64,000 nucleotides of DNA from assembly GCF_001042675.1 (NCBI RefSeq), contig NZ_AP012333.1:1178001-1242000 (forward strand), read 5' to 3'. The DNA comes from Parascardovia denticolens DSM 10105 = JCM 12538 (GTDB lineage Bacteria; Actinomycetota; Actinomycetes; Actinomycetales; Bifidobacteriaceae). The notes under the pieces were generated by a model that saw nothing but the letters and a program-made list of their open reading frames with translations, made no database searches and was not told the DNA's origin. Of this stretch, positions 1 to 64,000 are shown one piece after another (position 1 is the first letter of the stretch; the number at the start of each line of letters is the position of its first letter). The translations under genes were made by a program, and so were the position numbers.

Positions 1-272
1 AGGAACTGGTTGCCCAGACCTTCGCCTTCGGAAGCCCCCTTGACGATGCCGGCGATATCCACGAAGGTGACGGTGGCGGGCACGATCTTCTCAGTGCCGA
101 CCAGCTTGGCCAGAACGGCCAAACGGCTGTCGGGCAGGGGGACGATGCCCGTATTGGGCTCGATGGTGGCGAAGGGGTAGTTCTCCGCCAACACGTTGTT
201 CCTGGTCAAAGCGTTAAAAAGAGTGGACTTGCCAACGTTCGGCAAACCAACGATTCCAATGGTCAAAGACAT
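1..272 (-). CDS. ychF: YchF/OLA1 redox-regulated ATPase, N-terminal part
   Basis: This is the first 90 residues of the translation-associated P-loop ATPase YchF, cut by the window edge. The protein begins [20 protein letters not shown], with the Obg-family P-loop GLPNVGKST at residues 9-17, followed by the family-typical [10 protein letters not shown] segment and the Walker B-like [10 protein letters not shown]. YchF binds the ribosome and prefers ATP over GTP. The ATG at 272 is the natural start because the P-loop must lie within the first 20 residues. The gene runs off the left end. It is tandem with the downstream peptidase gene, whose start lies beyond it on the same strand. Confidence 0.95.
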
Positions 273-299
273 GAGTCCCAGTGTAGAAAGAAGCTATGA

Positions 300-1823
300 C
301 TAGCCTTCCCGCTTTCGCCGGGATTCGAAGGAATTCCGCGCGGCCACGGTTTCCTGAAAATTGTGGTCCAAATCCCCGCGTCGAAGGGCCTCCTGGTAAA
401 GGTGGACGAAGACGTCGCCGGAGCGGACCCCGTCATGTTCGTACTGGTTGGTCACCCAGGCGTGGGAATGGGACAGACGGCTGAGGGTATCCAGTTGCAG
501 GGTAGAATCCACATACATGTCGTCAAAATAGACGACACATTGCACCGGGACCTGGTTGTGGGCCAATTGGTCGGGGTCGTAGATCTTCCCCCACCGGGTA
601 TCGGTCATCATCTCCTCCACAAAAGCGTGGAAAGGCTTGAGAGAGCTGTCCTCACGGAACATCTCCGGCAGGGCCGCCTCCCCGATCAAGACCAAGGGCC
701 GGTGATCGACGGCGAATTCAGGACTGTGCTCGATCACGTCATGAGCGGCCCAGTCGATGGGACCGCAGTCTTCGTTGGCGTAGATGAACTCCTGTAAGGT
801 CCAATACAAAGGATTGCCGTAGGTGGAGGTCAGATCCATGACTTCCTGGAGGAATCCGTCGGTCAGAGTGATTTCCTTGTTGGGAGCCTGGCCGGACTTT
901 TTGGCAGACAGACTGCCATCAGCCGAAGCGAAGGCGGAATCCAAGGTCCAATGCATGCGTTCGAAGCTGGGCTTCATGCCGAAATCGCCGCCCATCATCT
1001 GCAGACGGCGGACGGTGAGGGGGTCTCCGTTGGGCAAGGTCACTTCGTGGGTCGCCACATAGTCGGCGATGGCGGCAAGGCGGTCTTTGTCCCCCGGGTA
1101 CCGCTGGTAGAACTGCTGGCTCTTGGCCAGCATCCGGGGAACCGTATGCTCATACAATTCGTGGGCATTGCCGGGGATGTGCATGACCCCGCCGGTCACG
1201 AAGGAGGCGGCCAAGGCTTGCGGATAAAGGGACAGATAGGTCATGGTCAGGAATCCGCCATAGGACTGGCCCAAGGTGGTCCACTTGGCTCCGCGGAATT
1301 CGGTGCGGCGAAGATATTCGAAATCCCTGATGATGGAGTCGGCCAGGAAGTGGTGGAGGTAGTCGGCGCCCGCGCGCGGATCATCGGCGAAGACGGCCAT
1401 CCGATGGGAGTCCACATGGGTGGACCGGCCCGTCCCCCTTTGGTCGGGCAGAACGATCCTGTAGTGTTTGCTGGCCTCTTCCAGCCAAGGGATGGATTCC
1501 AAGCTCATCGGCCGAGGTCCCGCTCCCCCGGGGCCGCCTTGCAGGAAGACCAGTAGGGGAAGATCCCGACCCATCTGATCGGCCCGGGTCACCAGCCGGT
1601 AGAAAAGGCGGATGTCCCCATCCTCCTCCCCGGTCTGGCTTCCCCTTTCCGCTGGGAGCAAAGACCGGCATTTCCGATAAGACTGGTAAAGCCCTGCCGT
1701 GACCTCATCCTTCAGATCCGGGTCGAAGCGGGGCGAATCGGCCCGGGACCAATCCAGGGGGACGGACAGGGAGTGGTCTTCCACATGAAGGCCAGGTAGG
1801 TAGTAGGAATCCAAAAGGGTCAT
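300..1823 (-). CDS. Proline iminopeptidase-type alpha/beta hydrolase
   Basis: A 507-residue alpha/beta hydrolase of the S33 peptidase family, predicted to release N-terminal proline from peptides in the cytoplasm. Visible marks are the oxyanion-hole segment LQGGPGGAG near residue 95, the PDQRGTGRS strand, and the nucleophile elbow GQSYGG near residue 190. The C-terminal QYEHDG segment probably carries the catalytic histidine. No signal peptide is present. The ATG at 1823 (MTLLDSYYLPG) is used; the reading frame stays open far upstream but there only mirrors the permease gene on the other strand. The length is greater than the classic 320-residue enzyme and matches the long actinobacterial form. 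The natural substrate is inferred. Confidence 0.85.
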   Translation of the reverse strand: MTLLDSYYLPGLHVEDHSLSVPLDWSRADSPRFDPDLKDEVTAGLYQSYRKCRSLLPAERGSQTGEEDGDIRLFYRLVTRADQMGRDLPLLVFLQGGPGGAGPRPMSLESIPWLEEASKHYRIVLPDQRGTGRSTHVDSHRMAVFADDPRAGADYLHHFLADSIIRDFEYLRRTEFRGAKWTTLGQSYGGFLTMTYLSLYPQALAASFVTGGVMHIPGNAHELYEHTVPRMLAKSQQFYQRYPGDKDRLAAIADYVATHEVTLPNGDPLTVRRLQMMGGDFGMKPSFERMHWTLDSAFASADGSLSAKKSGQAPNKEITLTDGFLQEVMDLTSTYGNPLYWTLQEFIYANEDCGPIDWAAHDVIEHSPEFAVDHRPLVLIGEAALPEMFREDSSLKPFHAFVEEMMTDTRWGKIYDPDQLAHNQVPVQCVVYFDDMYVDSTLQLDTLSRLSHSHAWVTNQYEHDGVRSGDVFVHLYQEALRRGDLDHNFQETVAARNSFESRRKREG

Positions 1824-1918
1824 GGCAACAGTATAGAGGCTGGACTCCCACGAAAACAAGCCATCCCCGTTTTGGTGACGAATCTTGTTAGTATGGTGGG
1901 AGGCGCGCCAAGCGCCAA

Positions 1919-1992
1919 GGCCCCGTAGCTCAGCTGGATAGAGCAGGAAACTTCTAATTTCAAGGTCGTGAGTTCGAATCTCATTGGGGCCA
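1919..1992 (+). tRNA. tRNA-Arg(TCT)
   Basis: A full cloverleaf can be folded. The acceptor arm pairs GGCCCCG with TGGGGCC and has discriminator A at 1992. The D arm is GCTC/GAGC, the anticodon loop CTTCTAA gives anticodon TCT, and the T loop is TTCGAAT on a GTGAG/CTCAT stem. The top of the anticodon stem (G27-A43) is mismatched. No CCA is encoded. It reads AGA codons, which are rare in high-GC genomes. Confidence 0.95.
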
Positions 1993-2051
1993 CGAGTCGC
2001 CAGGGATGCCCTGGCATGCGAAATTACCATACCTTCTATGGGGAGATGTCC

Positions 2052-3245
2052 ATGCGTCGCTGGGTCATTCAGACTCTCAAGCGGGAAACCATTCTCGTCA
2101 TCGCCAGCATCCTTGCTATCGTTTCCTGCTTCATCGTCCACCCCGATAAGGAATATCTCGGCTATATCCATACCCACACCATCGGCCAGCTGATCTGCCT
2201 CATGCTGGTGGTCGCGGGGATGCAGCGCATCGGCGTCTTCCGCATCATCGGCGCCAAAATGCTCTCCCACGCCCGCACCCCGCGTTTCCTGGTCCTCATC
2301 TTCATCGGCCTGACCTTCTTCTCTTCCATGCTCATCACCAATGATGTGGCTCTGGTCACCTTCGTCCCCTTCGCCATCGCCGTGCTCATCATGGCCCATA
2401 TGGAAGACAAGACGGTCATCACCGTCACCCTCATGACCCTGGGAGCCAACCTGGGTTCCATGCTCACCCCGGTGGGTAACGCCCACAACCTGTATCTGGC
2501 CGCGAAGACGGAGATGCCCATCGGCCAGTTCCTGCTCATCATGATCCCCTACTCCGGCATGGCCGCCATCCTGCTCATCATCGCCACCTTCATCTTCTTC
2601 TCCGACAAGCAGATCCCCGGCTTCGAAGGCCTGGATTCCGACACCATCGAACGTCACATCCTGGCCCCGGAGATCGAAAAGGAACAGCCTGACGAAATCC
2701 GCATCACCGGCTACGGCGCCGGCTACGGCGGCTGGCGGCTCTACGTCTACATCGCCCTTTTCATCGTCTGCCTCCTGGCCGTCAGCGGCATCATCCCCTT
2801 GTGGGCCATGATCGCCGTCTGCTTCGGCGTTTTCTTCCTCACCGACCGTCGGGCCTTCAAACATGTGGATTGGGGTCTGCCCCTGACCTTCGTGGCCTTC
2901 TTCATCTTCATCGGCAACATGCGCCGCGTCCCCGAATTCTATACTTTGGCGGCCAATCTGGTGCAGATTGATCCCTTGGATGTGGCCGTCGGATCCAGCC
3001 AGCTCATCTCCAACGTCCCGACCACCCTGCTTCTGGCCAGCTTCTCCAATAACTGGCATGCCCTCATCGTGGGCACGAACCTGGGCGGCATGGGCACTCT
3101 GATCGCCTCCATGGCCTCCTTGGTCTCCTTCAAGGCCGTGACCGCCCGATACCCGGAGAAAAAGCGGAATTACCTGGGCGTCTATACGGTCATGAACGTG
3201 GTTTTCCTGGCCATCCTGCTGGGCCTGGCCCATCTGCTTGTCTGA
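2052..3245 (+). CDS. SLC13/ArsB-type (ion transporter superfamily) permease
   Basis: A 397-residue polytopic membrane protein with about ten hydrophobic segments. Two pseudo-repeated motifs typical of the SLC13/ArsB/NhaD fold are visible: TNDVALVTFVPF and GSMLTPVGNAHN in the first half, and SNVPTTLLLASFS followed by GTNLGGMGTLIASMASL in the second. Members move dicarboxylates, citrate, arsenite or Na+/H+; the substrate here cannot be assigned. The start at 2052 is chosen because GGGGAG sits six bases before it. A longer open frame begins inside the preceding tRNA gene and is not credible. It lies 59 bases after tRNA-Arg and converges with the ECF operon. Confidence 0.8.
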   Translation: MRRWVIQTLKRETILVIASILAIVSCFIVHPDKEYLGYIHTHTIGQLICLMLVVAGMQRIGVFRIIGAKMLSHARTPRFLVLIFIGLTFFSSMLITNDVALVTFVPFAIAVLIMAHMEDKTVITVTLMTLGANLGSMLTPVGNAHNLYLAAKTEMPIGQFLLIMIPYSGMAAILLIIATFIFFSDKQIPGFEGLDSDTIERHILAPEIEKEQPDEIRITGYGAGYGGWRLYVYIALFIVCLLAVSGIIPLWAMIAVCFGVFFLTDRRAFKHVDWGLPLTFVAFFIFIGNMRRVPEFYTLAANLVQIDPLDVAVGSSQLISNVPTTLLLASFSNNWHALIVGTNLGGMGTLIASMASLVSFKAVTARYPEKKRNYLGVYTVMNVVFLAILLGLAHLLV

Positions 3246-3298
3246 GATTTCCGATTTCCCCCATTTCTCTTTTCTTCTTCGCTTATGACCTACAACTA

Positions 3299-5776
3299 TC
3301 AGGCGGCCGTATGCCCCAGGAAGCGGAAGGTTCCGGCCCAAGCTGCGGCCATCAGAGCGATGGCGGGGATGAGGATGCAGATGAGCAGGTAAAGCCCGTC
3401 TTTGAGCAATCCCCTGCTCTCCCGCCAATGCGTGCGTTCGCGAGGCCCCCCAAAGCCTCGGGCCTGCATGGCCGTGGCGAGGTTCGACGAACGGCGGATG
3501 GACAAAACTAGCAAAGCGAAGGATTGAGAGAGGAAATCCCCCACTTTCGAACGGCTTTGGACCCCTCGTGACCGCCGGGACATGGACAGGGAAGCCCAAT
3601 CATCCTGGAGGAGGGAGAAGAGGCGCATGCCGGCCAACCCGCCGTAAACGAAGCGGTCGGGCATATGGAAGCATTGGGAGAAGGAGTCGGCCAGGTCGGT
3701 CGGTTCGATGCCGATGACCAGGCAAAAAGCGGGGACCCCCATGGCGATGATGCGTAAAGAAGTGGCGGCCGCCAGGAGGAGCGAGCCTTGGGAGACTTCC
3801 ATAATCCCCCAGTGAAGGAAGACCCGGCCGGAAGCCTGCCCGTAGAGGGCGACGGAGATGGCGGACGCCAAGGATCCCAACCAAATGATCCAGGATTTCT
3901 TCATGATCTGAGACCAGCGATAACCGCATAGAAGGAGTCCACCTATAGATAAAACGCATGCAACTGTCGCTGAAACAAGGTCAAGGCTGATGACCATGAT
4001 CAGGCAGAGGATGATGGCCCCCAGCAAACGGAAACCGGGATTGAGGGAGGAGATCAGGGCCGAAGGGCTCGACTGTTTCTTATCCTCCTTCCGTTGCGAG
4101 TCCGGGCTGACCTTGATTTGCATCTCCCCCCTGCCGGAATCGGTCTCTTCTTCGAAACGCACGATCCTGGCCCCCACCGCCTTGAGGAAATCCTCGTCAT
4201 GGGTGACCACGATCAGACAGAGGCCTTCCATGGCCAGACGCCGGATCGTGGAGACCAAAGAGAGCCAAGCAGCCCGGTCCTGTCCGAAAGTCGGCTCATC
4301 CAAGATGAGGACGCGAGGGCTGGCGGCCAAGGCCGAAGCCACCGTCAACCTGCGCTTTTGCCCACCGGAAAGGGTGTAAGGATTCGCTTCTTCCAATCCA
4401 TCCAAACGGTAGGTATCCATCAAATCGCGGGCTTGACGAATCTCCGACTCACTGGGGTCTTTGCCCGACCGCCCGGGCCGGCCATCAGCCGTCCGTAAAG
4501 ATTGGACCAGTTCGGAGAGGACGGAGGCCGTGACGAATTGATACTCTGGATTCTGGAAAACGTATTGGATGCGACCGGCCAAAGCCGGGGAAGACCAGTC
4601 CTGTGGTCGCACCGAGTCCTTCCGCCCCCGCAGGTCCTCCCCCGCGGTCACGCGACCGGATCGCGGCTGTAGGAGCCCGGCCAAAGTCAAGGCCAGAGTG
4701 GATTTCCCCGAACCGTTGCGCCCCACCAAAGCGGTGATCTGGCCAGGGTAAAAATCCATGGTGATACCCCGGGCTATGGGTTCGTCGGTATGGCCGACGG
4801 CCAGGTTTCTGACGGATAAAAGGGGTCGGCTGCTTGCCGTCCTTCCTTCCGCCTGCGATTGATGGGCCGTCCGATCGACCTGGAGGTCAGCTGGATGGTC
4901 GGATGCAGAACTGGACGAACTCCGGTAAAGGCGAGGTATCCATAAGCCCAAGGATTCCACAAGGTCGGCCTGGCCTTTGAAAACCTGCTCCGGACTGCCA
5001 TCGGCCACGACCCTGGTGACCCGGGATGAGGACGGGTCCCGCTCATCAGGGCCCGGGGCCAAAACAATCACCCGGTCGATCAGAGGAAGCCAGAGGTCCG
5101 CCTTATGCTCCACCAAAACCATGGTCGGATGGGTCCGCTCCATCACCTGGCTTACCGCTTCCACCAAGTCCCCGGACCCGGGTGGGTCGATCATGGAGGT
5201 CGGCTCGTCCAAAAGCAGCAGACCCGGCCGCATGGCCAAAACCCCGGCCAAGGCCAGTCTCTGGGCTTGGCCGCCGGACAAGTGGGCGGTGGAACGGTGC
5301 CATTGCAAGTCTTCCAAACCGACCTGGCCCAGGCATTCCTTCACCCGGCTGGTGATATCAGGCCGGCTCAACCCCAGATTCTCCGGCCCGAAGGCCACGT
5401 TATCAGCCAGACGTTCGAAAATCGTCTGCGCCTGGGGGTCCTGCATGAGCAGACCGGAAGAGCCTATGGCCTGCCCGGCCGGCTTCCCGCCGACCAGGAG
5501 GGCGCCTTCGCTCAGCCCCCCCTCCTCGTCTTCCTGACCGGCCTCAGCGGCTCCCAGCAACCCGGCCATAGCCTGTAGAAGGGTGGATTTACCCACTCCC
5601 GAAGCGCCGAGCAGGAGGACCCGTTGCCCGGCGTCTATATGGAGGGAGAGGTGGCGCAAAGCCCAGTCGGAACGCAGGGGGTGATGGTAGCCCCAATCGT
5701 GCAGATCGATCGAGACCGTCGAGACCGGCTCCTCCGGGCAGGAAGCCGAGGAGGATGAGGAAGATGGGGATGACAA
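3299..5776 (-). CDS. ECF transporter fused ATPase-ATPase-transmembrane (A-A'-T) protein, YkoD/YkoC type
   Basis: An 825-residue fusion of three energy-coupling factor subunits. The first ATPase has P-loop GASGVGKST near residue 60, signature LSGGQAQR near 167 and Walker B LLLLDEPTS near 190. The second has GRNGSGKST near 355, LSGGQKRR near 465 and LILDEPTFGQD near 490. A linker precedes a CbiQ/EcfT membrane domain from about 570 to the end, with the coupling motifs SRRSRG and ARG. In many bacteria YkoD (two ATPases) and YkoC (T) are separate proteins. It lies 13 bases downstream of the S-component gene, in one operon under a TPP riboswitch, so it energises uptake of thiamine or its pyrimidine precursor. 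A low-complexity Ser-rich stretch opens the protein. Confidence 0.93.
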   Translation of the reverse strand: MSSPSSSSSSASCPEEPVSTVSIDLHDWGYHHPLRSDWALRHLSLHIDAGQRVLLLGASGVGKSTLLQAMAGLLGAAEAGQEDEEGGLSEGALLVGGKPAGQAIGSSGLLMQDPQAQTIFERLADNVAFGPENLGLSRPDITSRVKECLGQVGLEDLQWHRSTAHLSGGQAQRLALAGVLAMRPGLLLLDEPTSMIDPPGSGDLVEAVSQVMERTHPTMVLVEHKADLWLPLIDRVIVLAPGPDERDPSSSRVTRVVADGSPEQVFKGQADLVESLGLWIPRLYRSSSSSASDHPADLQVDRTAHQSQAEGRTASSRPLLSVRNLAVGHTDEPIARGITMDFYPGQITALVGRNGSGKSTLALTLAGLLQPRSGRVTAGEDLRGRKDSVRPQDWSSPALAGRIQYVFQNPEYQFVTASVLSELVQSLRTADGRPGRSGKDPSESEIRQARDLMDTYRLDGLEEANPYTLSGGQKRRLTVASALAASPRVLILDEPTFGQDRAAWLSLVSTIRRLAMEGLCLIVVTHDEDFLKAVGARIVRFEEETDSGRGEMQIKVSPDSQRKEDKKQSSPSALISSLNPGFRLLGAIILCLIMVISLDLVSATVACVLSIGGLLLCGYRWSQIMKKSWIIWLGSLASAISVALYGQASGRVFLHWGIMEVSQGSLLLAAATSLRIIAMGVPAFCLVIGIEPTDLADSFSQCFHMPDRFVYGGLAGMRLFSLLQDDWASLSMSRRSRGVQSRSKVGDFLSQSFALLVLSIRRSSNLATAMQARGFGGPRERTHWRESRGLLKDGLYLLICILIPAIALMAAAWAGTFRFLGHTAA

Positions 5777-5789
5777 GCCGGTCCCGCCT

Positions 5790-6440
5790 TCACTTCGTCT
5801 GAGCGGCGTCGGCCTGACGGACCAGGCGGCCGGAAGCGAAACGGTCCAAAGCGCCTGTCTTGGCTATGGCTTTATAGAGGAACCACATGAGCAAGCCGGC
5901 CACAATGGCCCCGGAGACGACCGTGCTCACGCATTCCACCAAGTTCTTGGCCAAAGAATTGCCCTGTTGATAGCCCAAAATCACGTAGCCGACGAAGCAG
6001 AAGAGGCCGGAGACGAGGCCGGACAAGGTCGTCGACCACCAAGTCCAAACCCGGTAGAAGAGGATCAGGAAGACGATCTCCGCCCCCAGGCCTTGGATCA
6101 GGCCGGAGACGATGGTTTCGGCCCCTCCCCAGGAATTCCCCAGGAGGGATTCCAAAAGGGCGGCGACCATCTCCGCGTAGAGGGCGGCTCCCGGCTTACG
6201 CACGATGATGGCGGCCAAGGGGCCGGCGAAAAGGAAGATCCCGTTAACCAGGCCGATCAGTCCCGGGATGAAAGCGAAGCCAGGCTTGAGCGCTTCATAA
6301 ATCCAGGCGCCGGCCCAGAAGACGAAAGCGGAGACGACCCCGATGACGGAGGCGACGATGATGTCGACCACCCTCCAGCGCAAGGAGCGCCGGGGGGAAT
6401 GGTTCGGGAATGATGCGGGAGAAGGGGTGTTCGAGTTCAT
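5790..6440 (-). CDS. ykoE: YkoE-family ECF S component, thiamine/hydroxymethylpyrimidine uptake
   Basis: A 216-residue membrane protein with five or six hydrophobic helices, an alternating Gly/Ala-rich core and a conserved NSWGGAETIVSGLIQGLGAE segment near residues 105-125, typical of YkoE. It is the substrate-binding S component of an energy-coupling factor importer and docks on the fused A-A'-T protein encoded directly downstream. The substrate assignment (thiamine or its hydroxymethylpyrimidine moiety) comes from the family and is strongly backed by the TPP riboswitch in its leader. The start ATG at 6440 begins a polar 23-residue tail before the first helix. Confidence 0.9.
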   Translation of the reverse strand: MNSNTPSPASFPNHSPRRSLRWRVVDIIVASVIGVVSAFVFWAGAWIYEALKPGFAFIPGLIGLVNGIFLFAGPLAAIIVRKPGAALYAEMVAALLESLLGNSWGGAETIVSGLIQGLGAEIVFLILFYRVWTWWSTTLSGLVSGLFCFVGYVILGYQQGNSLAKNLVECVSTVVSGAIVAGLLMWFLYKAIAKTGALDRFASGRLVRQADAAQTK

Positions 6441-6488
6441 GATGTGCCTTTCTATGTAATGATTACTCGAAAAGCACGGGGAGAAGAT

Positions 6489-6575
6489 GACGGTCCGTGC
6501 GCCGGCATTGCCCGGTAACGTTCAATCGGTTATCTCAGCCGCCCGGCCGATTCGGTCAGACAGCACCCGTGTCAG
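6489..6575 (-). promoter_or_regulatory. TPP riboswitch (THI element)
   Basis: On the minus strand the leader of ykoE carries the conserved TPP aptamer blocks in order: ACACGGGTGC near 6572-6562, GGCTGAGATAACC around 6540-6528, GAACGTTACC, and the second sensor arm GGGCAATGCCGGCGCACGGA near 6510-6491. CTGAGA contacts the pyrimidine and the GCCGGCG arm the diphosphate in known THI elements. The aptamer ends about 50 bases before the ykoE start. The expression platform was not resolved; the short distance favours control of translation initiation. Confidence 0.92.
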
Positions 6576-6691
6576 CATCCATGATGCCACTTTCGGCTGA
6601 CAAAAGAAGTGAGAGGGCCTGGCCGGGGAAGGCTCGGGAAAGGCCGGGGGAAGGCTTGTCTTATCTGGCCTTGACGGTATGGTAAGGCCTC

Positions 6692-7363
6692 ATGGATTGG
6701 AATTCAGTGAAGAGCTTCTTCAAGAAAGACGATAAGGAAAACGAGCAGGCCGGCGAACCCGCCCAGGCCGAGCCCCGTAAGACGACGGACCCCTCCCCCG
6801 GCCGCAAGAAAGGGCCGACTCCGAAGCGGAGCGAAGCGGAATCCCAGAACTATCATCCTTTGGTCCCCAAAGACCGCAAAGCCAGCCGCAAGGCGGAGAA
6901 GCTCCGCCGCAGGAAGCGCCAGGACGCCGAATACGCGGCCATGAAAAGCGGGGACTTGACCCATATGCCCGCGGCCGAGCGCATCCCGGTCCGCGTCTAC
7001 ATCCGGGATTACGTGGATTCCCGCTTCAATATAGCCGAATACTTCCTGCCCGCCATGCTGGTCATCCTCATCATCTCCATGATCGTGATGGTCACCCTGC
7101 CCATCGCGGCCATGTGGCTCATGGCCGCGATGTACGTCTACATGGTGGTGGCCGTCATCGACCTCTTCGTCCTGTGGCATGACCTGAAAAAACAGTTGGT
7201 CGACCGCTTCGGAGCCTCTTCCGTGGATAAGCGGATGAGGTCCGGCATGTACGCCAGCCAGCGGGCCATGAACATCCGTCGGTGGCGGCTGCCCATCCCC
7301 CGCCTGAAGAAGCGGGCTGATTACGCCCAGTGGCGTCAGAAGAACGTGAAGAAAGGCCTGTGA
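6692..7363 (+). CDS. DUF3043 family membrane protein
   Basis: A 223-residue actinobacterial protein of unknown function. Residues 1-105 are highly charged and contain the family-typical basic segment KKGPTPKRSEAE. Two hydrophobic helices follow near residues 120-137 and 140-160 (EYFLPAMLVILIISMIVMV and MWLMAAMYVYMVVAVIDLF), then a basic cytoplasmic tail. It begins a cluster with lpdA, whose ATG follows its stop after three bases, so the two are probably co-transcribed. The start at 6692 (MDWNSVKSFFKKDD) has only a weak ribosome-binding site. DUF3043 proteins are widespread in Actinobacteria; no role is claimed. Confidence 0.85.
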   Translation: MDWNSVKSFFKKDDKENEQAGEPAQAEPRKTTDPSPGRKKGPTPKRSEAESQNYHPLVPKDRKASRKAEKLRRRKRQDAEYAAMKSGDLTHMPAAERIPVRVYIRDYVDSRFNIAEYFLPAMLVILIISMIVMVTLPIAAMWLMAAMYVYMVVAVIDLFVLWHDLKKQLVDRFGASSVDKRMRSGMYASQRAMNIRRWRLPIPRLKKRADYAQWRQKNVKKGL

Positions 7364-7366
7364 GAC

Positions 7367-8887
7367 ATGACCCCTGTCAAGGCCGCTTCCACAAGGACCT
7401 ATGATTACGAGCTGGCCGTCATCGGGTCCGGCCCCGGTGGTTATTCCACCGCTTTACGGGCGGCGGAGCTCGGCCTGAAAGTCGCCCTGGTGGAGAAGGA
7501 CCCCCATCTGGGCGGCACCTGCCTGAACCGGGGCTGCATCCCCACGAAAGCCCTTTTGACGGCGGCGCATGCCAGACGGAACATGACCCAGGCGGATTTC
7601 TGGGGAATCGCGGTGGACCCTTCGTCCATCAGCCTTGATACGGCGGCCTTGCACGAACGGAAGCGCTCCCTCGTCTCCTCCATGGTCTCCGGTTTGGAGA
7701 GACTGGTCAAAGCCAGGAAAATCGCCCGAATCCAGGGGACGGCTCATCTTCTGGGACCTCATACCGTCGGGGTGAAGGACCGGCGCATCGAGGCCGACCA
7801 GATTGTTCTGGCCCTGGGGTCCCAGCCTGTGGAACTCCCCTGGCTCCCCTTCGGCGGACCGATTCTGGACTCGGATATGGCCTTGGCCGAAGAATCGATC
7901 CCTGGCCGCGTGGCCATCGTCGGCTCGGGGGCCATCGCTTTGGAGTTCGCCACCTATTGGAGTTCCCTGGGATCCGAGGTGACCGTCTTCCTGCGCAAGG
8001 ACCGGCCGCTCTCCCACGGGGACAAGCGGACCGCCCTGGCCGTCATGCGGGGTCTGGCCCGAAGCGGCATCCGTTTCATCCCTCGCGCCCAGGTGACTCA
8101 AGCGGTCCTCCTGCCTGATTCCCGTCTTGATTTGTCTTACGGACAGTCCGACAGTCGGTCCCAAGGCCAGGCGGACGGACCGTCCGACGACCCCTCGCAC
8201 GAACAGTCGTTGACCGTCGACCGCCTTTTGGTGGCGGTCGGCCGAGCCCCCCGAACCGACCTCCCCGGCCTGGATTTGACCCAGGTCCATCTGGACCCCC
8301 ACGGATTCGTGCTCACCGACCCTTATGGACGGACCGATCAAGGCAACATCTGGGCCGTGGGCGACATCCGGGCGGGCCATCAACTGGCCCACCGCGCTTT
8401 CGGACAGGGAATCGCCGTCGCCGAATCGATCGCTTTCGACCGCGGTCTCCTCTCCCGGCCTCCCCGGCCGGTGGACGAACATTCCGTCCCCCAGGTGGTC
8501 TATTCGGAAATCGAATACGCATCCGTCGGCTATACGAAAGATGAAGGGATGGCCCGGCCCGAAGAGTTCTTCGACGTCCAGGAGACCGCCATCCCCCTGC
8601 TCTCCAACTCCCGGGTCCTCATGGAACAAGCCTCCGGCAACCTCACCCTGGTCACGGGAAAGCTGACCGCGAGGAAAGGCGGCCAGGGAGCCGACACGGT
8701 TTATCTTCTGGGAGCCCACATAGCCGGCCCCCGGACCAGCGAAATGATCGCCGAAGCCCAACAGATCATCGCCAACCGCATCCCCCTCCATCTGGCGGCC
8801 AGCCTCATCCACCCTCACCCTACGATCAGCGAATCCCTGGGCGAGGCCCTGCTCAAAGCCGACGGACGTCCCCTGCATCTGCGGTAG
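7367..8887 (+). CDS. lpdA: Dihydrolipoyl dehydrogenase-like flavoprotein disulfide reductase
   Basis: A 506-residue class I pyridine nucleotide-disulfide oxidoreductase. The FAD-binding GSGPGG is at residues 20-25, the redox disulfide GGTCLNRGCIP has Cys52 and Cys57, the NAD-binding GSGAIALE lies near 185, and the second FAD motif WAVGDI is near 330. The C-terminal dimer-interface histidine pair HPHPT is at about 482. The enzyme reoxidises dihydrolipoamide, normally as E3 of 2-oxoacid dehydrogenases or the glycine cleavage system. Bifidobacteria usually lack pyruvate dehydrogenase, so its partner is unclear. A repetitive Ser/Asp/Gln-rich insertion occurs near residues 255-285 (SQGQADGPSDD). 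Confidence 0.9.
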   Translation: MTPVKAASTRTYDYELAVIGSGPGGYSTALRAAELGLKVALVEKDPHLGGTCLNRGCIPTKALLTAAHARRNMTQADFWGIAVDPSSISLDTAALHERKRSLVSSMVSGLERLVKARKIARIQGTAHLLGPHTVGVKDRRIEADQIVLALGSQPVELPWLPFGGPILDSDMALAEESIPGRVAIVGSGAIALEFATYWSSLGSEVTVFLRKDRPLSHGDKRTALAVMRGLARSGIRFIPRAQVTQAVLLPDSRLDLSYGQSDSRSQGQADGPSDDPSHEQSLTVDRLLVAVGRAPRTDLPGLDLTQVHLDPHGFVLTDPYGRTDQGNIWAVGDIRAGHQLAHRAFGQGIAVAESIAFDRGLLSRPPRPVDEHSVPQVVYSEIEYASVGYTKDEGMARPEEFFDVQETAIPLLSNSRVLMEQASGNLTLVTGKLTARKGGQGADTVYLLGAHIAGPRTSEMIAEAQQIIANRIPLHLAASLIHPHPTISESLGEALLKADGRPLHLR

Positions 8888-8997
8888 CACCATCCGCTTC
8901 CTTACTTCCCCGGGCCCCATTAAACTTGGTTCCAGTTAGTCTTTGACGAATTCACCAATCGAACCATCGACGAATATACAAACAGACAAGAGGTACC

Positions 8998-9807
8998 ATG
9001 GCCGACATCAAGCCACGCAATCAACGCCAAGCCGGTTCCGCGAAGCCCGCGGCCGGCTCCAACCAGAGCAAGAAGAAGGATTCGAAGCCCGCCCGCCGCA
9101 ACATCTTCAAGCAAGTGGCCATGATCTACCGCTTCACTAAGAAGGAAGACCCTTCCATCACCTGGTGGCTGGTCGGCGCCTTCGTGATTCCCGCCCTGAT
9201 CGTGGTCGCCTTGGGCTTCGTCTTCCATAACGGCGTCGTCGGATGGATTTTCAATGTCGTCCTGGCCATCATGCTGGGAATCCTGGTCATGACCATGGTC
9301 TTGACCAACCGAAGCGAGGCGGCCGGCTACCGACGTCTGGAAGGGCAACCCGGCGCCACCGGGGCCGTGCTCGAAAGCATCAACGAAGGCCGCTTCTCCA
9401 GCCGGGTCATCAAGTTCACCCAGCAGCCCGTCTGGGTGGATCCCCGCACCAAGAACGCCATCTGGCGCGGAACGTCCGTTTACGGGGTCTACCTGGTGGG
9501 CGAAGGCCCTTTGGACGCCATCAACAAGGCCATGGATAAGGAAGCCCAGAAGATCCACCACGTGACCCCCGGCTCCGACATCCCCATCTACCGCATCTGC
9601 GTGGGCAGGGGCGCCGGTCAGACCCCTCTGACCAAGCTGCGCAAGGCCTTGCGCAAACGCCACAAAATCAAGTTCACCATGGAAGAGCTGGAACAGGTCA
9701 ACGATCGCCTGCGCACCCTGCAGACCAAGTCCGGCCTGCCCATCCCTAAGGGGGTCGACCCCTACCGCATGCAGCGCGTCTCCCGCAGGGCCATGCGGGG
9801 CAAGTAA
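8998..9807 (+). CDS. DUF4191 family membrane protein
   Basis: A 269-residue protein of the actinobacterial DUF4191 family, function unknown. A basic 45-residue N-terminus precedes two adjacent membrane helices (about residues 57-80 and 83-102). A cytoplasmic domain follows, containing YRRLEGQPGATGAVLESI and a long stretch ending in a basic tail. The neighbouring order DUF4191-glnA is common in actinobacteria. GAGGT lies a few bases before the ATG at 8998 (AAGAGGTACC ATG), supporting the start. Confidence 0.85.
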   Translation: MADIKPRNQRQAGSAKPAAGSNQSKKKDSKPARRNIFKQVAMIYRFTKKEDPSITWWLVGAFVIPALIVVALGFVFHNGVVGWIFNVVLAIMLGILVMTMVLTNRSEAAGYRRLEGQPGATGAVLESINEGRFSSRVIKFTQQPVWVDPRTKNAIWRGTSVYGVYLVGEGPLDAINKAMDKEAQKIHHVTPGSDIPIYRICVGRGAGQTPLTKLRKALRKRHKIKFTMEELEQVNDRLRTLQTKSGLPIPKGVDPYRMQRVSRRAMRGK

Positions 9808-9940
9808 AACCAGGGAAAGCGAAGATTTATTCACCGGATTTCGGATAATGAGACATCAACGCCCGCAAGCCCAAGAATTCCAAGGATTCTTCCAGTTTCC
9901 CGGGCGTTTTTCCATGCCCTATATGAACCCCCTGAACTAG

Positions 9941-9958
9941 ACTGGGGGACGTCCCAGT
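9941..9958. promoter_or_regulatory. Short inverted repeat upstream of glnA
   Basis: ACTGGG (9941-9946) and CCCAGT (9953-9958) form a perfect six-base inverted repeat separated by GGACGT, 46 bases before the glnA start codon. The position fits an operator or the start of the leader. No regulator can be named. Confidence 0.3.
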
Positions 9959-10003
9959 GATACAAAACGCCATGCCCCATAGCATAGCGAAAGGAGCGGT
10001 CTC

Positions 10004-11440
10004 GTGACCGAAATTAAGACCAAAGAGGATGTCGAAGCCCTTATCCAGCAGGAAAACGTGGAATACGTTTCCGTTCGCTTCACCGACCTGATCGGCGTGC
10101 AGCAACACTTCACCGTCCCCGCCAGCGAGTTCCTCAAGGACGCCTTCACTGACGGCATGCCTTTCGACGGCTCCAGTGTCAAGGGTTTCCAAGCCATCAA
10201 CCAGTCCGATATGAAGCTGATCCCCGATGTTCAGACCTCCTACCTGGACCCCTTCCGCAAGCACAAGACCCTCAATATGGCCTTCTCCATCGTGGACCCC
10301 ATCACTGATGAGCCTTATTCCCGCGACCCCCGTCAGGTGGCGCAGAAGGCCGAAGCCTACCTGCGTTCCACCGGCATCGCGGATACCGCCTCCTTCGCCC
10401 CGGAAGCCGAGTTCTTCATCTTCGACAAGGTGCGTTTCGAGAACTCCATGCGTCGTTCCTTCTACGAGATCGATTCCGTGGAGGCCCCGTGGAACAGCGG
10501 AGAAGAGTACGAAGAGGACGGCGCCCCCAACGTCGGTTTCAAGAACCGCGTCAAGGGCGGCTACTTCCCCGTCCCCCCGATCGATCATTCCCAGGACCTG
10601 CGCGACGACATGGTGGCCAACCTGCAGAAGGTAGGCCTCATCCTCGAACGGTCCCACCACGAGGTCGGGGCGGCCGGCCAGCAGGAGATCAACTACCGCT
10701 TCAACTCCCTCACCCACGCCGGCGATGACCTGATGAAGTACAAGTACGTGGTCCATGAGACCGCCTTCCAGGCCGGCAAGGCCGCCACCTTCATGCCCAA
10801 GCCCTTGGCTGGAGACAACGGCACCGGCATGCACTGCCATCAGTCCCTGTGGAAGGACGGCGTCCCGCTCTTCTACTCCGAGAGCGGTTACGGCGGCCTG
10901 TCCGACATCGCCCGTTGGTACATCGGCGGCCTGATCAAGCATTCTTCTTCCGTGCTCGCCTTCACCAACCCCTCCCTCAACTCCTACAAGCGCCTGGTTC
11001 CCGGCTACGAGGCCCCGGTCAACCTGGTCTATTCGGCCCGCAACCGTTCCGCCGCCATCCGCATTCCTTTGGCCGGAACCGCTCCTGCCGCCAAGCGCAT
11101 CGAGTTCCGCGCCCCCGATCCATCCTGCAACCCCTTCCTGGCCTTCTCCGCCCAGCTCATGGCCGGACTGGATGGCATCGTCAACCACATCGAGCCTCCC
11201 GCTCCCATCGACAAGGACCTGTATGAGCTTCCTCCCGAGGAGCATGACAAGGTCAAGCAGGTTCCTTCCTCTTTGGAGGAGGCCCTGCGCGCTTTGGAAG
11301 AGGATCACGACTTCCTGGGCGAAGGCGACGTCTTCACCGATGATCTGATTCAGACCTGGATCGACATCAAGCGCGAAGAGATCGATATGCAGCGTCTGTC
11401 TCCCACTCCTTTGGAGTATGAGCTTTACTTCCATATCTGA
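10004..11440 (+). CDS. glnA: Type I-beta glutamine synthetase
   Basis: A 478-residue glutamine synthetase that makes glutamine from glutamate, ammonia and ATP as a cytoplasmic dodecamer. Visible motifs are the Asp-50-like loop FDGSSVKGF, the metal-binding APEAEFF and [12 protein letters not shown] segments, the ATP-binding [12 protein letters not shown], and NRSAAIRIP. The adenylylation loop DLYELPPEE places the modifiable tyrosine at about 407, the mark of the I-beta class controlled by GlnE. The start is GTG at 10004, preceded by AAAGGAG at a good distance. Codon use is strongly biased to C/G-ending codons, consistent with high expression. A strong hairpin follows. Confidence 0.97.
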
Positions 11441-11508
11441 TCTGATCGAATCCGCCTGATTCAGGACTTCTAGAAATATATTCAAGTCCATTGATACGAA
11501 GATGATAA

Positions 11509-11551
11509 TGCGTGGAGGGCGGCGTTGGTTCATAACGCCGCCCTCCACGCA
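11509..11551. terminator. Strong hairpin terminator between convergent glnA and GH1 gene
   Basis: A perfect 18-base-pair stem (TGCGTGGAGGGCGGCGTT with its complement) closes a seven-base loop, 69 bases after the glnA stop. There is no clear T tract. Its position between two convergent genes suggests bidirectional termination or 3-prime end protection. Confidence 0.75.
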
Positions 11552-11677
11552 TATCCACAAAAGAGACGCCTAAAAGAGTCGACGAGTAGGAGGAGGGGAA
11601 AGCGGAAATAATCCTTTCTCCTATCGTTAATCGCTTTCCGCTGGCTTACCCCTTCCGCTAGAGGAGACCACCATATC

Positions 11678-13096
11678 CTACGAATCCAATCCTTCTCGGA
11701 TAATGCGCTGATACCAGTATGCGGAATCCTTCCATATACGCTCCTGGGTGGAAAAATCGACGCCGATGATGCCGAATCGTTTCTGATAGCCATAGGCCCA
11801 TTCGAAGTTATCCAGCAATGACCAGACGAAATAGCCCGTCAGATGGGCGCCTCCTTCTATGGCCTTCTTCAGGGCTTTCACATGCGCATCCAAATAAGCG
11901 ACGCGCTGGGGGTCATGGATGATCTTTCCACCGGGCGCTTGGGAATCAAGGCTCACTTGGTCATCCCAAGCGGATCCGTTCTCCGTCACCATAAGATCCA
12001 ACTCAGGATATCGGCGACTCAGCTCCAGGAGAAGATCAGTCAAGCATCGCGGTTCTTGATTCCATCCCATAGCTGTCAGAGGACCTTTGGGAGGTAAAGA
12101 ATCGACGATTTCCTGAGCAGGCATAGGAGAGCTATGGGAAGCCTTTCTACTTGCGATTTCATCAGGATCGGTGACTCCGCGCACATGGGAGGAAGAATAA
12201 TAATTAACTCCCAGTACATCAAGCGGCTGATGGATGATCTCTTCGTCTCCATCCTTCAAGAAAGACCAGCCGGAATAATCCGAAGTCACTTCCAATAGTT
12301 CCGGATCATAGGAGCCATCCAGCATAGGTCCCAGCCAAATTTCATTCGCCAATAAGTCAACGCGACGCTTGGCGGCCACGTCCTCTGGTGCAGCGCTCTC
12401 TGCAACACTTGCGGTCAAGTTCAAAGTGACCGATACCCGAGCTTTTTCCCCTAATACAGATCGTAAAGCTTGAACGGCCAAACCATGAGCAAGGTTGAGA
12501 TGATGGGCAGCGGACAAGGTCTGTGCATAGTCTCTGATTCCAGGAGCATGTTCCCCGCTTCCATACCCCAAGTATGCAGAGCACCATGGTTCATTCAACG
12601 TGGTCCACGTATCGACCCGGTCCCCTAGTGATTGAGCCAATGTCTGGGCATAATCCGCGAACCGCAAAGCGGTGTCCCGGTTGATCCACCCTCCCCTATC
12701 CTGCAAGTATTGAGGCAGATCCCAGTGATAGAGAGTTGCTACAGGTCGGATTTCAGCCTGTAGCAAAGAGTCAAGCAGCCGATGATAATAGTCGACGCCT
12801 TCCTGATTGACAGGTCCACCTAGCTGAGGGATGATCCGGTTCCATGAGATGGAGAAACGGTATGCATCGACCCCCAACTCTTTCATGATCCCAACGTCTT
12901 GCGGATATCGGTGATACATGTCGCAAGCGATTTGGCCCGACGAATGGTCATGAATCACCCCCTCCTTTCGGCAAAAAACATCCCATATGGAATCCGTCCG
13001 TCCACCTTCATGGATGGCTCCTTCTACCTGATATGCGGCTGTTGCCGTGCCCCAAATGAAATTCTGCGGGAACCCGATAGTCATAAGCGCACTCAT
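11678..13096 (-). CDS. GH1 beta-glucosidase
   Basis: A 472-residue cytoplasmic glycoside hydrolase family 1 enzyme. The acid/base glutamate is in TLNEPW (E169) and the nucleophile in VTENGSAWD (E372); the N-terminal FPQNFIWGTATAAYQVEGA and the QxGYxxRFG-like signature near the end also match GH1. It hydrolyses beta-glucosides or possibly 6-phospho- or beta-galactosides, but the adjoining ABC importer (no PTS) makes unphosphorylated beta-glucosides likeliest. It is the last gene of the LacI-linked locus. Two starts are possible: ATG at 13096 abuts the GAAAGG ribosome site, while ATG at 13084 (MTIGFPQNF) has longer spacing and fits homologues. Confidence 0.92.
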   Translation of the reverse strand: MSALMTIGFPQNFIWGTATAAYQVEGAIHEGGRTDSIWDVFCRKEGVIHDHSSGQIACDMYHRYPQDVGIMKELGVDAYRFSISWNRIIPQLGGPVNQEGVDYYHRLLDSLLQAEIRPVATLYHWDLPQYLQDRGGWINRDTALRFADYAQTLAQSLGDRVDTWTTLNEPWCSAYLGYGSGEHAPGIRDYAQTLSAAHHLNLAHGLAVQALRSVLGEKARVSVTLNLTASVAESAAPEDVAAKRRVDLLANEIWLGPMLDGSYDPELLEVTSDYSGWSFLKDGDEEIIHQPLDVLGVNYYSSSHVRGVTDPDEIASRKASHSSPMPAQEIVDSLPPKGPLTAMGWNQEPRCLTDLLLELSRRYPELDLMVTENGSAWDDQVSLDSQAPGGKIIHDPQRVAYLDAHVKALKKAIEGGAHLTGYFVWSLLDNFEWAYGYQKRFGIIGVDFSTQERIWKDSAYWYQRIIREGLDS

Positions 13097-13239
13097 CCTT
13101 TCGTACCCCCATTGTCCTGACGTTTCGGGCGCACAGGGTCATGGAGACGGATGCCTCCTCATGAAGCCATCCGTATTGATGAATAAGAAATTACTTGAGA
13201 TAGGTTGGTTTGAGATTCAAAAAGATAAGATTGATGATT

Positions 13240-14187
13240 TCATCCTTTCACGGCTCCAGCCATAATGCCCACCACCAGCTGTTTGCCCGCCAAGAAGAAG
13301 ATGAGGAGCAGAGGGGCGGTGGTGAGAATCACGCCCGACATGACAATGGTATAGTCTGTGAAATACGCGCCTTTCAAGGCCGCCGCAGCAGTAGTCAGCA
13401 TATAGTTCTTGTTCGATCCCAACACCAACATAGGCCAGAAGTAGTTAGTCCACTGCCCAATGAAGGTGAAGAGGAAGAGCATGGAAGCTGCTGGTCGGGC
13501 TGCTGGCATTCCAACTGAGATGAAGGTGCGAAACATGGAACAACCATCTACGCGGGCGGCCTCGATCAATTCGTACGGTAAGGCGTCGGTGATGTACTGA
13601 GTCATCCAGAAAACCCCGAAAGCGCTGACGAGTCCAGGAATGATCACTGCCCAGAGACTGCCATAAAGGCCAGCTTTATTGGCCATAATGTACAAGGGGA
13701 CAACACTGAGCTGCTGAGGAATGGTCATTGTGGCCACTACCAAGGTCAAAAGCGCATTACGCCCGCGGAAGCGAAGCTTGGCGAAGGAGTACCCCGCCAA
13801 AGTGCTAAAGAAAACAGTAGAGATAGAGACCAGAACAGCCACGGTCAAAGTACCTCCCAAAGCTTGCCAGAATTTGAGCTCTCCGAAGGCACGCCCTAGG
13901 TTCCTCAACAGAGAAGACCCTGGGACCAAAGCCCTCACTCCATACTGATTGCTGGGGCTGTCCTGGGATGCTATGGAGAACGCATAATAAAGCGGAAAAA
14001 CGAAGATGATGAGAGTGACGATAAGAATCGCATAACTCCCCCATCCTGGTTTGCGTCCTTCTGAAGTCATTCCCAGATGGCTCTTACGGTGTTTCCCAAT
14101 AGCATGAGCCGTTTTTTTGCCGTAGACCTGTTCCAGGACGGGAGTTCCCATAGCCTGATCGTAGATCTTTTTCGTTTCCTTGGTCAT
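13240..14187 (-). CDS. ABC sugar transporter permease, MalG type
   Basis: A 315-residue inner-membrane permease of a CUT1 carbohydrate importer. Six transmembrane helices are apparent after a charged 50-residue N-terminus. The cytoplasmic coupling loop carries the EAA motif EAARVDGCSMFRTFISVGMP. Its ATG overlaps the stop of the upstream permease gene as ATGA, indicating translational coupling. No ATPase is encoded nearby; such importers in this group usually share a MsmK-type ATPase encoded elsewhere. It is paired with the MalF-type gene and the binding protein, and with the GH1 gene downstream. Confidence 0.92.
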   Translation of the reverse strand: MTKETKKIYDQAMGTPVLEQVYGKKTAHAIGKHRKSHLGMTSEGRKPGWGSYAILIVTLIIFVFPLYYAFSIASQDSPSNQYGVRALVPGSSLLRNLGRAFGELKFWQALGGTLTVAVLVSISTVFFSTLAGYSFAKLRFRGRNALLTLVVATMTIPQQLSVVPLYIMANKAGLYGSLWAVIIPGLVSAFGVFWMTQYITDALPYELIEAARVDGCSMFRTFISVGMPAARPAASMLFLFTFIGQWTNYFWPMLVLGSNKNYMLTTAAAALKGAYFTDYTIVMSGVILTTAPLLLIFFLAGKQLVVGIMAGAVKG

Positions 14188-15362
14188 TTAATCATCCCCC
14201 TCCTTGCAGATCGTTCTTCTGCTGGAAGCCTTTCTGCTTGATCTATACCTGAAGCCAGACGGGCGTTGTACCCAGAGCGAAGAGCCCGCTGTCGTTCTTC
14301 TTCCTCCCTCAGGGAAAGGAGACGATCAGCTTCCTTAGATCGCTTTGGATGACCGCCTGCGGCAACCTTCCGCGTCAAGCTGTAATTCAGGATGGCGAAG
14401 AAGATGATGATCAGGAACAGAAGCCACGCAACGGCGGCAGCGCGACCCAAATTAGGCTGTCCGGGAGTCACACTGACAAAACCGAGCTTATAAAGGTAAA
14501 GGCTGACTGTCAGATATTGATTGTTGGAACCGCCACCAGCGCTCGCTGCATTATGAAATAGCTGAGGTTCATCGAAAATCTGCAGGCCACCGATAGTGGA
14601 TGTGATGATGACGAAAATCAAAGTCGGCCGTAGCATGGGCAAAGTCACCGAACGGAAGATTTTCCACTTGCCAGCTCCATCGACCACAGCAGCTTCGATG
14701 ACGTCATGTGGAATCGCCTGCATGGCAGCCAAGATGATCAAAGTGTTGTAACCGATGAAGCGCCAATTCACTATCGTGGCTATAGCTATGTGTGACCAAA
14801 TCGTGCTATCATGCCACATGATGGCGTGCAGGCCCATCTGCTGCAAAAGCACATTGATGGCGCCCATCTTATCCGAGAAAATCTGCGAAAAGATGATGCC
14901 TGCGGCCGACGGGGCGACCACATAGGGTAAAAGCACCCCCATACGCCAGAATGTCTTGGCCCTCAGATTGGCATCCAAAACCCACGCCAGCCACAAGGCG
15001 ATCATGATTTGGGGAACGGAACTGAGCAAGAAGATGGAGAAAGAATTGCGTAAGGCTATGTAGAAGGTCTGCTGATGGAGAACCCACTGGAAATTTCCAT
15101 ACCATGATCCCGTAGCGGTTCCACAAGTCGCTCCGCATATGGCGGCTCCAGAATCGCCGGTCAGGGTATTGAATTGGCGTGTAGCAATCCACATCGTGTA
15201 GAGAAGCGGGAATAGTCCTACAATGGCGAAAAGAATGAAGAAAGGTGAGATGTAAAGGTAAGGAGAGGCTTTCCATTCGAACTGACCCAGCCTGGTACGC
15301 CAGGTCCTTCCCGCTCCCCCTCGGTTCACTTCGCTTGAGTCTGATTTTTGGATTGGCATCAT
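14184..15362 (-). CDS. ABC sugar transporter permease, MalF type
   Basis: A 392-residue permease with six main membrane helices and the EAA loop EAAVVDGAGKWKIFRSVTLP near residues 220-240. It forms a heterodimer with the MalG-type permease encoded by the overlapping next gene. Compared with typical family members it has an extra charged C-terminal tail of about 55 residues (KRSKEADRLLSLREEEERQ) predicted to lie in the cytoplasm, possibly helical. The gene lies 133 bases after the binding-protein gene on the same strand. Confidence 0.92.
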   Translation of the reverse strand: MMPIQKSDSSEVNRGGAGRTWRTRLGQFEWKASPYLYISPFFILFAIVGLFPLLYTMWIATRQFNTLTGDSGAAICGATCGTATGSWYGNFQWVLHQQTFYIALRNSFSIFLLSSVPQIMIALWLAWVLDANLRAKTFWRMGVLLPYVVAPSAAGIIFSQIFSDKMGAINVLLQQMGLHAIMWHDSTIWSHIAIATIVNWRFIGYNTLIILAAMQAIPHDVIEAAVVDGAGKWKIFRSVTLPMLRPTLIFVIITSTIGGLQIFDEPQLFHNAASAGGGSNNQYLTVSLYLYKLGFVSVTPGQPNLGRAAAVAWLLFLIIIFFAILNYSLTRKVAAGGHPKRSKEADRLLSLREEEERQRALRSGYNARLASGIDQAERLPAEERSARRGMIK

Positions 15363-15495
15363 TGATAATCCTTCTTCAAGAGGTGCGGCGGGAACAAGAA
15401 TCCCATCCCCGCCGTTGATTTCACCGAAACCAGCAGCAAGCCCTTTTGCAAAGGTCCGCTACACGTGTCAGCCTCTTGATGTCAGGTAGAGGACG

Positions 15496-16809
15496 TCAAG
15501 AAAGAGCCTTGACATCCGCCACGTACTGTTTCCAGGCTTGTTCGGGTTTTTGCTCTTTGGATACATCCACCCGGTTAAGTGCGTCACCAAACTTCGAATC
15601 GATATCGAAGTACTGAGCACCGGTATAAGGAACGATTTTCACCGCCTTCGCTCTGTTGGCGAAAATCTTGCCAGTCGGAGCGTTATTGAGAAAACTGTCG
15701 ATTTTATTGGTCACAGCAGGATCCTTCATGGCTGTAGGGGAACTTGGATAATTCGAAGCTGCTTTGAAAGTGGCGACTTGTTGCTTCGGCGCCGTCAACC
15801 AAGCGACCAGTTTCGCCGCCTCATCCTTGACTTTTGAAGTTTCAGGGACAACCAGCCAAGAACCACCCTGGTTGGAGCCACCTCCAGGGGTGACGTCGGC
15901 GACATCCCAACCTTTGAAGTCCGAGCCAGAGTTGCCTTTGATGTTATTGACCAGCCAAGCGGGGCACATGATGGTAGCGAACCCCTTGTCGGACTTGAAC
16001 TGAGCGTTCCAATCATCAGACCATTGGCTCAAGTGGGCGGACATGTCTGTCGTGGCTGTCAATTCATCAAAATCCTTCTTAATGGTGGATCCGGTAGCGA
16101 CGATGGTTCCATCCTTCTTTACATACGCCTCTTTCAGCTGGCTTTTCATGACGCCCCAAAGACCGCCCATCGCGTCATACCAAGGCAGACCAGTCTTTTG
16201 GGTGTACTGGCGGCCAACCTTGAAATATTGCTCCCAGGTGGCGGAATCTCCGCCAAGCATCTTTGCAACCTCAGCTCTGTCAGTAGGCAATCCTGCCTTC
16301 TTGAACAAATCCGATCGATAGCAAACAGCTGTAGGACCGATGTCGTTGCCGGCACCAATAGTCCTGCCATCGCTGGTCTTGGCTCCCTGAACCTTCCAGT
16401 CCAACCAATCATTCTTCTTCAGATACTTACCCAAATCCATGAACTTGTTAGGCATGGATAAGATGGATGGCATCCAAGCTATATCCACTGCATAGATGTC
16501 ATAGGCGTTGGCCCCAGACGAAATAGCCGTGTTGAAGGCGGAACGGGCGTCATCAGATCCCGATGCAACCGTTTCCTCAATTTTGACATTGGGATGCTCC
16601 TTTTCATATTGAGCCCAGAGGTTTGCTCCTGGACGCTCATTGGAGGACTTTCCATATCCGAAGTTATTGAAAGTCTGGATCTTAATAATGGTCTTCCCAT
16701 TCGAAGTCGTCGCAGCCCCGCTATTTGAATCGGAACCACAGGCGGTGAGACCGGCCATGGTGGCGAGAGCTAAGCCTGCTGCCAGGAAGGTCTTAATACT
16801 CTTTTTCAT
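15496..16809 (-). CDS. ABC transporter solute-binding lipoprotein, beta-glucoside locus
   Basis: A 437-residue family 1 extracellular solute-binding protein. A lipoprotein signal peptide ends in the lipobox LTAC (Cys at about 24), followed by a Ser/Asn-rich linker, so it should be anchored on the outer face of the membrane. It would deliver an oligosaccharide to the two permeases encoded downstream; the GH1 enzyme suggests a beta-linked glucoside. The ATG at 16809 is preceded by AAGGAGG (minus strand), a very strong ribosome site. A LacI-type operator lies 67 bases upstream of the start. Confidence 0.93.
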   Translation of the reverse strand: MKKSIKTFLAAGLALATMAGLTACGSDSNSGAATTSNGKTIIKIQTFNNFGYGKSSNERPGANLWAQYEKEHPNVKIEETVASGSDDARSAFNTAISSGANAYDIYAVDIAWMPSILSMPNKFMDLGKYLKKNDWLDWKVQGAKTSDGRTIGAGNDIGPTAVCYRSDLFKKAGLPTDRAEVAKMLGGDSATWEQYFKVGRQYTQKTGLPWYDAMGGLWGVMKSQLKEAYVKKDGTIVATGSTIKKDFDELTATTDMSAHLSQWSDDWNAQFKSDKGFATIMCPAWLVNNIKGNSGSDFKGWDVADVTPGGGSNQGGSWLVVPETSKVKDEAAKLVAWLTAPKQQVATFKAASNYPSSPTAMKDPAVTNKIDSFLNNAPTGKIFANRAKAVKIVPYTGAQYFDIDSKFGDALNRVDVSKEQKPEQAWKQYVADVKALS

Positions 16810-16875
16810 TCATCCTCCTTAAATGCACTACTGCGTACATTATGGAATTAAGAACAACAATGTCCTTAATATCTT

Positions 16876-16889
16876 TGGAACCGTTTCCA
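16876..16889. promoter_or_regulatory. LacI-family operator upstream of the binding-protein gene
   Basis: The perfect palindrome half-sites TGGAA and TTCCA flank a central CCGT (TGGAACCGTTTCCA). This is the classic LacI/GalR layout with a central CpG. It matches at 12 of 14 positions the site upstream of the LacI gene itself (18136-18149), so the same repressor probably binds both. Confidence 0.75.
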
Positions 16890-17030
16890 CAGATAAAGTC
16901 AGAATAGCACGCTTTTCTCAAAAAGTAAAGCGCTCTTATCCATGTCTGCCACATTCAAAATCCCGAAGACGCCGAGGAGAAAAACGGGTGACCAAACCGA
17001 TGCGATTTACACTATCGAAGAGTGGTCATA

Positions 17031-18032
17031 TCACAAGCTACCGCGGAGAATCAAGGTCACCGGGAGCACCTGAGCAGTCGTTTTCCACTCACCATGTCTG
17101 AGCCGCCAAGCCAACATCTCAGTGGCCGTTTCAGCCAAATCCGCCAAAGGCTGGGCAAAAGTCGTCAAGCCTGGAGACAAGGCACGAGCTACATGGAAAT
17201 CGTCAAATCCAACAATCGACAGGTCCTGAGGGACTCTCTTACCGTATTGAGACAGCGCCTGCATAGCCCCGGCAGCAATCTGGTCAGAATGAGCGAAAAC
17301 CGCGTCTACCTGCGGATCATCAGCAAGAATCTCTTTCATCGCCTGATAACCATGAGCTGAAGTAAAGTCACCAACATTGATTGCAATCGGTTCCAGACCA
17401 GCAGCAGCCAGTCCTTCCACGCAACCGCTTGTCCTTTGCTGAGGAGAGAGCATATCGTCGGGACCAGCGATGATGGCGATCCGTCGTCTTCCCCGTTGAA
17501 CCAATAGCTCCGCCGCCTCGTATCCACCATGAAAACTATCCACATCCACATAGGGATAATTCATATGGTGAGGAGGCTGGCCGATGAAGATGGTTGGCTT
17601 ATCGAATTGAGCCAAAGTATCCACTAGACCTTTGGAGTAGTGGAAACTGAGGACCACCGCCCCATCGGCTCCGGAATCATGCAGGAGTTTGTTCAACGAC
17701 TCGGTATCGTGTGGGCCAGTCAAAGCCAAAAAAGGCAAGAACGTCTTCTGGGTGAAAGAATCGGCCAGATGGCTGATCATACCGGAAACGAAGGCGTCGT
17801 TGAAAAGGAACTGCGTGCGCTCAGGAACCGCGATAGCTATGATATTGCTGCGCCCAGACGTCAGTTGTCTTGCGGCTTGGTTCGGAACGAAATTCAGCTC
17901 TTGCGCAACTTCTCGCACTTTCTGCCGAGTCTCGAGCGACGCGGGTCCATTCCCTAAGGCACGCGAAGCAGTGGAGACGGCGACCCCGGCTTTTTTCGCG
18001 ACATCTCGTATGGTCACTGCACGCTCTGCCAT
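17031..18032 (-). CDS. LacI-family transcriptional repressor
   Basis: A 333-residue regulator with an N-terminal helix-turn-helix and hinge (VTIRDVAKKAGVAVSTASRAL, residues 6-26, with RQLTSGRSNIIA at the hinge) and a periplasmic-binding-protein-like effector domain. It very likely represses the adjacent beta-glucoside importer and GH1 genes and itself. The ATG at 18032 (MAERAVTIRDVA) is preferred because GGGGGA lies just before it; an upstream in-frame ATG at 18044 lacks such a site. Operators of matching sequence lie before its own gene and before the binding-protein gene. Confidence 0.93.
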   Translation of the reverse strand: MAERAVTIRDVAKKAGVAVSTASRALGNGPASLETRQKVREVAQELNFVPNQAARQLTSGRSNIIAIAVPERTQFLFNDAFVSGMISHLADSFTQKTFLPFLALTGPHDTESLNKLLHDSGADGAVVLSFHYSKGLVDTLAQFDKPTIFIGQPPHHMNYPYVDVDSFHGGYEAAELLVQRGRRRIAIIAGPDDMLSPQQRTSGCVEGLAAAGLEPIAINVGDFTSAHGYQAMKEILADDPQVDAVFAHSDQIAAGAMQALSQYGKRVPQDLSIVGFDDFHVARALSPGLTTFAQPLADLAETATEMLAWRLRHGEWKTTAQVLPVTLILRGSL

Positions 18033-18355
18033 GATTTCCCCCATTTCAAGCCCATGCCCCTACGACAGGGACTGAGTCTGCGCATGTCCCCATGGAACGG
18101 TTTTACTTATGGTAGCATGCCTACTCTGCCAAGACTGGAAACGTTTTCAAAATAAGCTTATTGCAGAGTCCATCCAGAATCCACCCTCTCATACGCACTC
18201 ACCGCCCTTATGAAAGGGTCCATTGACAGTTTCATCAACGGGGTCTGTCCCCTCACAAAGCTCAGGATAAAATCCCTTGTCTAAGCTTGGGAAAGAAGGT
18301 AGGCTTACATTCATAGGGAAATCGGATCGTCACTCGGGGAAGGAAAGACCGGAAA
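18033..18355. other. Divergent intergenic region, LacI gene / nitrite-reductase-like gene
   Basis: About 320 bases with no credible gene. It holds the LacI operator at 18136-18149 and the start region of the copper protein gene. The sequence is AT-richer than its right-hand neighbour. No other structure was recognised. Confidence 0.6.
18136..18149. promoter_or_regulatory. LacI-family operator upstream of the lacI-type gene
   Basis: TGGAAACGTTTTCA, a near-perfect palindrome with central CG, 104 bases upstream of the repressor start codon. It shares half-sites with the operator at 16876-16889. Autoregulation is inferred. Confidence 0.7.
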
Positions 18356-21310
18356 ATGGGGACAAGGAACAGGCAACCGCAGGCAGCCAAAGGAAAGGCT
18401 GAAAACAAGGCTGCAGGCAAGGCAAGCGGGGCGAAGGGGACCAAGATGTCTTTCACCCGTTCGGGCAGGCAGGCCCCTTTCCCCTGGTCCCGCCTCTTCC
18501 TCCTCGTTTTCGTAGGTCTGGCGGCCTTGGCCGGGCTTGCGGCCGCTTTGACAAGGTCCAACCTCCCCTCTCCCCTGGTCAGGGCCCCCTTGGCTGACGC
18601 CCACGGAGCCTTGATGACTTTCGGCTTCCTCGGCACGGCCATCAGTCTGGAACGCGGGGTCGCCTTCCGGGCCGGATCCCCCCGCAAACCGACATGGGGA
18701 TTCCTCTCCCCGCTTTTCGGCGCAGTCGGCATGGTCATGATGATTCTGCTGATGACCCGCCTCATCCCTTTGACGACTTGGTGGCCGGCCCTGCCCGGAA
18801 GCCTATGGACCGCCGACATGATCCTCCTGACCGCCGTATACGCCGTCATCTGGACGCGGCAACAATCGGTCTCCCTGCTCATCCAGCTTTTGGGGTCAGC
18901 CGTCGGAGCCTGTGGGATAGGCCTATGGGCCCGCGGAATCGACGCCGCCATCCTGGCCCCTTCATGGATGGTTTTCCTGGTGTTGACCATCGTGGGAGAG
19001 CGCCTGGAACTGGCCCATGTCTCCTTCGTCAGCCGATACGTGGAACCGACTTTAATCGGGTCCAGCATCCTGGCCACCGTGGCCGTCCCGGTTCAGATCA
19101 TGCAGCCCGTGGCCGGCTATCCTCTTCTGGGAATCGCCCTAGCCGCCTTGCTGGTAACCATGCTGCTCAATGACACGGCCATCAAGACCTGGAAGGCGGC
19201 GGGAGTCACCGGCTTCATGGGGATCTGCATGCTTCTGGGCTACCTGTGGGCCTTGGCCGCCAGTTTCCTGTGGATGACCGGGAGGGCGAACCGGAGCGGC
19301 TACTGGGCCGATCTGAGCATCCACGCCTTCGCCTTGGGCTTCGCCATGTCCATGGTGATAGCACATGTCTGCGTCATCATCCCCTCGATCACCAGGCGAC
19401 AGATGCCTTATAACCCGGTCCTCTGGCTCCCCCTTCTCCTGCTTCATCTGGGACTTTTCTTCCGCCTCTTGGGGGCCATCCAGGAAAGGACGATCCTGTG
19501 GAAAGTCGGTGACGCCGTCACCGCCACCTCCGTGCTCGTCCTCATCCTCTGCGTGCTGGGGATGAACGTCGTTGCGGGCCTGAAGCGCAAGAAGCAAGGA
19601 CGGGCTCAGAAAGAGGGGCAAGGCCAGAATCAGCGGCGGGATCAAATCCAGGAAAAAGATCTGAGGAAAGAGGCCCTGGCAGTCCGTAAGGCGCAAACGG
19701 CCCAGGTCAGCCATGACCGGGTCCGCCACCGGGTCACGATGACGACCTCGGACGTCTCTCGTCACGCCCAATCCCATCAGGCCTTCTTCCGCCTGGCCTT
19801 CCAAGCGGTCACCGTCACCATCCTGCTTTTGCTGGCGGCCACCTTCATCTTGGCTGCCTCCCCCACCTTGGCCACGTCGGCCTCAGCGGCCTCAGCCACA
19901 TCCTCTTCGATCGGGTCGGAAGGTTTGGCAGGAGGTCTGGGCCCAAGCTCAGGATCCAGCCTCTCCCCTTCCCAAGGCCCCCAAAGCCAGGAATCGGTCC
20001 GACCAAGCGGAAGGACCAAGCGGATCCGTCTGTCCGTCGGCCCGGACGGCATGTCCTTCAGCCCTTCGAAGATCACGGTCCCGGCGGGAGACAAGCTCTC
20101 CCTCACTTTCGACAATACCGGCGACCAAAGGCATGATTTGGTTCTGGATAATGGTCTTTCCACCGGCCCCCTGACCCCGGGGACAAGTAAAACCGTGGAC
20201 GTGGGGATCATCAGCCACAGCATGGAAGGCTGGTGCTCCATCACCGGCCACCGGCAGATGGGGATGAACCTGACCATCATCGCCGTCAATAGCCAAGGCC
20301 AGGAAGCGGGGGCTTCATCAACGGGCGGGAGAGGAAGCAAGGCCGGCTCTTCGGGGAATTCCTCGGAATCCTCTTCAGGGACGGGGACATCGACCGGAGA
20401 CCCTTCCGACGTCCCCGTCCCCACCTATTCGCAACTGCAGAAGCAGGCGGCGACCAGCAAGCCCTACGACCCCGCCTTGCCCTCTTATACTCCCACCGAT
20501 TCCAGCGGACGGGTCCGCTCCCTGACCATGACCGTCACCGAAACCAAGACCACCATCGCCGAAGGGGTCAGCCAGACCGTCATCCATTACAACGGGACCA
20601 GCCCCGGGCCGATATTGAGGGGGAAGGCCGGCGACACTTTCCGCATCACTCTGGTCAATAAAGGGAGCATGGCCCATTCCATCGACTTCCACGCCGGTGA
20701 CGACGCCGCTCCGGACAAGGCCATGAAGTCAATCGAACCCGGTCGGACCTTGGTCTATACCTTCCGCGCCCCCCGCTCGGGCATCTGGATGTATCACTGC
20801 TCAACCGCCCCTATGAGCAACCACATAGCCAACGGCATGTTCGGGGCCGTCATCATCGAGCCGAAAACAGGATGGCCGCCCGTGGACAAGGAATTCGTGC
20901 TTATCGGGTCGGAGATGTATCTGGGCCCGCAAGCGGGTTTGGCGGATCCCCAAAAGGTTTCCTCCATGACGGCCGATCTGACCGCCTTCAATGGGCGGGC
21001 CTTCCAGTACGACGCCTATCCGCTGACCGCCCGCATAGGCGAAAAAGTGCGGATTTGGGTGCTCAACGCCGGGCCGAACAGCCCCCTCTCCTTCCACGTG
21101 GTGGGGACCCAATTCTCCACGGTCTGGTCGGAAGGCCGCTACCTGGTGAAAGACGGCTCCACCACCGGGGGCCAGGTTCTTCCCCTGCTTCCCGCTCAAG
21201 GCGGTTTCGTGGAGATGACCTTCCGGACGGCCGGAAAATACCCCTTTGTCAATCACATCATGAGCCTGGCCGAAAAGGGACAGCACGGCTTCATCCAAGT
21301 CAGCAAGTGA
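18356..21310 (+). CDS. Membrane-anchored copper nitrite reductase-like protein (TM domain + three cupredoxin domains)
   Basis: A 984-residue fusion. Residues about 45-420 contain roughly a dozen hydrophobic helices with scattered histidines (DAHGALMTFG, HAFALGFAMSMVIAH), resembling heme- or NnrS-like membrane proteins. Another helix near 485-505 leads to an outward-facing part. There a plastocyanin-like domain (about 555-645; RHDL, WCSITGHRQMGM copper ligands) precedes two NirK-type cupredoxin domains. Type 1/type 2 copper ligands are visible: His774, IDFH with His779, YHC with His814 and Cys815, His823, Met828 and the C-terminal FHVVG. NirK reduces nitrite to nitric oxide; activity here is inferred. 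GGAAAG lies eight bases before the ATG. Similar fused proteins occur in some bifidobacteria. Confidence 0.85.
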   Translation: MGTRNRQPQAAKGKAENKAAGKASGAKGTKMSFTRSGRQAPFPWSRLFLLVFVGLAALAGLAAALTRSNLPSPLVRAPLADAHGALMTFGFLGTAISLERGVAFRAGSPRKPTWGFLSPLFGAVGMVMMILLMTRLIPLTTWWPALPGSLWTADMILLTAVYAVIWTRQQSVSLLIQLLGSAVGACGIGLWARGIDAAILAPSWMVFLVLTIVGERLELAHVSFVSRYVEPTLIGSSILATVAVPVQIMQPVAGYPLLGIALAALLVTMLLNDTAIKTWKAAGVTGFMGICMLLGYLWALAASFLWMTGRANRSGYWADLSIHAFALGFAMSMVIAHVCVIIPSITRRQMPYNPVLWLPLLLLHLGLFFRLLGAIQERTILWKVGDAVTATSVLVLILCVLGMNVVAGLKRKKQGRAQKEGQGQNQRRDQIQEKDLRKEALAVRKAQTAQVSHDRVRHRVTMTTSDVSRHAQSHQAFFRLAFQAVTVTILLLLAATFILAASPTLATSASAASATSSSIGSEGLAGGLGPSSGSSLSPSQGPQSQESVRPSGRTKRIRLSVGPDGMSFSPSKITVPAGDKLSLTFDNTGDQRHDLVLDNGLSTGPLTPGTSKTVDVGIISHSMEGWCSITGHRQMGMNLTIIAVNSQGQEAGASSTGGRGSKAGSSGNSSESSSGTGTSTGDPSDVPVPTYSQLQKQAATSKPYDPALPSYTPTDSSGRVRSLTMTVTETKTTIAEGVSQTVIHYNGTSPGPILRGKAGDTFRITLVNKGSMAHSIDFHAGDDAAPDKAMKSIEPGRTLVYTFRAPRSGIWMYHCSTAPMSNHIANGMFGAVIIEPKTGWPPVDKEFVLIGSEMYLGPQAGLADPQKVSSMTADLTAFNGRAFQYDAYPLTARIGEKVRIWVLNAGPNSPLSFHVVGTQFSTVWSEGRYLVKDGSTTGGQVLPLLPAQGGFVEMTFRTAGKYPFVNHIMSLAEKGQHGFIQVSK

Positions 21311-21390
21311 AAGCCCGATCAACACAGCCAATGGAAGTCAGGCCACGAAAGAGGTCAGCAATCAGTTGAAGGAGATTCAGCTCCTCGGCG

Positions 21391-25208
<3,818 letters not shown>

Positions 25209-28200
25209 TCAGGCGTTCAAAGACCTCAAAACCTGCAATTGCTGAGATTTCACCGACAGCTGCCCCTGGTCCTCCATCCGGGCCCAAGCGATGAGCAAAG
25301 TCTTGGCGGGGACGAAAAGCTTGTCCTCCACGCAGACTCGGGCCGCGTTTTGAATGATATCGCGTATCTGAGGATTTGGCCAGACCGGTATTTCAGTAGC
25401 GGACAAGACATCCGCCGCCTCCTGGACGGTCGTCGGCAAAGCCACCCCTTGGGAGGAGCAGCGTTCTTCCAACTCCCTCAACTCGGCCGAAGCCTGGTCG
25501 GCGACGACGGAGCTGATGTCCAAGCTCAACAGATAGGCTGCGGCCGCCACCCGGAAGTCATCCTTCATCCAGGCGGCGAAGGCCATCCGATAGTAGCCGA
25601 AAGATGCGTCCTCCCTGTCCTGGGCCAAAGAGACGGCGTTGACGGCGGCAGCGAAATCGGATTCCCAATCATCAGCCGCGGCCAGGCCCGTCGCCTGCCG
25701 CAAATGGACCAAGGTGTAGGTCGGGGCGTAAGCGACTGCCTGATTCAGGTGCCCCGCGGCCTTCTCCGGCTGGTGCACCATCATGTAGGCGTCAGCCAGA
25801 CGGCAGTGGGCCACGAAGAGTTCATCCGGAATGAGGACCGTCCTCTCTCCTTCGGTGGCGAAAAGCCGGTTATAAAGCACCCGGTCGGCGTAGGAGTTGA
25901 AATAGCGAGGGACCAGGCCTTCCTGATGGAAGAGGTCGTCCAGCTGTTTGACGGCCTTCTCCTGATTGGCGAACGCCTGCTGGAACTGGCCGGCCTGGAA
26001 AAGGTCGTTGGATTTCTCTCGGGCTTCGTTGAAACGGTCCACCCAAGTGAAGGTGATTTCGGGGACGGGGGCCCCGTCGATGAGGGACGAAGTCACCAGG
26101 GCCGCCTTCTCCTTCAGCTCGGGATCGGCCACGGCGTTCACGTACGACATGACGGTCTCGGCCTTGGCGGCGGAGGACATGTGGGCGTTGTCCGCGATCT
26201 TGCGGATCTCATCGGCCGCCCAATGCAGCAGGTCTTCGCGTTGGATGGCCAGGCCTTCGCTCCCCTGGGCGTTCATGGCCCTGGCGGCGACGGGGTCCAG
26301 GGCCCGGTCGGCCATTTCCGGCTCTTCATGGGCTCCACGAGGGGAGAAACAGTCGTCGTGGATGTCGAAGTCCGGCTTGATCTCCTGCAGGGACCCGTCC
26401 TCCTCGTCCTCCTTCATGGTCGCGCCGAATGACCGGTAGACTTCACGGGGATCGATCCGAGTCATGGAGGGCAGGACGTCGCGGAATTCCTGGCGGGTGA
26501 AGGTGACGGTGACCAGAGGGGTCAGGCCGGCCGTACTGTCTTCGCTGGCGTCGATGCTGATGGGCTCCGGCTGTTGCTGGTCCGGGGCGTCGAACAGGCG
26601 CAGGGGGAAGAAGGCTTCCTGCTCCTCTCCGGGTCCTTCGTCTGGATCCGGGTCCGAGGCCGATTCCGCATCCAGGGTCTCGCCCGACCGCGCGCCGAAT
26701 CTTTTGTCCTGATCCTCGTTCGGATTCTCGGTCCCTTCCTCGTCCCTTTCCTTTTGATGATCGCGAGCCGGATCCCCTTTCTCCTGCCGGCTGGCCTCTG
26801 GCCGGCCATCCCCGGAAGCGGCTTGGGCCTGGTTGTCCTCCCAGGCGTGCTCTTCCATGGAATCCAGGTCCACGTCTTCCATGAGCTGGGAAAAGGCCTT
26901 GTTGACCTCCTCTTGGCTGACCTGATGGGCGGGGCGCGACGGGCCCGTATGAGTAGGATTGGCGGGATTGGACTGGTTGGATGCAGACGAATTGATAGCC
27001 GGACCTTGCCATTTGGCCGCATGCGGGGCCATATCATCCACGGGGCCGTGCTGATCCCCGTCTTTCGGGGCCGACTTGGCGTCCCCTTCCGCCGAGGCTT
27101 CGCTCATGGATAGGAAGTCGTTCCCCTTGCTTTTGATTACATGCCGGACCGCGGCCATCAGATTCTCGGCCAGGTCATGGGCGATGTCGGCCGCCTTCGC
27201 TTTCACGTCGGCCGCCTTCCGATCCAGGCCCAAGGAATCAATCCGGATGGAGACGGACTGGACGTCCGGGTCGAGGCCGAAGGCGTAAGCGGCGAAAATC
27301 AAACCCAAAGAGAGGTTGTAGCCAGTGCTTTTGCGCTCCCTCCAACTGGTCCCGCTGTTCACCCATTGGTCTGAAGTCGGGTCATAAATGCGGGTGGGCA
27401 TCAGGCTGGAGCTGACCGAAGTGAAGGCGATGGCCACTGACCCGGATTCCAGGTTCGAGCGGAAGTTCACGTCGTAGCGGAAGGGGATGCGGGTATGGGC
27501 GAGAAGGTCGCTGAGGGCCTGACGGTAAGCCCATTCATGCGTCAGCTTCTGGCCGTCCCCGTCCTCATTCCTATACTCGTCCTTGTCCCCGTTTTCATTC
27601 TCCTGATCGGAATCCATCCCATCGGCATCAGCCAGATACCCCTTGCCCACTTGACCGGCGATGGAATAAAGCTCCTGGTAAGCGGCGATGGTCGACTCTT
27701 CCGGTTTCTCCGGGTTCTCCCAAAAATCAGGGCTGTCAATCAGGCGACGTACCCAAGGGAGTTGTGAGGCGGAGGGAAGAGCCCGGGCCCGCAGCCCTGT
27801 CGCGGCAGTGAGGCCGAAGGGGTAGGAATCCTGAGGAATGGGGGTCTGGGCCAGGTTCAGGTCGCCCTCGCTCAAGTAATAGGCTGGCGGCAGGGAAATC
27901 AGGACCCCATGGGCCGGATGCGTCAGGAAGGCCATATCCAGCCGGGCGATCCGCTCCTGGCTCAGGCTCGCTTCGGTGGCTGGATAGCCGGCCGTATCCA
28001 TGGCGTCCACGAAATCGGAGACCATGTGGATCCGGTTGACGGCGGTCTCCATCCGAATGGCCTGCATGGCCGACAGGAGGTCCAAACCATCCCAAATCAT
28101 GGTGATGAGGTTGGTATCCGGATTGGAAAAGGCCCGCACCGGCTCTTTCCCGTGGACGGCCTTCAGCCCGGGGCGGAGGTTCTCCCCTACCACGTCCTGG

Positions 28201-29231
28201 CTCAAAGAGACGAAATAATCCTCAATCCCCGAGACGGACAGGCCCCGTTGATTCTCTTCGGCAACGTCCTCATGGATGGTCCGGAAGGCATTGACCGGGG
28301 CCCGCAACCGCAAACGGGTAGTCAGATTGCCCACCCCGAATTGGGGGGTCAGGCCGGCGACTTGGGGATACATGTGGATGAGGAAGAAGGCCACCGTCAT
28401 GGCGTCCCTGTACAGCAGATCGTCTTTCAGGTGGTCCGGCAGAGGAATGAGGGTCTGTTCCAGACAGAAAAGCCCGTCGCTTTCCAGCCAGCCGGCCGTC
28501 CAGGCGAAAGGCTCGTCCGCGCCGGAGCGGGTGAAGATCCCTCCTTGCGAGGCATAAATCCTCTGTGGGAATGCCTCCGGGGAACGGAAGGGGTCATACG
28601 CGGGATTGGGGGCATGTTCCCTGCGCAGGCTCATCCGATAGTCGAAACCCCGCTTGTCGCCGCAGATCCGGGCCATGTCGAAATAGCCTTCGGAGTCCTT
28701 CCCGAAAAGCACCACGGGATCGCTCAAATGGGCAGGGTCGGGGAAGATGCTGTTCGTGTGGTAGATCTGCCCCACCTCGTCGCAGTACCCGACCGGGATG
28801 ACCACGTCGTAGCTGGCGAAAAAGCACAGCAAGGCCGCCCTGTCGCTGCCTGTCCGGTCATCGGCGGTCGTGTCCAGCCATCCGATCCTGGGGAAGGGGA
28901 ACTGGTCCCTATAGGGGATATCGTCGAAGATCCGCCGGTCCATGTCCGACGGGACGGAAAAGGCTTCCCATTCGTTCCCTTGGGCGTCAGAGACCGAAGT
29001 CAGGCTGATCGTATCGTCCTGGTCGGCATCGGTTTCCGGGGCTTCGGCTTCGCTCAGCAGGCCACCCTCCCGCTGCTCCCACTCATGTGGATCGTCGTGT
29101 GGATCTAAATGCTTCACCTTAAACCCGATTCCCGTGTGTCCCAAAGTTTCCGTCGTCCGTCTGGCCGTGCCAGGCAAAAGCCCATCGAAAAGCCCATCGA
29201 AAATCCAACCGTCCGGGCCATCAGCGCTCAT
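25209..29231 (-). CDS. Large conserved hypothetical protein, acidic linker and helical-repeat C-terminus
   Basis: A 1340-residue protein not recognised as a characterised family. Residues 1-800 look globular and mixed alpha/beta with few hydrophobic stretches. About 800-920 is a low-complexity, Asp/Glu/Gln/Pro-rich linker (EKGDPARDHQKERDEEGT and similar). From about 1060 onward there are regular helix pairs (NEAREKSNDLFQAGQFQQAF, FVAHCRLADAYMMVHQPEKA) that look like tetratricopeptide repeats. No signal peptide or membrane helix was found, so it is probably cytoplasmic. It starts 146 bases from a divergent membrane-protein gene and ends 42 bases before ligA on the same strand. Start is the first in-frame ATG; its ribosome site is weak. 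Confidence 0.75.
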   Translation of the reverse strand: MSADGPDGWIFDGLFDGLLPGTARRTTETLGHTGIGFKVKHLDPHDDPHEWEQREGGLLSEAEAPETDADQDDTISLTSVSDAQGNEWEAFSVPSDMDRRIFDDIPYRDQFPFPRIGWLDTTADDRTGSDRAALLCFFASYDVVIPVGYCDEVGQIYHTNSIFPDPAHLSDPVVLFGKDSEGYFDMARICGDKRGFDYRMSLRREHAPNPAYDPFRSPEAFPQRIYASQGGIFTRSGADEPFAWTAGWLESDGLFCLEQTLIPLPDHLKDDLLYRDAMTVAFFLIHMYPQVAGLTPQFGVGNLTTRLRLRAPVNAFRTIHEDVAEENQRGLSVSGIEDYFVSLSQDVVGENLRPGLKAVHGKEPVRAFSNPDTNLITMIWDGLDLLSAMQAIRMETAVNRIHMVSDFVDAMDTAGYPATEASLSQERIARLDMAFLTHPAHGVLISLPPAYYLSEGDLNLAQTPIPQDSYPFGLTAATGLRARALPSASQLPWVRRLIDSPDFWENPEKPEESTIAAYQELYSIAGQVGKGYLADADGMDSDQENENGDKDEYRNEDGDGQKLTHEWAYRQALSDLLAHTRIPFRYDVNFRSNLESGSVAIAFTSVSSSLMPTRIYDPTSDQWVNSGTSWRERKSTGYNLSLGLIFAAYAFGLDPDVQSVSIRIDSLGLDRKAADVKAKAADIAHDLAENLMAAVRHVIKSKGNDFLSMSEASAEGDAKSAPKDGDQHGPVDDMAPHAAKWQGPAINSSASNQSNPANPTHTGPSRPAHQVSQEEVNKAFSQLMEDVDLDSMEEHAWEDNQAQAASGDGRPEASRQEKGDPARDHQKERDEEGTENPNEDQDKRFGARSGETLDAESASDPDPDEGPGEEQEAFFPLRLFDAPDQQQPEPISIDASEDSTAGLTPLVTVTFTRQEFRDVLPSMTRIDPREVYRSFGATMKEDEEDGSLQEIKPDFDIHDDCFSPRGAHEEPEMADRALDPVAARAMNAQGSEGLAIQREDLLHWAADEIRKIADNAHMSSAAKAETVMSYVNAVADPELKEKAALVTSSLIDGAPVPEITFTWVDRFNEAREKSNDLFQAGQFQQAFANQEKAVKQLDDLFHQEGLVPRYFNSYADRVLYNRLFATEGERTVLIPDELFVAHCRLADAYMMVHQPEKAAGHLNQAVAYAPTYTLVHLRQATGLAAADDWESDFAAAVNAVSLAQDREDASFGYYRMAFAAWMKDDFRVAAAAYLLSLDISSVVADQASAELRELEERCSSQGVALPTTVQEAADVLSATEIPVWPNPQIRDIIQNAARVCVEDKLFVPAKTLLIAWARMEDQGQLSVKSQQLQVLRSLNA

Positions 29232-29377
29232 GTCATGGTCATGTTTCCTTCCCTATTTTAAGGTTTGGGGGCAACCTCCTGGCGGATTTCGCCTTCAGAC
29301 ATGTCACACCTGCCGAAAGGCGCGAGCGGCCCCGGCCGAACGAGCCGCAGAGGCAGGCACTCGGCTACAATGAGTCT

Positions 29378-31816
29378 GTGGCTGAGAAACGGATACGACA
29401 GACTTACACGGCTTATCACCGGCGGGGAAAGACCCCCCGAAGCTTGTCCTATATCCTCCTGGCCTTGGTGGTGACGCTTCTGACCGAGGCGACCGTCTTC
29501 AACCTCTCCTTTTGGAAGACCGCCTTCTCCTCCTCGAATTTCCCCGTTCCCTCTTACAGCATCGCCCAGCTGGCCTCCGGCCACCACCTCGGCAGCGGTT
29601 TGAAACCGGCCTCGCAGGCATTCCTGACCGTCACCGATTCCTCCCAGGCATATATCGACATCCCCCTTGTCCCCAAGACCGTCGTCTCACACCTCTATCT
29701 GAACAGCGAGGGGATAGACTCCCCCGGCTTCAATGACGCCAACTCCCCGGTCCGCGGTTCCTACTCGGTCATCATAAACGGAAACACCTTCAACCTCAGC
29801 CCGCAAATCCGCAGGACCGCCTATCTGACCCTTCCCTCCCCTTCGCCGGCATCGTCCACGGCATCGTCCCTGCGCATCTGGATCAGCGAACCCAAAGGGA
29901 GCCAAATCGCCCTGAAATCCATCCAAGTCAACCCGCAGATCCCCTTCTCCTTCAACGGCATCCGGGTCGGCCTCCTCTTTTTGCTCCTCTTCTTGCTGAT
30001 CGCCCTGCGGCCACGGTCGGAACTGTATCGGATGCCCTTGAATCCCTCCTCCCGCGGGCAAAGGACCGTTTTCGGCCTGTTCATCCTCCTGCCCTGCCTG
30101 GCTTTGATCGTTGGATCGGCCATGGCTTTCGGCCTGGTGCAGACCGAAGGGGTCTACCATCTGACGCCCGATTCCTACACTTACAATTTCCACCAGTATC
30201 AGCTGTCCGCCCAGGCGATCTTGAAAGGCCAGCCTTGGGTCGATCTGCCCGTGGACCCCCTTCTGGCCAAAGCGGCACGCCCGCATTCGGTGGCCACCCG
30301 CAACCACCTGCTTTCCCAAGGCGCGACCATCTACTGGGACTACGTCTTCTATCAGGGGCACTGGTATTCCTATTTCGGGATCATCCCCGCCCTCCTGCTT
30401 TTCCTCCCCTTCCAATTCCTCACCTCGGGCATGCATCCGGGCGGACTCTGGCTCAACTCCATCACCGCCTCCTTCTTCCTTCTTGCCTCGGCCATGCTGT
30501 TCGGGACCCTGGCCCTGATCCGCTTCCTTAAACGGTATTTCCCCTCCATCAGCCTGGGACAGACCATTCTGGCCATCATCGCCATGCTCTGCGGAAGCAA
30601 TATCATCTCCCTTTTGACCAACCTCAGTTTCTACTGCATCCCCACCGCCAGCGCCACCGCTTTGATGGCTCTGGGCTTCTGGCTTTGGCTGGGGGCGAGG
30701 CGGATTTACGATCCAAAGCTCGGCCGTTATCGGATGTGGACAGTGGCGGACGCCGATGCCAGGAACGATGCCGATGCTAAAAATGATGCCGGCGCTGGAA
30801 ACTATGCCAAAGTCGGAGACCATGGCGGCGCCGGAAACACTGTCAATACTAAAAACACCGCCACTGCTGGGAACACCGTCACTGCTGATCAAGCGGAATT
30901 CTTCTCATCAGCCCGCATCTTCTGGGGATCCTTCTGCATGGCCCTGGCCCTCGGCTGCCGACCTCCCTTCATCCTTTCCACCCTCTTGCTCATCCCCCTC
31001 TACCGCGAACTCCTCGTCGTCCGCCGTCGGGCGACCGGCCGCAAGTCCAGCTGGATCCCGACCACCTTGACCGCCCTTATCCCAGCCCTCATCGCCATGG
31101 CCCCGGTGCTCATCTCCAATAAACTGAAATTCGGTTCCCTGCTAGATTTCGGCAGCAAATACCAGATGACCGTGGAGGATCTGACCACCTACAAGGCCCC
31201 CCTCAGCTCGGTCGTCCAAGGCTTCCTGACCAATTTCTGGGCCCCCTTCCAAACCACGCCTGGATTCGCCTTCCCCTTCATCAACTCCTACGCCCCGACC
31301 TTCCGCCCTTGGATGTATTCCGATAACCTCATGGCCGGGATCTTCGCCTTCGCCCCACTCTGCTGGCTGATCCTGGGCGTCGTGATTCCTGGTGTCTGGC
31401 GCGGGCTCTGGCGCAGCCGCACCTTCCTTCTCTTCTGGCTCAGCCTGGGCCTGGCCTTCGGTCTCAATCTGCTGGAGGCCTACATGGGTGGGATCGACTG
31501 GCGTTATATGAACGATTTTTCCTGGCTGATCACCCTGGCCTCCCTGCCCGTCTTCGTCCTGCTCACTTCCCGTTTCCTGGTTCCAGCCGCGACTGGCGCC
31601 CCAGGAAAACCGGCAGGTCCGGCATCGGCAAACAACCAAGGCGGCAAGGCGATCGGTCGCTTCTTCGCTTCCTTCGCCCTGTGGATCCTGGTCTTGGTCG
31701 TCCTTTTCGAACTCCTGGTCTTCGTCTTGACCATCTTCGATCCCTCGCGAGCCCATAGTCTGCTGGCGGTCAGCCCGTCCGTCTTCTACGCCATGAAGAG
31801 CGTATTCCTGATTTAG
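29378..31816 (+). CDS. Large polytopic membrane protein of unknown function
   Basis: An 812-residue protein with an N-terminal helix (about 25-45), an exported domain of about 140 residues, then around ten membrane helices. The layout, with the acidic/aromatic loop after helix three (LTPDSYTYNFHQYQLSAQA), recalls GT-C-fold glycosyltransferases, but no diagnostic motif is clear. Residues about 455-505 form a repetitive Asn/Ala/Asp/Thr-rich loop (DADARNDADAKNDAGAGN) that interrupts the hydrophobic core. Start is GTG at 29378 without an obvious ribosome site. It is divergent from the 1340-residue protein gene and convergent with an aminotransferase gene. Confidence 0.7.
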   Translation: MAEKRIRQTYTAYHRRGKTPRSLSYILLALVVTLLTEATVFNLSFWKTAFSSSNFPVPSYSIAQLASGHHLGSGLKPASQAFLTVTDSSQAYIDIPLVPKTVVSHLYLNSEGIDSPGFNDANSPVRGSYSVIINGNTFNLSPQIRRTAYLTLPSPSPASSTASSLRIWISEPKGSQIALKSIQVNPQIPFSFNGIRVGLLFLLLFLLIALRPRSELYRMPLNPSSRGQRTVFGLFILLPCLALIVGSAMAFGLVQTEGVYHLTPDSYTYNFHQYQLSAQAILKGQPWVDLPVDPLLAKAARPHSVATRNHLLSQGATIYWDYVFYQGHWYSYFGIIPALLLFLPFQFLTSGMHPGGLWLNSITASFFLLASAMLFGTLALIRFLKRYFPSISLGQTILAIIAMLCGSNIISLLTNLSFYCIPTASATALMALGFWLWLGARRIYDPKLGRYRMWTVADADARNDADAKNDAGAGNYAKVGDHGGAGNTVNTKNTATAGNTVTADQAEFFSSARIFWGSFCMALALGCRPPFILSTLLLIPLYRELLVVRRRATGRKSSWIPTTLTALIPALIAMAPVLISNKLKFGSLLDFGSKYQMTVEDLTTYKAPLSSVVQGFLTNFWAPFQTTPGFAFPFINSYAPTFRPWMYSDNLMAGIFAFAPLCWLILGVVIPGVWRGLWRSRTFLLFWLSLGLAFGLNLLEAYMGGIDWRYMNDFSWLITLASLPVFVLLTSRFLVPAATGAPGKPAGPASANNQGGKAIGRFFASFALWILVLVVLFELLVFVLTIFDPSRAHSLLAVSPSVFYAMKSVFLI

Positions 31817-31925
31817 CCAGCTTTAGCTGTGCCTGCCAACTTTGGCCAAACTTAGATAGCTTTAGCCAAACTCAACAAAACTTGGCCAAGCTTAGCCAGT
31901 TTAGCCTGAATCAGCCGACTTTGAC
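31817..31925. repeat. Degenerate short-period repeat between convergent genes
   Basis: Variants of TTTAGCCAAAC / TTGGCCAAGC recur about every 10-11 bases (for example AACTTTGGCCAAAC, CTTTAGCCAAAC, ACTTGGCCAAGC). Copies diverge too much for a clean tandem repeat. Function unknown; it may have arisen by slippage or contain overlapping small hairpins (TTGGCCAA is self-complementary). Confidence 0.45.
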
Positions 31926-31970
31926 GCGACTCGGTGCGCCCCTCGTTCAGGCGCCCTTATTCGCCCTTAT

Positions 31971-33215
31971 TCACTCCCATTCACCCTCATCAAGTAAATC
32001 AGCCACCGCCTCCATCAGAATCGCCACGTTCCGACGGAAAACCTCCACTTGCGGCAACAGGGACAGAGTCGTATAACCATTCGCCGGCATATCGAAAAAA
32101 TATCCGGGCTGGGACACCTTGTGGAAGCGGTCAAGCAAGACCGTCGACAAGCGGTTCTCATCTATGCTGGAGGGGAATTTGACCAAGACGTTCCACCCTC
32201 CTTCCGCCCTCAAGACATCGAGGGTGGACGAAGGGTCCGCCGCCAGCATCCCCTTCAAAATGGCCAGATTCCGCCGAGCCCTCTCCCTCACTTTGTCCGT
32301 TCGCTCCGGAACCTCCCGCAGCATAGGACCCAAAGCGCGAATGTGGAAATCGGAGAAAGGAAGAAAATCATCGGCGATCACGTCCAGGCGCCGCTGAGCC
32401 TCGACCACTTCCTCCCAGGGACCGCTGACCTGGATCCACCCGACCTTGGCATGCGGGGCGGCCAGAGCCTTGGACAGGCCATCCAAAGCGAAAGTGAGAA
32501 CGCTCTTTTCGCCTGCGAGACGGGCACGTCCGGGAAGGGGGTCCAAAGCATAATCGAAGAAAACCTCGTCGGCGATGATGGCGATCCCGTGTTCCCGGCA
32601 CAGATCCACCAGGGACCGCCGCTCCTCGCTCTTCACGTAGGATCCGGTGGGATTGTTGGGGTTGATCAGCACCAAGGCTTTGACCTTCCTGCCGGCCGAC
32701 TCCTGCTCGTCAATCAGGCCGTTCAAGTGCTCCACATCAATCGCCCATGAAAAACCGTCATAGAAAAGAGTGTACGGAACCGCGCGGGCCGAGGTGAGGC
32801 CGGCGATCGATTCGATCAGTGGGTATCCCGGTTTCGGCCCCATGACCACATCGCCCGGATTGCACAGGAGCATGAAAAGCCAGGCGTAGGCTTGGGACGT
32901 GGAGCTAAGCAGATATAGACTATCCGGGTCGACTGGGTCGACCGGCTCGACTGCATCAAGCGCCTCAGCCGACTCGGCTTGTTCTCTTCGCATTCTCGCC
33001 TCAAGGAACCGGGCCAACTCTTCCCTGGCGCTCCTTTTCCCTCGTGGATCAGCCGTGTATTCCTCAGGCAGAATGCGAGGCGCCAGACCGAAATGCGTCG
33101 GATTCGAATCGTTCAGAGCTGTCAGCTGTTCGCCTTGGGCTTTCAGCCGGGCGGTTTCACGGGCGATGGGGTTCAGCGGGGACTCGTCAATGCGATGGGA
33201 GAATTGGTAGGTCAC
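31971..33215 (-). CDS. Class I/II PLP-dependent aminotransferase
   Basis: A 414-residue fold-type I aminotransferase. Motifs visible: NPNNPTG (185-191), the PLP-contacting DEVFFDY (216-222), and the Schiff-base lysine in DGLSKALAAPHAKVGW (Lys249). A negatively charged repeat-like insertion (EAVEPVDPVDPDS type, about 85-98) is unusual. The family interconverts amino acids and 2-oxoacids; the specific substrate (alanine, aspartate, valine or aromatic) cannot be told. Cytoplasmic. Its stop faces the preceding membrane-protein gene across a repeat-rich 150-base gap. Confidence 0.87.
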   Translation of the reverse strand: MTYQFSHRIDESPLNPIARETARLKAQGEQLTALNDSNPTHFGLAPRILPEEYTADPRGKRSAREELARFLEARMRREQAESAEALDAVEPVDPVDPDSLYLLSSTSQAYAWLFMLLCNPGDVVMGPKPGYPLIESIAGLTSARAVPYTLFYDGFSWAIDVEHLNGLIDEQESAGRKVKALVLINPNNPTGSYVKSEERRSLVDLCREHGIAIIADEVFFDYALDPLPGRARLAGEKSVLTFALDGLSKALAAPHAKVGWIQVSGPWEEVVEAQRRLDVIADDFLPFSDFHIRALGPMLREVPERTDKVRERARRNLAILKGMLAADPSSTLDVLRAEGGWNVLVKFPSSIDENRLSTVLLDRFHKVSQPGYFFDMPANGYTTLSLLPQVEVFRRNVAILMEAVADLLDEGEWE

Positions 33216-33352
33216 CAGAACAGTCTAACTTTTATAGCTGAATTAGACCCTTTCTCCCCTCATGCTCCGCCATCTCCCACCCTCGAATTTCCTTGTTCTC
33301 GCCCTTATTCCCTGCCATTATTTCAGCCTTCCCCTCCCCTCTTCCCAACTGC

Positions 33353-33430
33353 GTGTGGACTAACTTGATCTATTTGACAAGACCCCTTGTTTTTGGCCCA
33401 TCTTCTTCTGTACTTTGAGTTAGTCCACAC
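33353..33430. repeat. 13-base perfect inverted repeat enclosing 52 bases
   Basis: GTGTGGACTAACT at 33353-33365 is matched by its exact complement AGTTAGTCCACAC at 33418-33430. The enclosed sequence is AT-richer and shows no gene. It could be a cruciform, an operator pair for the aminotransferase gene, or the trimmed ends of a small mobile repeat. Confidence 0.55.
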
Positions 33431-33670
33431 TCCGATGACCAGAACAGAAATTCATGGCGCAAAGTACAGCCAAAAATACCAAAAACCTCCCATTCCGGGA
33501 TAATTACGCACGAAAAAAGGAGGGCAAAAGTCAAGATTGAAAGAGCGCAAGGGATGAGGGGAAAGGAAGGAAAAAGGAAGAGGAGAAAAGAAAAGAGGAG
33601 GAAGCGGGAAAAGAAAAGGTAAAAGAGGAAAAATAAAAGGCGAAAGACGAAAAAGGATAAAAGAAAAAGC

Positions 33671-33708
33671 GAGGGGTGTTTTGCTTGCCTTCAAGCCAAA
33701 CACCCCTC
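33671..33708 (-). terminator. Rho-independent terminator of the polyphosphate glucokinase gene
   Basis: GAGGGGTGTTTTGCTTG pairs with CAAGCCAAACACCCCTC (17 pairs, one mismatch) around a CCTT loop. Read on the minus strand the stem is followed by GCTTTTTCTTTTATCC and a long pyrimidine tract, giving an excellent intrinsic terminator, about 225 bases after the glucokinase stop. Confidence 0.8.
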
Positions 33709-33932
33709 ACCACAGCTCACCGGAATCGCCTTATTTCAGCTTTCCCTAGGTACTACTTATCCATGTCCAGGCGCTACCTATCTATGTCTAAGTGATACTC
33801 ATCTAAGGCTTTATGCTCGAATCCCCGCGACCCTGATACCACAAGGCGTAAGACGCGAGGCACGAGATACAAGGCGCGAAGCCCGAGGCGCAGCATCCCG
33901 AGTCACAAGGATTCCGGCTGCAACCTCGACGA

Positions 33933-34703
33933 TCAGAGCTGCTGCCCTTCCGCTTGGGAGGCGAAGTAGGCGGCGCCGACGATACCGGCATCGTTCAGGA
34001 GCTGCGCGGGAACAATGGGGGTATCAATCTTGATGAAGGGGAAGAACTTGTCGCTCTTCTTGCTGACGCCACCGCCGACCACGAAAATGTCGGGGCTGAA
34101 GTAGTGCTCCAGCAGCTTGTAATACTTGGTCAGCCGCTTGCCCCATTTCTTCCAGGTCAGTTCTTTGGCGGAACGGGCGGAATCAGCGCAATACTTCTCG
34201 GCGTCCTTGCCATCAAGAATCAAGTGGCCTAACTCGGTGTTAGGGACAAGCACCCCATGCATGATCAGGGCGGTTCCAATGCCGGTCCCGAGGGTGGTGG
34301 CGATGACCAGACCTTTTTCGCCTTTGGCTGCGCCGAACTGGGCCTCAGCCAGACCGGCGGCGTCAGCATCATTGACCACGTGGCAACGGCGACCGGTCCG
34401 CTCCGACATCAGTTTGTTGATGTCCACGCCGATCCATGATTGATCCAGATTGGCCATGAAGTCCAGAGGCTTGCCGGGCTTGATTGGCGCAGGGAAGGCG
34501 ATGCCGATGGGAGTTCCGTCCTGCACATCGAAGTGGTCCAGGATCTGCTTGACCACATCAGCCACGGCCTCGGGGGTGGAAACCTCCGGGGTGGGGATGC
34601 GCAGACGCTCGTCCGCGAATTTTCCTTCGTACAGGTTTACCGGCGCACCTTTGATGCCGGAGCCGCCAATATCAACGCCAAAAGCTTGAGCCGACTCGAT
34701 CAT
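33933..34703 (-). CDS. ppgK: Polyphosphate glucokinase (ROK family)
   Basis: A 256-residue sugar kinase that phosphorylates glucose with inorganic polyphosphate and/or ATP. The N-terminal phosphate loop GVDIGGSGIKGAPV (residues 9-22) is the variant typical of polyphosphate glucokinases. Also visible are the substrate region VVNDADAAGLAEAQFGA, the second phosphate motif TTLGTGIGTAL, and LGHLIL replacing the zinc-containing segment of other ROK proteins. It supplies glucose-6-phosphate for the bifid shunt and for storage polymers. ATG at 34703 follows AAGGAGGG closely; an in-frame ATG further upstream (34769) has no such site. Confidence 0.93.
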   Translation of the reverse strand: MIESAQAFGVDIGGSGIKGAPVNLYEGKFADERLRIPTPEVSTPEAVADVVKQILDHFDVQDGTPIGIAFPAPIKPGKPLDFMANLDQSWIGVDINKLMSERTGRRCHVVNDADAAGLAEAQFGAAKGEKGLVIATTLGTGIGTALIMHGVLVPNTELGHLILDGKDAEKYCADSARSAKELTWKKWGKRLTKYYKLLEHYFSPDIFVVGGGVSKKSDKFFPFIKIDTPIVPAQLLNDAGIVGAAYFASQAEGQQL

Positions 34704-34856
34704 GATCCCTCCTTGGACTGCGATTCTAATCGTCTCTTCGATTTTACGCCGGGCGACGCCCAAAATCACGGCCGCTGACTACTCGAGGCGGAACATCAAG
34801 GAACGCCGAGGAAGAAAACGGAAGCGGGTAAAGCGAAAATGAGCCATAATAGGTCT

Positions 34857-35645
34857 ATGAGTGATTTTCATACTTCCTTATTGGACGCCATTGATGTGCG
34901 CGTCACCACCCGTTTCTATGAGGACAGGCCGATTGATGAGGACCTGAGCCGTCAGCTGCGTCAAAACATTGACGCGATCAATGCGATTTCCGGCCTGCAT
35001 ATTCAGCTGATCGAAGGGCATCCCGAGGTCTTCGCTGAGGCCAATACCTCCGGTCATCTGCGCAATGCCCGGAATTTCATCGCCCTCGTCGGCCCGAAAG
35101 ACCAGTCGGATGCCTTGGAAATGCTGGGATACTACGGCGAGCGCCTGGCTTTGTCCGCGACCTTGTCCGGTCTGCAGACCGGTTGGGTCGCCGGTTCCTG
35201 GGACAAGGCCGCCGCCGAGGCCGCCTGCGCCATCAACCCCGACGAAGCCTTGTACCTATGCCTGACCATCGGCTATCAAGAGGATTACGACCAGCTCATG
35301 AACAAGTCGTATGAGGAAAGATGCGCCGAGCAGCAGTCGCATCGCCCCAGCAAAAAGCTGGAAGAGCTTTACAGCGTGGTCGATGACGCTCAAGCTCCCC
35401 TGCCCGACTGGTTCCTCGACGGGATAAAATCCGTGCAGAAGGCCCCGTCCGCCATGAACCGCCAGCCGATACACTTCACCTTCAATCCCGGCAACGATCT
35501 GGTGCGGGCTTTCAGCCAGTCCAGTTTGGAAGGCCCCGGAATTTTCAGCCTCGTGGATTTGGGCATTGCCAAGCTCCACTTCCAGATCGGCGCCGGCGGC
35601 GGGACGTGGGAATGGGGCGATGACGCCTCTTACGCCCGGCGATAA
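34857..35645 (+). CDS. Nitroreductase-family flavoprotein
   Basis: A 262-residue FMN-dependent oxidoreductase of the nitroreductase fold. RVTTRFYEDRPID near the start matches the conserved Arg/Ser-Arg FMN-phosphate region. In the second half KAPSAMNRQPIHFTF is a second copy-like FMN-contacting segment, suggesting an internally duplicated or Acg/TM1586-type member (NADH-binding site differs from NfsB). Members reduce quinones, nitro compounds or flavins; substrate unknown. Two in-frame starts are possible, 34839 and 34857; the second has TAGG nearby and is given. Divergent from ppgK. Confidence 0.8.
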   Translation: MSDFHTSLLDAIDVRVTTRFYEDRPIDEDLSRQLRQNIDAINAISGLHIQLIEGHPEVFAEANTSGHLRNARNFIALVGPKDQSDALEMLGYYGERLALSATLSGLQTGWVAGSWDKAAAEAACAINPDEALYLCLTIGYQEDYDQLMNKSYEERCAEQQSHRPSKKLEELYSVVDDAQAPLPDWFLDGIKSVQKAPSAMNRQPIHFTFNPGNDLVRAFSQSSLEGPGIFSLVDLGIAKLHFQIGAGGGTWEWGDDASYARR

Positions 35646-35660
35646 GCGGCGGCCCCCTGC

Positions 35661-35702
35661 GGAAGCCGCCACAAGACGGAAGCCGCCACAAGACAGAAGC
35701 CG
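35661..35702. repeat. 17-base tandem repeat after the nitroreductase gene
   Basis: GGAAGCCGCCACAAGAC occurs twice head to tail (35661-35677, 35678-35694), then a partial third copy (AGAAGCCG). It fills the gap between two convergent stops and directly precedes the repeat-encoding 3-prime end of the FMN reductase gene. Confidence 0.7.
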
Positions 35703-35703
35703 A

Positions 35704-37089
35704 TCAGTGCTTGGAAGCTGAAGACCCTGCATCTGCCGATGCTGATCCAGAAGCAGAGCCGGAGGCGGCGGGGATAGAAGCAGAACCGGCAGGAGAGGAG
35801 GCGGCATCGGATCCGTGCTTGGAAGCGGAAGAACCTCCGTCGGCATCAGCAGCGGAGTTTCCAGCGCCTACTCCGCCAGGTACGGAAGCCGCCCCAGCGT
35901 TCTCGGGAGAAACGATGCGCCCGTCCGCCGTCACCAGCATCTGTCCGGTGCGCTTCAGATAGTCAGCGACGATCGGCCAGACGTCCAGCACCCATTCGTT
36001 CACTCCCCTATATCGCCCATCGGAATCCTGCATGGCCTTGTAGCAGTGCATGATGTATTTCTGATTCACCTTGTTACCGGGAACAGCCATGAGCACCAGG
36101 TCGGTCCCCCGGCGCAAAGCGTGAATCACCCGCTTGACCCCGGGGATGGCGCGGCTGGGGTGGACGTCCACCATGGCGTCTCCCGCCTGGCTGGGGTCGC
36201 GGGGGGCGAGCATCTGGGAGCCGGGGGCCGTGCGGTTATAGTAGAGGAACTGGTTGTTGTCGTCGGCGTAGGTGAGTTCCATTGGCATGGTGTTGAGGAA
36301 CCAGTTGAGCTGGTCGACGCTCAGGACACCCCGATCCAGCATCACGTAGTCCGATCCGTGGGCGGCTTGGGTCTTTTCCGCGGCTTGCTCCACCCAGTCG
36401 TCGGCCTTCATATCCACCCCTTCGATGGTGGTATCGATCGGTTGGCTGGCGGCCAGGTTTTCGGACTCGAAGGAATCGGCAGTCGCTGGACTGGCACCTA
36501 CACCAGTTCCGGCTCCGGCTCCGCTTCCCTCCCCTTTCATGGCCTGCATGACTTTGACCCAGGAGACGAATTTCGTGAAGACGGTGGTCAGGAATTCCAC
36601 GGTCTTCGGATCGCGCAGACCGCCTTCGTCGGGCAGGTTCTCGATGGAGTTGCCTAGGAGGAACTCGTCCCCGGGCATGACGACGGCGTTGACGCCCGGG
36701 GATTCCAGTACCTGCTTGAGGTCGAGTTGGGCGCGGGAGGACCCTTGGTTCGTCCATGAGGCGCCGACCAGGAGGACGGGCTTGCCCACAAACGGGTGCA
36801 GCTTGTAGGACATCCATTCGACGATGCTCTTCATGGCCGGGGTCGTGGTGTGGTCATGCTCGGGTGTGGCCAGGACTACGCCGTCTGAGCCGGCGATTTT
36901 CGCGTTCAGGTATTGCAGGAGATCGCTCTCGCTCAGGTCTTCGGATTCGTTGAAAATCGGCACCTGGCTGATGTCGAGGATCTCGATGTCGGCCTCTTGG
37001 CGGAAATGGTTGGCCATGAACATGAGCAGTTTGGTGTTATAGGATTTCTTGTCGATGGATCCGCTGATGGCCACGAATTTCAAGGTCAT
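35704..37089 (-). CDS. NADPH-dependent FMN reductase fused to a PAS-like (PAS_10) domain
   Basis: A 461-residue two-domain protein. Residues 1-190 are a flavodoxin-like NADPH-dependent FMN reductase (FVAISGSIDKKSYNTKLL phosphate loop, VVLATPEHDH, LLVGASWTNQGSSRAQLDL). After a Gly/Ala linker, about 245-395 match the DUF438/PAS_10 sensory domain (LNTMPMELTYADDNNQFLYYN, DVHPSRAI, WVLDVWPIVADYL). A Ser/Ala-rich tail with a repeated SSASKH ends the protein. The PAS-like part may bind heme or flavin. AAAGGAG precedes the ATG at 37089, so an upstream in-frame ATG at 37125 is rejected. Cytoplasmic; reduces FMN or quinones by inference. Confidence 0.82.
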   Translation of the reverse strand: MTLKFVAISGSIDKKSYNTKLLMFMANHFRQEADIEILDISQVPIFNESEDLSESDLLQYLNAKIAGSDGVVLATPEHDHTTTPAMKSIVEWMSYKLHPFVGKPVLLVGASWTNQGSSRAQLDLKQVLESPGVNAVVMPGDEFLLGNSIENLPDEGGLRDPKTVEFLTTVFTKFVSWVKVMQAMKGEGSGAGAGTGVGASPATADSFESENLAASQPIDTTIEGVDMKADDWVEQAAEKTQAAHGSDYVMLDRGVLSVDQLNWFLNTMPMELTYADDNNQFLYYNRTAPGSQMLAPRDPSQAGDAMVDVHPSRAIPGVKRVIHALRRGTDLVLMAVPGNKVNQKYIMHCYKAMQDSDGRYRGVNEWVLDVWPIVADYLKRTGQMLVTADGRIVSPENAGAASVPGGVGAGNSAADADGGSSASKHGSDAASSPAGSASIPAASGSASGSASADAGSSASKH

Positions 37090-37198
37090 GATCGCTCCTT
37101 TGCGTTTTGTTGTCGGTTTGTTCATTGATTCGTTTTTAATTTCGGTTATTGACCCATGCGCCGACTTATCGGCTTATTGGCCTGCCAGCCCGGCCGTC

Positions 37199-37215
37199 GA
37201 TTCGATCGTCGAATC
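37199..37215. promoter_or_regulatory. 17-base palindrome upstream of the FMN reductase-PAS gene
   Basis: GATTCGA and TCGAATC flank a three-base centre. It lies 110 bases upstream of the 37089 start and 87 bases after the stop of the upstream FMN reductase. It could be an operator for a redox regulator or an extremely short hairpin; no T tract. Confidence 0.4.
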
Positions 37216-37301
37216 AAGCTTCCTCAAATCCGGATTCGGCTTAGGAGGCGTTAAGGCGCTACCCCTCGCCGCCAGCCATGGGTCTTGCCATGGCCCCTGT
37301 C

Positions 37302-37952
37302 TCAGCGCCCATAGACCGGGGAATCAGGGTCGGAGACATACACATAGCGCTTCATCTCCTCCTTTTCGTAAGCGCGGGGGGTCACGGCCTTACTGGCTTG
37401 GGCGAACTCCAGGAAGGAGCGGAAGAGGGAATCCAGCTTGGCCACTTGTCCGGAATCGATCAGGTTCCCATCATCGTCGAAGGCCTGCAAGGAATGGTCG
37501 ACTAGGAATTCCGAGCTGGGCAGGACGAAGGCGTGCAGTTCCGGGGCATCCAGGATGCGGCGCAGGTGCAGTTGGGCGCGGGAAGTGCCCAGGTTCCCAT
37601 ACGAAGCCCCGACGATCATGACCGACTTATTGTAGAAAGGGTGGATTCCGTAGGAAAGCCAGGCCAGGGCGTTCATGAGGACGGCGGGCACCGCATGGTC
37701 GTATTCCGGGGTGGCGAAGACCACGCCATCGCTGGATTCGATGGCCGCGGCCAGGTCCTTGACCTGTGGCGGGACTTCTTCTTCGGCCACTTTGGAGAAG
37801 ATCGGCAGGCCGGCGATGTCCAGGGTCTCGAAGCTTACCTCCGGCCCGTCTTCGCCCGCTTCCGACCGCCGATACCGGTCGGTGATGTAATCGATCAGTT
37901 TGCGATTGGTCGAGCCGGTCTTATTGGTCCCGGCGATGGCGACGAATTTCAC
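37302..37952 (-). CDS. NADPH-dependent FMN reductase family protein
   Basis: A 216-residue flavodoxin-like oxidoreductase. The FMN-phosphate loop is AIAGTNKTGSTNRKLI near residues 5-20, and VVFATPEYDHAVPAVLMNALAWLSY and VMIVGASYGNLGTSRAQLHL match family positions. It shares domain type with the PAS-fused protein 200 bases downstream. The start is GTG at 37952 with AAGGAGG five bases before it; the GTG overlaps the apbE stop as GTGA, so the two are translationally coupled. Likely supplies reduced FMN or reduces quinones in the cytoplasm. Confidence 0.88.
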   Translation of the reverse strand: MKFVAIAGTNKTGSTNRKLIDYITDRYRRSEAGEDGPEVSFETLDIAGLPIFSKVAEEEVPPQVKDLAAAIESSDGVVFATPEYDHAVPAVLMNALAWLSYGIHPFYNKSVMIVGASYGNLGTSRAQLHLRRILDAPELHAFVLPSSEFLVDHSLQAFDDDGNLIDSGQVAKLDSLFRSFLEFAQASKAVTPRAYEKEEMKRYVYVSDPDSPVYGR

Positions 37953-39040
37953 GTGAACCTCCTTGTTACTACAGGTCCCAATTTACCGTGAGGCCTTCTC
38001 ATGACCAGACAGGTCACGTCGCCTCCAGCCTGGTTGATGGTATGCGTAACATCCGCGATGGTACGGTCCGATTTCCCGAAGAGCATGCTCGTCCAGATCT
38101 CCCCGTCGACGGACCTGCGGGACCGGATGGTGATGGACTCCATATCCGTTTCAAGGGGGCGGCCGGTTTCCGGATCGATGATATGGTGATAGCTTTTGCC
38201 TCCGACGACCAGCTTCCGCTCGTAGACCCCCGAAGTGACGACCGAGTTGAGGACAGGCCCACCGCTGGCATCCTCCTCCGGCTCCTGTAGGGAATCCCAC
38301 GCCTTCCCTGGGGTCTCTATGTTCCTCACCTTCTCTGGGTCTCCCGCTTCCCTAGGATTCCTCACTTTCCCAGAATCCCCTGGAAGATCGATGACCCGCT
38401 CATAGACCCCTTCCGCTCGACCCGGGTCCTGCAGACCGACCCGCCAAGGCCGCGACCCCGAATCCGTCATCTTCTCCCCGATCGTGATGATATTCCCGCC
38501 CAGGTCCAGCAAGACCGAACGCAGGCCGAGCGAAAGGAGGGAGTCCGCCACAAGATCGCCGATGTATCCTTTGGCCAAACAGCCGAGGTCGATCTCCATC
38601 CCCTCCCTTTCCAGAAAAACCGTCCGCTTATCATCATCGCAGATGATCAGGGAGGGGTCGGTCAAAGCCAATCGTTCGCGGATGGCCCCGTCTTCGGGGA
38701 TGCGGGCGTCGGCGAAACCGATATGCCACAGTTTGACCACAGGCCCTATGGCGATATTGAGGTTTCCGCCGGGCAGGAGGCTATGGAAACGGCCGAGACG
38801 GATCAGATCATACAGCTGGGGCGAATCGACCGGGACCGGATGCTTGCCTGCCGCCCGATTGATCTTCATGAGGCCGGAGGAATCATCATTAGCGCTGAAA
38901 ATCCGCTCATACGAGCGCAAAAGATCTTCGGTCCGATCCAAAAGATCCTCGGCGGATGAATCGCCTGTCCGCCCCGCGGGAAGGCACAAGGCGATTCTCG
39001 TCCCCATCAGGCGCAGCTGACGCCAGAGGTAAAAATCCAT
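37949..39040 (-). CDS. apbE: ApbE-type FAD:protein FMN transferase
   Basis: A 363-residue flavin transferase that moves FMN from FAD to a Thr/Ser of target proteins with Mg2+. Conserved segments: MGTRIALCL at the start, the DLGCLAKGYIGDLVADSL motif, VLLDLGGNI, and the HHIIDPETGRP FAD/metal region. Residues about 205-250 are a repetitive insertion (variants of GKVRNPREAGDPEKVRNIE). No lipoprotein signal is visible, so it may act in the cytoplasm. The gene starts two bases after the MFS stop and overlaps the FMN reductase by four bases. No flavinylated target (FMN_bind protein) lies in the window. Confidence 0.87.
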   Translation of the reverse strand: MDFYLWRQLRLMGTRIALCLPAGRTGDSSAEDLLDRTEDLLRSYERIFSANDDSSGLMKINRAAGKHPVPVDSPQLYDLIRLGRFHSLLPGGNLNIAIGPVVKLWHIGFADARIPEDGAIRERLALTDPSLIICDDDKRTVFLEREGMEIDLGCLAKGYIGDLVADSLLSLGLRSVLLDLGGNIITIGEKMTDSGSRPWRVGLQDPGRAEGVYERVIDLPGDSGKVRNPREAGDPEKVRNIETPGKAWDSLQEPEEDASGGPVLNSVVTSGVYERKLVVGGKSYHHIIDPETGRPLETDMESITIRSRRSVDGEIWTSMLFGKSDRTIADVTHTINQAGGDVTCLVMRRPHGKLGPVVTRRFT

Positions 39041-39042
39041 GA

Positions 39043-40311
39043 TCAGACCTCTTCGACCCCGCGAATGGGAGGCAGCCGTTTATGTTTTTCATACCTGGCG
39101 CTGAAAAACCCGAGGAGGATGACGGCGACCAGGTCTATCGGGGCTCCGGCCAAGGCTATGGAATGATAGTCCATGAAGGCGGCCATCAGCGCCCAGCCGC
39201 CGATGATCGACCCCAAGGAATTGCCCAGGTTGAAAGCGATCTGCGCCAAGGCGGCCCCCAGCATCTCGCCACCGCCTTCCGAGACTTTGACCATCAGATA
39301 CTGTTGCGGGGCGGAGACGAAAAACATGCCGAAAGCCAGGATGAAAGTCAAGAGGGCGCTGGTCGGCCGGGACCCCTTGTCGAAAAAGATGACCAGCAAA
39401 GCCGCAGTCGCCAGAAGCTGCCCCAAGGCAGCTGTCCCTCCTGGGACCCAGTGGTCGGACACCCTCCCGGCGGTCAGCCCGCCCAGGACCATGCCGAACC
39501 CCGCCAGGGCCATCAAAGCCGGCACCGCGGCCGAAGGATAAGTCCCCACATGGGTCAGCCAGGGGGAAACGTAGCTCCACCAGCAGAAAATGCCGGTATT
39601 CCCGAAAAGCACCGCCCCCAGGACCAACCAGGCCCGGGGGGACTTGAGGAAACGGAACTGGCCTTTCAGCCCTGCGTCGGGAATCGGCTTCAACTGCGGA
39701 ATCCAGGCCAGCATGAGGACCACGGTCGCCGCCGCCCACAAGGCCAGAATCGCGAAGGCCAGCCTCCAGGAGACCTTATCCCCCAGCAAAGTGCCCAGGG
39801 GCACCCCGACCATGTTGGCTACGGTCTGTCCCGTGACCATGAGGGAGACCGACCTCGCCTCCCTGCCCGGAGCAGCCAGCCGCTGGGCCGCGATGGTCGC
39901 CGTCCCGAAGAAGGCCCTATGCGGCAGGCCGGAAATGAACCGGCCGGCGAGCAGGAGGGCGAAATTCGGGGCTGAAGCGGCTATGAGGTCGCCAACCAGG
40001 GCGATGATCATGAAGGAGATGAGCAGATTCTTCGGTTTGGCCCGCCGGCCGAAGACCAGGATGAGGGCCCCCAGACAGACCCCGAACGCATAGGCGGAGA
40101 TGTAATGGCCGGCCGTGGGGATGCTGACGTGCGTGCTCGCCGCCGCTTGGGTGAGCACTCCCATCATGACGAATTCCGCTGCCCCATAAGCGAAAGCCCC
40201 GAAAGAGAGAGCGAAAATCCCCCTCCCGCTTTTCCCGGGTTCCGTCTCAACCCTTTGACCGACCTGATCTATGCGGTCCTTGCGATCGACCTGTTCGACG
40301 CCTTGTTCCAT
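39043..40311 (-). CDS. MFS transporter, AraJ/sugar-efflux type
   Basis: A 422-residue major facilitator with 12 predicted helices after a charged 30-residue tail. The GAFAYGAAEFVMMGVLTQAA first helix and the loop VFGRRAKPKNLL (MFS motif A variant) resemble the AraJ/YdhP efflux group. Substrate unknown. GGAGG precedes the ATG at 40311. It is the first gene of the MFS-apbE-FMN reductase operon, so it may export or import something linked to flavins, though this is only suggested by position. Confidence 0.85.
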   Translation of the reverse strand: MEQGVEQVDRKDRIDQVGQRVETEPGKSGRGIFALSFGAFAYGAAEFVMMGVLTQAAASTHVSIPTAGHYISAYAFGVCLGALILVFGRRAKPKNLLISFMIIALVGDLIAASAPNFALLLAGRFISGLPHRAFFGTATIAAQRLAAPGREARSVSLMVTGQTVANMVGVPLGTLLGDKVSWRLAFAILALWAAATVVLMLAWIPQLKPIPDAGLKGQFRFLKSPRAWLVLGAVLFGNTGIFCWWSYVSPWLTHVGTYPSAAVPALMALAGFGMVLGGLTAGRVSDHWVPGGTAALGQLLATAALLVIFFDKGSRPTSALLTFILAFGMFFVSAPQQYLMVKVSEGGGEMLGAALAQIAFNLGNSLGSIIGGWALMAAFMDYHSIALAGAPIDLVAVILLGFFSARYEKHKRLPPIRGVEEV

Positions 40312-40458
40312 AGCCGTCCTCCATCGTAATGGTCCTGAGCCTACTCAGAGGCGTGGAAGCGGGGGCTTCTCCAACGATTCCGGTAGATTGGCAACCAATC
40401 ATTATTGATGAAAGTGCACAACCATCATTGATTTTGCATCATATCGAAGAGAGGCTTT

Positions 40459-41358
40459 ATGGATGACGCCGTCGCGAACCAACCCTCAAAAGCGGGCTTC
40501 CTCCTGCGACCTTATCATCCACGCATTGATGACATCCTCTCCGGCCACATGCGGATCTTCCCCGACCAAGAGAAATACAAGATGATCCAATTCGTCAAGG
40601 TGGGGGATGATGACTCGCCTCTGAAATCCTCCAGCAACGGTGATGGCAACGGCAACGATGACGATGAAAGCGGTAGAAGCTCCGTCTTTGACAAAGGCTA
40701 TGCTTTCTTTCTCCTCGCTGGCTGCATCTTTCTCCCCAGCTTCATTCTCGGCCCCAAGTATTCCATCTATTTCTACATCCCCTGCATCATTGTCGCAGCG
40801 ATAGGGGTCATCCTCATCCTCACCAGCGCCTACCGGGAGAGAAAGCTGCAGGCAAGGATCGGAAGGGATCTGCGGGAGGCCGCCCGAAGCGGCAGCGCCG
40901 ACCTTTTCAGGAGGGCTCTGAACCAAGCACAGAGGCAGGGCGGCGGCTCCAAGCTCAAAACTCCTTGCTGGAGGGATGCCGCCGACCAAATCGCCAAGGG
41001 ATGGCCGCGGGCCCGGGACTCCTTGGAAACGAAGTACCGGTACGCCCACCGCACCGGTGACACCAGCGAGGACCCTATCGCCGGCCAGTACACTCTGCTG
41101 ACCACATGCGACGAAGGCCACCGGCATAAGGAGTTCACCCTGAAAGGATCCATCAACGGCTCCCCTGTCGTTTTCACCGCACGATGGGAGCCGACGCTCG
41201 AGGCCTATTCGGTTTCCGCCGCCGATTCGGCCAAAGGAACCGAGATTCCCCCGACCGGGCAGGTGCAGGAAAGCGAGATCGACGCGGCTCATGGTCTGCT
41301 GACACTCAAGGATTTCCCCAACGACTTGTATCTTGAAGCAGCTTTGGGGGCGGAATAA
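40459..41358 (+). CDS. Hypothetical protein with two transmembrane helices
   Basis: A 299-residue protein not recognised. A polar N-terminus contains an Asp/Gly/Asn-rich stretch (GDGNGNDDDESGRSS, about residues 60-75). Two helices follow (AFFLLAGCIFLPSFIL and SIYFYIPCIIVAAIGVILIL), then a 170-residue soluble domain with possible Cys/His features (TTCDEGHRHKEF). The hydrophilic ends probably lie on the same side of the membrane. The ATG at 40459 follows GAGAGG at short distance. The gene is GC-rich like the core and marks the last core gene before the AT-rich island. Confidence 0.7.
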   Translation: MDDAVANQPSKAGFLLRPYHPRIDDILSGHMRIFPDQEKYKMIQFVKVGDDDSPLKSSSNGDGNGNDDDESGRSSVFDKGYAFFLLAGCIFLPSFILGPKYSIYFYIPCIIVAAIGVILILTSAYRERKLQARIGRDLREAARSGSADLFRRALNQAQRQGGGSKLKTPCWRDAADQIAKGWPRARDSLETKYRYAHRTGDTSEDPIAGQYTLLTTCDEGHRHKEFTLKGSINGSPVVFTARWEPTLEAYSVSAADSAKGTEIPPTGQVQESEIDAAHGLLTLKDFPNDLYLEAALGAE

Positions 41359-41486
41359 CTCGAGCTCCAGTTCGCCGCTCACGGTAAACCCCCCCGGAAC
41401 TCCGATTCTTCCACCCCTCAAATTGTTTTTCATCTAAGTTCTTCAGAGTTTGGGAACCAGAGCAGATACCTAAAGCTTAGAAACCG

Positions 41487-42956
41487 CTAATTTACATTTA
41501 TACGAAAGCAAATCGGTGTTTCATCGAATTCATTCTTATTCTGAGACCAAATCACAAGTCCTTCATCACCCTGTAAATATCGAACTACTCCAGCCCCCAA
41601 TTGCTCAACGGATTCAATTAATCCGTGGAAAGCTGGCATATTCCCTTGGTGATATCGAGCAAAACTACGGACAACAAAACGATCTTGCTTCGAGGGGTTA
41701 AGGCAATAGACATAAATCGACCCCCCATTAGTCGTAAAACGGAAATCTTGACTAGTCCACTGCGGAGCGGTCGAGTCAGCAAAAGATCCTGCGGGGGTAT
41801 GCGTAGGGCCTTCTCCGAATTTCTTCCATGGCTTGCTCCCATAGATCCCATCTCCATTAGCTCGGAGCCACCGTCCTACTTTCTTCAGAATCTTTTGGTC
41901 CTGCTCAGGAATTTTTCCATCTCCTGCAGGACCGATATTTAAAAGTAAATTCCCATTTTTACTCACCGTATCAATCAATGTTGCGATAATCTCAGCGGTA
42001 GACTTATAGTCTAGATTTTTTGTAAAACACCAAGAATTACGCGCCACAGCCGTATCGGTCTGCCAAACACTAGCGCTTGTCGTTTCGAGTCCCCCTCTTT
42101 CCACATCAACGATTCCGCTATTCCATGCCATACCATCCCCTTTGAAACAGATAGCGACATCTTTCTCCAAAGCGGCTGCTCTGTTATGATAATAAGCGCT
42201 AAAATCCTTGAGATATGGCTTAAAAGCTTCATGTTGTATCCACCAATCGAAATACACTAGCTCCGGCATGAATCTATCAACCAATTCACAGTTGCGCAAC
42301 AACCAGTCAGTTAAAAACTCGCGATTAGGGTATGGAGTACTATGCCAATCGAAATGGTCGGAGGGCTCAGGCTTAGCTGGCCAATAGAAGTCCCCACGAG
42401 ACAAATCTTCGTTGATATCCGATTCAAAATCATGGCCACGTCCCATAAACCACCAGTGTTCGGCGCGATGGTTTGACAAGGCGAAGTGAATCCCACGATC
42501 TAATGCGGCTTTTCTCAATTCGGCGATTATGTCACGATAAGGCCCCATCTCAAAAGAATTATAGTGGGAAAGGGAGCTCGCATACATTTGAAACCCATCA
42601 TGATGTTCAGCGACCGGGAAGTAATATTTTGCACCTGAACTTGCAATGATTTCCATCCACTCGTCGGGGTCAAATTCCACTGCCGCAAACTTTGGGATAA
42701 AATCTTTATAGCCAAAGTCTTTTGGAGAACCATAAATACGTTTATGATATCTGCATTCAGGTGAATCCTGGATATACATATTCCTTGAGTACCACTCGTT
42801 TCCAAAAACTGGCAGGGAATATAGCCCCCAATGAGTGAAGATTCCGAATTTCGCTGAGGAAAACCAATCTGGGATTTTTGCCTGAGACAGCGACCTCCAA
42901 GTCGGCTCATATGGCCCATCAGCAATTACGCTCTCAACATGCTGCATTGTCAACAT
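41487..42956 (-). CDS. GH29 alpha-L-fucosidase, cytoplasmic
   Basis: A 489-residue retaining alpha-L-fucosidase. Family marks: KFGIFTHWGLYSLP (His42), AEHHDGF (118-122), and the nucleophile aspartate in ELVYFDWW (D237). The C-terminal beta-sandwich (about 380-489) is present. No signal peptide, so it trims imported oligosaccharides. It is the last gene of the island's left-hand operon, 91 bases after the phosphatase gene. AT-rich codon use contrasts with the core. Whether the true substrate is fucose-containing or another 6-deoxy-sugar is open, since no fucose catabolism gene is in the window. Confidence 0.9.
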   Translation of the reverse strand: MLTMQHVESVIADGPYEPTWRSLSQAKIPDWFSSAKFGIFTHWGLYSLPVFGNEWYSRNMYIQDSPECRYHKRIYGSPKDFGYKDFIPKFAAVEFDPDEWMEIIASSGAKYYFPVAEHHDGFQMYASSLSHYNSFEMGPYRDIIAELRKAALDRGIHFALSNHRAEHWWFMGRGHDFESDINEDLSRGDFYWPAKPEPSDHFDWHSTPYPNREFLTDWLLRNCELVDRFMPELVYFDWWIQHEAFKPYLKDFSAYYHNRAAALEKDVAICFKGDGMAWNSGIVDVERGGLETTSASVWQTDTAVARNSWCFTKNLDYKSTAEIIATLIDTVSKNGNLLLNIGPAGDGKIPEQDQKILKKVGRWLRANGDGIYGSKPWKKFGEGPTHTPAGSFADSTAPQWTSQDFRFTTNGGSIYVYCLNPSKQDRFVVRSFARYHQGNMPAFHGLIESVEQLGAGVVRYLQGDEGLVIWSQNKNEFDETPICFRINVN

Positions 42957-43047
42957 TTTAAATACTTTCTAATTATCATAATAAATGTCAATATAACGGT
43001 TCGATACCGCATCCCACTAATAGTGAAAGGGGAAGAAATATACTTGG

Positions 43048-44757
43048 CTATCTCGGAGAATCCTTCCTCAAAGCATCATTCCTCCACATCCAAAACCTGC
43101 TTTGCATCAAAATAGCCGATGCCACCAAAGCGAGGAAAGAAAACATAAGGAATCTTTGAGTATCTACCCCGGTAGCTGCCAATGTTGGAGGAAGGGACTC
43201 CGCATCTTGATGAGAATGGATTCCCCCACCCTCGCATTGAGATTGGGGCTTAACAGCTGGCGTGGAACTCGCAGACTTTTCACCGTTATCCCCTCCATGA
43301 TTGTTTCTTCCTGGTTGTCCAGGATAAGCAGACGTATCACCTTTTTTATCATCCTTCTGGCTCGGACTGGTTTGGATAACAACTTTAGGACTGTCAGAAT
43401 CAGTGATTCTGACAATTGCGCCTGTCTTGTCAAGAACAACTTCACTGTCCAACGCGCGGGCTAAATTAATCCTGTTCCAGCCTTCAGCGGACGTATCGAA
43501 GACATAGCCCGATTCAATGGAGGTTTTCTCCAGCACTTCTAAGCGCTGTTTCTCATTTAGTGATGGATAAGCAAACTGAAGGAGCGCACTAGCCGATAAG
43601 GGGGAAGAGGGTTTTACCCCTTGAGCGTTAATTTTAGGTAGATTGTAGGTCATTCGGCGTGTATAAACAGCCAATGCTGATTTTTTATCTTTGACCGATT
43701 CACGAGAAACCACATCAACAAAATCATTCTTGTATCCCCGAGTGGAATCAGCTTTTACATTGCTAATGCATGCTTGAAGGGTGTTCCCAAGATTATCATT
43801 TTTGCAACGCCTAACAAGATAAGAGACCAACTCATGATGCGCATTAATAATTTGCTCTTGATTCTTATTGAAATAGTCTGCCGTGGATGCTGTTCCGCTG
43901 ATACGTCCAGCAATCACATCAAGGGGATAGTGTACTCCCAAGACAATTCGGTTATTACCAGCTTCCGAGGTCCTTGCCAGTATTTCAGGCGCAAGTTCAG
44001 GAATCATGGTCGCAAGGATCAAGCCTCTGGAATACGCCTTGTTCGTATGTCCCGAGGGGAAAGAGCCCTCATAACTATTCTTGGGGTAGTCGGCGCTATG
44101 CCTTTTCCCATCCGAACCATATGCGTCTGGGACCTTGATGATATCCAAGGTTGGCGCCAACCCATTGAGATTGTTTGTCCCTTTAACTAAGTTCTCTTTA
44201 TTCGGCAGCCAACGGTCACGCTGAACATATGGCCGTGGAGTTTGGTACGCGTTCTTGGCAGGGTTCGTGCTCCAGCCTGTGGATTCCATAACCGTCTTCG
44301 TCAGCTCCAAACTTCCACCATTATAGCCTTCTTCAAAATACCGGCCAAGCACTGGGCCAAAACCATCTTTAAACTCATGCGCTACATCATCGTCTGCGTT
44401 CCGATCACTTAAAGCACGCGCTTGCTGTGCATTAATTCCCGAATTCCGGACATCATGTTGGCCGAATTCGTTTCCTTGATGGTTGATTTCCACAATCGTC
44501 GAATCATTAGCTTGAAAAAGGAGCTTCCCAGCCTGCTTGACAGCGCCTCCCCGCGCAGTTCCATCATAAGGCGCAGCCGGAGGTGTCCAATAATTATTGA
44601 TTTCCGAAAATAGAGTCGTTTGTCTGTCTTGGGCAGCGTAAGCTACCTTTACTGGTGTGTTGATACCCGCACATACCAAAACACAGGAGAGCAAACAACC
44701 CGCGAGACTTGGCAAAAAACCTTGACTGCTACTTAATAATGTAGTTCCCTTTTTCAT
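43048..44757 (-). CDS. Cell-wall-anchored PAP2-family acid phosphatase
   Basis: A 569-residue secreted protein. A signal peptide (about residues 1-40) is followed by a PAP2/class A acid phosphatase domain with the three motifs KNAYQTPRP, PSGHT and a final RIVLGVHYPLD. Ser/Pro-rich linker and the sortase-type motif LAATG, a hydrophobic helix (LMFSFLALVASAILM) and a basic tail end the protein, so it should be attached to peptidoglycan. It would remove phosphate groups outside the cell; substrate unknown. AAAGGA lies seven bases before the ATG at 44757; an in-frame TTG 15 bases upstream is less likely. The gene shares strand and spacing with the island's importer operon. Confidence 0.85.
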   Translation of the reverse strand: MKKGTTLLSSSQGFLPSLAGCLLSCVLVCAGINTPVKVAYAAQDRQTTLFSEINNYWTPPAAPYDGTARGGAVKQAGKLLFQANDSTIVEINHQGNEFGQHDVRNSGINAQQARALSDRNADDDVAHEFKDGFGPVLGRYFEEGYNGGSLELTKTVMESTGWSTNPAKNAYQTPRPYVQRDRWLPNKENLVKGTNNLNGLAPTLDIIKVPDAYGSDGKRHSADYPKNSYEGSFPSGHTNKAYSRGLILATMIPELAPEILARTSEAGNNRIVLGVHYPLDVIAGRISGTASTADYFNKNQEQIINAHHELVSYLVRRCKNDNLGNTLQACISNVKADSTRGYKNDFVDVVSRESVKDKKSALAVYTRRMTYNLPKINAQGVKPSSPLSASALLQFAYPSLNEKQRLEVLEKTSIESGYVFDTSAEGWNRINLARALDSEVVLDKTGAIVRITDSDSPKVVIQTSPSQKDDKKGDTSAYPGQPGRNNHGGDNGEKSASSTPAVKPQSQCEGGGIHSHQDAESLPPTLAATGVDTQRFLMFSFLALVASAILMQSRFWMWRNDALRKDSPR

Positions 44758-44828
44758 AGGATGTCCTTTCAAATGATCGGTTATGGAACTTTTGTTGAAA
44801 ACGTAAGCTACAATTAATAGAAAACCCC

Positions 44829-45677
44829 TTATTTCATAATCATTAGAGCGGCTCCTGCAATGATGAGCACCAAGCCTAAAAGTATCCGAGGAATATAACG
44901 TTTATCGGTCTCTTGTAAAACAAGGATTGCCGCTACCGTAGAGACGACCACATTAAGTTGTGATAGGACAAAAGCATTAACCATTCCCAACCGCGACATC
45001 GCAACGAGGTAAGTAAAAGCCGCTATAGCAAAAATTACCCCAGAGCTAAGATTCTTGAGCGTCTCTTTCGATAGAATTTCAGAGCGTTCACGGGCTGAAA
45101 TTAGTATTGAAGACAGGAACATCCCAAACGCTTGCGGAAGGAAACCAATCACTTTTGATGACTGATCCGCCAACAATGGTAAAGCCGAATAGAGCCAGTA
45201 ACCGCATGTAGAGAGAACCAAAATCATATAGTTCTTAAACGTTCCCTCGGAAGAATCCTGTCCACGTTTGTTGGTCAATATGACTCCGACTAAGATGACA
45301 AAGAGAGCGACAACGCCCAAAAAAATGAGGCGAGGGGAACCTTTCCACTCGGCAAAAAGAATCCCACCAATGAAACCGTTCCCTACTACTTGCAAAGCGG
45401 TAGAAAGGGGCATGGTCAAGCTCACGCCTAAGGATTCATAAGAGAAATACTGCCCCGCTTGCCCGAAACTCCAGAAGAAACCGGACAGGAAAAAAATTAT
45501 AAAAGCCTTCGGAGTCACGGGGAAACGGCAGAGCACTTCCATGGTCAAAGCAACTAGTAAAACACCTCCAGTAGTTCCTACAAGTTGACTTTGATAAGTC
45601 CCACCTGTGACCTTTCGAAGCCACAAAGGAAGAATCCCCCAAAAAAGCGCGGGAACTAGGCCAATAAGTATATTCAA
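44829..45677 (-). CDS. GRP/DMT-superfamily sugar transporter
   Basis: A 282-residue protein of ten short helices, typical of the glucose/ribose porter (GlcU) branch of the drug/metabolite superfamily. Two five-helix repeats are apparent; GVSLTMPLSTALQVVGNGFIGGILFAEW closes the first. In this locus it may take up a monosaccharide such as a uronic acid, rhamnose or fucose. The start is a TTG at 45677 (MNILIGLVPAL) with GAGGTG four bases before it, and no better in-frame start. It follows the lyase gene by 46 bases on the same strand. Confidence 0.82.
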   Translation of the reverse strand: MNILIGLVPALFWGILPLWLRKVTGGTYQSQLVGTTGGVLLVALTMEVLCRFPVTPKAFIIFFLSGFFWSFGQAGQYFSYESLGVSLTMPLSTALQVVGNGFIGGILFAEWKGSPRLIFLGVVALFVILVGVILTNKRGQDSSEGTFKNYMILVLSTCGYWLYSALPLLADQSSKVIGFLPQAFGMFLSSILISARERSEILSKETLKNLSSGVIFAIAAFTYLVAMSRLGMVNAFVLSQLNVVVSTVAAILVLQETDKRYIPRILLGLVLIIAGAALMIMK

Positions 45678-45723
45678 CTGGCACCTCTACTGGTTCTAGA
45701 GCATGCGACGGATAAATTCAAAA

Positions 45724-47460
45724 TCATCTCAACCTACCTTCGATACTAAACGCATCAGAAGTAAGCCCATTGAAAACGAGCTTTAGTCCGGGAAAAACAT
45801 CATCCCCATTGATATATTCATAAGCTTCCCCTGACTTATAAGGAAAGTGATATGGTAGAGAGGCGCCGTGCCCCACCAAATCCAAGGCTTGATGTCCGTT
45901 GGATACGACCACGGGAGAACCCTCGACAGCGTAGTAAGCTTCACCGTCCTTCAGAGCTCCTTGGATAATCTTAAGGTGTCTGCCCGTAAGACCTAAAGCG
46001 CAAGCAAAGGGTGTCGTAGGCCCAGCAAAATGGACACGAACCGAAAAAGCACCGGTCTTAACAGATATTGAAATCCTCGCCGACAGTTCCATCCTGCTCT
46101 TATGACGCTTCCCGAACGCCATCTGAGCATAAAAGCGTCCATCATCGGTTAACTCGTATTCGCCTGAAGCCGATTGCTCGGACGAGACTAAGGGCCCATA
46201 ATATCCACTTGAAATCGTATCTTCAAGAATCCATAAATCCCGATCTCTGGAGAGAGAATCAGGTCTTAAAGGACCAAGATCGAAAAAGTTCGGAGAAATC
46301 CGTAACGATTCTAGGCAAATCCCCTGAGTTAAATAACTGAAAATTGTGGGATTGTTCGATAGCCCTGATGCGACACGGAAGAACCGGTTGAAGTCGGATC
46401 CTGCATACACGGTGGCCGTCTCTGTAGGCTTTATAAGGCTTCCTCTGAGTACGACACGAGAAAGTTTACTTTCACAGAAATCCGTATAACTCAATTCCTT
46501 GCCAGATTCTACCTTCGATTGAGCAGAACAGTTACCATGGTCTGGAAGACAAAGAGCAATCAGCGGATTAAGGACCAGCTCGGTGAGATGACGGGCTGGA
46601 TCTAAGATCTTTCGTGATGAAAGCTCACGGGCAAAGTCAACTACCAAAGGGTTCTTTTCAATCTGCGCGAGTAATCGAGCTTGGGAAAGAAAAGGCCGCG
46701 GGTCGAATGGCTCGAATTGATCCTGCCGCCGGGATTCGATTGTCTCAAGCCGGCCATCAGGCCGTAGCAGCAAGGCTTCAGATCTCAAATTCCGATTGAC
46801 TATATGCATATAGTCACCCTTTACTAATCGTCTGCTGATAGAAATGAGACAAGGGTTTGTTACATAGGCGGCATAATTCGGACTTCGTTCGGAGTAAAGA
46901 CCATCCGATTGGATGTCAATGCCCTCACCAAGCCACAATTGCGCACGGTCCAAAAGAGTGGAATCTTCGAGGAAAACGCCGAGACCAATCAAAGCGGATG
47001 AAATCTCCCAGCGGTGATTCGGCGTATGGACCCCTCCTCCATACATGGCAGGAGCTGCCTTGCGAGCGATTCGTTTCAAAGAATCCAAGGTGCTTTGTTG
47101 CCAAGGAGACAAAGACCCCTGTATCGAGAGCATCTCGATAGCCGAGCAGAGATCATTAATGGTAAAAGCGCTGTCGGGAGGTGATTCAAGGTTATCTCCT
47201 CCCGAGAACAAACCATTCTCCAGCTGTAAGCTCTGTAAATGTTCCAGAAGAACGTCGGAAATTCCAAACAATTTTTCGATTTCAGCGATTTCCGCTACTT
47301 CTTCGAAACAGCTCAGTGCCACCACTCCTTTGATTCGTTCCATCGTCTCCCGGTGTGACAACTGTTGAAACGTCTTAAAGGCATCAGTCCGTAAGAGATC
47401 AGGGACAAAATCCGATAAAGTAGCTTCGATGAGTTTTCTTTTGTAAAGCTTGTCAAGCAT
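45724..47460 (-). CDS. Candidate intracellular polysaccharide lyase (heparinase II/III-like, toroid plus beta-sandwich)
   Basis: A 578-residue protein with no signal peptide. Residues 1-300 are helical and probably form an (alpha/alpha)6 toroid. They contain HTPNHRWEISSAL and DGLYSERSPNY, candidate Asn/His and Tyr catalytic residues of uronate-cleaving lyases. The second half is beta-rich. Overall it resembles uncharacterised heparinase II/III-like proteins, though it matches no lyase family I can name with certainty. It sits between an ABC importer and a transporter gene and shares the locus with a GH105 hydrolase and the unsaturated-uronate pathway, so cleavage of imported oligosaccharides by beta-elimination is the natural reading. 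GAAAGGA precedes the ATG at 47460. Confidence 0.6.
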   Translation of the reverse strand: MLDKLYKRKLIEATLSDFVPDLLRTDAFKTFQQLSHRETMERIKGVVALSCFEEVAEIAEIEKLFGISDVLLEHLQSLQLENGLFSGGDNLESPPDSAFTINDLCSAIEMLSIQGSLSPWQQSTLDSLKRIARKAAPAMYGGGVHTPNHRWEISSALIGLGVFLEDSTLLDRAQLWLGEGIDIQSDGLYSERSPNYAAYVTNPCLISISRRLVKGDYMHIVNRNLRSEALLLRPDGRLETIESRRQDQFEPFDPRPFLSQARLLAQIEKNPLVVDFARELSSRKILDPARHLTELVLNPLIALCLPDHGNCSAQSKVESGKELSYTDFCESKLSRVVLRGSLIKPTETATVYAGSDFNRFFRVASGLSNNPTIFSYLTQGICLESLRISPNFFDLGPLRPDSLSRDRDLWILEDTISSGYYGPLVSSEQSASGEYELTDDGRFYAQMAFGKRHKSRMELSARISISVKTGAFSVRVHFAGPTTPFACALGLTGRHLKIIQGALKDGEAYYAVEGSPVVVSNGHQALDLVGHGASLPYHFPYKSGEAYEYINGDDVFPGLKLVFNGLTSDAFSIEGRLR

Positions 47461-47479
47461 TGCCGGTCCTTTCGAAATA

Positions 47480-48358
47480 TCAACCTTTCAAACCTGCATC
47501 AAGATCCGCACCAACAATGTATTTCTGGAAAATGCAGAAGAGGATTAAGAGAGGAATCATTGAAATAACAGAGGCTGGAAGCAACACTGACCAATCCACT
47601 TTTTCTGCCCCTACCAAGCTTCGGAGTGCGACTTGCAGCGTGAAATTCTTGGGATCGTTCAGAATGATCAATGGCCAAATATAATCATTCCAACGCCATT
47701 CCATGGAAAAAATAGCCAGAGTAATCATCGTGGGGAGTGACATCGGTAACATCACGTGCATGAAAATTTGTAGTTCCGAACAACCATCAACACGGGCCGC
47801 CTGCATCATTTCGTCGTCCACACTGATGAAGAATTGCCGAAACATGAAAATTCCTGTTGCTGTGATGATGGAAGGAACAATGATGCCTGCGAGGGTGTTA
47901 TACATCCCCATCTTGTGAACGACAATAAATGATGGCGACATGATGACTTCCGTAGGAAGCATGGTAGTCAGCAAAAGCGCGATGAAAAATGCCCTTGTCC
48001 ACCAATAATCATATTTTGCCAGCGCATAGCCGGTAATGGCACTCAATGCGACAGTTAAAACTGTGGTGATTATCGCTACGACAGCCGTATTCATGAAGTA
48101 GCGTGCAAAATCAATTCGCTGCCAAGCAGCTATATACCCCGAAACTGTCCAGCGCCGCGGGAAGAAACTCATCGGCAAAGCGAAAAGCTCATCGGGGCCT
48201 TTGAAGGAGGATAGGAGCAACCAGAAAATGGGAAAGGAGTAAATGATGACCATAACCCAAAGAGCTATGGTTACCGGTCCACAATTCCTCAGTTTAGCTA
48301 ATACTTTCCGTACAGGATGACGGCTTTGTTTGCTGTTTTCAATCTCATTCGTCATCAT
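47480..48358 (-). CDS. ABC oligosaccharide transporter permease, MalG type (island)
   Basis: A 292-residue six-helix permease of the CUT1 importer class. The EAA-like loop is QAARVDGCSELQIFMHVMLP, in which the usual initial Glu is Gln. FIGFLLT-type helices and a final PLLILFCIFQKYIVGADLDAG tail match MalG. Its ATG overlaps the upstream permease stop (ATGA), and it ends 20 bases before the lyase start, so transporter and lyase are one transcription unit. The ATPase is not encoded here. Confidence 0.92.
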   Translation of the reverse strand: MMTNEIENSKQSRHPVRKVLAKLRNCGPVTIALWVMVIIYSFPIFWLLLSSFKGPDELFALPMSFFPRRWTVSGYIAAWQRIDFARYFMNTAVVAIITTVLTVALSAITGYALAKYDYWWTRAFFIALLLTTMLPTEVIMSPSFIVVHKMGMYNTLAGIIVPSIITATGIFMFRQFFISVDDEMMQAARVDGCSELQIFMHVMLPMSLPTMITLAIFSMEWRWNDYIWPLIILNDPKNFTLQVALRSLVGAEKVDWSVLLPASVISMIPLLILFCIFQKYIVGADLDAGLKG

Positions 48359-49260
48359 TGACCTCCGTTCTTACGATTGACAACCATTTGAATGAGAGTC
48401 AAGACGACCAGGATTATCATGAGAATCATGGAGGCCGCAGATGCGTATCCAATTCGGGAATATGAGAAGCCTGTCTGGTAGATATACTGCACAACCAGCC
48501 TATTAGAGGTTCCGGGGCCACCATTATTCAAAGCCTGAACCATAGCGAATTCCTTAATCCCACCGATGGAGCCAAGGAGAATCACCATAAACATCGTGGG
48601 TGCAATACCGGGGAGAGTGATGTGAATGAATCGTTGCCAAGCATTTGCTCCATCAATCTCCGCCGCTTCATACAATGAAGTGGGAACATTTTTTAGCGCG
48701 CCGATAAAGAGAAGCATATTGAACGCGATACCCCAACAACTGGCAAAAATTAGGACAAGAAAAGCCAGGTTGGAATCCGTCTCCCAATGCAAAGCTTTTC
48801 CGCCAAAGGCGTGAATAACTTGATTGACAATTCCAAAGCTTTCCCCAAACATCCAGCGCCAAATCAATCCGATGATGATTGGAGAGACCAAGGATGGTAT
48901 GAAGAAAAGCAATTTCGCAGCTGAACTGCCCAAAGCATGCCTGCTTGTTACAAGAATCGCAGCTAAAAGAGCAAGCGCTGTTGCACAAGGAACATTTATG
49001 ACAACGTATTCGAATGTGCGTTTCAGAGCAGACCAGAAATCCGGATCCACAAAGAGCCGCTGAAAATTTCGAATTCCAACGAACTTATAATTATCTAGCC
49101 CTTTATAGTTCGTAAATGAATAATAAAGGCCAATTACAGCGGGTCCAACAAAGAAAATTATATACAAAATCGCTGCGGGGATGATAAGAGCCAGAGGGAA
49201 CAGAATTGGCTTTTTCATTTTCGAGGGATTCTTTGCATCACTATATCGTCGCAGAGCCAT
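48355..49260 (-). CDS. ABC oligosaccharide transporter permease, MalF type (island)
   Basis: A 301-residue six-helix permease with the coupling loop EAAEIDGANAWQRFIHITLP near residues 200-220. It pairs with the MalG-type permease whose start overlaps its stop. AAAGGAG precedes the ATG at 49260. A gap of 97 bases separates it from the binding-protein gene upstream. The three genes form the importer that feeds the island's uronate and amino-sugar enzymes. Confidence 0.92.
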   Translation of the reverse strand: MALRRYSDAKNPSKMKKPILFPLALIIPAAILYIIFFVGPAVIGLYYSFTNYKGLDNYKFVGIRNFQRLFVDPDFWSALKRTFEYVVINVPCATALALLAAILVTSRHALGSSAAKLLFFIPSLVSPIIIGLIWRWMFGESFGIVNQVIHAFGGKALHWETDSNLAFLVLIFASCWGIAFNMLLFIGALKNVPTSLYEAAEIDGANAWQRFIHITLPGIAPTMFMVILLGSIGGIKEFAMVQALNNGGPGTSNRLVVQYIYQTGFSYSRIGYASAASMILMIILVVLTLIQMVVNRKNGGQ

Positions 49261-49357
49261 GAATAATGCTCCTTTGTATTATGTCTCCTGCTCCACAGGA
49301 AATCATCGATTCCACAAATGGAGCAGGAGAGCGTTAAGTTACCTGAGCCGATTGAAT

Positions 49358-50629
49358 TTAATCATCCGTAGCGTTGTACCAGGAAGTGTACCCAGCATTC
49401 ATGCTGCTAATGGCTTTATCCAAAGTTTCTTCGCCAGTGAGATACTTGAGAGTATGAGCTTTCATAGGATCTTCCTCTGTCGTGCCTCCTGCTAAAGTTG
49501 CTTGCAGTTGAACGATGATTTGGTGCGAAGCCAGCTCCTTATCAGCAACCTTATTGATATACGTAAGATAAAGTTGCTGATCCTCGTTACGCTGCGCATA
49601 GACAGGTGAAATTCCTGCAGTTGCTGGGAGATAGCTCCCCTGCTCACAGAATTTCGTATAATTCTTTTTCTGATAAAACCAATTGAGGAATTTCCGACCT
49701 GATTTACTAAAAGTGACCATATAGCTGGTTCCGAGATTGGTTGCCCTTGTTGGCTGCTGCGGCATCACGACGCTCTTCCATTTAAAAGAGGAGATTGAAT
49801 TGATGAAATCGGCAATTTGCCAATTACCAGAATAATACGCAGCAACTTGTCCTGTTTTGAAGAGAGCTGACGGATCGGCGTTGGAGGCGAAAACCGATTT
49901 AGGCATAATCACATCATTATCGATTTTCTTCAAAAACTGCAATGCATCCTTAGCCTTATTATCAAGAGCCCAGCTGCCATCTTTCTGCTTCCGAACCCCC
50001 TTTGACCCGAATGAATACATGAAAGACCGTTCGCGATGTGTCGAGGGGTCCATAACAAATCCGTATTTTGCACCAGTCTTCTTCTGAACTGTTGTAACAG
50101 CTTGGATGAATTCGTCCCAGCTCCAACTCTCTTCATAAGACTTGGGATAAGAGACGCCAGCTTTATCAAATAATGATGTGTTGATGAACATGCCAACAGC
50201 CGTCAAATCAGACGGCATTTGTAGGATTTTCCCTTTCGAATCTTTGGTAACGAGGCTTTTCATCACCCCCGTCTTATTTGAAAGGTCTGTCAGATCCTGT
50301 AATTTACCCATCCAGACCGGATCCAGCTGTGGAACGCGGGCGACATCAGGCAAATCGGCGGCCTTACTCGCGTTCGAGATTTTCGTATTCAAATCAGAAT
50401 AGGGAACTTCCATGATATTGACTTTTACGCCTGTTTCTTTGGTGTAAAGTTTTGCCATGGTCTTGTATGCATCATTCTGATCATCCGAAAAAGTAAGCGT
50501 GATGCTCTTTTTATTTCCATCATCCGACGATGTAGAACCGCCATTACCATTCGCTCCGCAAGCTGCGGTGGCAAACAGAGTGGCTGTGGATAAGAGAAAG
50601 GCCAATGCTTTCTTCCATTGATTTCTCAT
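49358..50629 (-). CDS. ABC transporter solute-binding lipoprotein (island)
   Basis: A 423-residue extracellular binding protein of family 1. The signal peptide ends at the lipobox ATAC (Cys at about 24), then a Gly/Ser/Asn-rich linker. It should capture the locus substrate at the membrane surface. First gene of the leftward operon: binding protein, two permeases, lyase, transporter, phosphatase, fucosidase. A good promoter candidate lies just upstream (-10 at 50687-50692). It is divergent from the ROK regulator, which probably controls it. Confidence 0.93.
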   Translation of the reverse strand: MRNQWKKALAFLLSTATLFATAACGANGNGGSTSSDDGNKKSITLTFSDDQNDAYKTMAKLYTKETGVKVNIMEVPYSDLNTKISNASKAADLPDVARVPQLDPVWMGKLQDLTDLSNKTGVMKSLVTKDSKGKILQMPSDLTAVGMFINTSLFDKAGVSYPKSYEESWSWDEFIQAVTTVQKKTGAKYGFVMDPSTHRERSFMYSFGSKGVRKQKDGSWALDNKAKDALQFLKKIDNDVIMPKSVFASNADPSALFKTGQVAAYYSGNWQIADFINSISSFKWKSVVMPQQPTRATNLGTSYMVTFSKSGRKFLNWFYQKKNYTKFCEQGSYLPATAGISPVYAQRNEDQQLYLTYINKVADKELASHQIIVQLQATLAGGTTEEDPMKAHTLKYLTGEETLDKAISSMNAGYTSWYNATDD

Positions 50630-50686
50630 AATCGTTTACTCCTCTAGGAATTAACCGGAACCACACCATTGCGTCCGATCAATTTC

Positions 50687-50692
50687 AGTATA
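50687..50692 (-). promoter_or_regulatory. Extended -10 promoter element for the importer operon
   Basis: On the minus strand TGCTATACT gives an extended -10 hexamer TATACT, with a weak TTGGCT about 19 bases upstream. It lies about 60 bases before the binding-protein start codon. Confidence 0.45.
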
Positions 50693-50750
50693 GCATATCT
50701 TTTGAGAAAAAAGCCAATCCTTTAAAATAAGCCCTTTACGGCGTGTCTTT

Positions 50751-50770
50751 TCTCGAAATATCTCGAAATG
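50751..50770. promoter_or_regulatory. Tandem 10-base repeat in the divergent ROK/importer promoter region
   Basis: TCTCGAAATA and TCTCGAAATG stand head to tail, one helical turn apart, upstream of the importer promoter. A related TTTTCTCAAA lies at 50701-50710 on the minus strand. The spacing suggests a regulator binding site, possibly for the adjacent ROK protein. Confidence 0.4.
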
Positions 50771-50856
50771 CTTGGTACAATTTTTATCAAAAATCATATA
50801 ATTCTCGTCTCTGTGGATGGTTACTGTATGATAAAGACGGATTACTTGGAGGCGCT

Positions 50857-51945
50857 ATGGATTCTCAAAATACCGAATCTCTGCTTGCGAAACGCTGTAC
50901 CGCGATCGTCAACTATCTATGCACATATCAAACCGCATCAAGCAAAGAGATCGCCGATGGGATTGGGGTTCCTGCATCAACCACTTATAAGTTATGCTCA
51001 TATCTAAAACAGCTTCACGTAATCCAAGCATCGGGGAATCGGCATATCCAGAGAGGACGTAGTCAGCAGCTTTTTTCACTGAACTCAAGTTTCCAATCGT
51101 GCATTGTGGTTGATATTGAGCTGAAAGCTATCGATGGCTATATCACGGGGATTGATAACAGCATACTTTATCACGCCGCTGTTTCCTCTGAATCCTTTCA
51201 TGATAAACCGAACCACATCGATTTGACTTTGAACCTTATTGATGAGCTTAAGAGCTGGGCAAGCGATCATCAAATCCCTTGCAAAGGACTTTCTCTCATC
51301 GTTCCAGGAAGCGTCAAGAAAAATGGCGTTGTAAGTACTGCCAGTGAACTGTCGTGGATGAATGTCTCTCTTGGCGATATCCTCCGCGTAAAATATCAAG
51401 ACCCGATTTTCATCATCAATAACGCTAACGCTTTCGCAATGGGCGAATCTATGAAACATCAATCATCGGAAAGTAACCGGAAAGTTTTAGTTGGTCTGGT
51501 CATCAGGGAATTTGGGGTTGGCACCGGATTAATCGTGAACAATCAAATGATCAATGGTGTACACGGATCAGCGGGAGAAATCGGTTTCAGCTTAACCAAT
51601 TTGAATTCTTTCGATTCTTATTACACCCTTTCAGGTGATTTGGAGACCCGACTTCGAGATGAATTCGTCCAGGCTAACGATAATAAGGAGAGAGCTTATG
51701 ACACGATTATCTCTCTCATTTCCATGGCAATCGCGAATATCTGCGTCCTTCTTGACCCAGATACTGTTTTCTTCGATATCGCCCCAAACATCAAGGCGTA
51801 TATCGACCTCGAAAAAGTACATGAAAAACTCGTGGGCCGTATCCCCTATCCACCGAATCTCGTCGAAGATACGGCAAGTCAAGAAAGTAGAGCAATTGGG
51901 GCATCCGCCCTTGTCACAGCTAAAGTAAGAACAACCCTCTTTTAG
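50857..51945 (+). CDS. ROK-family transcriptional regulator (island)
   Basis: A 362-residue regulator. An N-terminal winged helix (about residues 10-75; RCTAIVNYLCTYQTASSKEIADG) precedes a ROK sugar-kinase-like domain, which here senses a ligand; the DIxLKAIDGYITGIDN and GEIGFSLTNL segments correspond to the ROK phosphate and hinge regions. The usual zinc-binding CxCGxxGC is absent. By position it controls the importer operon and the kinase gene downstream. TTGGAGG lies four bases before the ATG at 50857, which is therefore preferred over an ATG at 50743. Confidence 0.88.
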   Translation: MDSQNTESLLAKRCTAIVNYLCTYQTASSKEIADGIGVPASTTYKLCSYLKQLHVIQASGNRHIQRGRSQQLFSLNSSFQSCIVVDIELKAIDGYITGIDNSILYHAAVSSESFHDKPNHIDLTLNLIDELKSWASDHQIPCKGLSLIVPGSVKKNGVVSTASELSWMNVSLGDILRVKYQDPIFIINNANAFAMGESMKHQSSESNRKVLVGLVIREFGVGTGLIVNNQMINGVHGSAGEIGFSLTNLNSFDSYYTLSGDLETRLRDEFVQANDNKERAYDTIISLISMAIANICVLLDPDTVFFDIAPNIKAYIDLEKVHEKLVGRIPYPPNLVEDTASQESRAIGASALVTAKVRTTLF

Positions 51946-51987
51946 GGGTGAGACAGCCAAATTCGCCTGATCAGATCGGACTTTTAT

Positions 51988-52920
51988 ATGCCCATTCAAC
52001 AATTTCTCGGTATCGATATCGGAGGCACGAAGACCTCCTTTGCCCTAGAAGATGAAAACGGCACTCGAAGTGATATCACAGTACCAACCACTAGTTGGAG
52101 AGAGTGCAGCGATACTGTTAAACTCGAAGATTTGGACCATCTTTTAAACTCCTTTGGACATCTCGAACTACCCATTGACCCGAGGATCACTTCCATCGCC
52201 ATTGGTATGCACGGTGCGGAGACCGAATCACAAATCCGTAAAATACAATCGTATCTCCGTGAGAAGTTACATTCATCAATAGCCTTGGTGAATGATGCCG
52301 AATTGATCAGCATGGCGGAAGGAATCGACGATGCAATAAATCTCGTTATCGGCACCGGTACGATTTGTCTCTCACGCGATAAAGACAACAGACTTATCCG
52401 AGCCGGAGGATATGGATACGGCTGGCTCTTAGATGACTATTGCAGCGCACCGGCACTTGTCAGGGAATCAATGAAGGAGATGCTCTCCACGGCGACTACC
52501 CAAGGCACCGATTTTATTCTTTCCGATCCCCTTTTCTCCCTTTTTCTTCAAGCTTTTCACGCAGACGACCTTTTTTCATTGACCTTTGCCTTCGGAGAGA
52601 ATGCACAGGAAACAGCTTGGGGCCATTATGCCCCCCTCGTATTCGATGCGGCAAACGCTGGATCCCCAATCGCACATCGGGTAATTCGCAATGCTATAGA
52701 CCATGTTTTGGAATATTTAGAGTCGGTTCAAAGGCAGGGAGCGACAGGAAGTTCCGTTGTAGCTGCCGGCGGCGTAATTTTGCACCAGAGAAAGTTACAG
52801 GAGTTCCTTGCGAAGAAGCTTAGAACTCTCCCCTTTCCGCTTACCTTGCACATCGCCAACACAGCCCCAGTCGAAGGCGCACTCCGGCTCGCCCAACGGA
52901 TCGTTGCCCAACAGGCATAA
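51988..52920 (+). CDS. BadF/BadG-family N-acetylhexosamine kinase (GlcNAc kinase-like)
   Basis: A 310-residue ASKHA-fold kinase. The phosphate-1 loop LGIDIGGTKTSFAL (residues 7-20), the LVNDAELISMAEG segment and GTGTICLSRD with the glycine-rich GGYGYGWLLDD are typical of eukaryotic-type N-acetylglucosamine kinases of the BadF/BadG/BcrA/BcrD family. It would make GlcNAc-6-phosphate for NagA and NagB, encoded 6-8 kb away in the same island. It follows the regulator by 42 bases. No strong ribosome site is seen before the ATG at 51988. GlcN or another amino sugar is an alternative substrate. Confidence 0.8.
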   Translation: MPIQQFLGIDIGGTKTSFALEDENGTRSDITVPTTSWRECSDTVKLEDLDHLLNSFGHLELPIDPRITSIAIGMHGAETESQIRKIQSYLREKLHSSIALVNDAELISMAEGIDDAINLVIGTGTICLSRDKDNRLIRAGGYGYGWLLDDYCSAPALVRESMKEMLSTATTQGTDFILSDPLFSLFLQAFHADDLFSLTFAFGENAQETAWGHYAPLVFDAANAGSPIAHRVIRNAIDHVLEYLESVQRQGATGSSVVAAGGVILHQRKLQEFLAKKLRTLPFPLTLHIANTAPVEGALRLAQRIVAQQA

Positions 52921-52940
52921 GGGGAAAAGCCTACGGACTC

Positions 52941-52975
52941 TTCTTTGCCAAGCTGACTGTCAGCTTGGCAAAGAA
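52941..52975. terminator. Bidirectional terminator between kinase and GH105 genes
   Basis: TTCTTTGCCAAGCTGA pairs perfectly with TCAGCTTGGCAAAGAA (16 pairs, three-base loop). It lies 21 bases after the kinase stop and 5 bases from the opposing GH105 stop, so it can serve both transcripts. Confidence 0.85.
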
Positions 52976-52979
52976 ACCA

Positions 52980-54077
52980 TCAATAAAATTCTCTCAGATA
53001 CTCGGTAAGAGCAAGAATAGCCATAGCCTGCCCATAAGGCATGGTGGAGAGACGGATATTCATATAAGATTCCTTATTTTTGCCAAGAGGTGTCCCAATT
53101 GATACTTGGTTAAGGTCGCCCGTATCAGTGATCTCCCCTATCAAACCATGGACTGCCCGTAAAGCAGCGGCGTGGTAATGACGGTCGAGTAATCGCATAT
53201 GAATACCTAAAAGAAGGCCATAAGCGATTCCTGCTGTCGCGGAACTTTCCTCATAGGAAGCATCATCATCCAAAACCGTATGCCACATGCCTGTTGGACT
53301 CTGCACTTCCAGCAAAGAGCGAACCTGATTCTCAAAAGAAAGCTGCACTACCTGATAGAAGGAATCACTTGGCCCCAAGCCCAATACCGCGACTAACTCA
53401 GGCAAAGCAATGGTTGCCCAGGAATTTCCTCTCCCCCAGAACACGGAGCTCAAATTGCTCCGCTCGTTAAAGGACCAACCATGGTACCAATAGCCTGTCG
53501 CTTTATCTTGGAGATAATAAATGTGTAAAAGCGCCTGCTTCTTTGCTTCTTCGACATATGACTTATCGTTAAGAAGCACACCAATTTTGGCCAAAGCGAG
53601 GACTGACATCATAAGTGTATCATCCCAAATCTCACCAGGATGGCTATCGCCCAACGTTACATGTTGAAAGGCGCCGCCCACACGGGGCAGTTCATGATAG
53701 ATCCAATCGCCCCAGTTCTCCAGATAAGGTAGATATTTTTTATCGCCGGTCTCTTCATACAAAAAAGCGAGCGTCAGAACCGGAGCCATGGTATTGATGT
53801 TTTTTTCCACTTGCTCATTACTCGAGAATTGATCACTGAACCATTCTTCAATCGAATGCAGAATTCGCTGCTCCCGTGTAAGGGAATAATATCGCCATAA
53901 GCCGTAAAGACCAACGCCAGCAGTCCATTCCCAATAACGAAAACTTTTGTTATCAATCAATCGCCCATTTTTAGCTCTGAACGAGAACTCTCCTGTATCA
54001 TCAGTGAGTTCAACCATTCTTAGCGACAACTTATTAATAACTTTGATGAGAGTAGATTTATCAAAGTCTGATTTCAT
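52980..54077 (-). CDS. GH105/GH88-type unsaturated uronyl hydrolase
   Basis: A 365-residue (alpha/alpha)6-barrel hydrolase. YWEWTAGVGLYGLWRYY near residue 50, the aspartates of GEIWDDTLMMSVLALAKIG (Asp152/153), WGRGNSWATIALPEL, and GMWHTVLDDDASYEESSATAGIAYG match the GH105 unsaturated rhamnogalacturonyl/glucuronyl hydrolase group. Such enzymes add water to the double bond made by a lyase and free a 5-keto-4-deoxyuronate. No signal peptide. AGGAG lies six bases before the ATG at 54077; ATG at 54083 is too close. It is the last gene of the six-gene uronate operon and ends at a strong terminator. Confidence 0.9.
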   Translation of the reverse strand: MKSDFDKSTLIKVINKLSLRMVELTDDTGEFSFRAKNGRLIDNKSFRYWEWTAGVGLYGLWRYYSLTREQRILHSIEEWFSDQFSSNEQVEKNINTMAPVLTLAFLYEETGDKKYLPYLENWGDWIYHELPRVGGAFQHVTLGDSHPGEIWDDTLMMSVLALAKIGVLLNDKSYVEEAKKQALLHIYYLQDKATGYWYHGWSFNERSNLSSVFWGRGNSWATIALPELVAVLGLGPSDSFYQVVQLSFENQVRSLLEVQSPTGMWHTVLDDDASYEESSATAGIAYGLLLGIHMRLLDRHYHAAALRAVHGLIGEITDTGDLNQVSIGTPLGKNKESYMNIRLSTMPYGQAMAILALTEYLREFY

Positions 54078-54158
54078 AATCATCTCCTGCTTATTAAGAG
54101 ACCCTGCAAGAACAGCATGAACGGTTCTTACAGGGATCCATAGTGAGGTGGAAAAAGG

Positions 54159-54800
54159 TTAGCCCTTCAGCATAGCCGCGATAATATCGCGGATTTGACC
54201 ATCTTGGGCATTTGCCAGGAAATACTCTTCGAAATGTTTGCCGGAAATCGTATTTTTGACGAATTCTTCATCCAATTCATGAAGAATTTGAGGCATAGGC
54301 TTATAAAGGGTACTCTTGAGCGAACGCAAAATTCTCGCATTGCACTGCTCAGGAATTGCACGTTCTCGAGGATACCCTCCACCAATCGGATCGGAGAACA
54401 AGCGTTCAAAAATCAATTTCAGATTCAGCTCAGCCCCCCATCCAAAACCTTTCGCGAAAGGAATAGATAAAGCGTTCCCACCATTAATCTGACTGAAAAG
54501 ATACGCATCGGTGGGCTCAACCGCAAGGCCACAAACCACTCCCGGGAAAGCGTTCAATGCAGTCATGGCGCCTTCACCAGTGCCACATCCGGTGATGACG
54601 AAGTCGGCCGCGCCAGAATTAAGCAGGATAGCAGCTAAAAGCCCATTTTGTACATAGGTGAGCTGTGGTTCGTCTTCTTCCCCATACATCCCATAGTTAA
54701 AGGATTCATACCCTTTCCTATCGCAAACGACTTTCAACGTATCGAAAATCAGCTGATTTTTCCCAGCTTGAGAATTTTCGTTAATTAAGGCTACTTTCAT
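54159..54800 (-). CDS. dhuI: RpiB/LacAB-family isomerase, DhuI-like
   Basis: A 213-residue member of the RpiB/LacA/LacB isomerase superfamily. It begins MKVALINENSQAGKNQLIF and carries the active-site FVITGCGTGEGAM and the AVEPTDAYLFSQINGGNAL segment. Length and sequence recall the streptococcal isomerase DhuI, which converts the unsaturated-uronate product DHU to the 3-deoxy-D-glycero-2,5-hexodiulosonate form. AAGGG lies seven bases before the ATG at 54800. Adjacent to the DhuD-like dehydrogenase, as in the streptococcal glycosaminoglycan cluster. The gene symbol is by resemblance, not by a search. Confidence 0.82.
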   Translation of the reverse strand: MKVALINENSQAGKNQLIFDTLKVVCDRKGYESFNYGMYGEEDEPQLTYVQNGLLAAILLNSGAADFVITGCGTGEGAMTALNAFPGVVCGLAVEPTDAYLFSQINGGNALSIPFAKGFGWGAELNLKLIFERLFSDPIGGGYPRERAIPEQCNARILRSLKSTLYKPMPQILHELDEEFVKNTISGKHFEEYFLANAQDGQIRDIIAAMLKG

Positions 54801-54880
54801 ATGTTTTCCCTTTTTAAAATGTTTAATTTGCACAGTTTTTGCTACTGGTCTTCAAACATCATCACCTACAGACACCACAA

Positions 54881-55684
54881 TCATTGAGGCTGCTTGCCAA
54901 TATATGCCAAGATGCCACCATCGACATAAAGAACATGCCCATTGATAAAATCCGATGCCTCAGAGGCCAAGAAAACAGCAGGTCCTTGCAAATCCTCTGT
55001 TGTTCCCCAACGTGCAGCAGGAGTTTTAGCGATAATGAACTGATCGAATGGATGCCTCGAACCATCAGGTTGAATTTCCCGCAAAGGCGCAGTCTGAGGT
55101 GTGGCGATATACCCTGGTCCAATTGCATTGCACTGGATATTCTCACCGCCATATTCTGAACAAATATTTCGAGTAAGCATCTTAAGACCACCTTTCGCCG
55201 CGGCATAAGCACTTACCGTTTCACGACCAAGCTCACTCATCATCGAGCAGATGTTGATGATTTTCCCATGCCCCTTTTCAATCATACCTGGAATCACCGC
55301 CTTGGAAACAATAAAGGGACCCGTGAGATCGATATCAATTACCCGGCGCCAGTCAGATTCAGACATTTCCACCATTGGGATTCTCTTGATAATACCTGCG
55401 TTGTTGACAAGAATATCGATTACCCCCAAATCATTTTCGATGGATTCGACTAACTGACCAACAGCCTTCTCATCCGTAACATCGCACACATATCCCTTAA
55501 CAGGAATACCGGCTTCCTCGTATGCCTTCATACCACGCTCGACTGAGCTTTCGTCGATATCGTTAAACGAGATCCGAGCACCAGCCTTATGCAAGGCAGA
55601 AGCAATCGCAAACCCAATCCCATAACTGGCACCGGTAACCAGCGCGACCTTCCCCTGCAAAGAAAACTTTTCCATTGAGAACAT
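54881..55684 (-). CDS. dhuD: SDR dehydrogenase, DhuD/KduD-like (forms 2-keto-3-deoxygluconate)
   Basis: A 267-residue short-chain dehydrogenase. TGASYGIG (residues 17-24) binds NAD(P), NNAG and the Ser-Tyr-Lys set in ICSMMSELGRETVSAYAAAKGG form the active site. The ending GHVLYVDGGILAYIGKQP is close to streptococcal gluconate-5-dehydrogenase-like DhuD, which reduces hexodiulosonate to 2-keto-3-deoxy-D-gluconate. AAAGGAG lies six bases before the ATG at 55684. It lies directly before dhuI and after the TIM-barrel gene in the operon. Confidence 0.88.
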   Translation of the reverse strand: MFSMEKFSLQGKVALVTGASYGIGFAIASALHKAGARISFNDIDESSVERGMKAYEEAGIPVKGYVCDVTDEKAVGQLVESIENDLGVIDILVNNAGIIKRIPMVEMSESDWRRVIDIDLTGPFIVSKAVIPGMIEKGHGKIINICSMMSELGRETVSAYAAAKGGLKMLTRNICSEYGGENIQCNAIGPGYIATPQTAPLREIQPDGSRHPFDQFIIAKTPAARWGTTEDLQGPAVFLASEASDFINGHVLYVDGGILAYIGKQPQ

Positions 55685-55744
55685 ATTGCACTCCTTTTAA
55701 TATTCTTTCCTATTTTCAAAGGAAAACAAAAAATCAAAGTTGAA

Positions 55745-56581
55745 TCAGTATTCGCTATATCTATCGACAATTGATCGTATTGCGTCTCCTTTCGTCTCTT
55801 CAAAAACCACTGATGCCATAGGCTTATTCGTCTTGACCAAATCCAGGATATGCGTGGTTGGAAGAACTCCTAAACCGTTATCACAGGTCTGGACTTGTTC
55901 CTGGCCAGGTACAACAGTGAAGTCCCGGACATGGATTGCGAAAATATCGTCGCATAAGGAGTCAAAACCTTTCTCGATGATCCTGGGCAATTCTTCAACA
56001 TTATGTGCGCAAACCAAAGAGGTGGGATCGAAAATGACGCCTAGCCATGGTGAGCTTATTTCATGAAGAATACGCAGAGTCTTAGAAAGAGAACAAATCG
56101 GATGATTGATTCCCGGTTCAATCGCAACCCTGCAACCCACCTCTTCTCCATAAGAGACGAGTTCTTCTATTACAGCCCGCACCGCAGTATATGATTCCTC
56201 GGCAAAATTCTTCGGATCATAAACGTTGGGGATGGGGCGTACCGAGCCTGTCTCGCTCGCGACGAAATCCGCGCCAAAACAGCCAGCGAAACGCAGATAG
56301 TTCTTGAAACGGCGAATTAGCTGTCGCCGATAGACTGAATCCGGATGTATCATGTTAAAGTAACAGCTTAAAACCGCGATTTGTACATCCGCTGATGAGA
56401 ACACTCGCCTACAATAAGCTCCAAGTCCAGGATTCATCTTTTTCCCATCAGAGATTTCAGGAAATTGTATCGGAAGCGAAAGCTGGACACCATGAACACC
56501 ATATTCTTGCAATTTATTTGCAAGTTGAGGAATCGTAGTGACATTAGAAACGTCATGTCCGCGAACTGCTATATTGATCAT
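55745..56581 (-). CDS. Xylose isomerase-like TIM-barrel protein, sugar isomerase/epimerase
   Basis: A 278-residue AP-endonuclease-2/xylose-isomerase-like TIM barrel. Metal-binding residues typical of the family are visible: AIEPGINHP, GVIFDPTSLVCAHN (Asp/Asn), FAIHVRDF (His) and a final SVVFEE (Glu). The role is not known. It may isomerise or epimerise a uronate or another sugar released from the substrate, and is not part of the standard DhuI-DhuD-KdgK-Eda route. Spacing of 21 and 60 bases to its operon neighbours shows co-transcription. Confidence 0.82.
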   Translation of the reverse strand: MINIAVRGHDVSNVTTIPQLANKLQEYGVHGVQLSLPIQFPEISDGKKMNPGLGAYCRRVFSSADVQIAVLSCYFNMIHPDSVYRRQLIRRFKNYLRFAGCFGADFVASETGSVRPIPNVYDPKNFAEESYTAVRAVIEELVSYGEEVGCRVAIEPGINHPICSLSKTLRILHEISSPWLGVIFDPTSLVCAHNVEELPRIIEKGFDSLCDDIFAIHVRDFTVVPGQEQVQTCDNGLGVLPTTHILDLVKTNKPMASVVFEETKGDAIRSIVDRYSEY

Positions 56582-56602
56582 ACTTTAATCCTGAGAATAG
56601 CT

Positions 56603-57256
56603 TCAATCTAAAGCGCTTGAGAGAATCATCCTCATCTTTTTACAATGCCGTGTGACCGCGTCCCAATCATGTGCTTCGTACGCTTGATTCGGCACGGGAA
56701 ATGAGCCACCAACAGCGAAGACATTTTTGAGTTTGGCAAAAGAAATCATGTTGTCCAAATTAATCCCTCCGGTTGGCAAGAAAGAAACATCAGGGAAGGG
56801 CGCCTGGAGCGACGTTAGGGTTTGGACTCCCCCATAGGCGACAGCAGGGAAAAACTTCATATACCGTAGTCCTAATTCACGCACGCACTCGATATCCGTC
56901 GGAGTAGCTATGCCAGGAATCACTGACACATCGTTCTCAATACACCATTTCACTACTTTGGTATTAAGAGCAGGTGTAACGATGCCGGAGCAACCCGCGC
57001 TGATAGCATTCTTCGCCATGTTGACTTCATGAACCGTCCCCGCAAGAAGAATTATCTCGGGCATCTTTTCGTGAATCTGTTCCATGCCAGCGATTGCGGC
57101 ACCCGATCGAAAAGTAATTTCAGCTACTGGTGTATCAGCCTCGGCCAAGGCTTTAGCGAGAGGAACGGCATCGTGAGAATCCTTCAAAGTGATTAGAGGT
57201 ACTAAGCCGATTGTCGAGAGATTCTCGACCAAGGAATCAGTTTTGCTCAATTTCAT
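56603..57256 (-). CDS. eda: KDPG/KHG aldolase
   Basis: A 217-residue class I aldolase that splits 2-keto-3-deoxy-6-phosphogluconate into pyruvate and glyceraldehyde-3-phosphate. AEITFRSG, the AGTV strand, PGIATPTDIECV, the Schiff-base lysine in MKFFPA and FLPTGGI are all in place. Its first 20 bases overlap the kinase gene end. GGAAGGT precedes the ATG at 57256. Entner-Doudoroff aldolase is uncommon in bifidobacteria, which supports an acquired locus. Confidence 0.93.
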   Translation of the reverse strand: MKLSKTDSLVENLSTIGLVPLITLKDSHDAVPLAKALAEADTPVAEITFRSGAAIAGMEQIHEKMPEIILLAGTVHEVNMAKNAISAGCSGIVTPALNTKVVKWCIENDVSVIPGIATPTDIECVRELGLRYMKFFPAVAYGGVQTLTSLQAPFPDVSFLPTGGINLDNMISFAKLKNVFAVGGSFPVPNQAYEAHDWDAVTRHCKKMRMILSSALD

Positions 57257-58271
57257 TACCTTCCCTTAATTGTAATTGTAGGTGTGATTCAATAAAATTC
57301 GTTAATTCCTCAGAATTAGGAAGCCCGTCGTTGTCCGACTCAGATTGAGTTTGTATTGCCCCTATCGCACAGCCTCTTTCGAGAGCCCGTGCGAAAGGAA
57401 GCCCCTCCGCCAAGGCAGACAGAACTCCCGCTGCAAAACCATCTCCAGCTCCAACGGTATCTACGACCGACTCGACGATAAAAGCACTTACATAAGTCTC
57501 ATGCTTCCCATCAGTTAGATATGCACCTTTGACCCCATCTTTGATAATCACAAACCGTGCGCCATTCTTGATGAAGAAAGAACCCATCGCAGCGAGGCTA
57601 TCCTTTTGGCTCAAAAAAGCAGCCTCACCTCGGCCAGGAATTACCAAATCGGCCTTGGAACAGAAATCATTGAGACGGGAACGCATCATCCTCTCGTCCT
57701 TCCAGAGAGAAATGCGAACATTTGGATCGAATGATAAAAATATATTATTCCTTTTCGCAATATCCACCATTTCATAAGCGGCTTCTAAGCAAGAATCTGA
57801 CAGCGCAGGGAGAATCCCGGTCATGTGGATAGCTTTGATTTCATCAAAATCGACTTCGCGTATATCCATGGGCGCGATGGTTGACGCGGCTGAATCATGG
57901 CGCCAATACACGACTTCAGGATCACCTTCAGAAACTCTGGATTTCATCATCAAACCAGTGCGGCGATTATCCAGCTTAAACAAATATTTATCAGAGATTT
58001 GATTCGACTGTAATTTCAACCGTATTTTACGACCTACCGGATCATCTCCTACTTTGCTAAGGAAAAGAGCTCGCTGTCCTAGACGAGAAAGCCCAATTGC
58101 TACGTTCAACTCGGCACCTGCCACAGAGCTGGAAAAATGCCTCACTGTGGCAAGATCTCCTCGGTCGTGTGCGACAAAAAGGCCCAGCGCTTCTCCAGCC
58201 AGAAGAAAGGCCTTAGTTCCGCACTCCCGGTTGGTTGAGGACCGAAAGTCATCCATCCGCAGATCAACCAT
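57237..58271 (-). CDS. kdgK: 2-keto-3-deoxygluconate kinase (PfkB family)
   Basis: A 344-residue PfkB-type sugar kinase that phosphorylates 2-keto-3-deoxygluconate. GAELNVAIGLSRLG near residue 51 is the substrate-binding region, and DTVGAGDGFAAGVLSALAEG near 275 is the anion hole and catalytic Asp. It opens the six-gene leftward operon (kinase, aldolase, TIM barrel, dehydrogenase, isomerase, GH105). The GAAAG ribosome site is about ten bases before the ATG at 58271, so an internal start cannot be excluded. The basic N-terminal 20 residues are longer than in most family members. Confidence 0.88.
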   Translation of the reverse strand: MVDLRMDDFRSSTNRECGTKAFLLAGEALGLFVAHDRGDLATVRHFSSSVAGAELNVAIGLSRLGQRALFLSKVGDDPVGRKIRLKLQSNQISDKYLFKLDNRRTGLMMKSRVSEGDPEVVYWRHDSAASTIAPMDIREVDFDEIKAIHMTGILPALSDSCLEAAYEMVDIAKRNNIFLSFDPNVRISLWKDERMMRSRLNDFCSKADLVIPGRGEAAFLSQKDSLAAMGSFFIKNGARFVIIKDGVKGAYLTDGKHETYVSAFIVESVVDTVGAGDGFAAGVLSALAEGLPFARALERGCAIGAIQTQSESDNDGLPNSEELTNFIESHLQLQLREGNEIEQN

Positions 58272-58322
58272 AACAATACACTTTCACATGCTGCCTCTTT
58301 GCACCAACAGCTTCTTGTATTG

Positions 58323-58328
58323 ATTATA
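58323..58328 (-). promoter_or_regulatory. Consensus -10 hexamer for the kdgK operon
   Basis: TATAAT on the minus strand, about 50 bases before the kdgK start codon. The region 17 bases upstream (TTCATT) is a poor -35, so activation or an alternative spacing may be needed. Confidence 0.35.
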
Positions 58329-58545
58329 TCTTCTCATTTGATATAAATGAAGCTCGACACGCCACAATTTTGAAAAAAATTAATATGCTTACGAATAGAC
58401 CTAAATATCCCGTTGTTTTCAACACTTTTATAAGCATCAAATAATACTCTCGTCGCCTTTCAGCTACCGCGAAGAATACGCTATTTGAGTAATTGTTTTA
58501 TAATCCACCAATCAATTTCAAATATTTTTTCTTATCTGAGAGTTT

Positions 58546-58560
58546 GTCTTATACTAAGAC
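58546..58560. promoter_or_regulatory. Operator candidate upstream of nagB
   Basis: GTCTTA and TAAGAC are exact inverted repeats around TAC. TATACT inside it looks like a -10 element, so a bound repressor would block the promoter. It lies 42 bases before the nagB start. Confidence 0.4.
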
Positions 58561-58601
58561 TGTAATCATTAAGAGACGAACCTCCTAAGGAAAGGATGAC
58601 C

Positions 58602-59390
58602 ATGTCCGAGATAATCATTGTGGATAGTGAAGAAACCGCTGGAAAGATTTATGCCCGTTTTGTGGCCGATTCCATCAAAAAAAAGCCCGATACTGTTCTC
58701 GGACTTGCTACCGGTTCCAGCCCTCTAACCGCCTATCACTGCCTTGCATCGGTAATCAAAGACGAGTGTATCGATATGGGGAGCGTGAAAGGGTTCGCAC
58801 TGGACGAATACGTTGGTATTGCAGATAGTCACCCAGAATCATACAAAGCCACCATTGCTCGTACGGTCACGAAACCATTGGGGCTTAATCCTCAACTAGT
58901 CCATGTTCCAGATGGAAGCCTTGACGGTCTCAAAAATGCTGGATCTGATTATGAAAGAAAAATAATCGAGGCCGGAGGAATTGATATTCAACTTTTGGGA
59001 ATTGGAGTTGATGGACATATCGGATTCAACGAACCCGGTTCATCACTATCTTCGACAACTCGGGTTAAAGCCCTCACCAGACAGACTCGTATAGATAATG
59101 CACGCTTTTTTGGAAATGACCCGAATGCGGTTCCTACGCATGCAATAACGCAGGGAATCGGAACCATCATGCGTGCAAAACATCTAATTTTATTAGCCTT
59201 CGGGCGGAATAAAGCTCATGCTGTCGCACAAGCTTGCGAGGGCGGCATCACATCTTCCTGCCCAGCCTCTGTTATTCAACTTCACCCCCATGCAACGATA
59301 ATCCTTAATAACGCTGCGGCATCCGAGCTCCGCTACAAGGATTATTATCAGTTTTCATATGAACACAAGCCATCTTGGCAAACAATCTGA
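58602..59390 (+). CDS. nagB: Glucosamine-6-phosphate deaminase
   Basis: A 262-residue aldose-ketose isomerase/deaminase converting glucosamine-6-phosphate to fructose-6-phosphate and ammonia. Family motifs: GLATGSSPLTAY near residue 35, FALDEYVGI, and GIGVDGHIGFNEPGSS near 130. The length equals that of typical NagB. The ATG at 58602 has AAGGAAAGG at proper spacing; an ATG six bases earlier abuts the site. Followed by nagA after 45 bases. It feeds the bifid shunt with fructose-6-phosphate. Bifidobacteria often carry another nagB, so this may be a second, locus-specific copy. Confidence 0.95.
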   Translation: MSEIIIVDSEETAGKIYARFVADSIKKKPDTVLGLATGSSPLTAYHCLASVIKDECIDMGSVKGFALDEYVGIADSHPESYKATIARTVTKPLGLNPQLVHVPDGSLDGLKNAGSDYERKIIEAGGIDIQLLGIGVDGHIGFNEPGSSLSSTTRVKALTRQTRIDNARFFGNDPNAVPTHAITQGIGTIMRAKHLILLAFGRNKAHAVAQACEGGITSSCPASVIQLHPHATIILNNAAASELRYKDYYQFSYEHKPSWQTI

Positions 59391-59435
59391 GTCGTACGAA
59401 CTCATTTGCTTTTCACGCTGAAACGTAGGTACATC

Positions 59436-60755
59436 ATGCTTTCATCTCAGGAGCAAGAAAAAATTTCTGAATTGATAAACCGAGCTGTACTCGGAACCGA
59501 TACTTCGCTCTCTCGTAGGAGAGGGTCTTCCGATGAACCTTTAGCAATCTTTAACGCAGTTAAAATCGATGCAAATGGAATATCCCCATCGTTCTGGCTG
59601 TTAGCCGAGCAAGGGAAAATCGTCTTATGCGGACACGGAGACACCTTCCAAGAGGAGATTCATCACTATTATCATCAGCTTGCACCGTCTCAAGTTCCCA
59701 ACGATGAAACAAAACTGAAAATGGTAGATGCTCAGGGATCAATACTTGTTCCAGGATATATCGATATACATTCACACGGAAGCTGGGGGCATAGTTTTGA
59801 TGAGTCCAATATGAGTTCAATTCACCGTGCTCGTAATGGCCATTTGTACCATGGGACAACGAGACAGGTTTTGTCACTTGTTTCCGCCCCGATTCCTTCT
59901 ATGCAAAAAAGTATCAGAACTATCTCTAATATAATGAAAAATCGGAATGATGTTCTCGGCTGTCATTTAGAGGGTCCCTTCATCTCCCCTCGCAAGAAAG
60001 GCGCCCACGACCTTACGTTCCTCAAATCGCCAACTCTAAGAAACGTGCAGCGATTGACGCATACTGATTCCCATGCAATCAGACAAATTACTCTTGCACC
60101 GGAATTGGATAATGGGATTGAGGCGATTGAAGATATTTCCAATTCAGGCATCATCCCCGCTTTAGGACATACTGATGCTGACTATGAGAAATCAGTCGAA
60201 GGAATCCAGCATGGGTCGAGGATCCTTACACATATCTATAACGCCATGAATCCCCTTCTTCATCGAGCCCCCGGCCCAATCGCCGCCGCAGTGGAGAACC
60301 GCCAGGTCTTTATCGAACTCATCAACGATGGATTCCATATCAAGAATTCAATGGTGTCGATCGCAATGAAATTAGCGCCTCACCGCATCGCATTCATCAC
60401 GGATTCGATGGCCGCGGCTGATTGCGCGGACGGATTGTATTCCTTAGGGAAATCAGCTGTAACTGTGTACAACGGGCATGCATACATTTCAGGTACAAAA
60501 ACAATCGCAGGGTCCACGCTCTTTCTTGATGAGGCTGTAGCCCGCGCAGTGTTCGATGAAGGCATCGAGCCGAAAGAGGCCGTGGAAGCTGCAACATTAA
60601 CCCCAGCGAAAGCACTGGGTCTAGACTCTCCCAACTTAATAACGCATTATCCTCTAGGATTAATTCAACCTGGTTTTTCTTGTGATGTCCTGCTATTGAA
60701 TAAGAGTGATTGGACAGTTAAATCCGTCTGGCTTGAGGGCATCCCCATTCGTTGA
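59436..60755 (+). CDS. nagA: N-acetylglucosamine-6-phosphate deacetylase
   Basis: A 439-residue amidohydrolase. Metal and substrate motifs: DIHSHGSWGHSFD near residue 110, HLEGPFISPRKKGAH, LGHTDADYE, LTHIYNAMNPLLHRAPG, and the catalytic aspartate in FITDSMAAAD. It deacetylates GlcNAc-6-phosphate for NagB. It is longer than the 380-residue average through an N-terminal extension. TAGGT precedes the ATG at 59436; a TTG 30 bases earlier is in frame but less likely. Last gene of the island on the right. No terminator is visible immediately after it; the next hairpin points the other way. Confidence 0.93.
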   Translation: MLSSQEQEKISELINRAVLGTDTSLSRRRGSSDEPLAIFNAVKIDANGISPSFWLLAEQGKIVLCGHGDTFQEEIHHYYHQLAPSQVPNDETKLKMVDAQGSILVPGYIDIHSHGSWGHSFDESNMSSIHRARNGHLYHGTTRQVLSLVSAPIPSMQKSIRTISNIMKNRNDVLGCHLEGPFISPRKKGAHDLTFLKSPTLRNVQRLTHTDSHAIRQITLAPELDNGIEAIEDISNSGIIPALGHTDADYEKSVEGIQHGSRILTHIYNAMNPLLHRAPGPIAAAVENRQVFIELINDGFHIKNSMVSIAMKLAPHRIAFITDSMAAADCADGLYSLGKSAVTVYNGHAYISGTKTIAGSTLFLDEAVARAVFDEGIEPKEAVEAATLTPAKALGLDSPNLITHYPLGLIQPGFSCDVLLLNKSDWTVKSVWLEGIPIR

Positions 60756-60938
60756 TCATTTTCAAGATGCTCATGGATGTTGTAGAATTCCAGAAATTGA
60801 ATTTATCCTTATGCGCCAATCGCCTTCGTGACCGTGCTTGGAATTATCCTCTTCCCCTCTTGATAAAATGGCAGTAACCGCAATACCTAACAGCAACACA
60901 AAATGACGTATATGCCAAAAAGAGCGAGGAAATAAAAA

Positions 60939-60962
60939 AGGGTGAGGCTGAAACCTCACCCT
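60939..60962 (-). terminator. Rho-independent terminator of the ltrA locus
   Basis: AGGGTGAGG and CCTCACCCT form a perfect nine-base stem around a six-base loop. Read on the minus strand it is followed by TTTTTTATTT. It lies about 80 bases after the ltrA stop and marks the return to core sequence after the island. Confidence 0.85.
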
Positions 60963-61045
60963 GCAAAAGCCAAAAGCTAATGCGGAGAATTCAAAATGGC
61001 AACCTCGCAATGTGAGCACCATTCTTACTTGGAATTATCCGGAAT

Positions 61046-62195
61046 TCAGGATACATCACTTTTGATCGGCTTGCAAGTCCCCAGAATAACGCCATTGATC
61101 CCTGCACAGAGGGCGGCAAACGCGGCTATGGCGAGCGCGTTCCTGCCGATCAGACTCAAGCCAAAGCAGACCACCACAGAAGCGGCCATCAGCCAGCCTT
61201 TGCCGGCAGGCAGAGGACGCCGGGCTTGGTTATATCTGCGAGCCAGCCAAATCCCCAGGTAAAACAACCCTATCCCGCAGAAAAGATAGGAGACGGCCGC
61301 GAGGAGATTCGCCTCGCTTTCGCTGATGAAATTGAGGGAAACGGTCACCAGGCTGATTCCGAACAGGATAGGATAATGGAGGTAGATCAAGGCGTTGCCG
61401 GTCTCCCCCGTCCTGTCTTCATCGATCAGCTGGTCGAACTCGATCACATAGGAGACGAAGAGCAGGGCGACCACGGCGAAGACGAGCACGGACAGCGGGG
61501 AGAATTTCGAAGGCAGGAAATAAGCGGCGATCCCCACGATGGTCTCCCCGAAGGTGATGATGGTCAGCAGGGTCAGTCGTTCCAGCAGGTGGCTGAAGAT
61601 GATCGGACACTGGCTGGTATATTTGCCGGTCAAGCCGGGCGCTATCCAGCTCAGGAGGATGCCGGTCAGGGCGATGATCAGGCCGGCCGCGGTATTGAGT
61701 ATTCCGCCAACCAGAAGGATCAGGCTGCGGAAAAGCAGAATTCCGGAGAAGGTTAGGGCGATCTGCTTGTCATGCCGCTTCTTGGAGAGGATACAGGTTA
61801 TGCCGTATTGGACGAAGAGGGTCAGGGACAGCAGGCCGGCGACCAGGAGGAAAGGCCGGTAATCGGCCACATCGGTGAAGCTGTTCGACAGGTAAAGCAG
61901 CAGACCGGCGTCGACGAAGTAGAAAAGGGCGTCAATCCACGATGACTTACCATATCGATTGGTGAAAAACTGTTTGGACCATCCAGGAATTGATGAAGAC
62001 GATGACGACGATGGTGAAGGTGACCAAGGCCAGCGGGCTGATGACGCCCTCGTACAGGTGATGGATCAACTCGGTCGCCCGCGAAATCACATAGACGAAA
62101 ACCAGGTCGTAAAAGAGCTCGAACAGCGTGACCTTTTTCGCGTACGGACCCTGACTTTTCGTGGAAGCCGGACGCCCGTCTGAAGCCGAGGTCAT
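61046..62195 (-). pseudogene. ltrA: LtrA-family membrane protein gene broken by a +1 frameshift
   Basis: The first part, 61947-62195, encodes MTSASDGRPASTKSQG then the LtrA-typical KKVTLFELFYDLVFVYVISR and WMVQTVFHQSIW before a stop. In another frame, starting with TNRYGKSSWIDALFYF and continuing to the stop at 61046, the rest of the family is intact: about nine helices in all. The break maps to a run of five A (61965-61969; T on the coding strand). Four would restore QTVFTNRYG. LtrA (low temperature requirement A) proteins are polytopic with unknown substrate. The change may be real, phase-variable or a sequencing error. Confidence 0.85.
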
Positions 62196-62534
62196 GGTTA
62201 CCTCCCCCCTGGAGATGCTTGAGATATGAATGCTTTAGCCGATGCAGCGACTTACGCGATAGCCGATGCAGCTGCTGCCGTAATCAACGTAATCAATGCC
62301 ACGACCAATACAACGACTCTAGATATAATACAGCTTTGGGCGCGATAGATCTGCGATAGCTCAGCGATAGACTGGCGGTAGCTGAGAGATAAGCGACAAG
62401 CGAGAGGACAAAGGCAGATAAGGAGACAAGGAGACAAGGAAACAAGGAAACAAGGAAACCCCCAGCTTGAGGACCGAGTGGCATCGGTCTCCTGGCTGAG
62501 CTGAGGGCTCTTTCTCGCTTCTTCGAGCAAGCTG
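62196..62534. other. Intergenic region with short repeats, ltrA to tRNA-Ser
   Basis: About 340 bases with no credible gene. It includes GCGATAG-containing repeats (about 62340-62400) and a tandem 8-base repeat (62421-62458). No promoter is clear. Confidence 0.55.
62421..62458. repeat. Tandem 8-base repeat
   Basis: Units GGAGACAA (twice) then GGAAACAA (twice) and a partial GGAAAC. A slippage-prone microsatellite in non-coding DNA, upstream of the ltrA start and downstream of the tRNA gene on the minus strand. Confidence 0.75.
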
Positions 62535-62620
62535 TGGCGGACAGGGCGGGATTCGAACCCGCGGAGCTTTCGCTCGACGGTTTTCAAGACCGTTTCCTTC
62601 GACCGCTCGGACACCTGTCC
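62535..62620 (-). tRNA. tRNA-Ser(TGA)
   Basis: On the minus strand GGACAGG pairs with CCTGTCC, G is the discriminator and CCA is encoded. The anticodon arm ACGGT-CTTGAAA-ACCGT gives anticodon TGA (UCA codons). A long variable arm (CGAGCGAAAGCTCG-like) marks it as a class II serine tRNA. It lies 131 bases from serS on the same strand. Confidence 0.96.
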
Positions 62621-62751
62621 AGTGTGCATGAGGAGGCTCATACGTCCATTCCCTATGCACAGGTTTCAATTATAGCTGAAAGAAAGCCATTGGCAGGCTG
62701 GCCGACACGCACGAACCGCGAACCACTATCTATGCCGGCTCACCGGAAGGC

Positions 62752-64000
62752 CTAGGCTTCCCAGCTGGTAGGTTCGATCACTTCCCGGCCGCCCATGTAA
62801 GGACGCAAGGCGGCGGGGATGACCACGGACCCATCCTTCTGCTGATGGTTCTCCAGGATGGCGACCAGCCAGCGGGTGGTGGCCAGGGTGCCATTCAAAG
62901 TGGAAACAGGCCGGGTGGAGCCGTCCTCGGTACGCTCGCGGATGTTCAGACGCCGGGCCTGATACTCGGTGCAGTTGGAGGTGGAAGTCAGCTCGCGGTA
63001 GCGTTCCTGCGTGGGGACCCAGGCCTCGCAATCGAACTTGCGGGCGGCGGAAGAACCCAGATCGCCGGCCGCGGTGTCGATGATGCGGTAAGGCACTTCG
63101 ACCTTGCCCAGCATCTCCTGTTCCATGGCCAGCAGCTTCTGGTGCTGCTCGTAGGATTCCTCCTGCTTGCAGTAGACGAACATCTCCACCTTGTTGAACT
63201 GGTGGACGCGGATGATGCCCATGGTGTCTTTTCCGGCGGCGCCAGCCTCGCGGCGATAGCAGGAAGACCAGCCGGCGTACTTGAGCGGACCGTGGGACAG
63301 GTCCAGAATCTCATCCTCGTGCATGCCGGCCAAGGCCACTTCGGAGGTGCCGACCAGGTACTGCTCATCCGGTTCGCGCAGACGGTAGATCTCCTCCGCA
63401 TGGGAGTTGAGGAAACCGGTTCCGGCCATGATTTCAGGGCGGACCAGGGTCGGGGTGGTCGCCATGATGAAGCCGTTCCGCTCGGCCTGGTCCACGCCCA
63501 TGGTCAGCATGGCCAGCTCCAAGCGGGCGATGGCCCCCCGCAGGAAGTAGAAACGGGAACCAGAGACCTTGACGCCACGCTTCATGTCGATGCCGGCGAC
63601 GCCTTCGCCCAGTTCCAGATGGTTCTTGGGCTCAAACCCTTCGGCTGCGAAATCTCGGATCTGGCCGACCTTCTTGACGACCACGTAATCATCTTCGCCG
63701 CCTTCGGGAGCCTCCGGCTCCACGATGTTGGACAGCTTCCACATGGCGGTGGTGTAATCCTCGGTCGCCTTATCAGCGGTCTCCTTGTATTCGGAGACCT
63801 TGGCGGCCAATTCCTTGGTCTGGGCGATGATGGCGGGGCGCTCCTCAGCCGAAGCTGCGGCCACGGCCTTGCCCATCTTCTTCTGTTCGGCCCGGGTGGA
63901 TTCGAAATCGGCCAAGGCGTCACGACGCAGACGGTCGGCCTGGAGGACCTGGTCCACCAGGTCCGCGGATTCGCCCCGCTTGCGCTGGGATTCCTTCACG
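62752..64000 (-). CDS. serS: Seryl-tRNA synthetase, C-terminal 415 residues
   Basis: Class II aminoacyl-tRNA synthetase that charges tRNA-Ser. The coiled-coil arm that grips the long variable arm is visible (residues about 1-100 of the fragment), followed by motif 2 ([27 protein letters not shown]) and motif 3 ([18 protein letters not shown]). The first dozen or so residues lie beyond the window: the fragment begins within the VKESQRKRG segment that in homologues follows the first strand. The serine tRNA gene follows it on the same strand. Confidence 0.95.

Follow-up and report, generated by a model that had tools for sequence, protein, structure and literature searches.

Which reaction does the putative intracellular lyase P0001 of Parascardovia denticolens catalyze, and which substrate does it act on? 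The protein is encoded at positions 45724–47460 of the window, i.e., the stretch of 64,000 nucleotides analyzed here from a genome of 1.89 Mb, and the preliminary description had proposed it as a possible new polysaccharide lyase working inside the cell. The open reading frame was confirmed at exactly these coordinates; its strand, which had not been given, is the minus strand. It encodes 578 amino acids, begins with ATG and runs as a single uninterrupted frame, and the plus strand across the same positions is crowded with stop codons. As described before, a signal peptide is not seen when the N-terminal sequence is read, and the gene lies directly after an importer, starting 19 bp past the second ABC permease gene. 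A genome scan yielded 294 loci encoding relatives, and the two motifs HTPNHRW (residues 145–151) and DGLYSERSPNY (residues 186–196), located in the helical half of the protein as proposed, show little or no variation among 35 non-redundant sequences, which argues against a chance reading frame. All loci kept belong to the Actinomycetota, and the gene is present in 35 of 396 genomes sampled from the order. For the Bacillota, two diverged copies were found, both in Subdoligranulum records. A search of annotated plasmid records gave three matches, none of them annotated.

The fold gives a first answer regarding the type of enzyme. The AlphaFold2 model (pLDDT 92.3, pTM 0.91) has two domains, helices up to about residue 302 and a beta-rich part spanning residues 324–577, bearing out the helical first and beta-rich second half that had been read from the sequence, and the proposed toroid plus beta domain was recovered in structural comparisons. 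The best Foldseek matches in the PDB are lyases of the families PL17, PL15, PL12, PL39, and PL8 with E-values of 2e-9 to 1e-6; the TM-scores are only about 0.5, suggesting that the relation to these families is remote. For PL12, PL15, PL17, PL21, PL33, and PL39 a single fold and catalytic set in common was described (PMC11848413); no PL33 entry is among the top 50 Foldseek matches. Neither Pfam nor NCBIfam holds a model that matches the putative lyase, a characterized hydrolase family included, and the heparinase II/III model PF07940 does not match any of 35 members of the family. Searches of PDB sequences with the single protein and with profiles returned chance matches only, e.g., a designed repeat protein, and a viral fold library gave no significant match. 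The protein is a member of a family outside the Pfam and NCBIfam models, built of a helical toroid and a beta-sandwich.

Next to the fold, the alignment of profiles connects the family to known lyases. The comparison by hhalign with heparinase II/III proteins, represented by seven Actinomycetota proteins recovered with the heparinase II/III model, resulted in a probability of 86.5% and an E-value of 5e-6, and the aligned region is confined to the catalytic stretch comprising N148-H149-W151 (NHxW), DG, ERS, and Y196. As a negative control, the family was aligned with GH105, likewise a helical toroid, which gave 1.6% and an E-value of 0.03. In the seven superfamily rows the Asn, the Tyr, and an HxHxD motif of the beta domain are all invariant. 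The lyase family has the toroid, the antiparallel beta domain, and the Asn and Tyr positions of the toroid; the match to the Pfam model and the HxHxD motif are absent, and its beta half contains no conserved His in the alignment of 35 rows or in the alignment of the two phyla. The absence of HxHxD sets the family apart from the heparinase II/III superfamily. As a result of the fold and of the aligned catalytic residues, it is well supported that the putative lyase works like these enzymes, sharing the predicted chemistry of heparinase II/III-type lyases; membership in PF07940 is not. The Foldseek matches and the profile alignment also speak for the earlier proposal of a new intracellular polysaccharide lyase. 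The best structural matches, the PL17 oligoalginate lyases (7bjt; Alg17c, 4ok4), resemble the protein in the Asn-His pair of the toroid, the catalytic Tyr, and a beta-domain Tyr proposed as base, but it is only about 10–12% identical to them, has no sequence-profile match to PDB chains, lacks HxHxD, and alginate genes are not seen nearby. The PL15 exo-heparinase (6ljl) and the PL12 heparinase III (5jmd, 4fnv) share the fold, and the superfamily profile aligns at the Asn and the Tyr; the putative lyase differs from both in lacking the beta-domain HxHxD and in acting within an importer-linked pathway.

The conserved residues outline a candidate active site. In the 35 non-redundant sequences HTPNHRWE, SERS..Y, SRRQDQ, and several Arg, Phe, and Gly positions are invariant, and across both phyla this holds for HTPNHRW, ERS, SxRQD, Y421, and R442. 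The HTPNHRWE motif (residues 145–152; window 47005–47028, minus strand) contains N148-H149, the proposed catalytic Asn-His pair, of which N148 corresponds in the alignment to an Asn that does not vary among heparinase II/III proteins. The SERSPNY motif (residues 190–196; 46873–46893, minus strand) ends with Y196, the proposed catalytic Tyr, which pairs with Tyr268, an invariant residue of the heparinase II/III proteins, and is itself invariant in 35 Actinomycetota rows, with a shift by one residue in the Bacillota locus L091. The SRRQDQ motif (residues 243–248; 46717–46734, minus strand) is invariant in 35 rows, its S, R245, Q246, and D247 are also kept in the Bacillota rows, and judged from this conservation it is a probable carboxylate-binding or structural loop. 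Finally, Y420-Y421 in the beta domain (46198–46203, minus strand), of which Y421 is invariant and Y420 nearly so in both phyla, may provide a second catalytic Tyr. As a beta-domain Tyr is the proposed base in PL17 (PMC11848413) and the family has a conserved Tyr-Tyr pair, a Tyr-based site would be reasonable.

The genes surrounding the lyase indicate the kind of substrate. Upstream on the minus strand follow two ABC permeases (permease 2 at 47480–48358 and permease 1 at 48355–49260), assigned to the CUT1 type by sequence reading and adjoining the lyase as homologs in nearly all relatives, and the solute-binding lipoprotein of the importer (49358–50629; Pfam SBP_bac_8/SBP_bac_1), of which homologs are present in 78 of 81 long lyase loci. 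Permease matches were found in 85 of 88 lyase loci. The importer locus has no ATPase gene of its own. Importers without an ATPase gene in the locus are the usual type for oligosaccharides, suggesting that the substrate of the lyase is probably an imported oligosaccharide. On the plus strand a ROK-family regulator (50743–51945; Pfam ROK) and a BadF-type, NagK-like amino-sugar kinase (51988–52920; PDB MurNAc/GlcNAc kinase 8zo3, E 9e-13) are encoded, the latter with homologs in about half of the lyase loci. The unsaturated-uronate pathway, which had been placed in the same locus, indeed lies 5–11 kb upstream on the minus strand: a GH105 unsaturated-uronidase (52980–54083; Pfam GH88, 294 bits; PDB GH105 3qwt, E 1e-111), a DhuI-like 4-deoxy-5-ketouronate isomerase (54159–54833; PDB 4u8e, gbs1892, E 2e-98), a DhuD/KduD-like dehydrogenase (54881–55684; NCBIfam PRK07097, 493 bits at a cut-off of 369), a KDPG aldolase (56603–57256; Pfam Aldolase), and a KDG kinase-like PfkB kinase (57237–58271), whose best NCBIfam matches, IolC-N and KDG kinase, are all under cut-off. 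Between dehydrogenase and aldolase a TIM-barrel sugar isomerase/epimerase is encoded (55745–56581, minus strand; Pfam AP_endonuc_2), for which the known DhuI/DhuD route offers no step, and its gene lies directly 3' of the lyase in Bifidobacterium loci (L001, L125, L126). Genes for a NagB-like glucosamine-6-phosphate deaminase (58596–59390), with homologs in some lyase loci, and a NagA-like GlcNAc-6-phosphate deacetylase (59406–60755), both assigned by sequence reading, follow on the plus strand. On the other side, directly 3' of the lyase, a RhaT/GlcU-type sugar permease is encoded (44829–45677, minus strand; Pfam Sugar_transport, 234 bits), which also occurs 3' of the lyase in Bifidobacterium panos (L001) and could carry the released sugar or inositol. 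It is followed by an apparently secreted PAP2 acid phosphatase (43048–44772, minus strand; Pfam PAP2; PDB class A acid phosphatases, E 2e-11) with a putative wall-anchoring LAATG motif. An enzyme cleaving lipids was not identified in the window locus.

Across relatives the link to an unsaturated-uronidase recurs: both the window and the actinomycete locus L119 encode GH105 close to the lyase, and in the Bacillota locus L091 it is encoded directly upstream of the lyase, the window GH105 being 46% and 41% identical to those of L119 and L091, respectively. Most lyase loci outside the Bifidobacterium group have neither a dedicated uronate pathway nor GH105 nearby. The context given in the preliminary description had indicated unsaturated uronate only; the wider neighborhood adds inositol, amino sugar, mannose, and phosphate, pointing to a substrate that was not considered there. 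The genes iolC, iolD, and iolG adjoin the lyase in several loci of Microbacterium and Occultella, and iolB, iolC, iolD, and an iolA-type dehydrogenase gene occur in L119 and L080, all above the curated NCBIfam cut-offs. In L119 the lyase, importer, and GH105 genes lie inside the iol cluster, separating iolC-D-A-E from iolB. Among genomes sampled evenly from the order, 31 have both the lyase and iolD, and 30 of these contain iolD as a single copy; in 8 of the 31 genomes, from 4 of 10 genera, the two genes are found within 9 kb of each other (chance expectation 0.16 genomes). The corresponding P values are about 5e-12 if every genome is counted and 2e-7 if each genus is represented by a single genome; both are approximate and treat genomes or genera as independent. 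None of the 36 GH1 genes in the same genomes, used as a control for catabolic genes at large, lies within 10 kb of iolD, the nearest at 44 kb. Moreover, 31 of 35 lyase genomes have iolD compared to 64 of 149 in the order, a difference that is confounded by kinship. In the first locus set, iol-type genes, one or more per locus, occur in 11 loci; the majority of lyase loci are free of iol genes over a distance of 9 kb, and iolD was not found in the window genome or in two related Bifidobacteriaceae genomes. At the level of the family the lyase is linked to inositol catabolism, the window genome itself excepted.

When mapped on a tree of 65 lyases built with FastTree, the iol neighborhood requires eight changes, so that it was not inherited just once. 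NagK and iol neighborhoods never coincide on this tree, on which kinase counts are low as the non-redundancy filtering dropped most Streptomyces rows, and the window falls into a NagK/NagB clade, where iol neighbors are absent from every row. Among the other recurrent neighbors in long lyase loci are the BadF/NagK-type amino-sugar kinase (43 loci), a PAP2-type phosphatase (about 38, the majority from Streptomyces loci with a common layout), a GH38 alpha-mannosidase (18), GH2 (8), GH51 (6), and GH95 (2, named by sequence reading). A TPP enzyme in L022, considered as a candidate IolD, turned out to be a glyoxylate carboligase and was left out of the counts.

Taken as a set, the neighbors acting on inositol, amino sugars, alpha-mannosides, phosphate esters, and unsaturated uronates point to the sugar head of plant sphingolipids of the glycosyl inositol phosphoryl ceramide (GIPC) type, Man or GlcN(Ac)-1,4-GlcA-inositol-phosphate. 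GIPCs rank among the most abundant plant membrane lipids; they comprise HexN(Ac) types, a B-series, and forms with pentoses, and GlcA-IPC is specific to plants (PMC9113257). In infected Arabidopsis plants, Hex-GlcA-inositol is set free in forms that bear a phosphate and in forms that do not (PMC11496612). The fold, the match of the catalytic site, and the linkage to importer, GH105, and inositol genes are computational results; the reaction, the cleaved bond, and the identity of the substrate as GIPC head, degraded via a cytoplasmic oligosaccharide lyase, are inferred, and to this assignment we give an even chance. The secreted PAP2 acid phosphatase would strip the phosphate from inositol-phosphate glycans freed from plant GIPC, and the ABC importer would bring in Man- or GlcN(Ac)-(1,4)-GlcA-(1,2)-myo-inositol. 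By beta-elimination the lyase would cleave the linkage to O-4 of GlcA, with N148/H149 holding the carboxylate or enolate, Y196 acting as acid/base, and Y420/Y421 assisting, so that Man or GlcN(Ac) is released and an unsaturated GlcA stays attached to inositol. From this product GH105 would liberate inositol and 4-deoxy-5-ketouronate, the latter passing through DhuI/DhuD, KDG kinase, and KDPG aldolase, while the amino sugar may enter via NagK/NagA/NagB and inositol via the iol genes where present. In the clade to which the window belongs, the steps of the pathway that concern inositol rest on homology; as its genome lacks iolD, inositol would be a waste product there, which the RhaT/GlcU-type permease could, speculatively, export. 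The position of the window in the NagK/NagB clade matches the HexN(Ac) type of GIPC. More broadly, Actinobacteria and some Bacillota might possess a dedicated GIPC-head pathway around the new lyase family, with an amino-sugar (NagK, including the window) and a mannose (iol/GH38) flavor, a generalization that we put forward tentatively, at slightly below even chances. A fungal GIPC phospholipase C from Botrytis acts on the same proposed lipid class and releases inositol phosphate glycans, but it is an unrelated enzyme that cuts a phosphodiester outside the cell instead of a sugar bond (PMC11496612). Bacterial degradation of GIPC heads or papers on the putative lyase were not found in the open-licence literature, which omits most subscription journals. 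If the proposal is true, it explains a conserved unannotated operon in plant- and soil-associated actinobacteria, in Bifidobacteriaceae, and in one gut Bacillota genome, may point to bacteria having a pathway of their own for feeding on an abundant plant membrane lipid, and would provide tools for GIPC analysis and a new substrate class, glycolipid heads, for the lyase superfamily. With another substrate, the protein would still represent a new lyase family by Pfam and NCBIfam.

The main rival to the GIPC head is the cleavage of imported oligosaccharides of the glycosaminoglycan type by the lyase (from heparosan/heparan, hyaluronan, chondroitin, or similar bacterial capsules), followed by the unsaturated uronidase, DhuI/DhuD, and a GlcNAc pathway, which we regard as unlikely overall, yet as a serious contender. 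DhuI and DhuD are known from streptococcal glycosaminoglycan use, the window isomerase matches gbs1892, NagK, NagA, and NagB are present in the locus, and PL12, PL15, PL21, and PL33, having the same fold, act on glycosaminoglycans. In the window's clade, a glycosaminoglycan with GlcNAc-1,4-GlcA units agrees with the data nearly as well as a GIPC head. However, the GH38 enzymes, the acid phosphatases, and the inositol genes that adjoin the lyase in more than one genus are left unexplained, and it is the inositol genes that make a substrate range restricted to glycosaminoglycans less likely. Furthermore, the window uronidase is GH105-like, and a PL8 search of the window genome gave no match, as was also the case for the control genomes.

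A second alternative, considered improbable, is that the enzyme acts on a different glycan that contains Man- or hexosyl-1,4-GlcA but no inositol, e.g., the Man-GlcA-diacylglycerol of corynebacteria, the side chains of xanthan, or the termini of plant gums, and that the iol adjacency is a coincidence of habitat. GH38, GH2, GH51, and GH95 neighbors in part of the family are consistent with such glycans, but the iol linkage recurs in different layouts in 4 of 10 genera and the amino-sugar and phosphatase neighbors are left unexplained; amino-sugar and inositol genes together weigh against xanthan as sole substrate. Finally, a uronate C5-epimerase or non-catalytic relative on the same fold, as in human DS-epi1, which has the fold and catalytic residues of these lyases, would agree with the missing HxHxD but is most improbable of all given the close linkage in two phyla to GH105, which needs a lyase product.

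Some further observations concern individual loci. Near the lyase cluster of the window, a GH29 alpha-L-fucosidase without evident signal peptide is encoded at 41487–42956. In the Bacillota locus (L091:8412-12563), genes for a 769-residue protein with a weak C-terminal heparinase II/III match and for a 599-residue protein without Pfam match come before GH105 and the lyase. In a single genus, five genomes (G089, G414, G467, G480, G555) encode a GH1 glycosidase at a distance of about 6–9 kb from the lyase. One genome (G446) carries two lyase copies, L097 and L098, one beside NagK/NagB/GH95 and the other beside an iol cluster, which look as if specialized for two substrate types.
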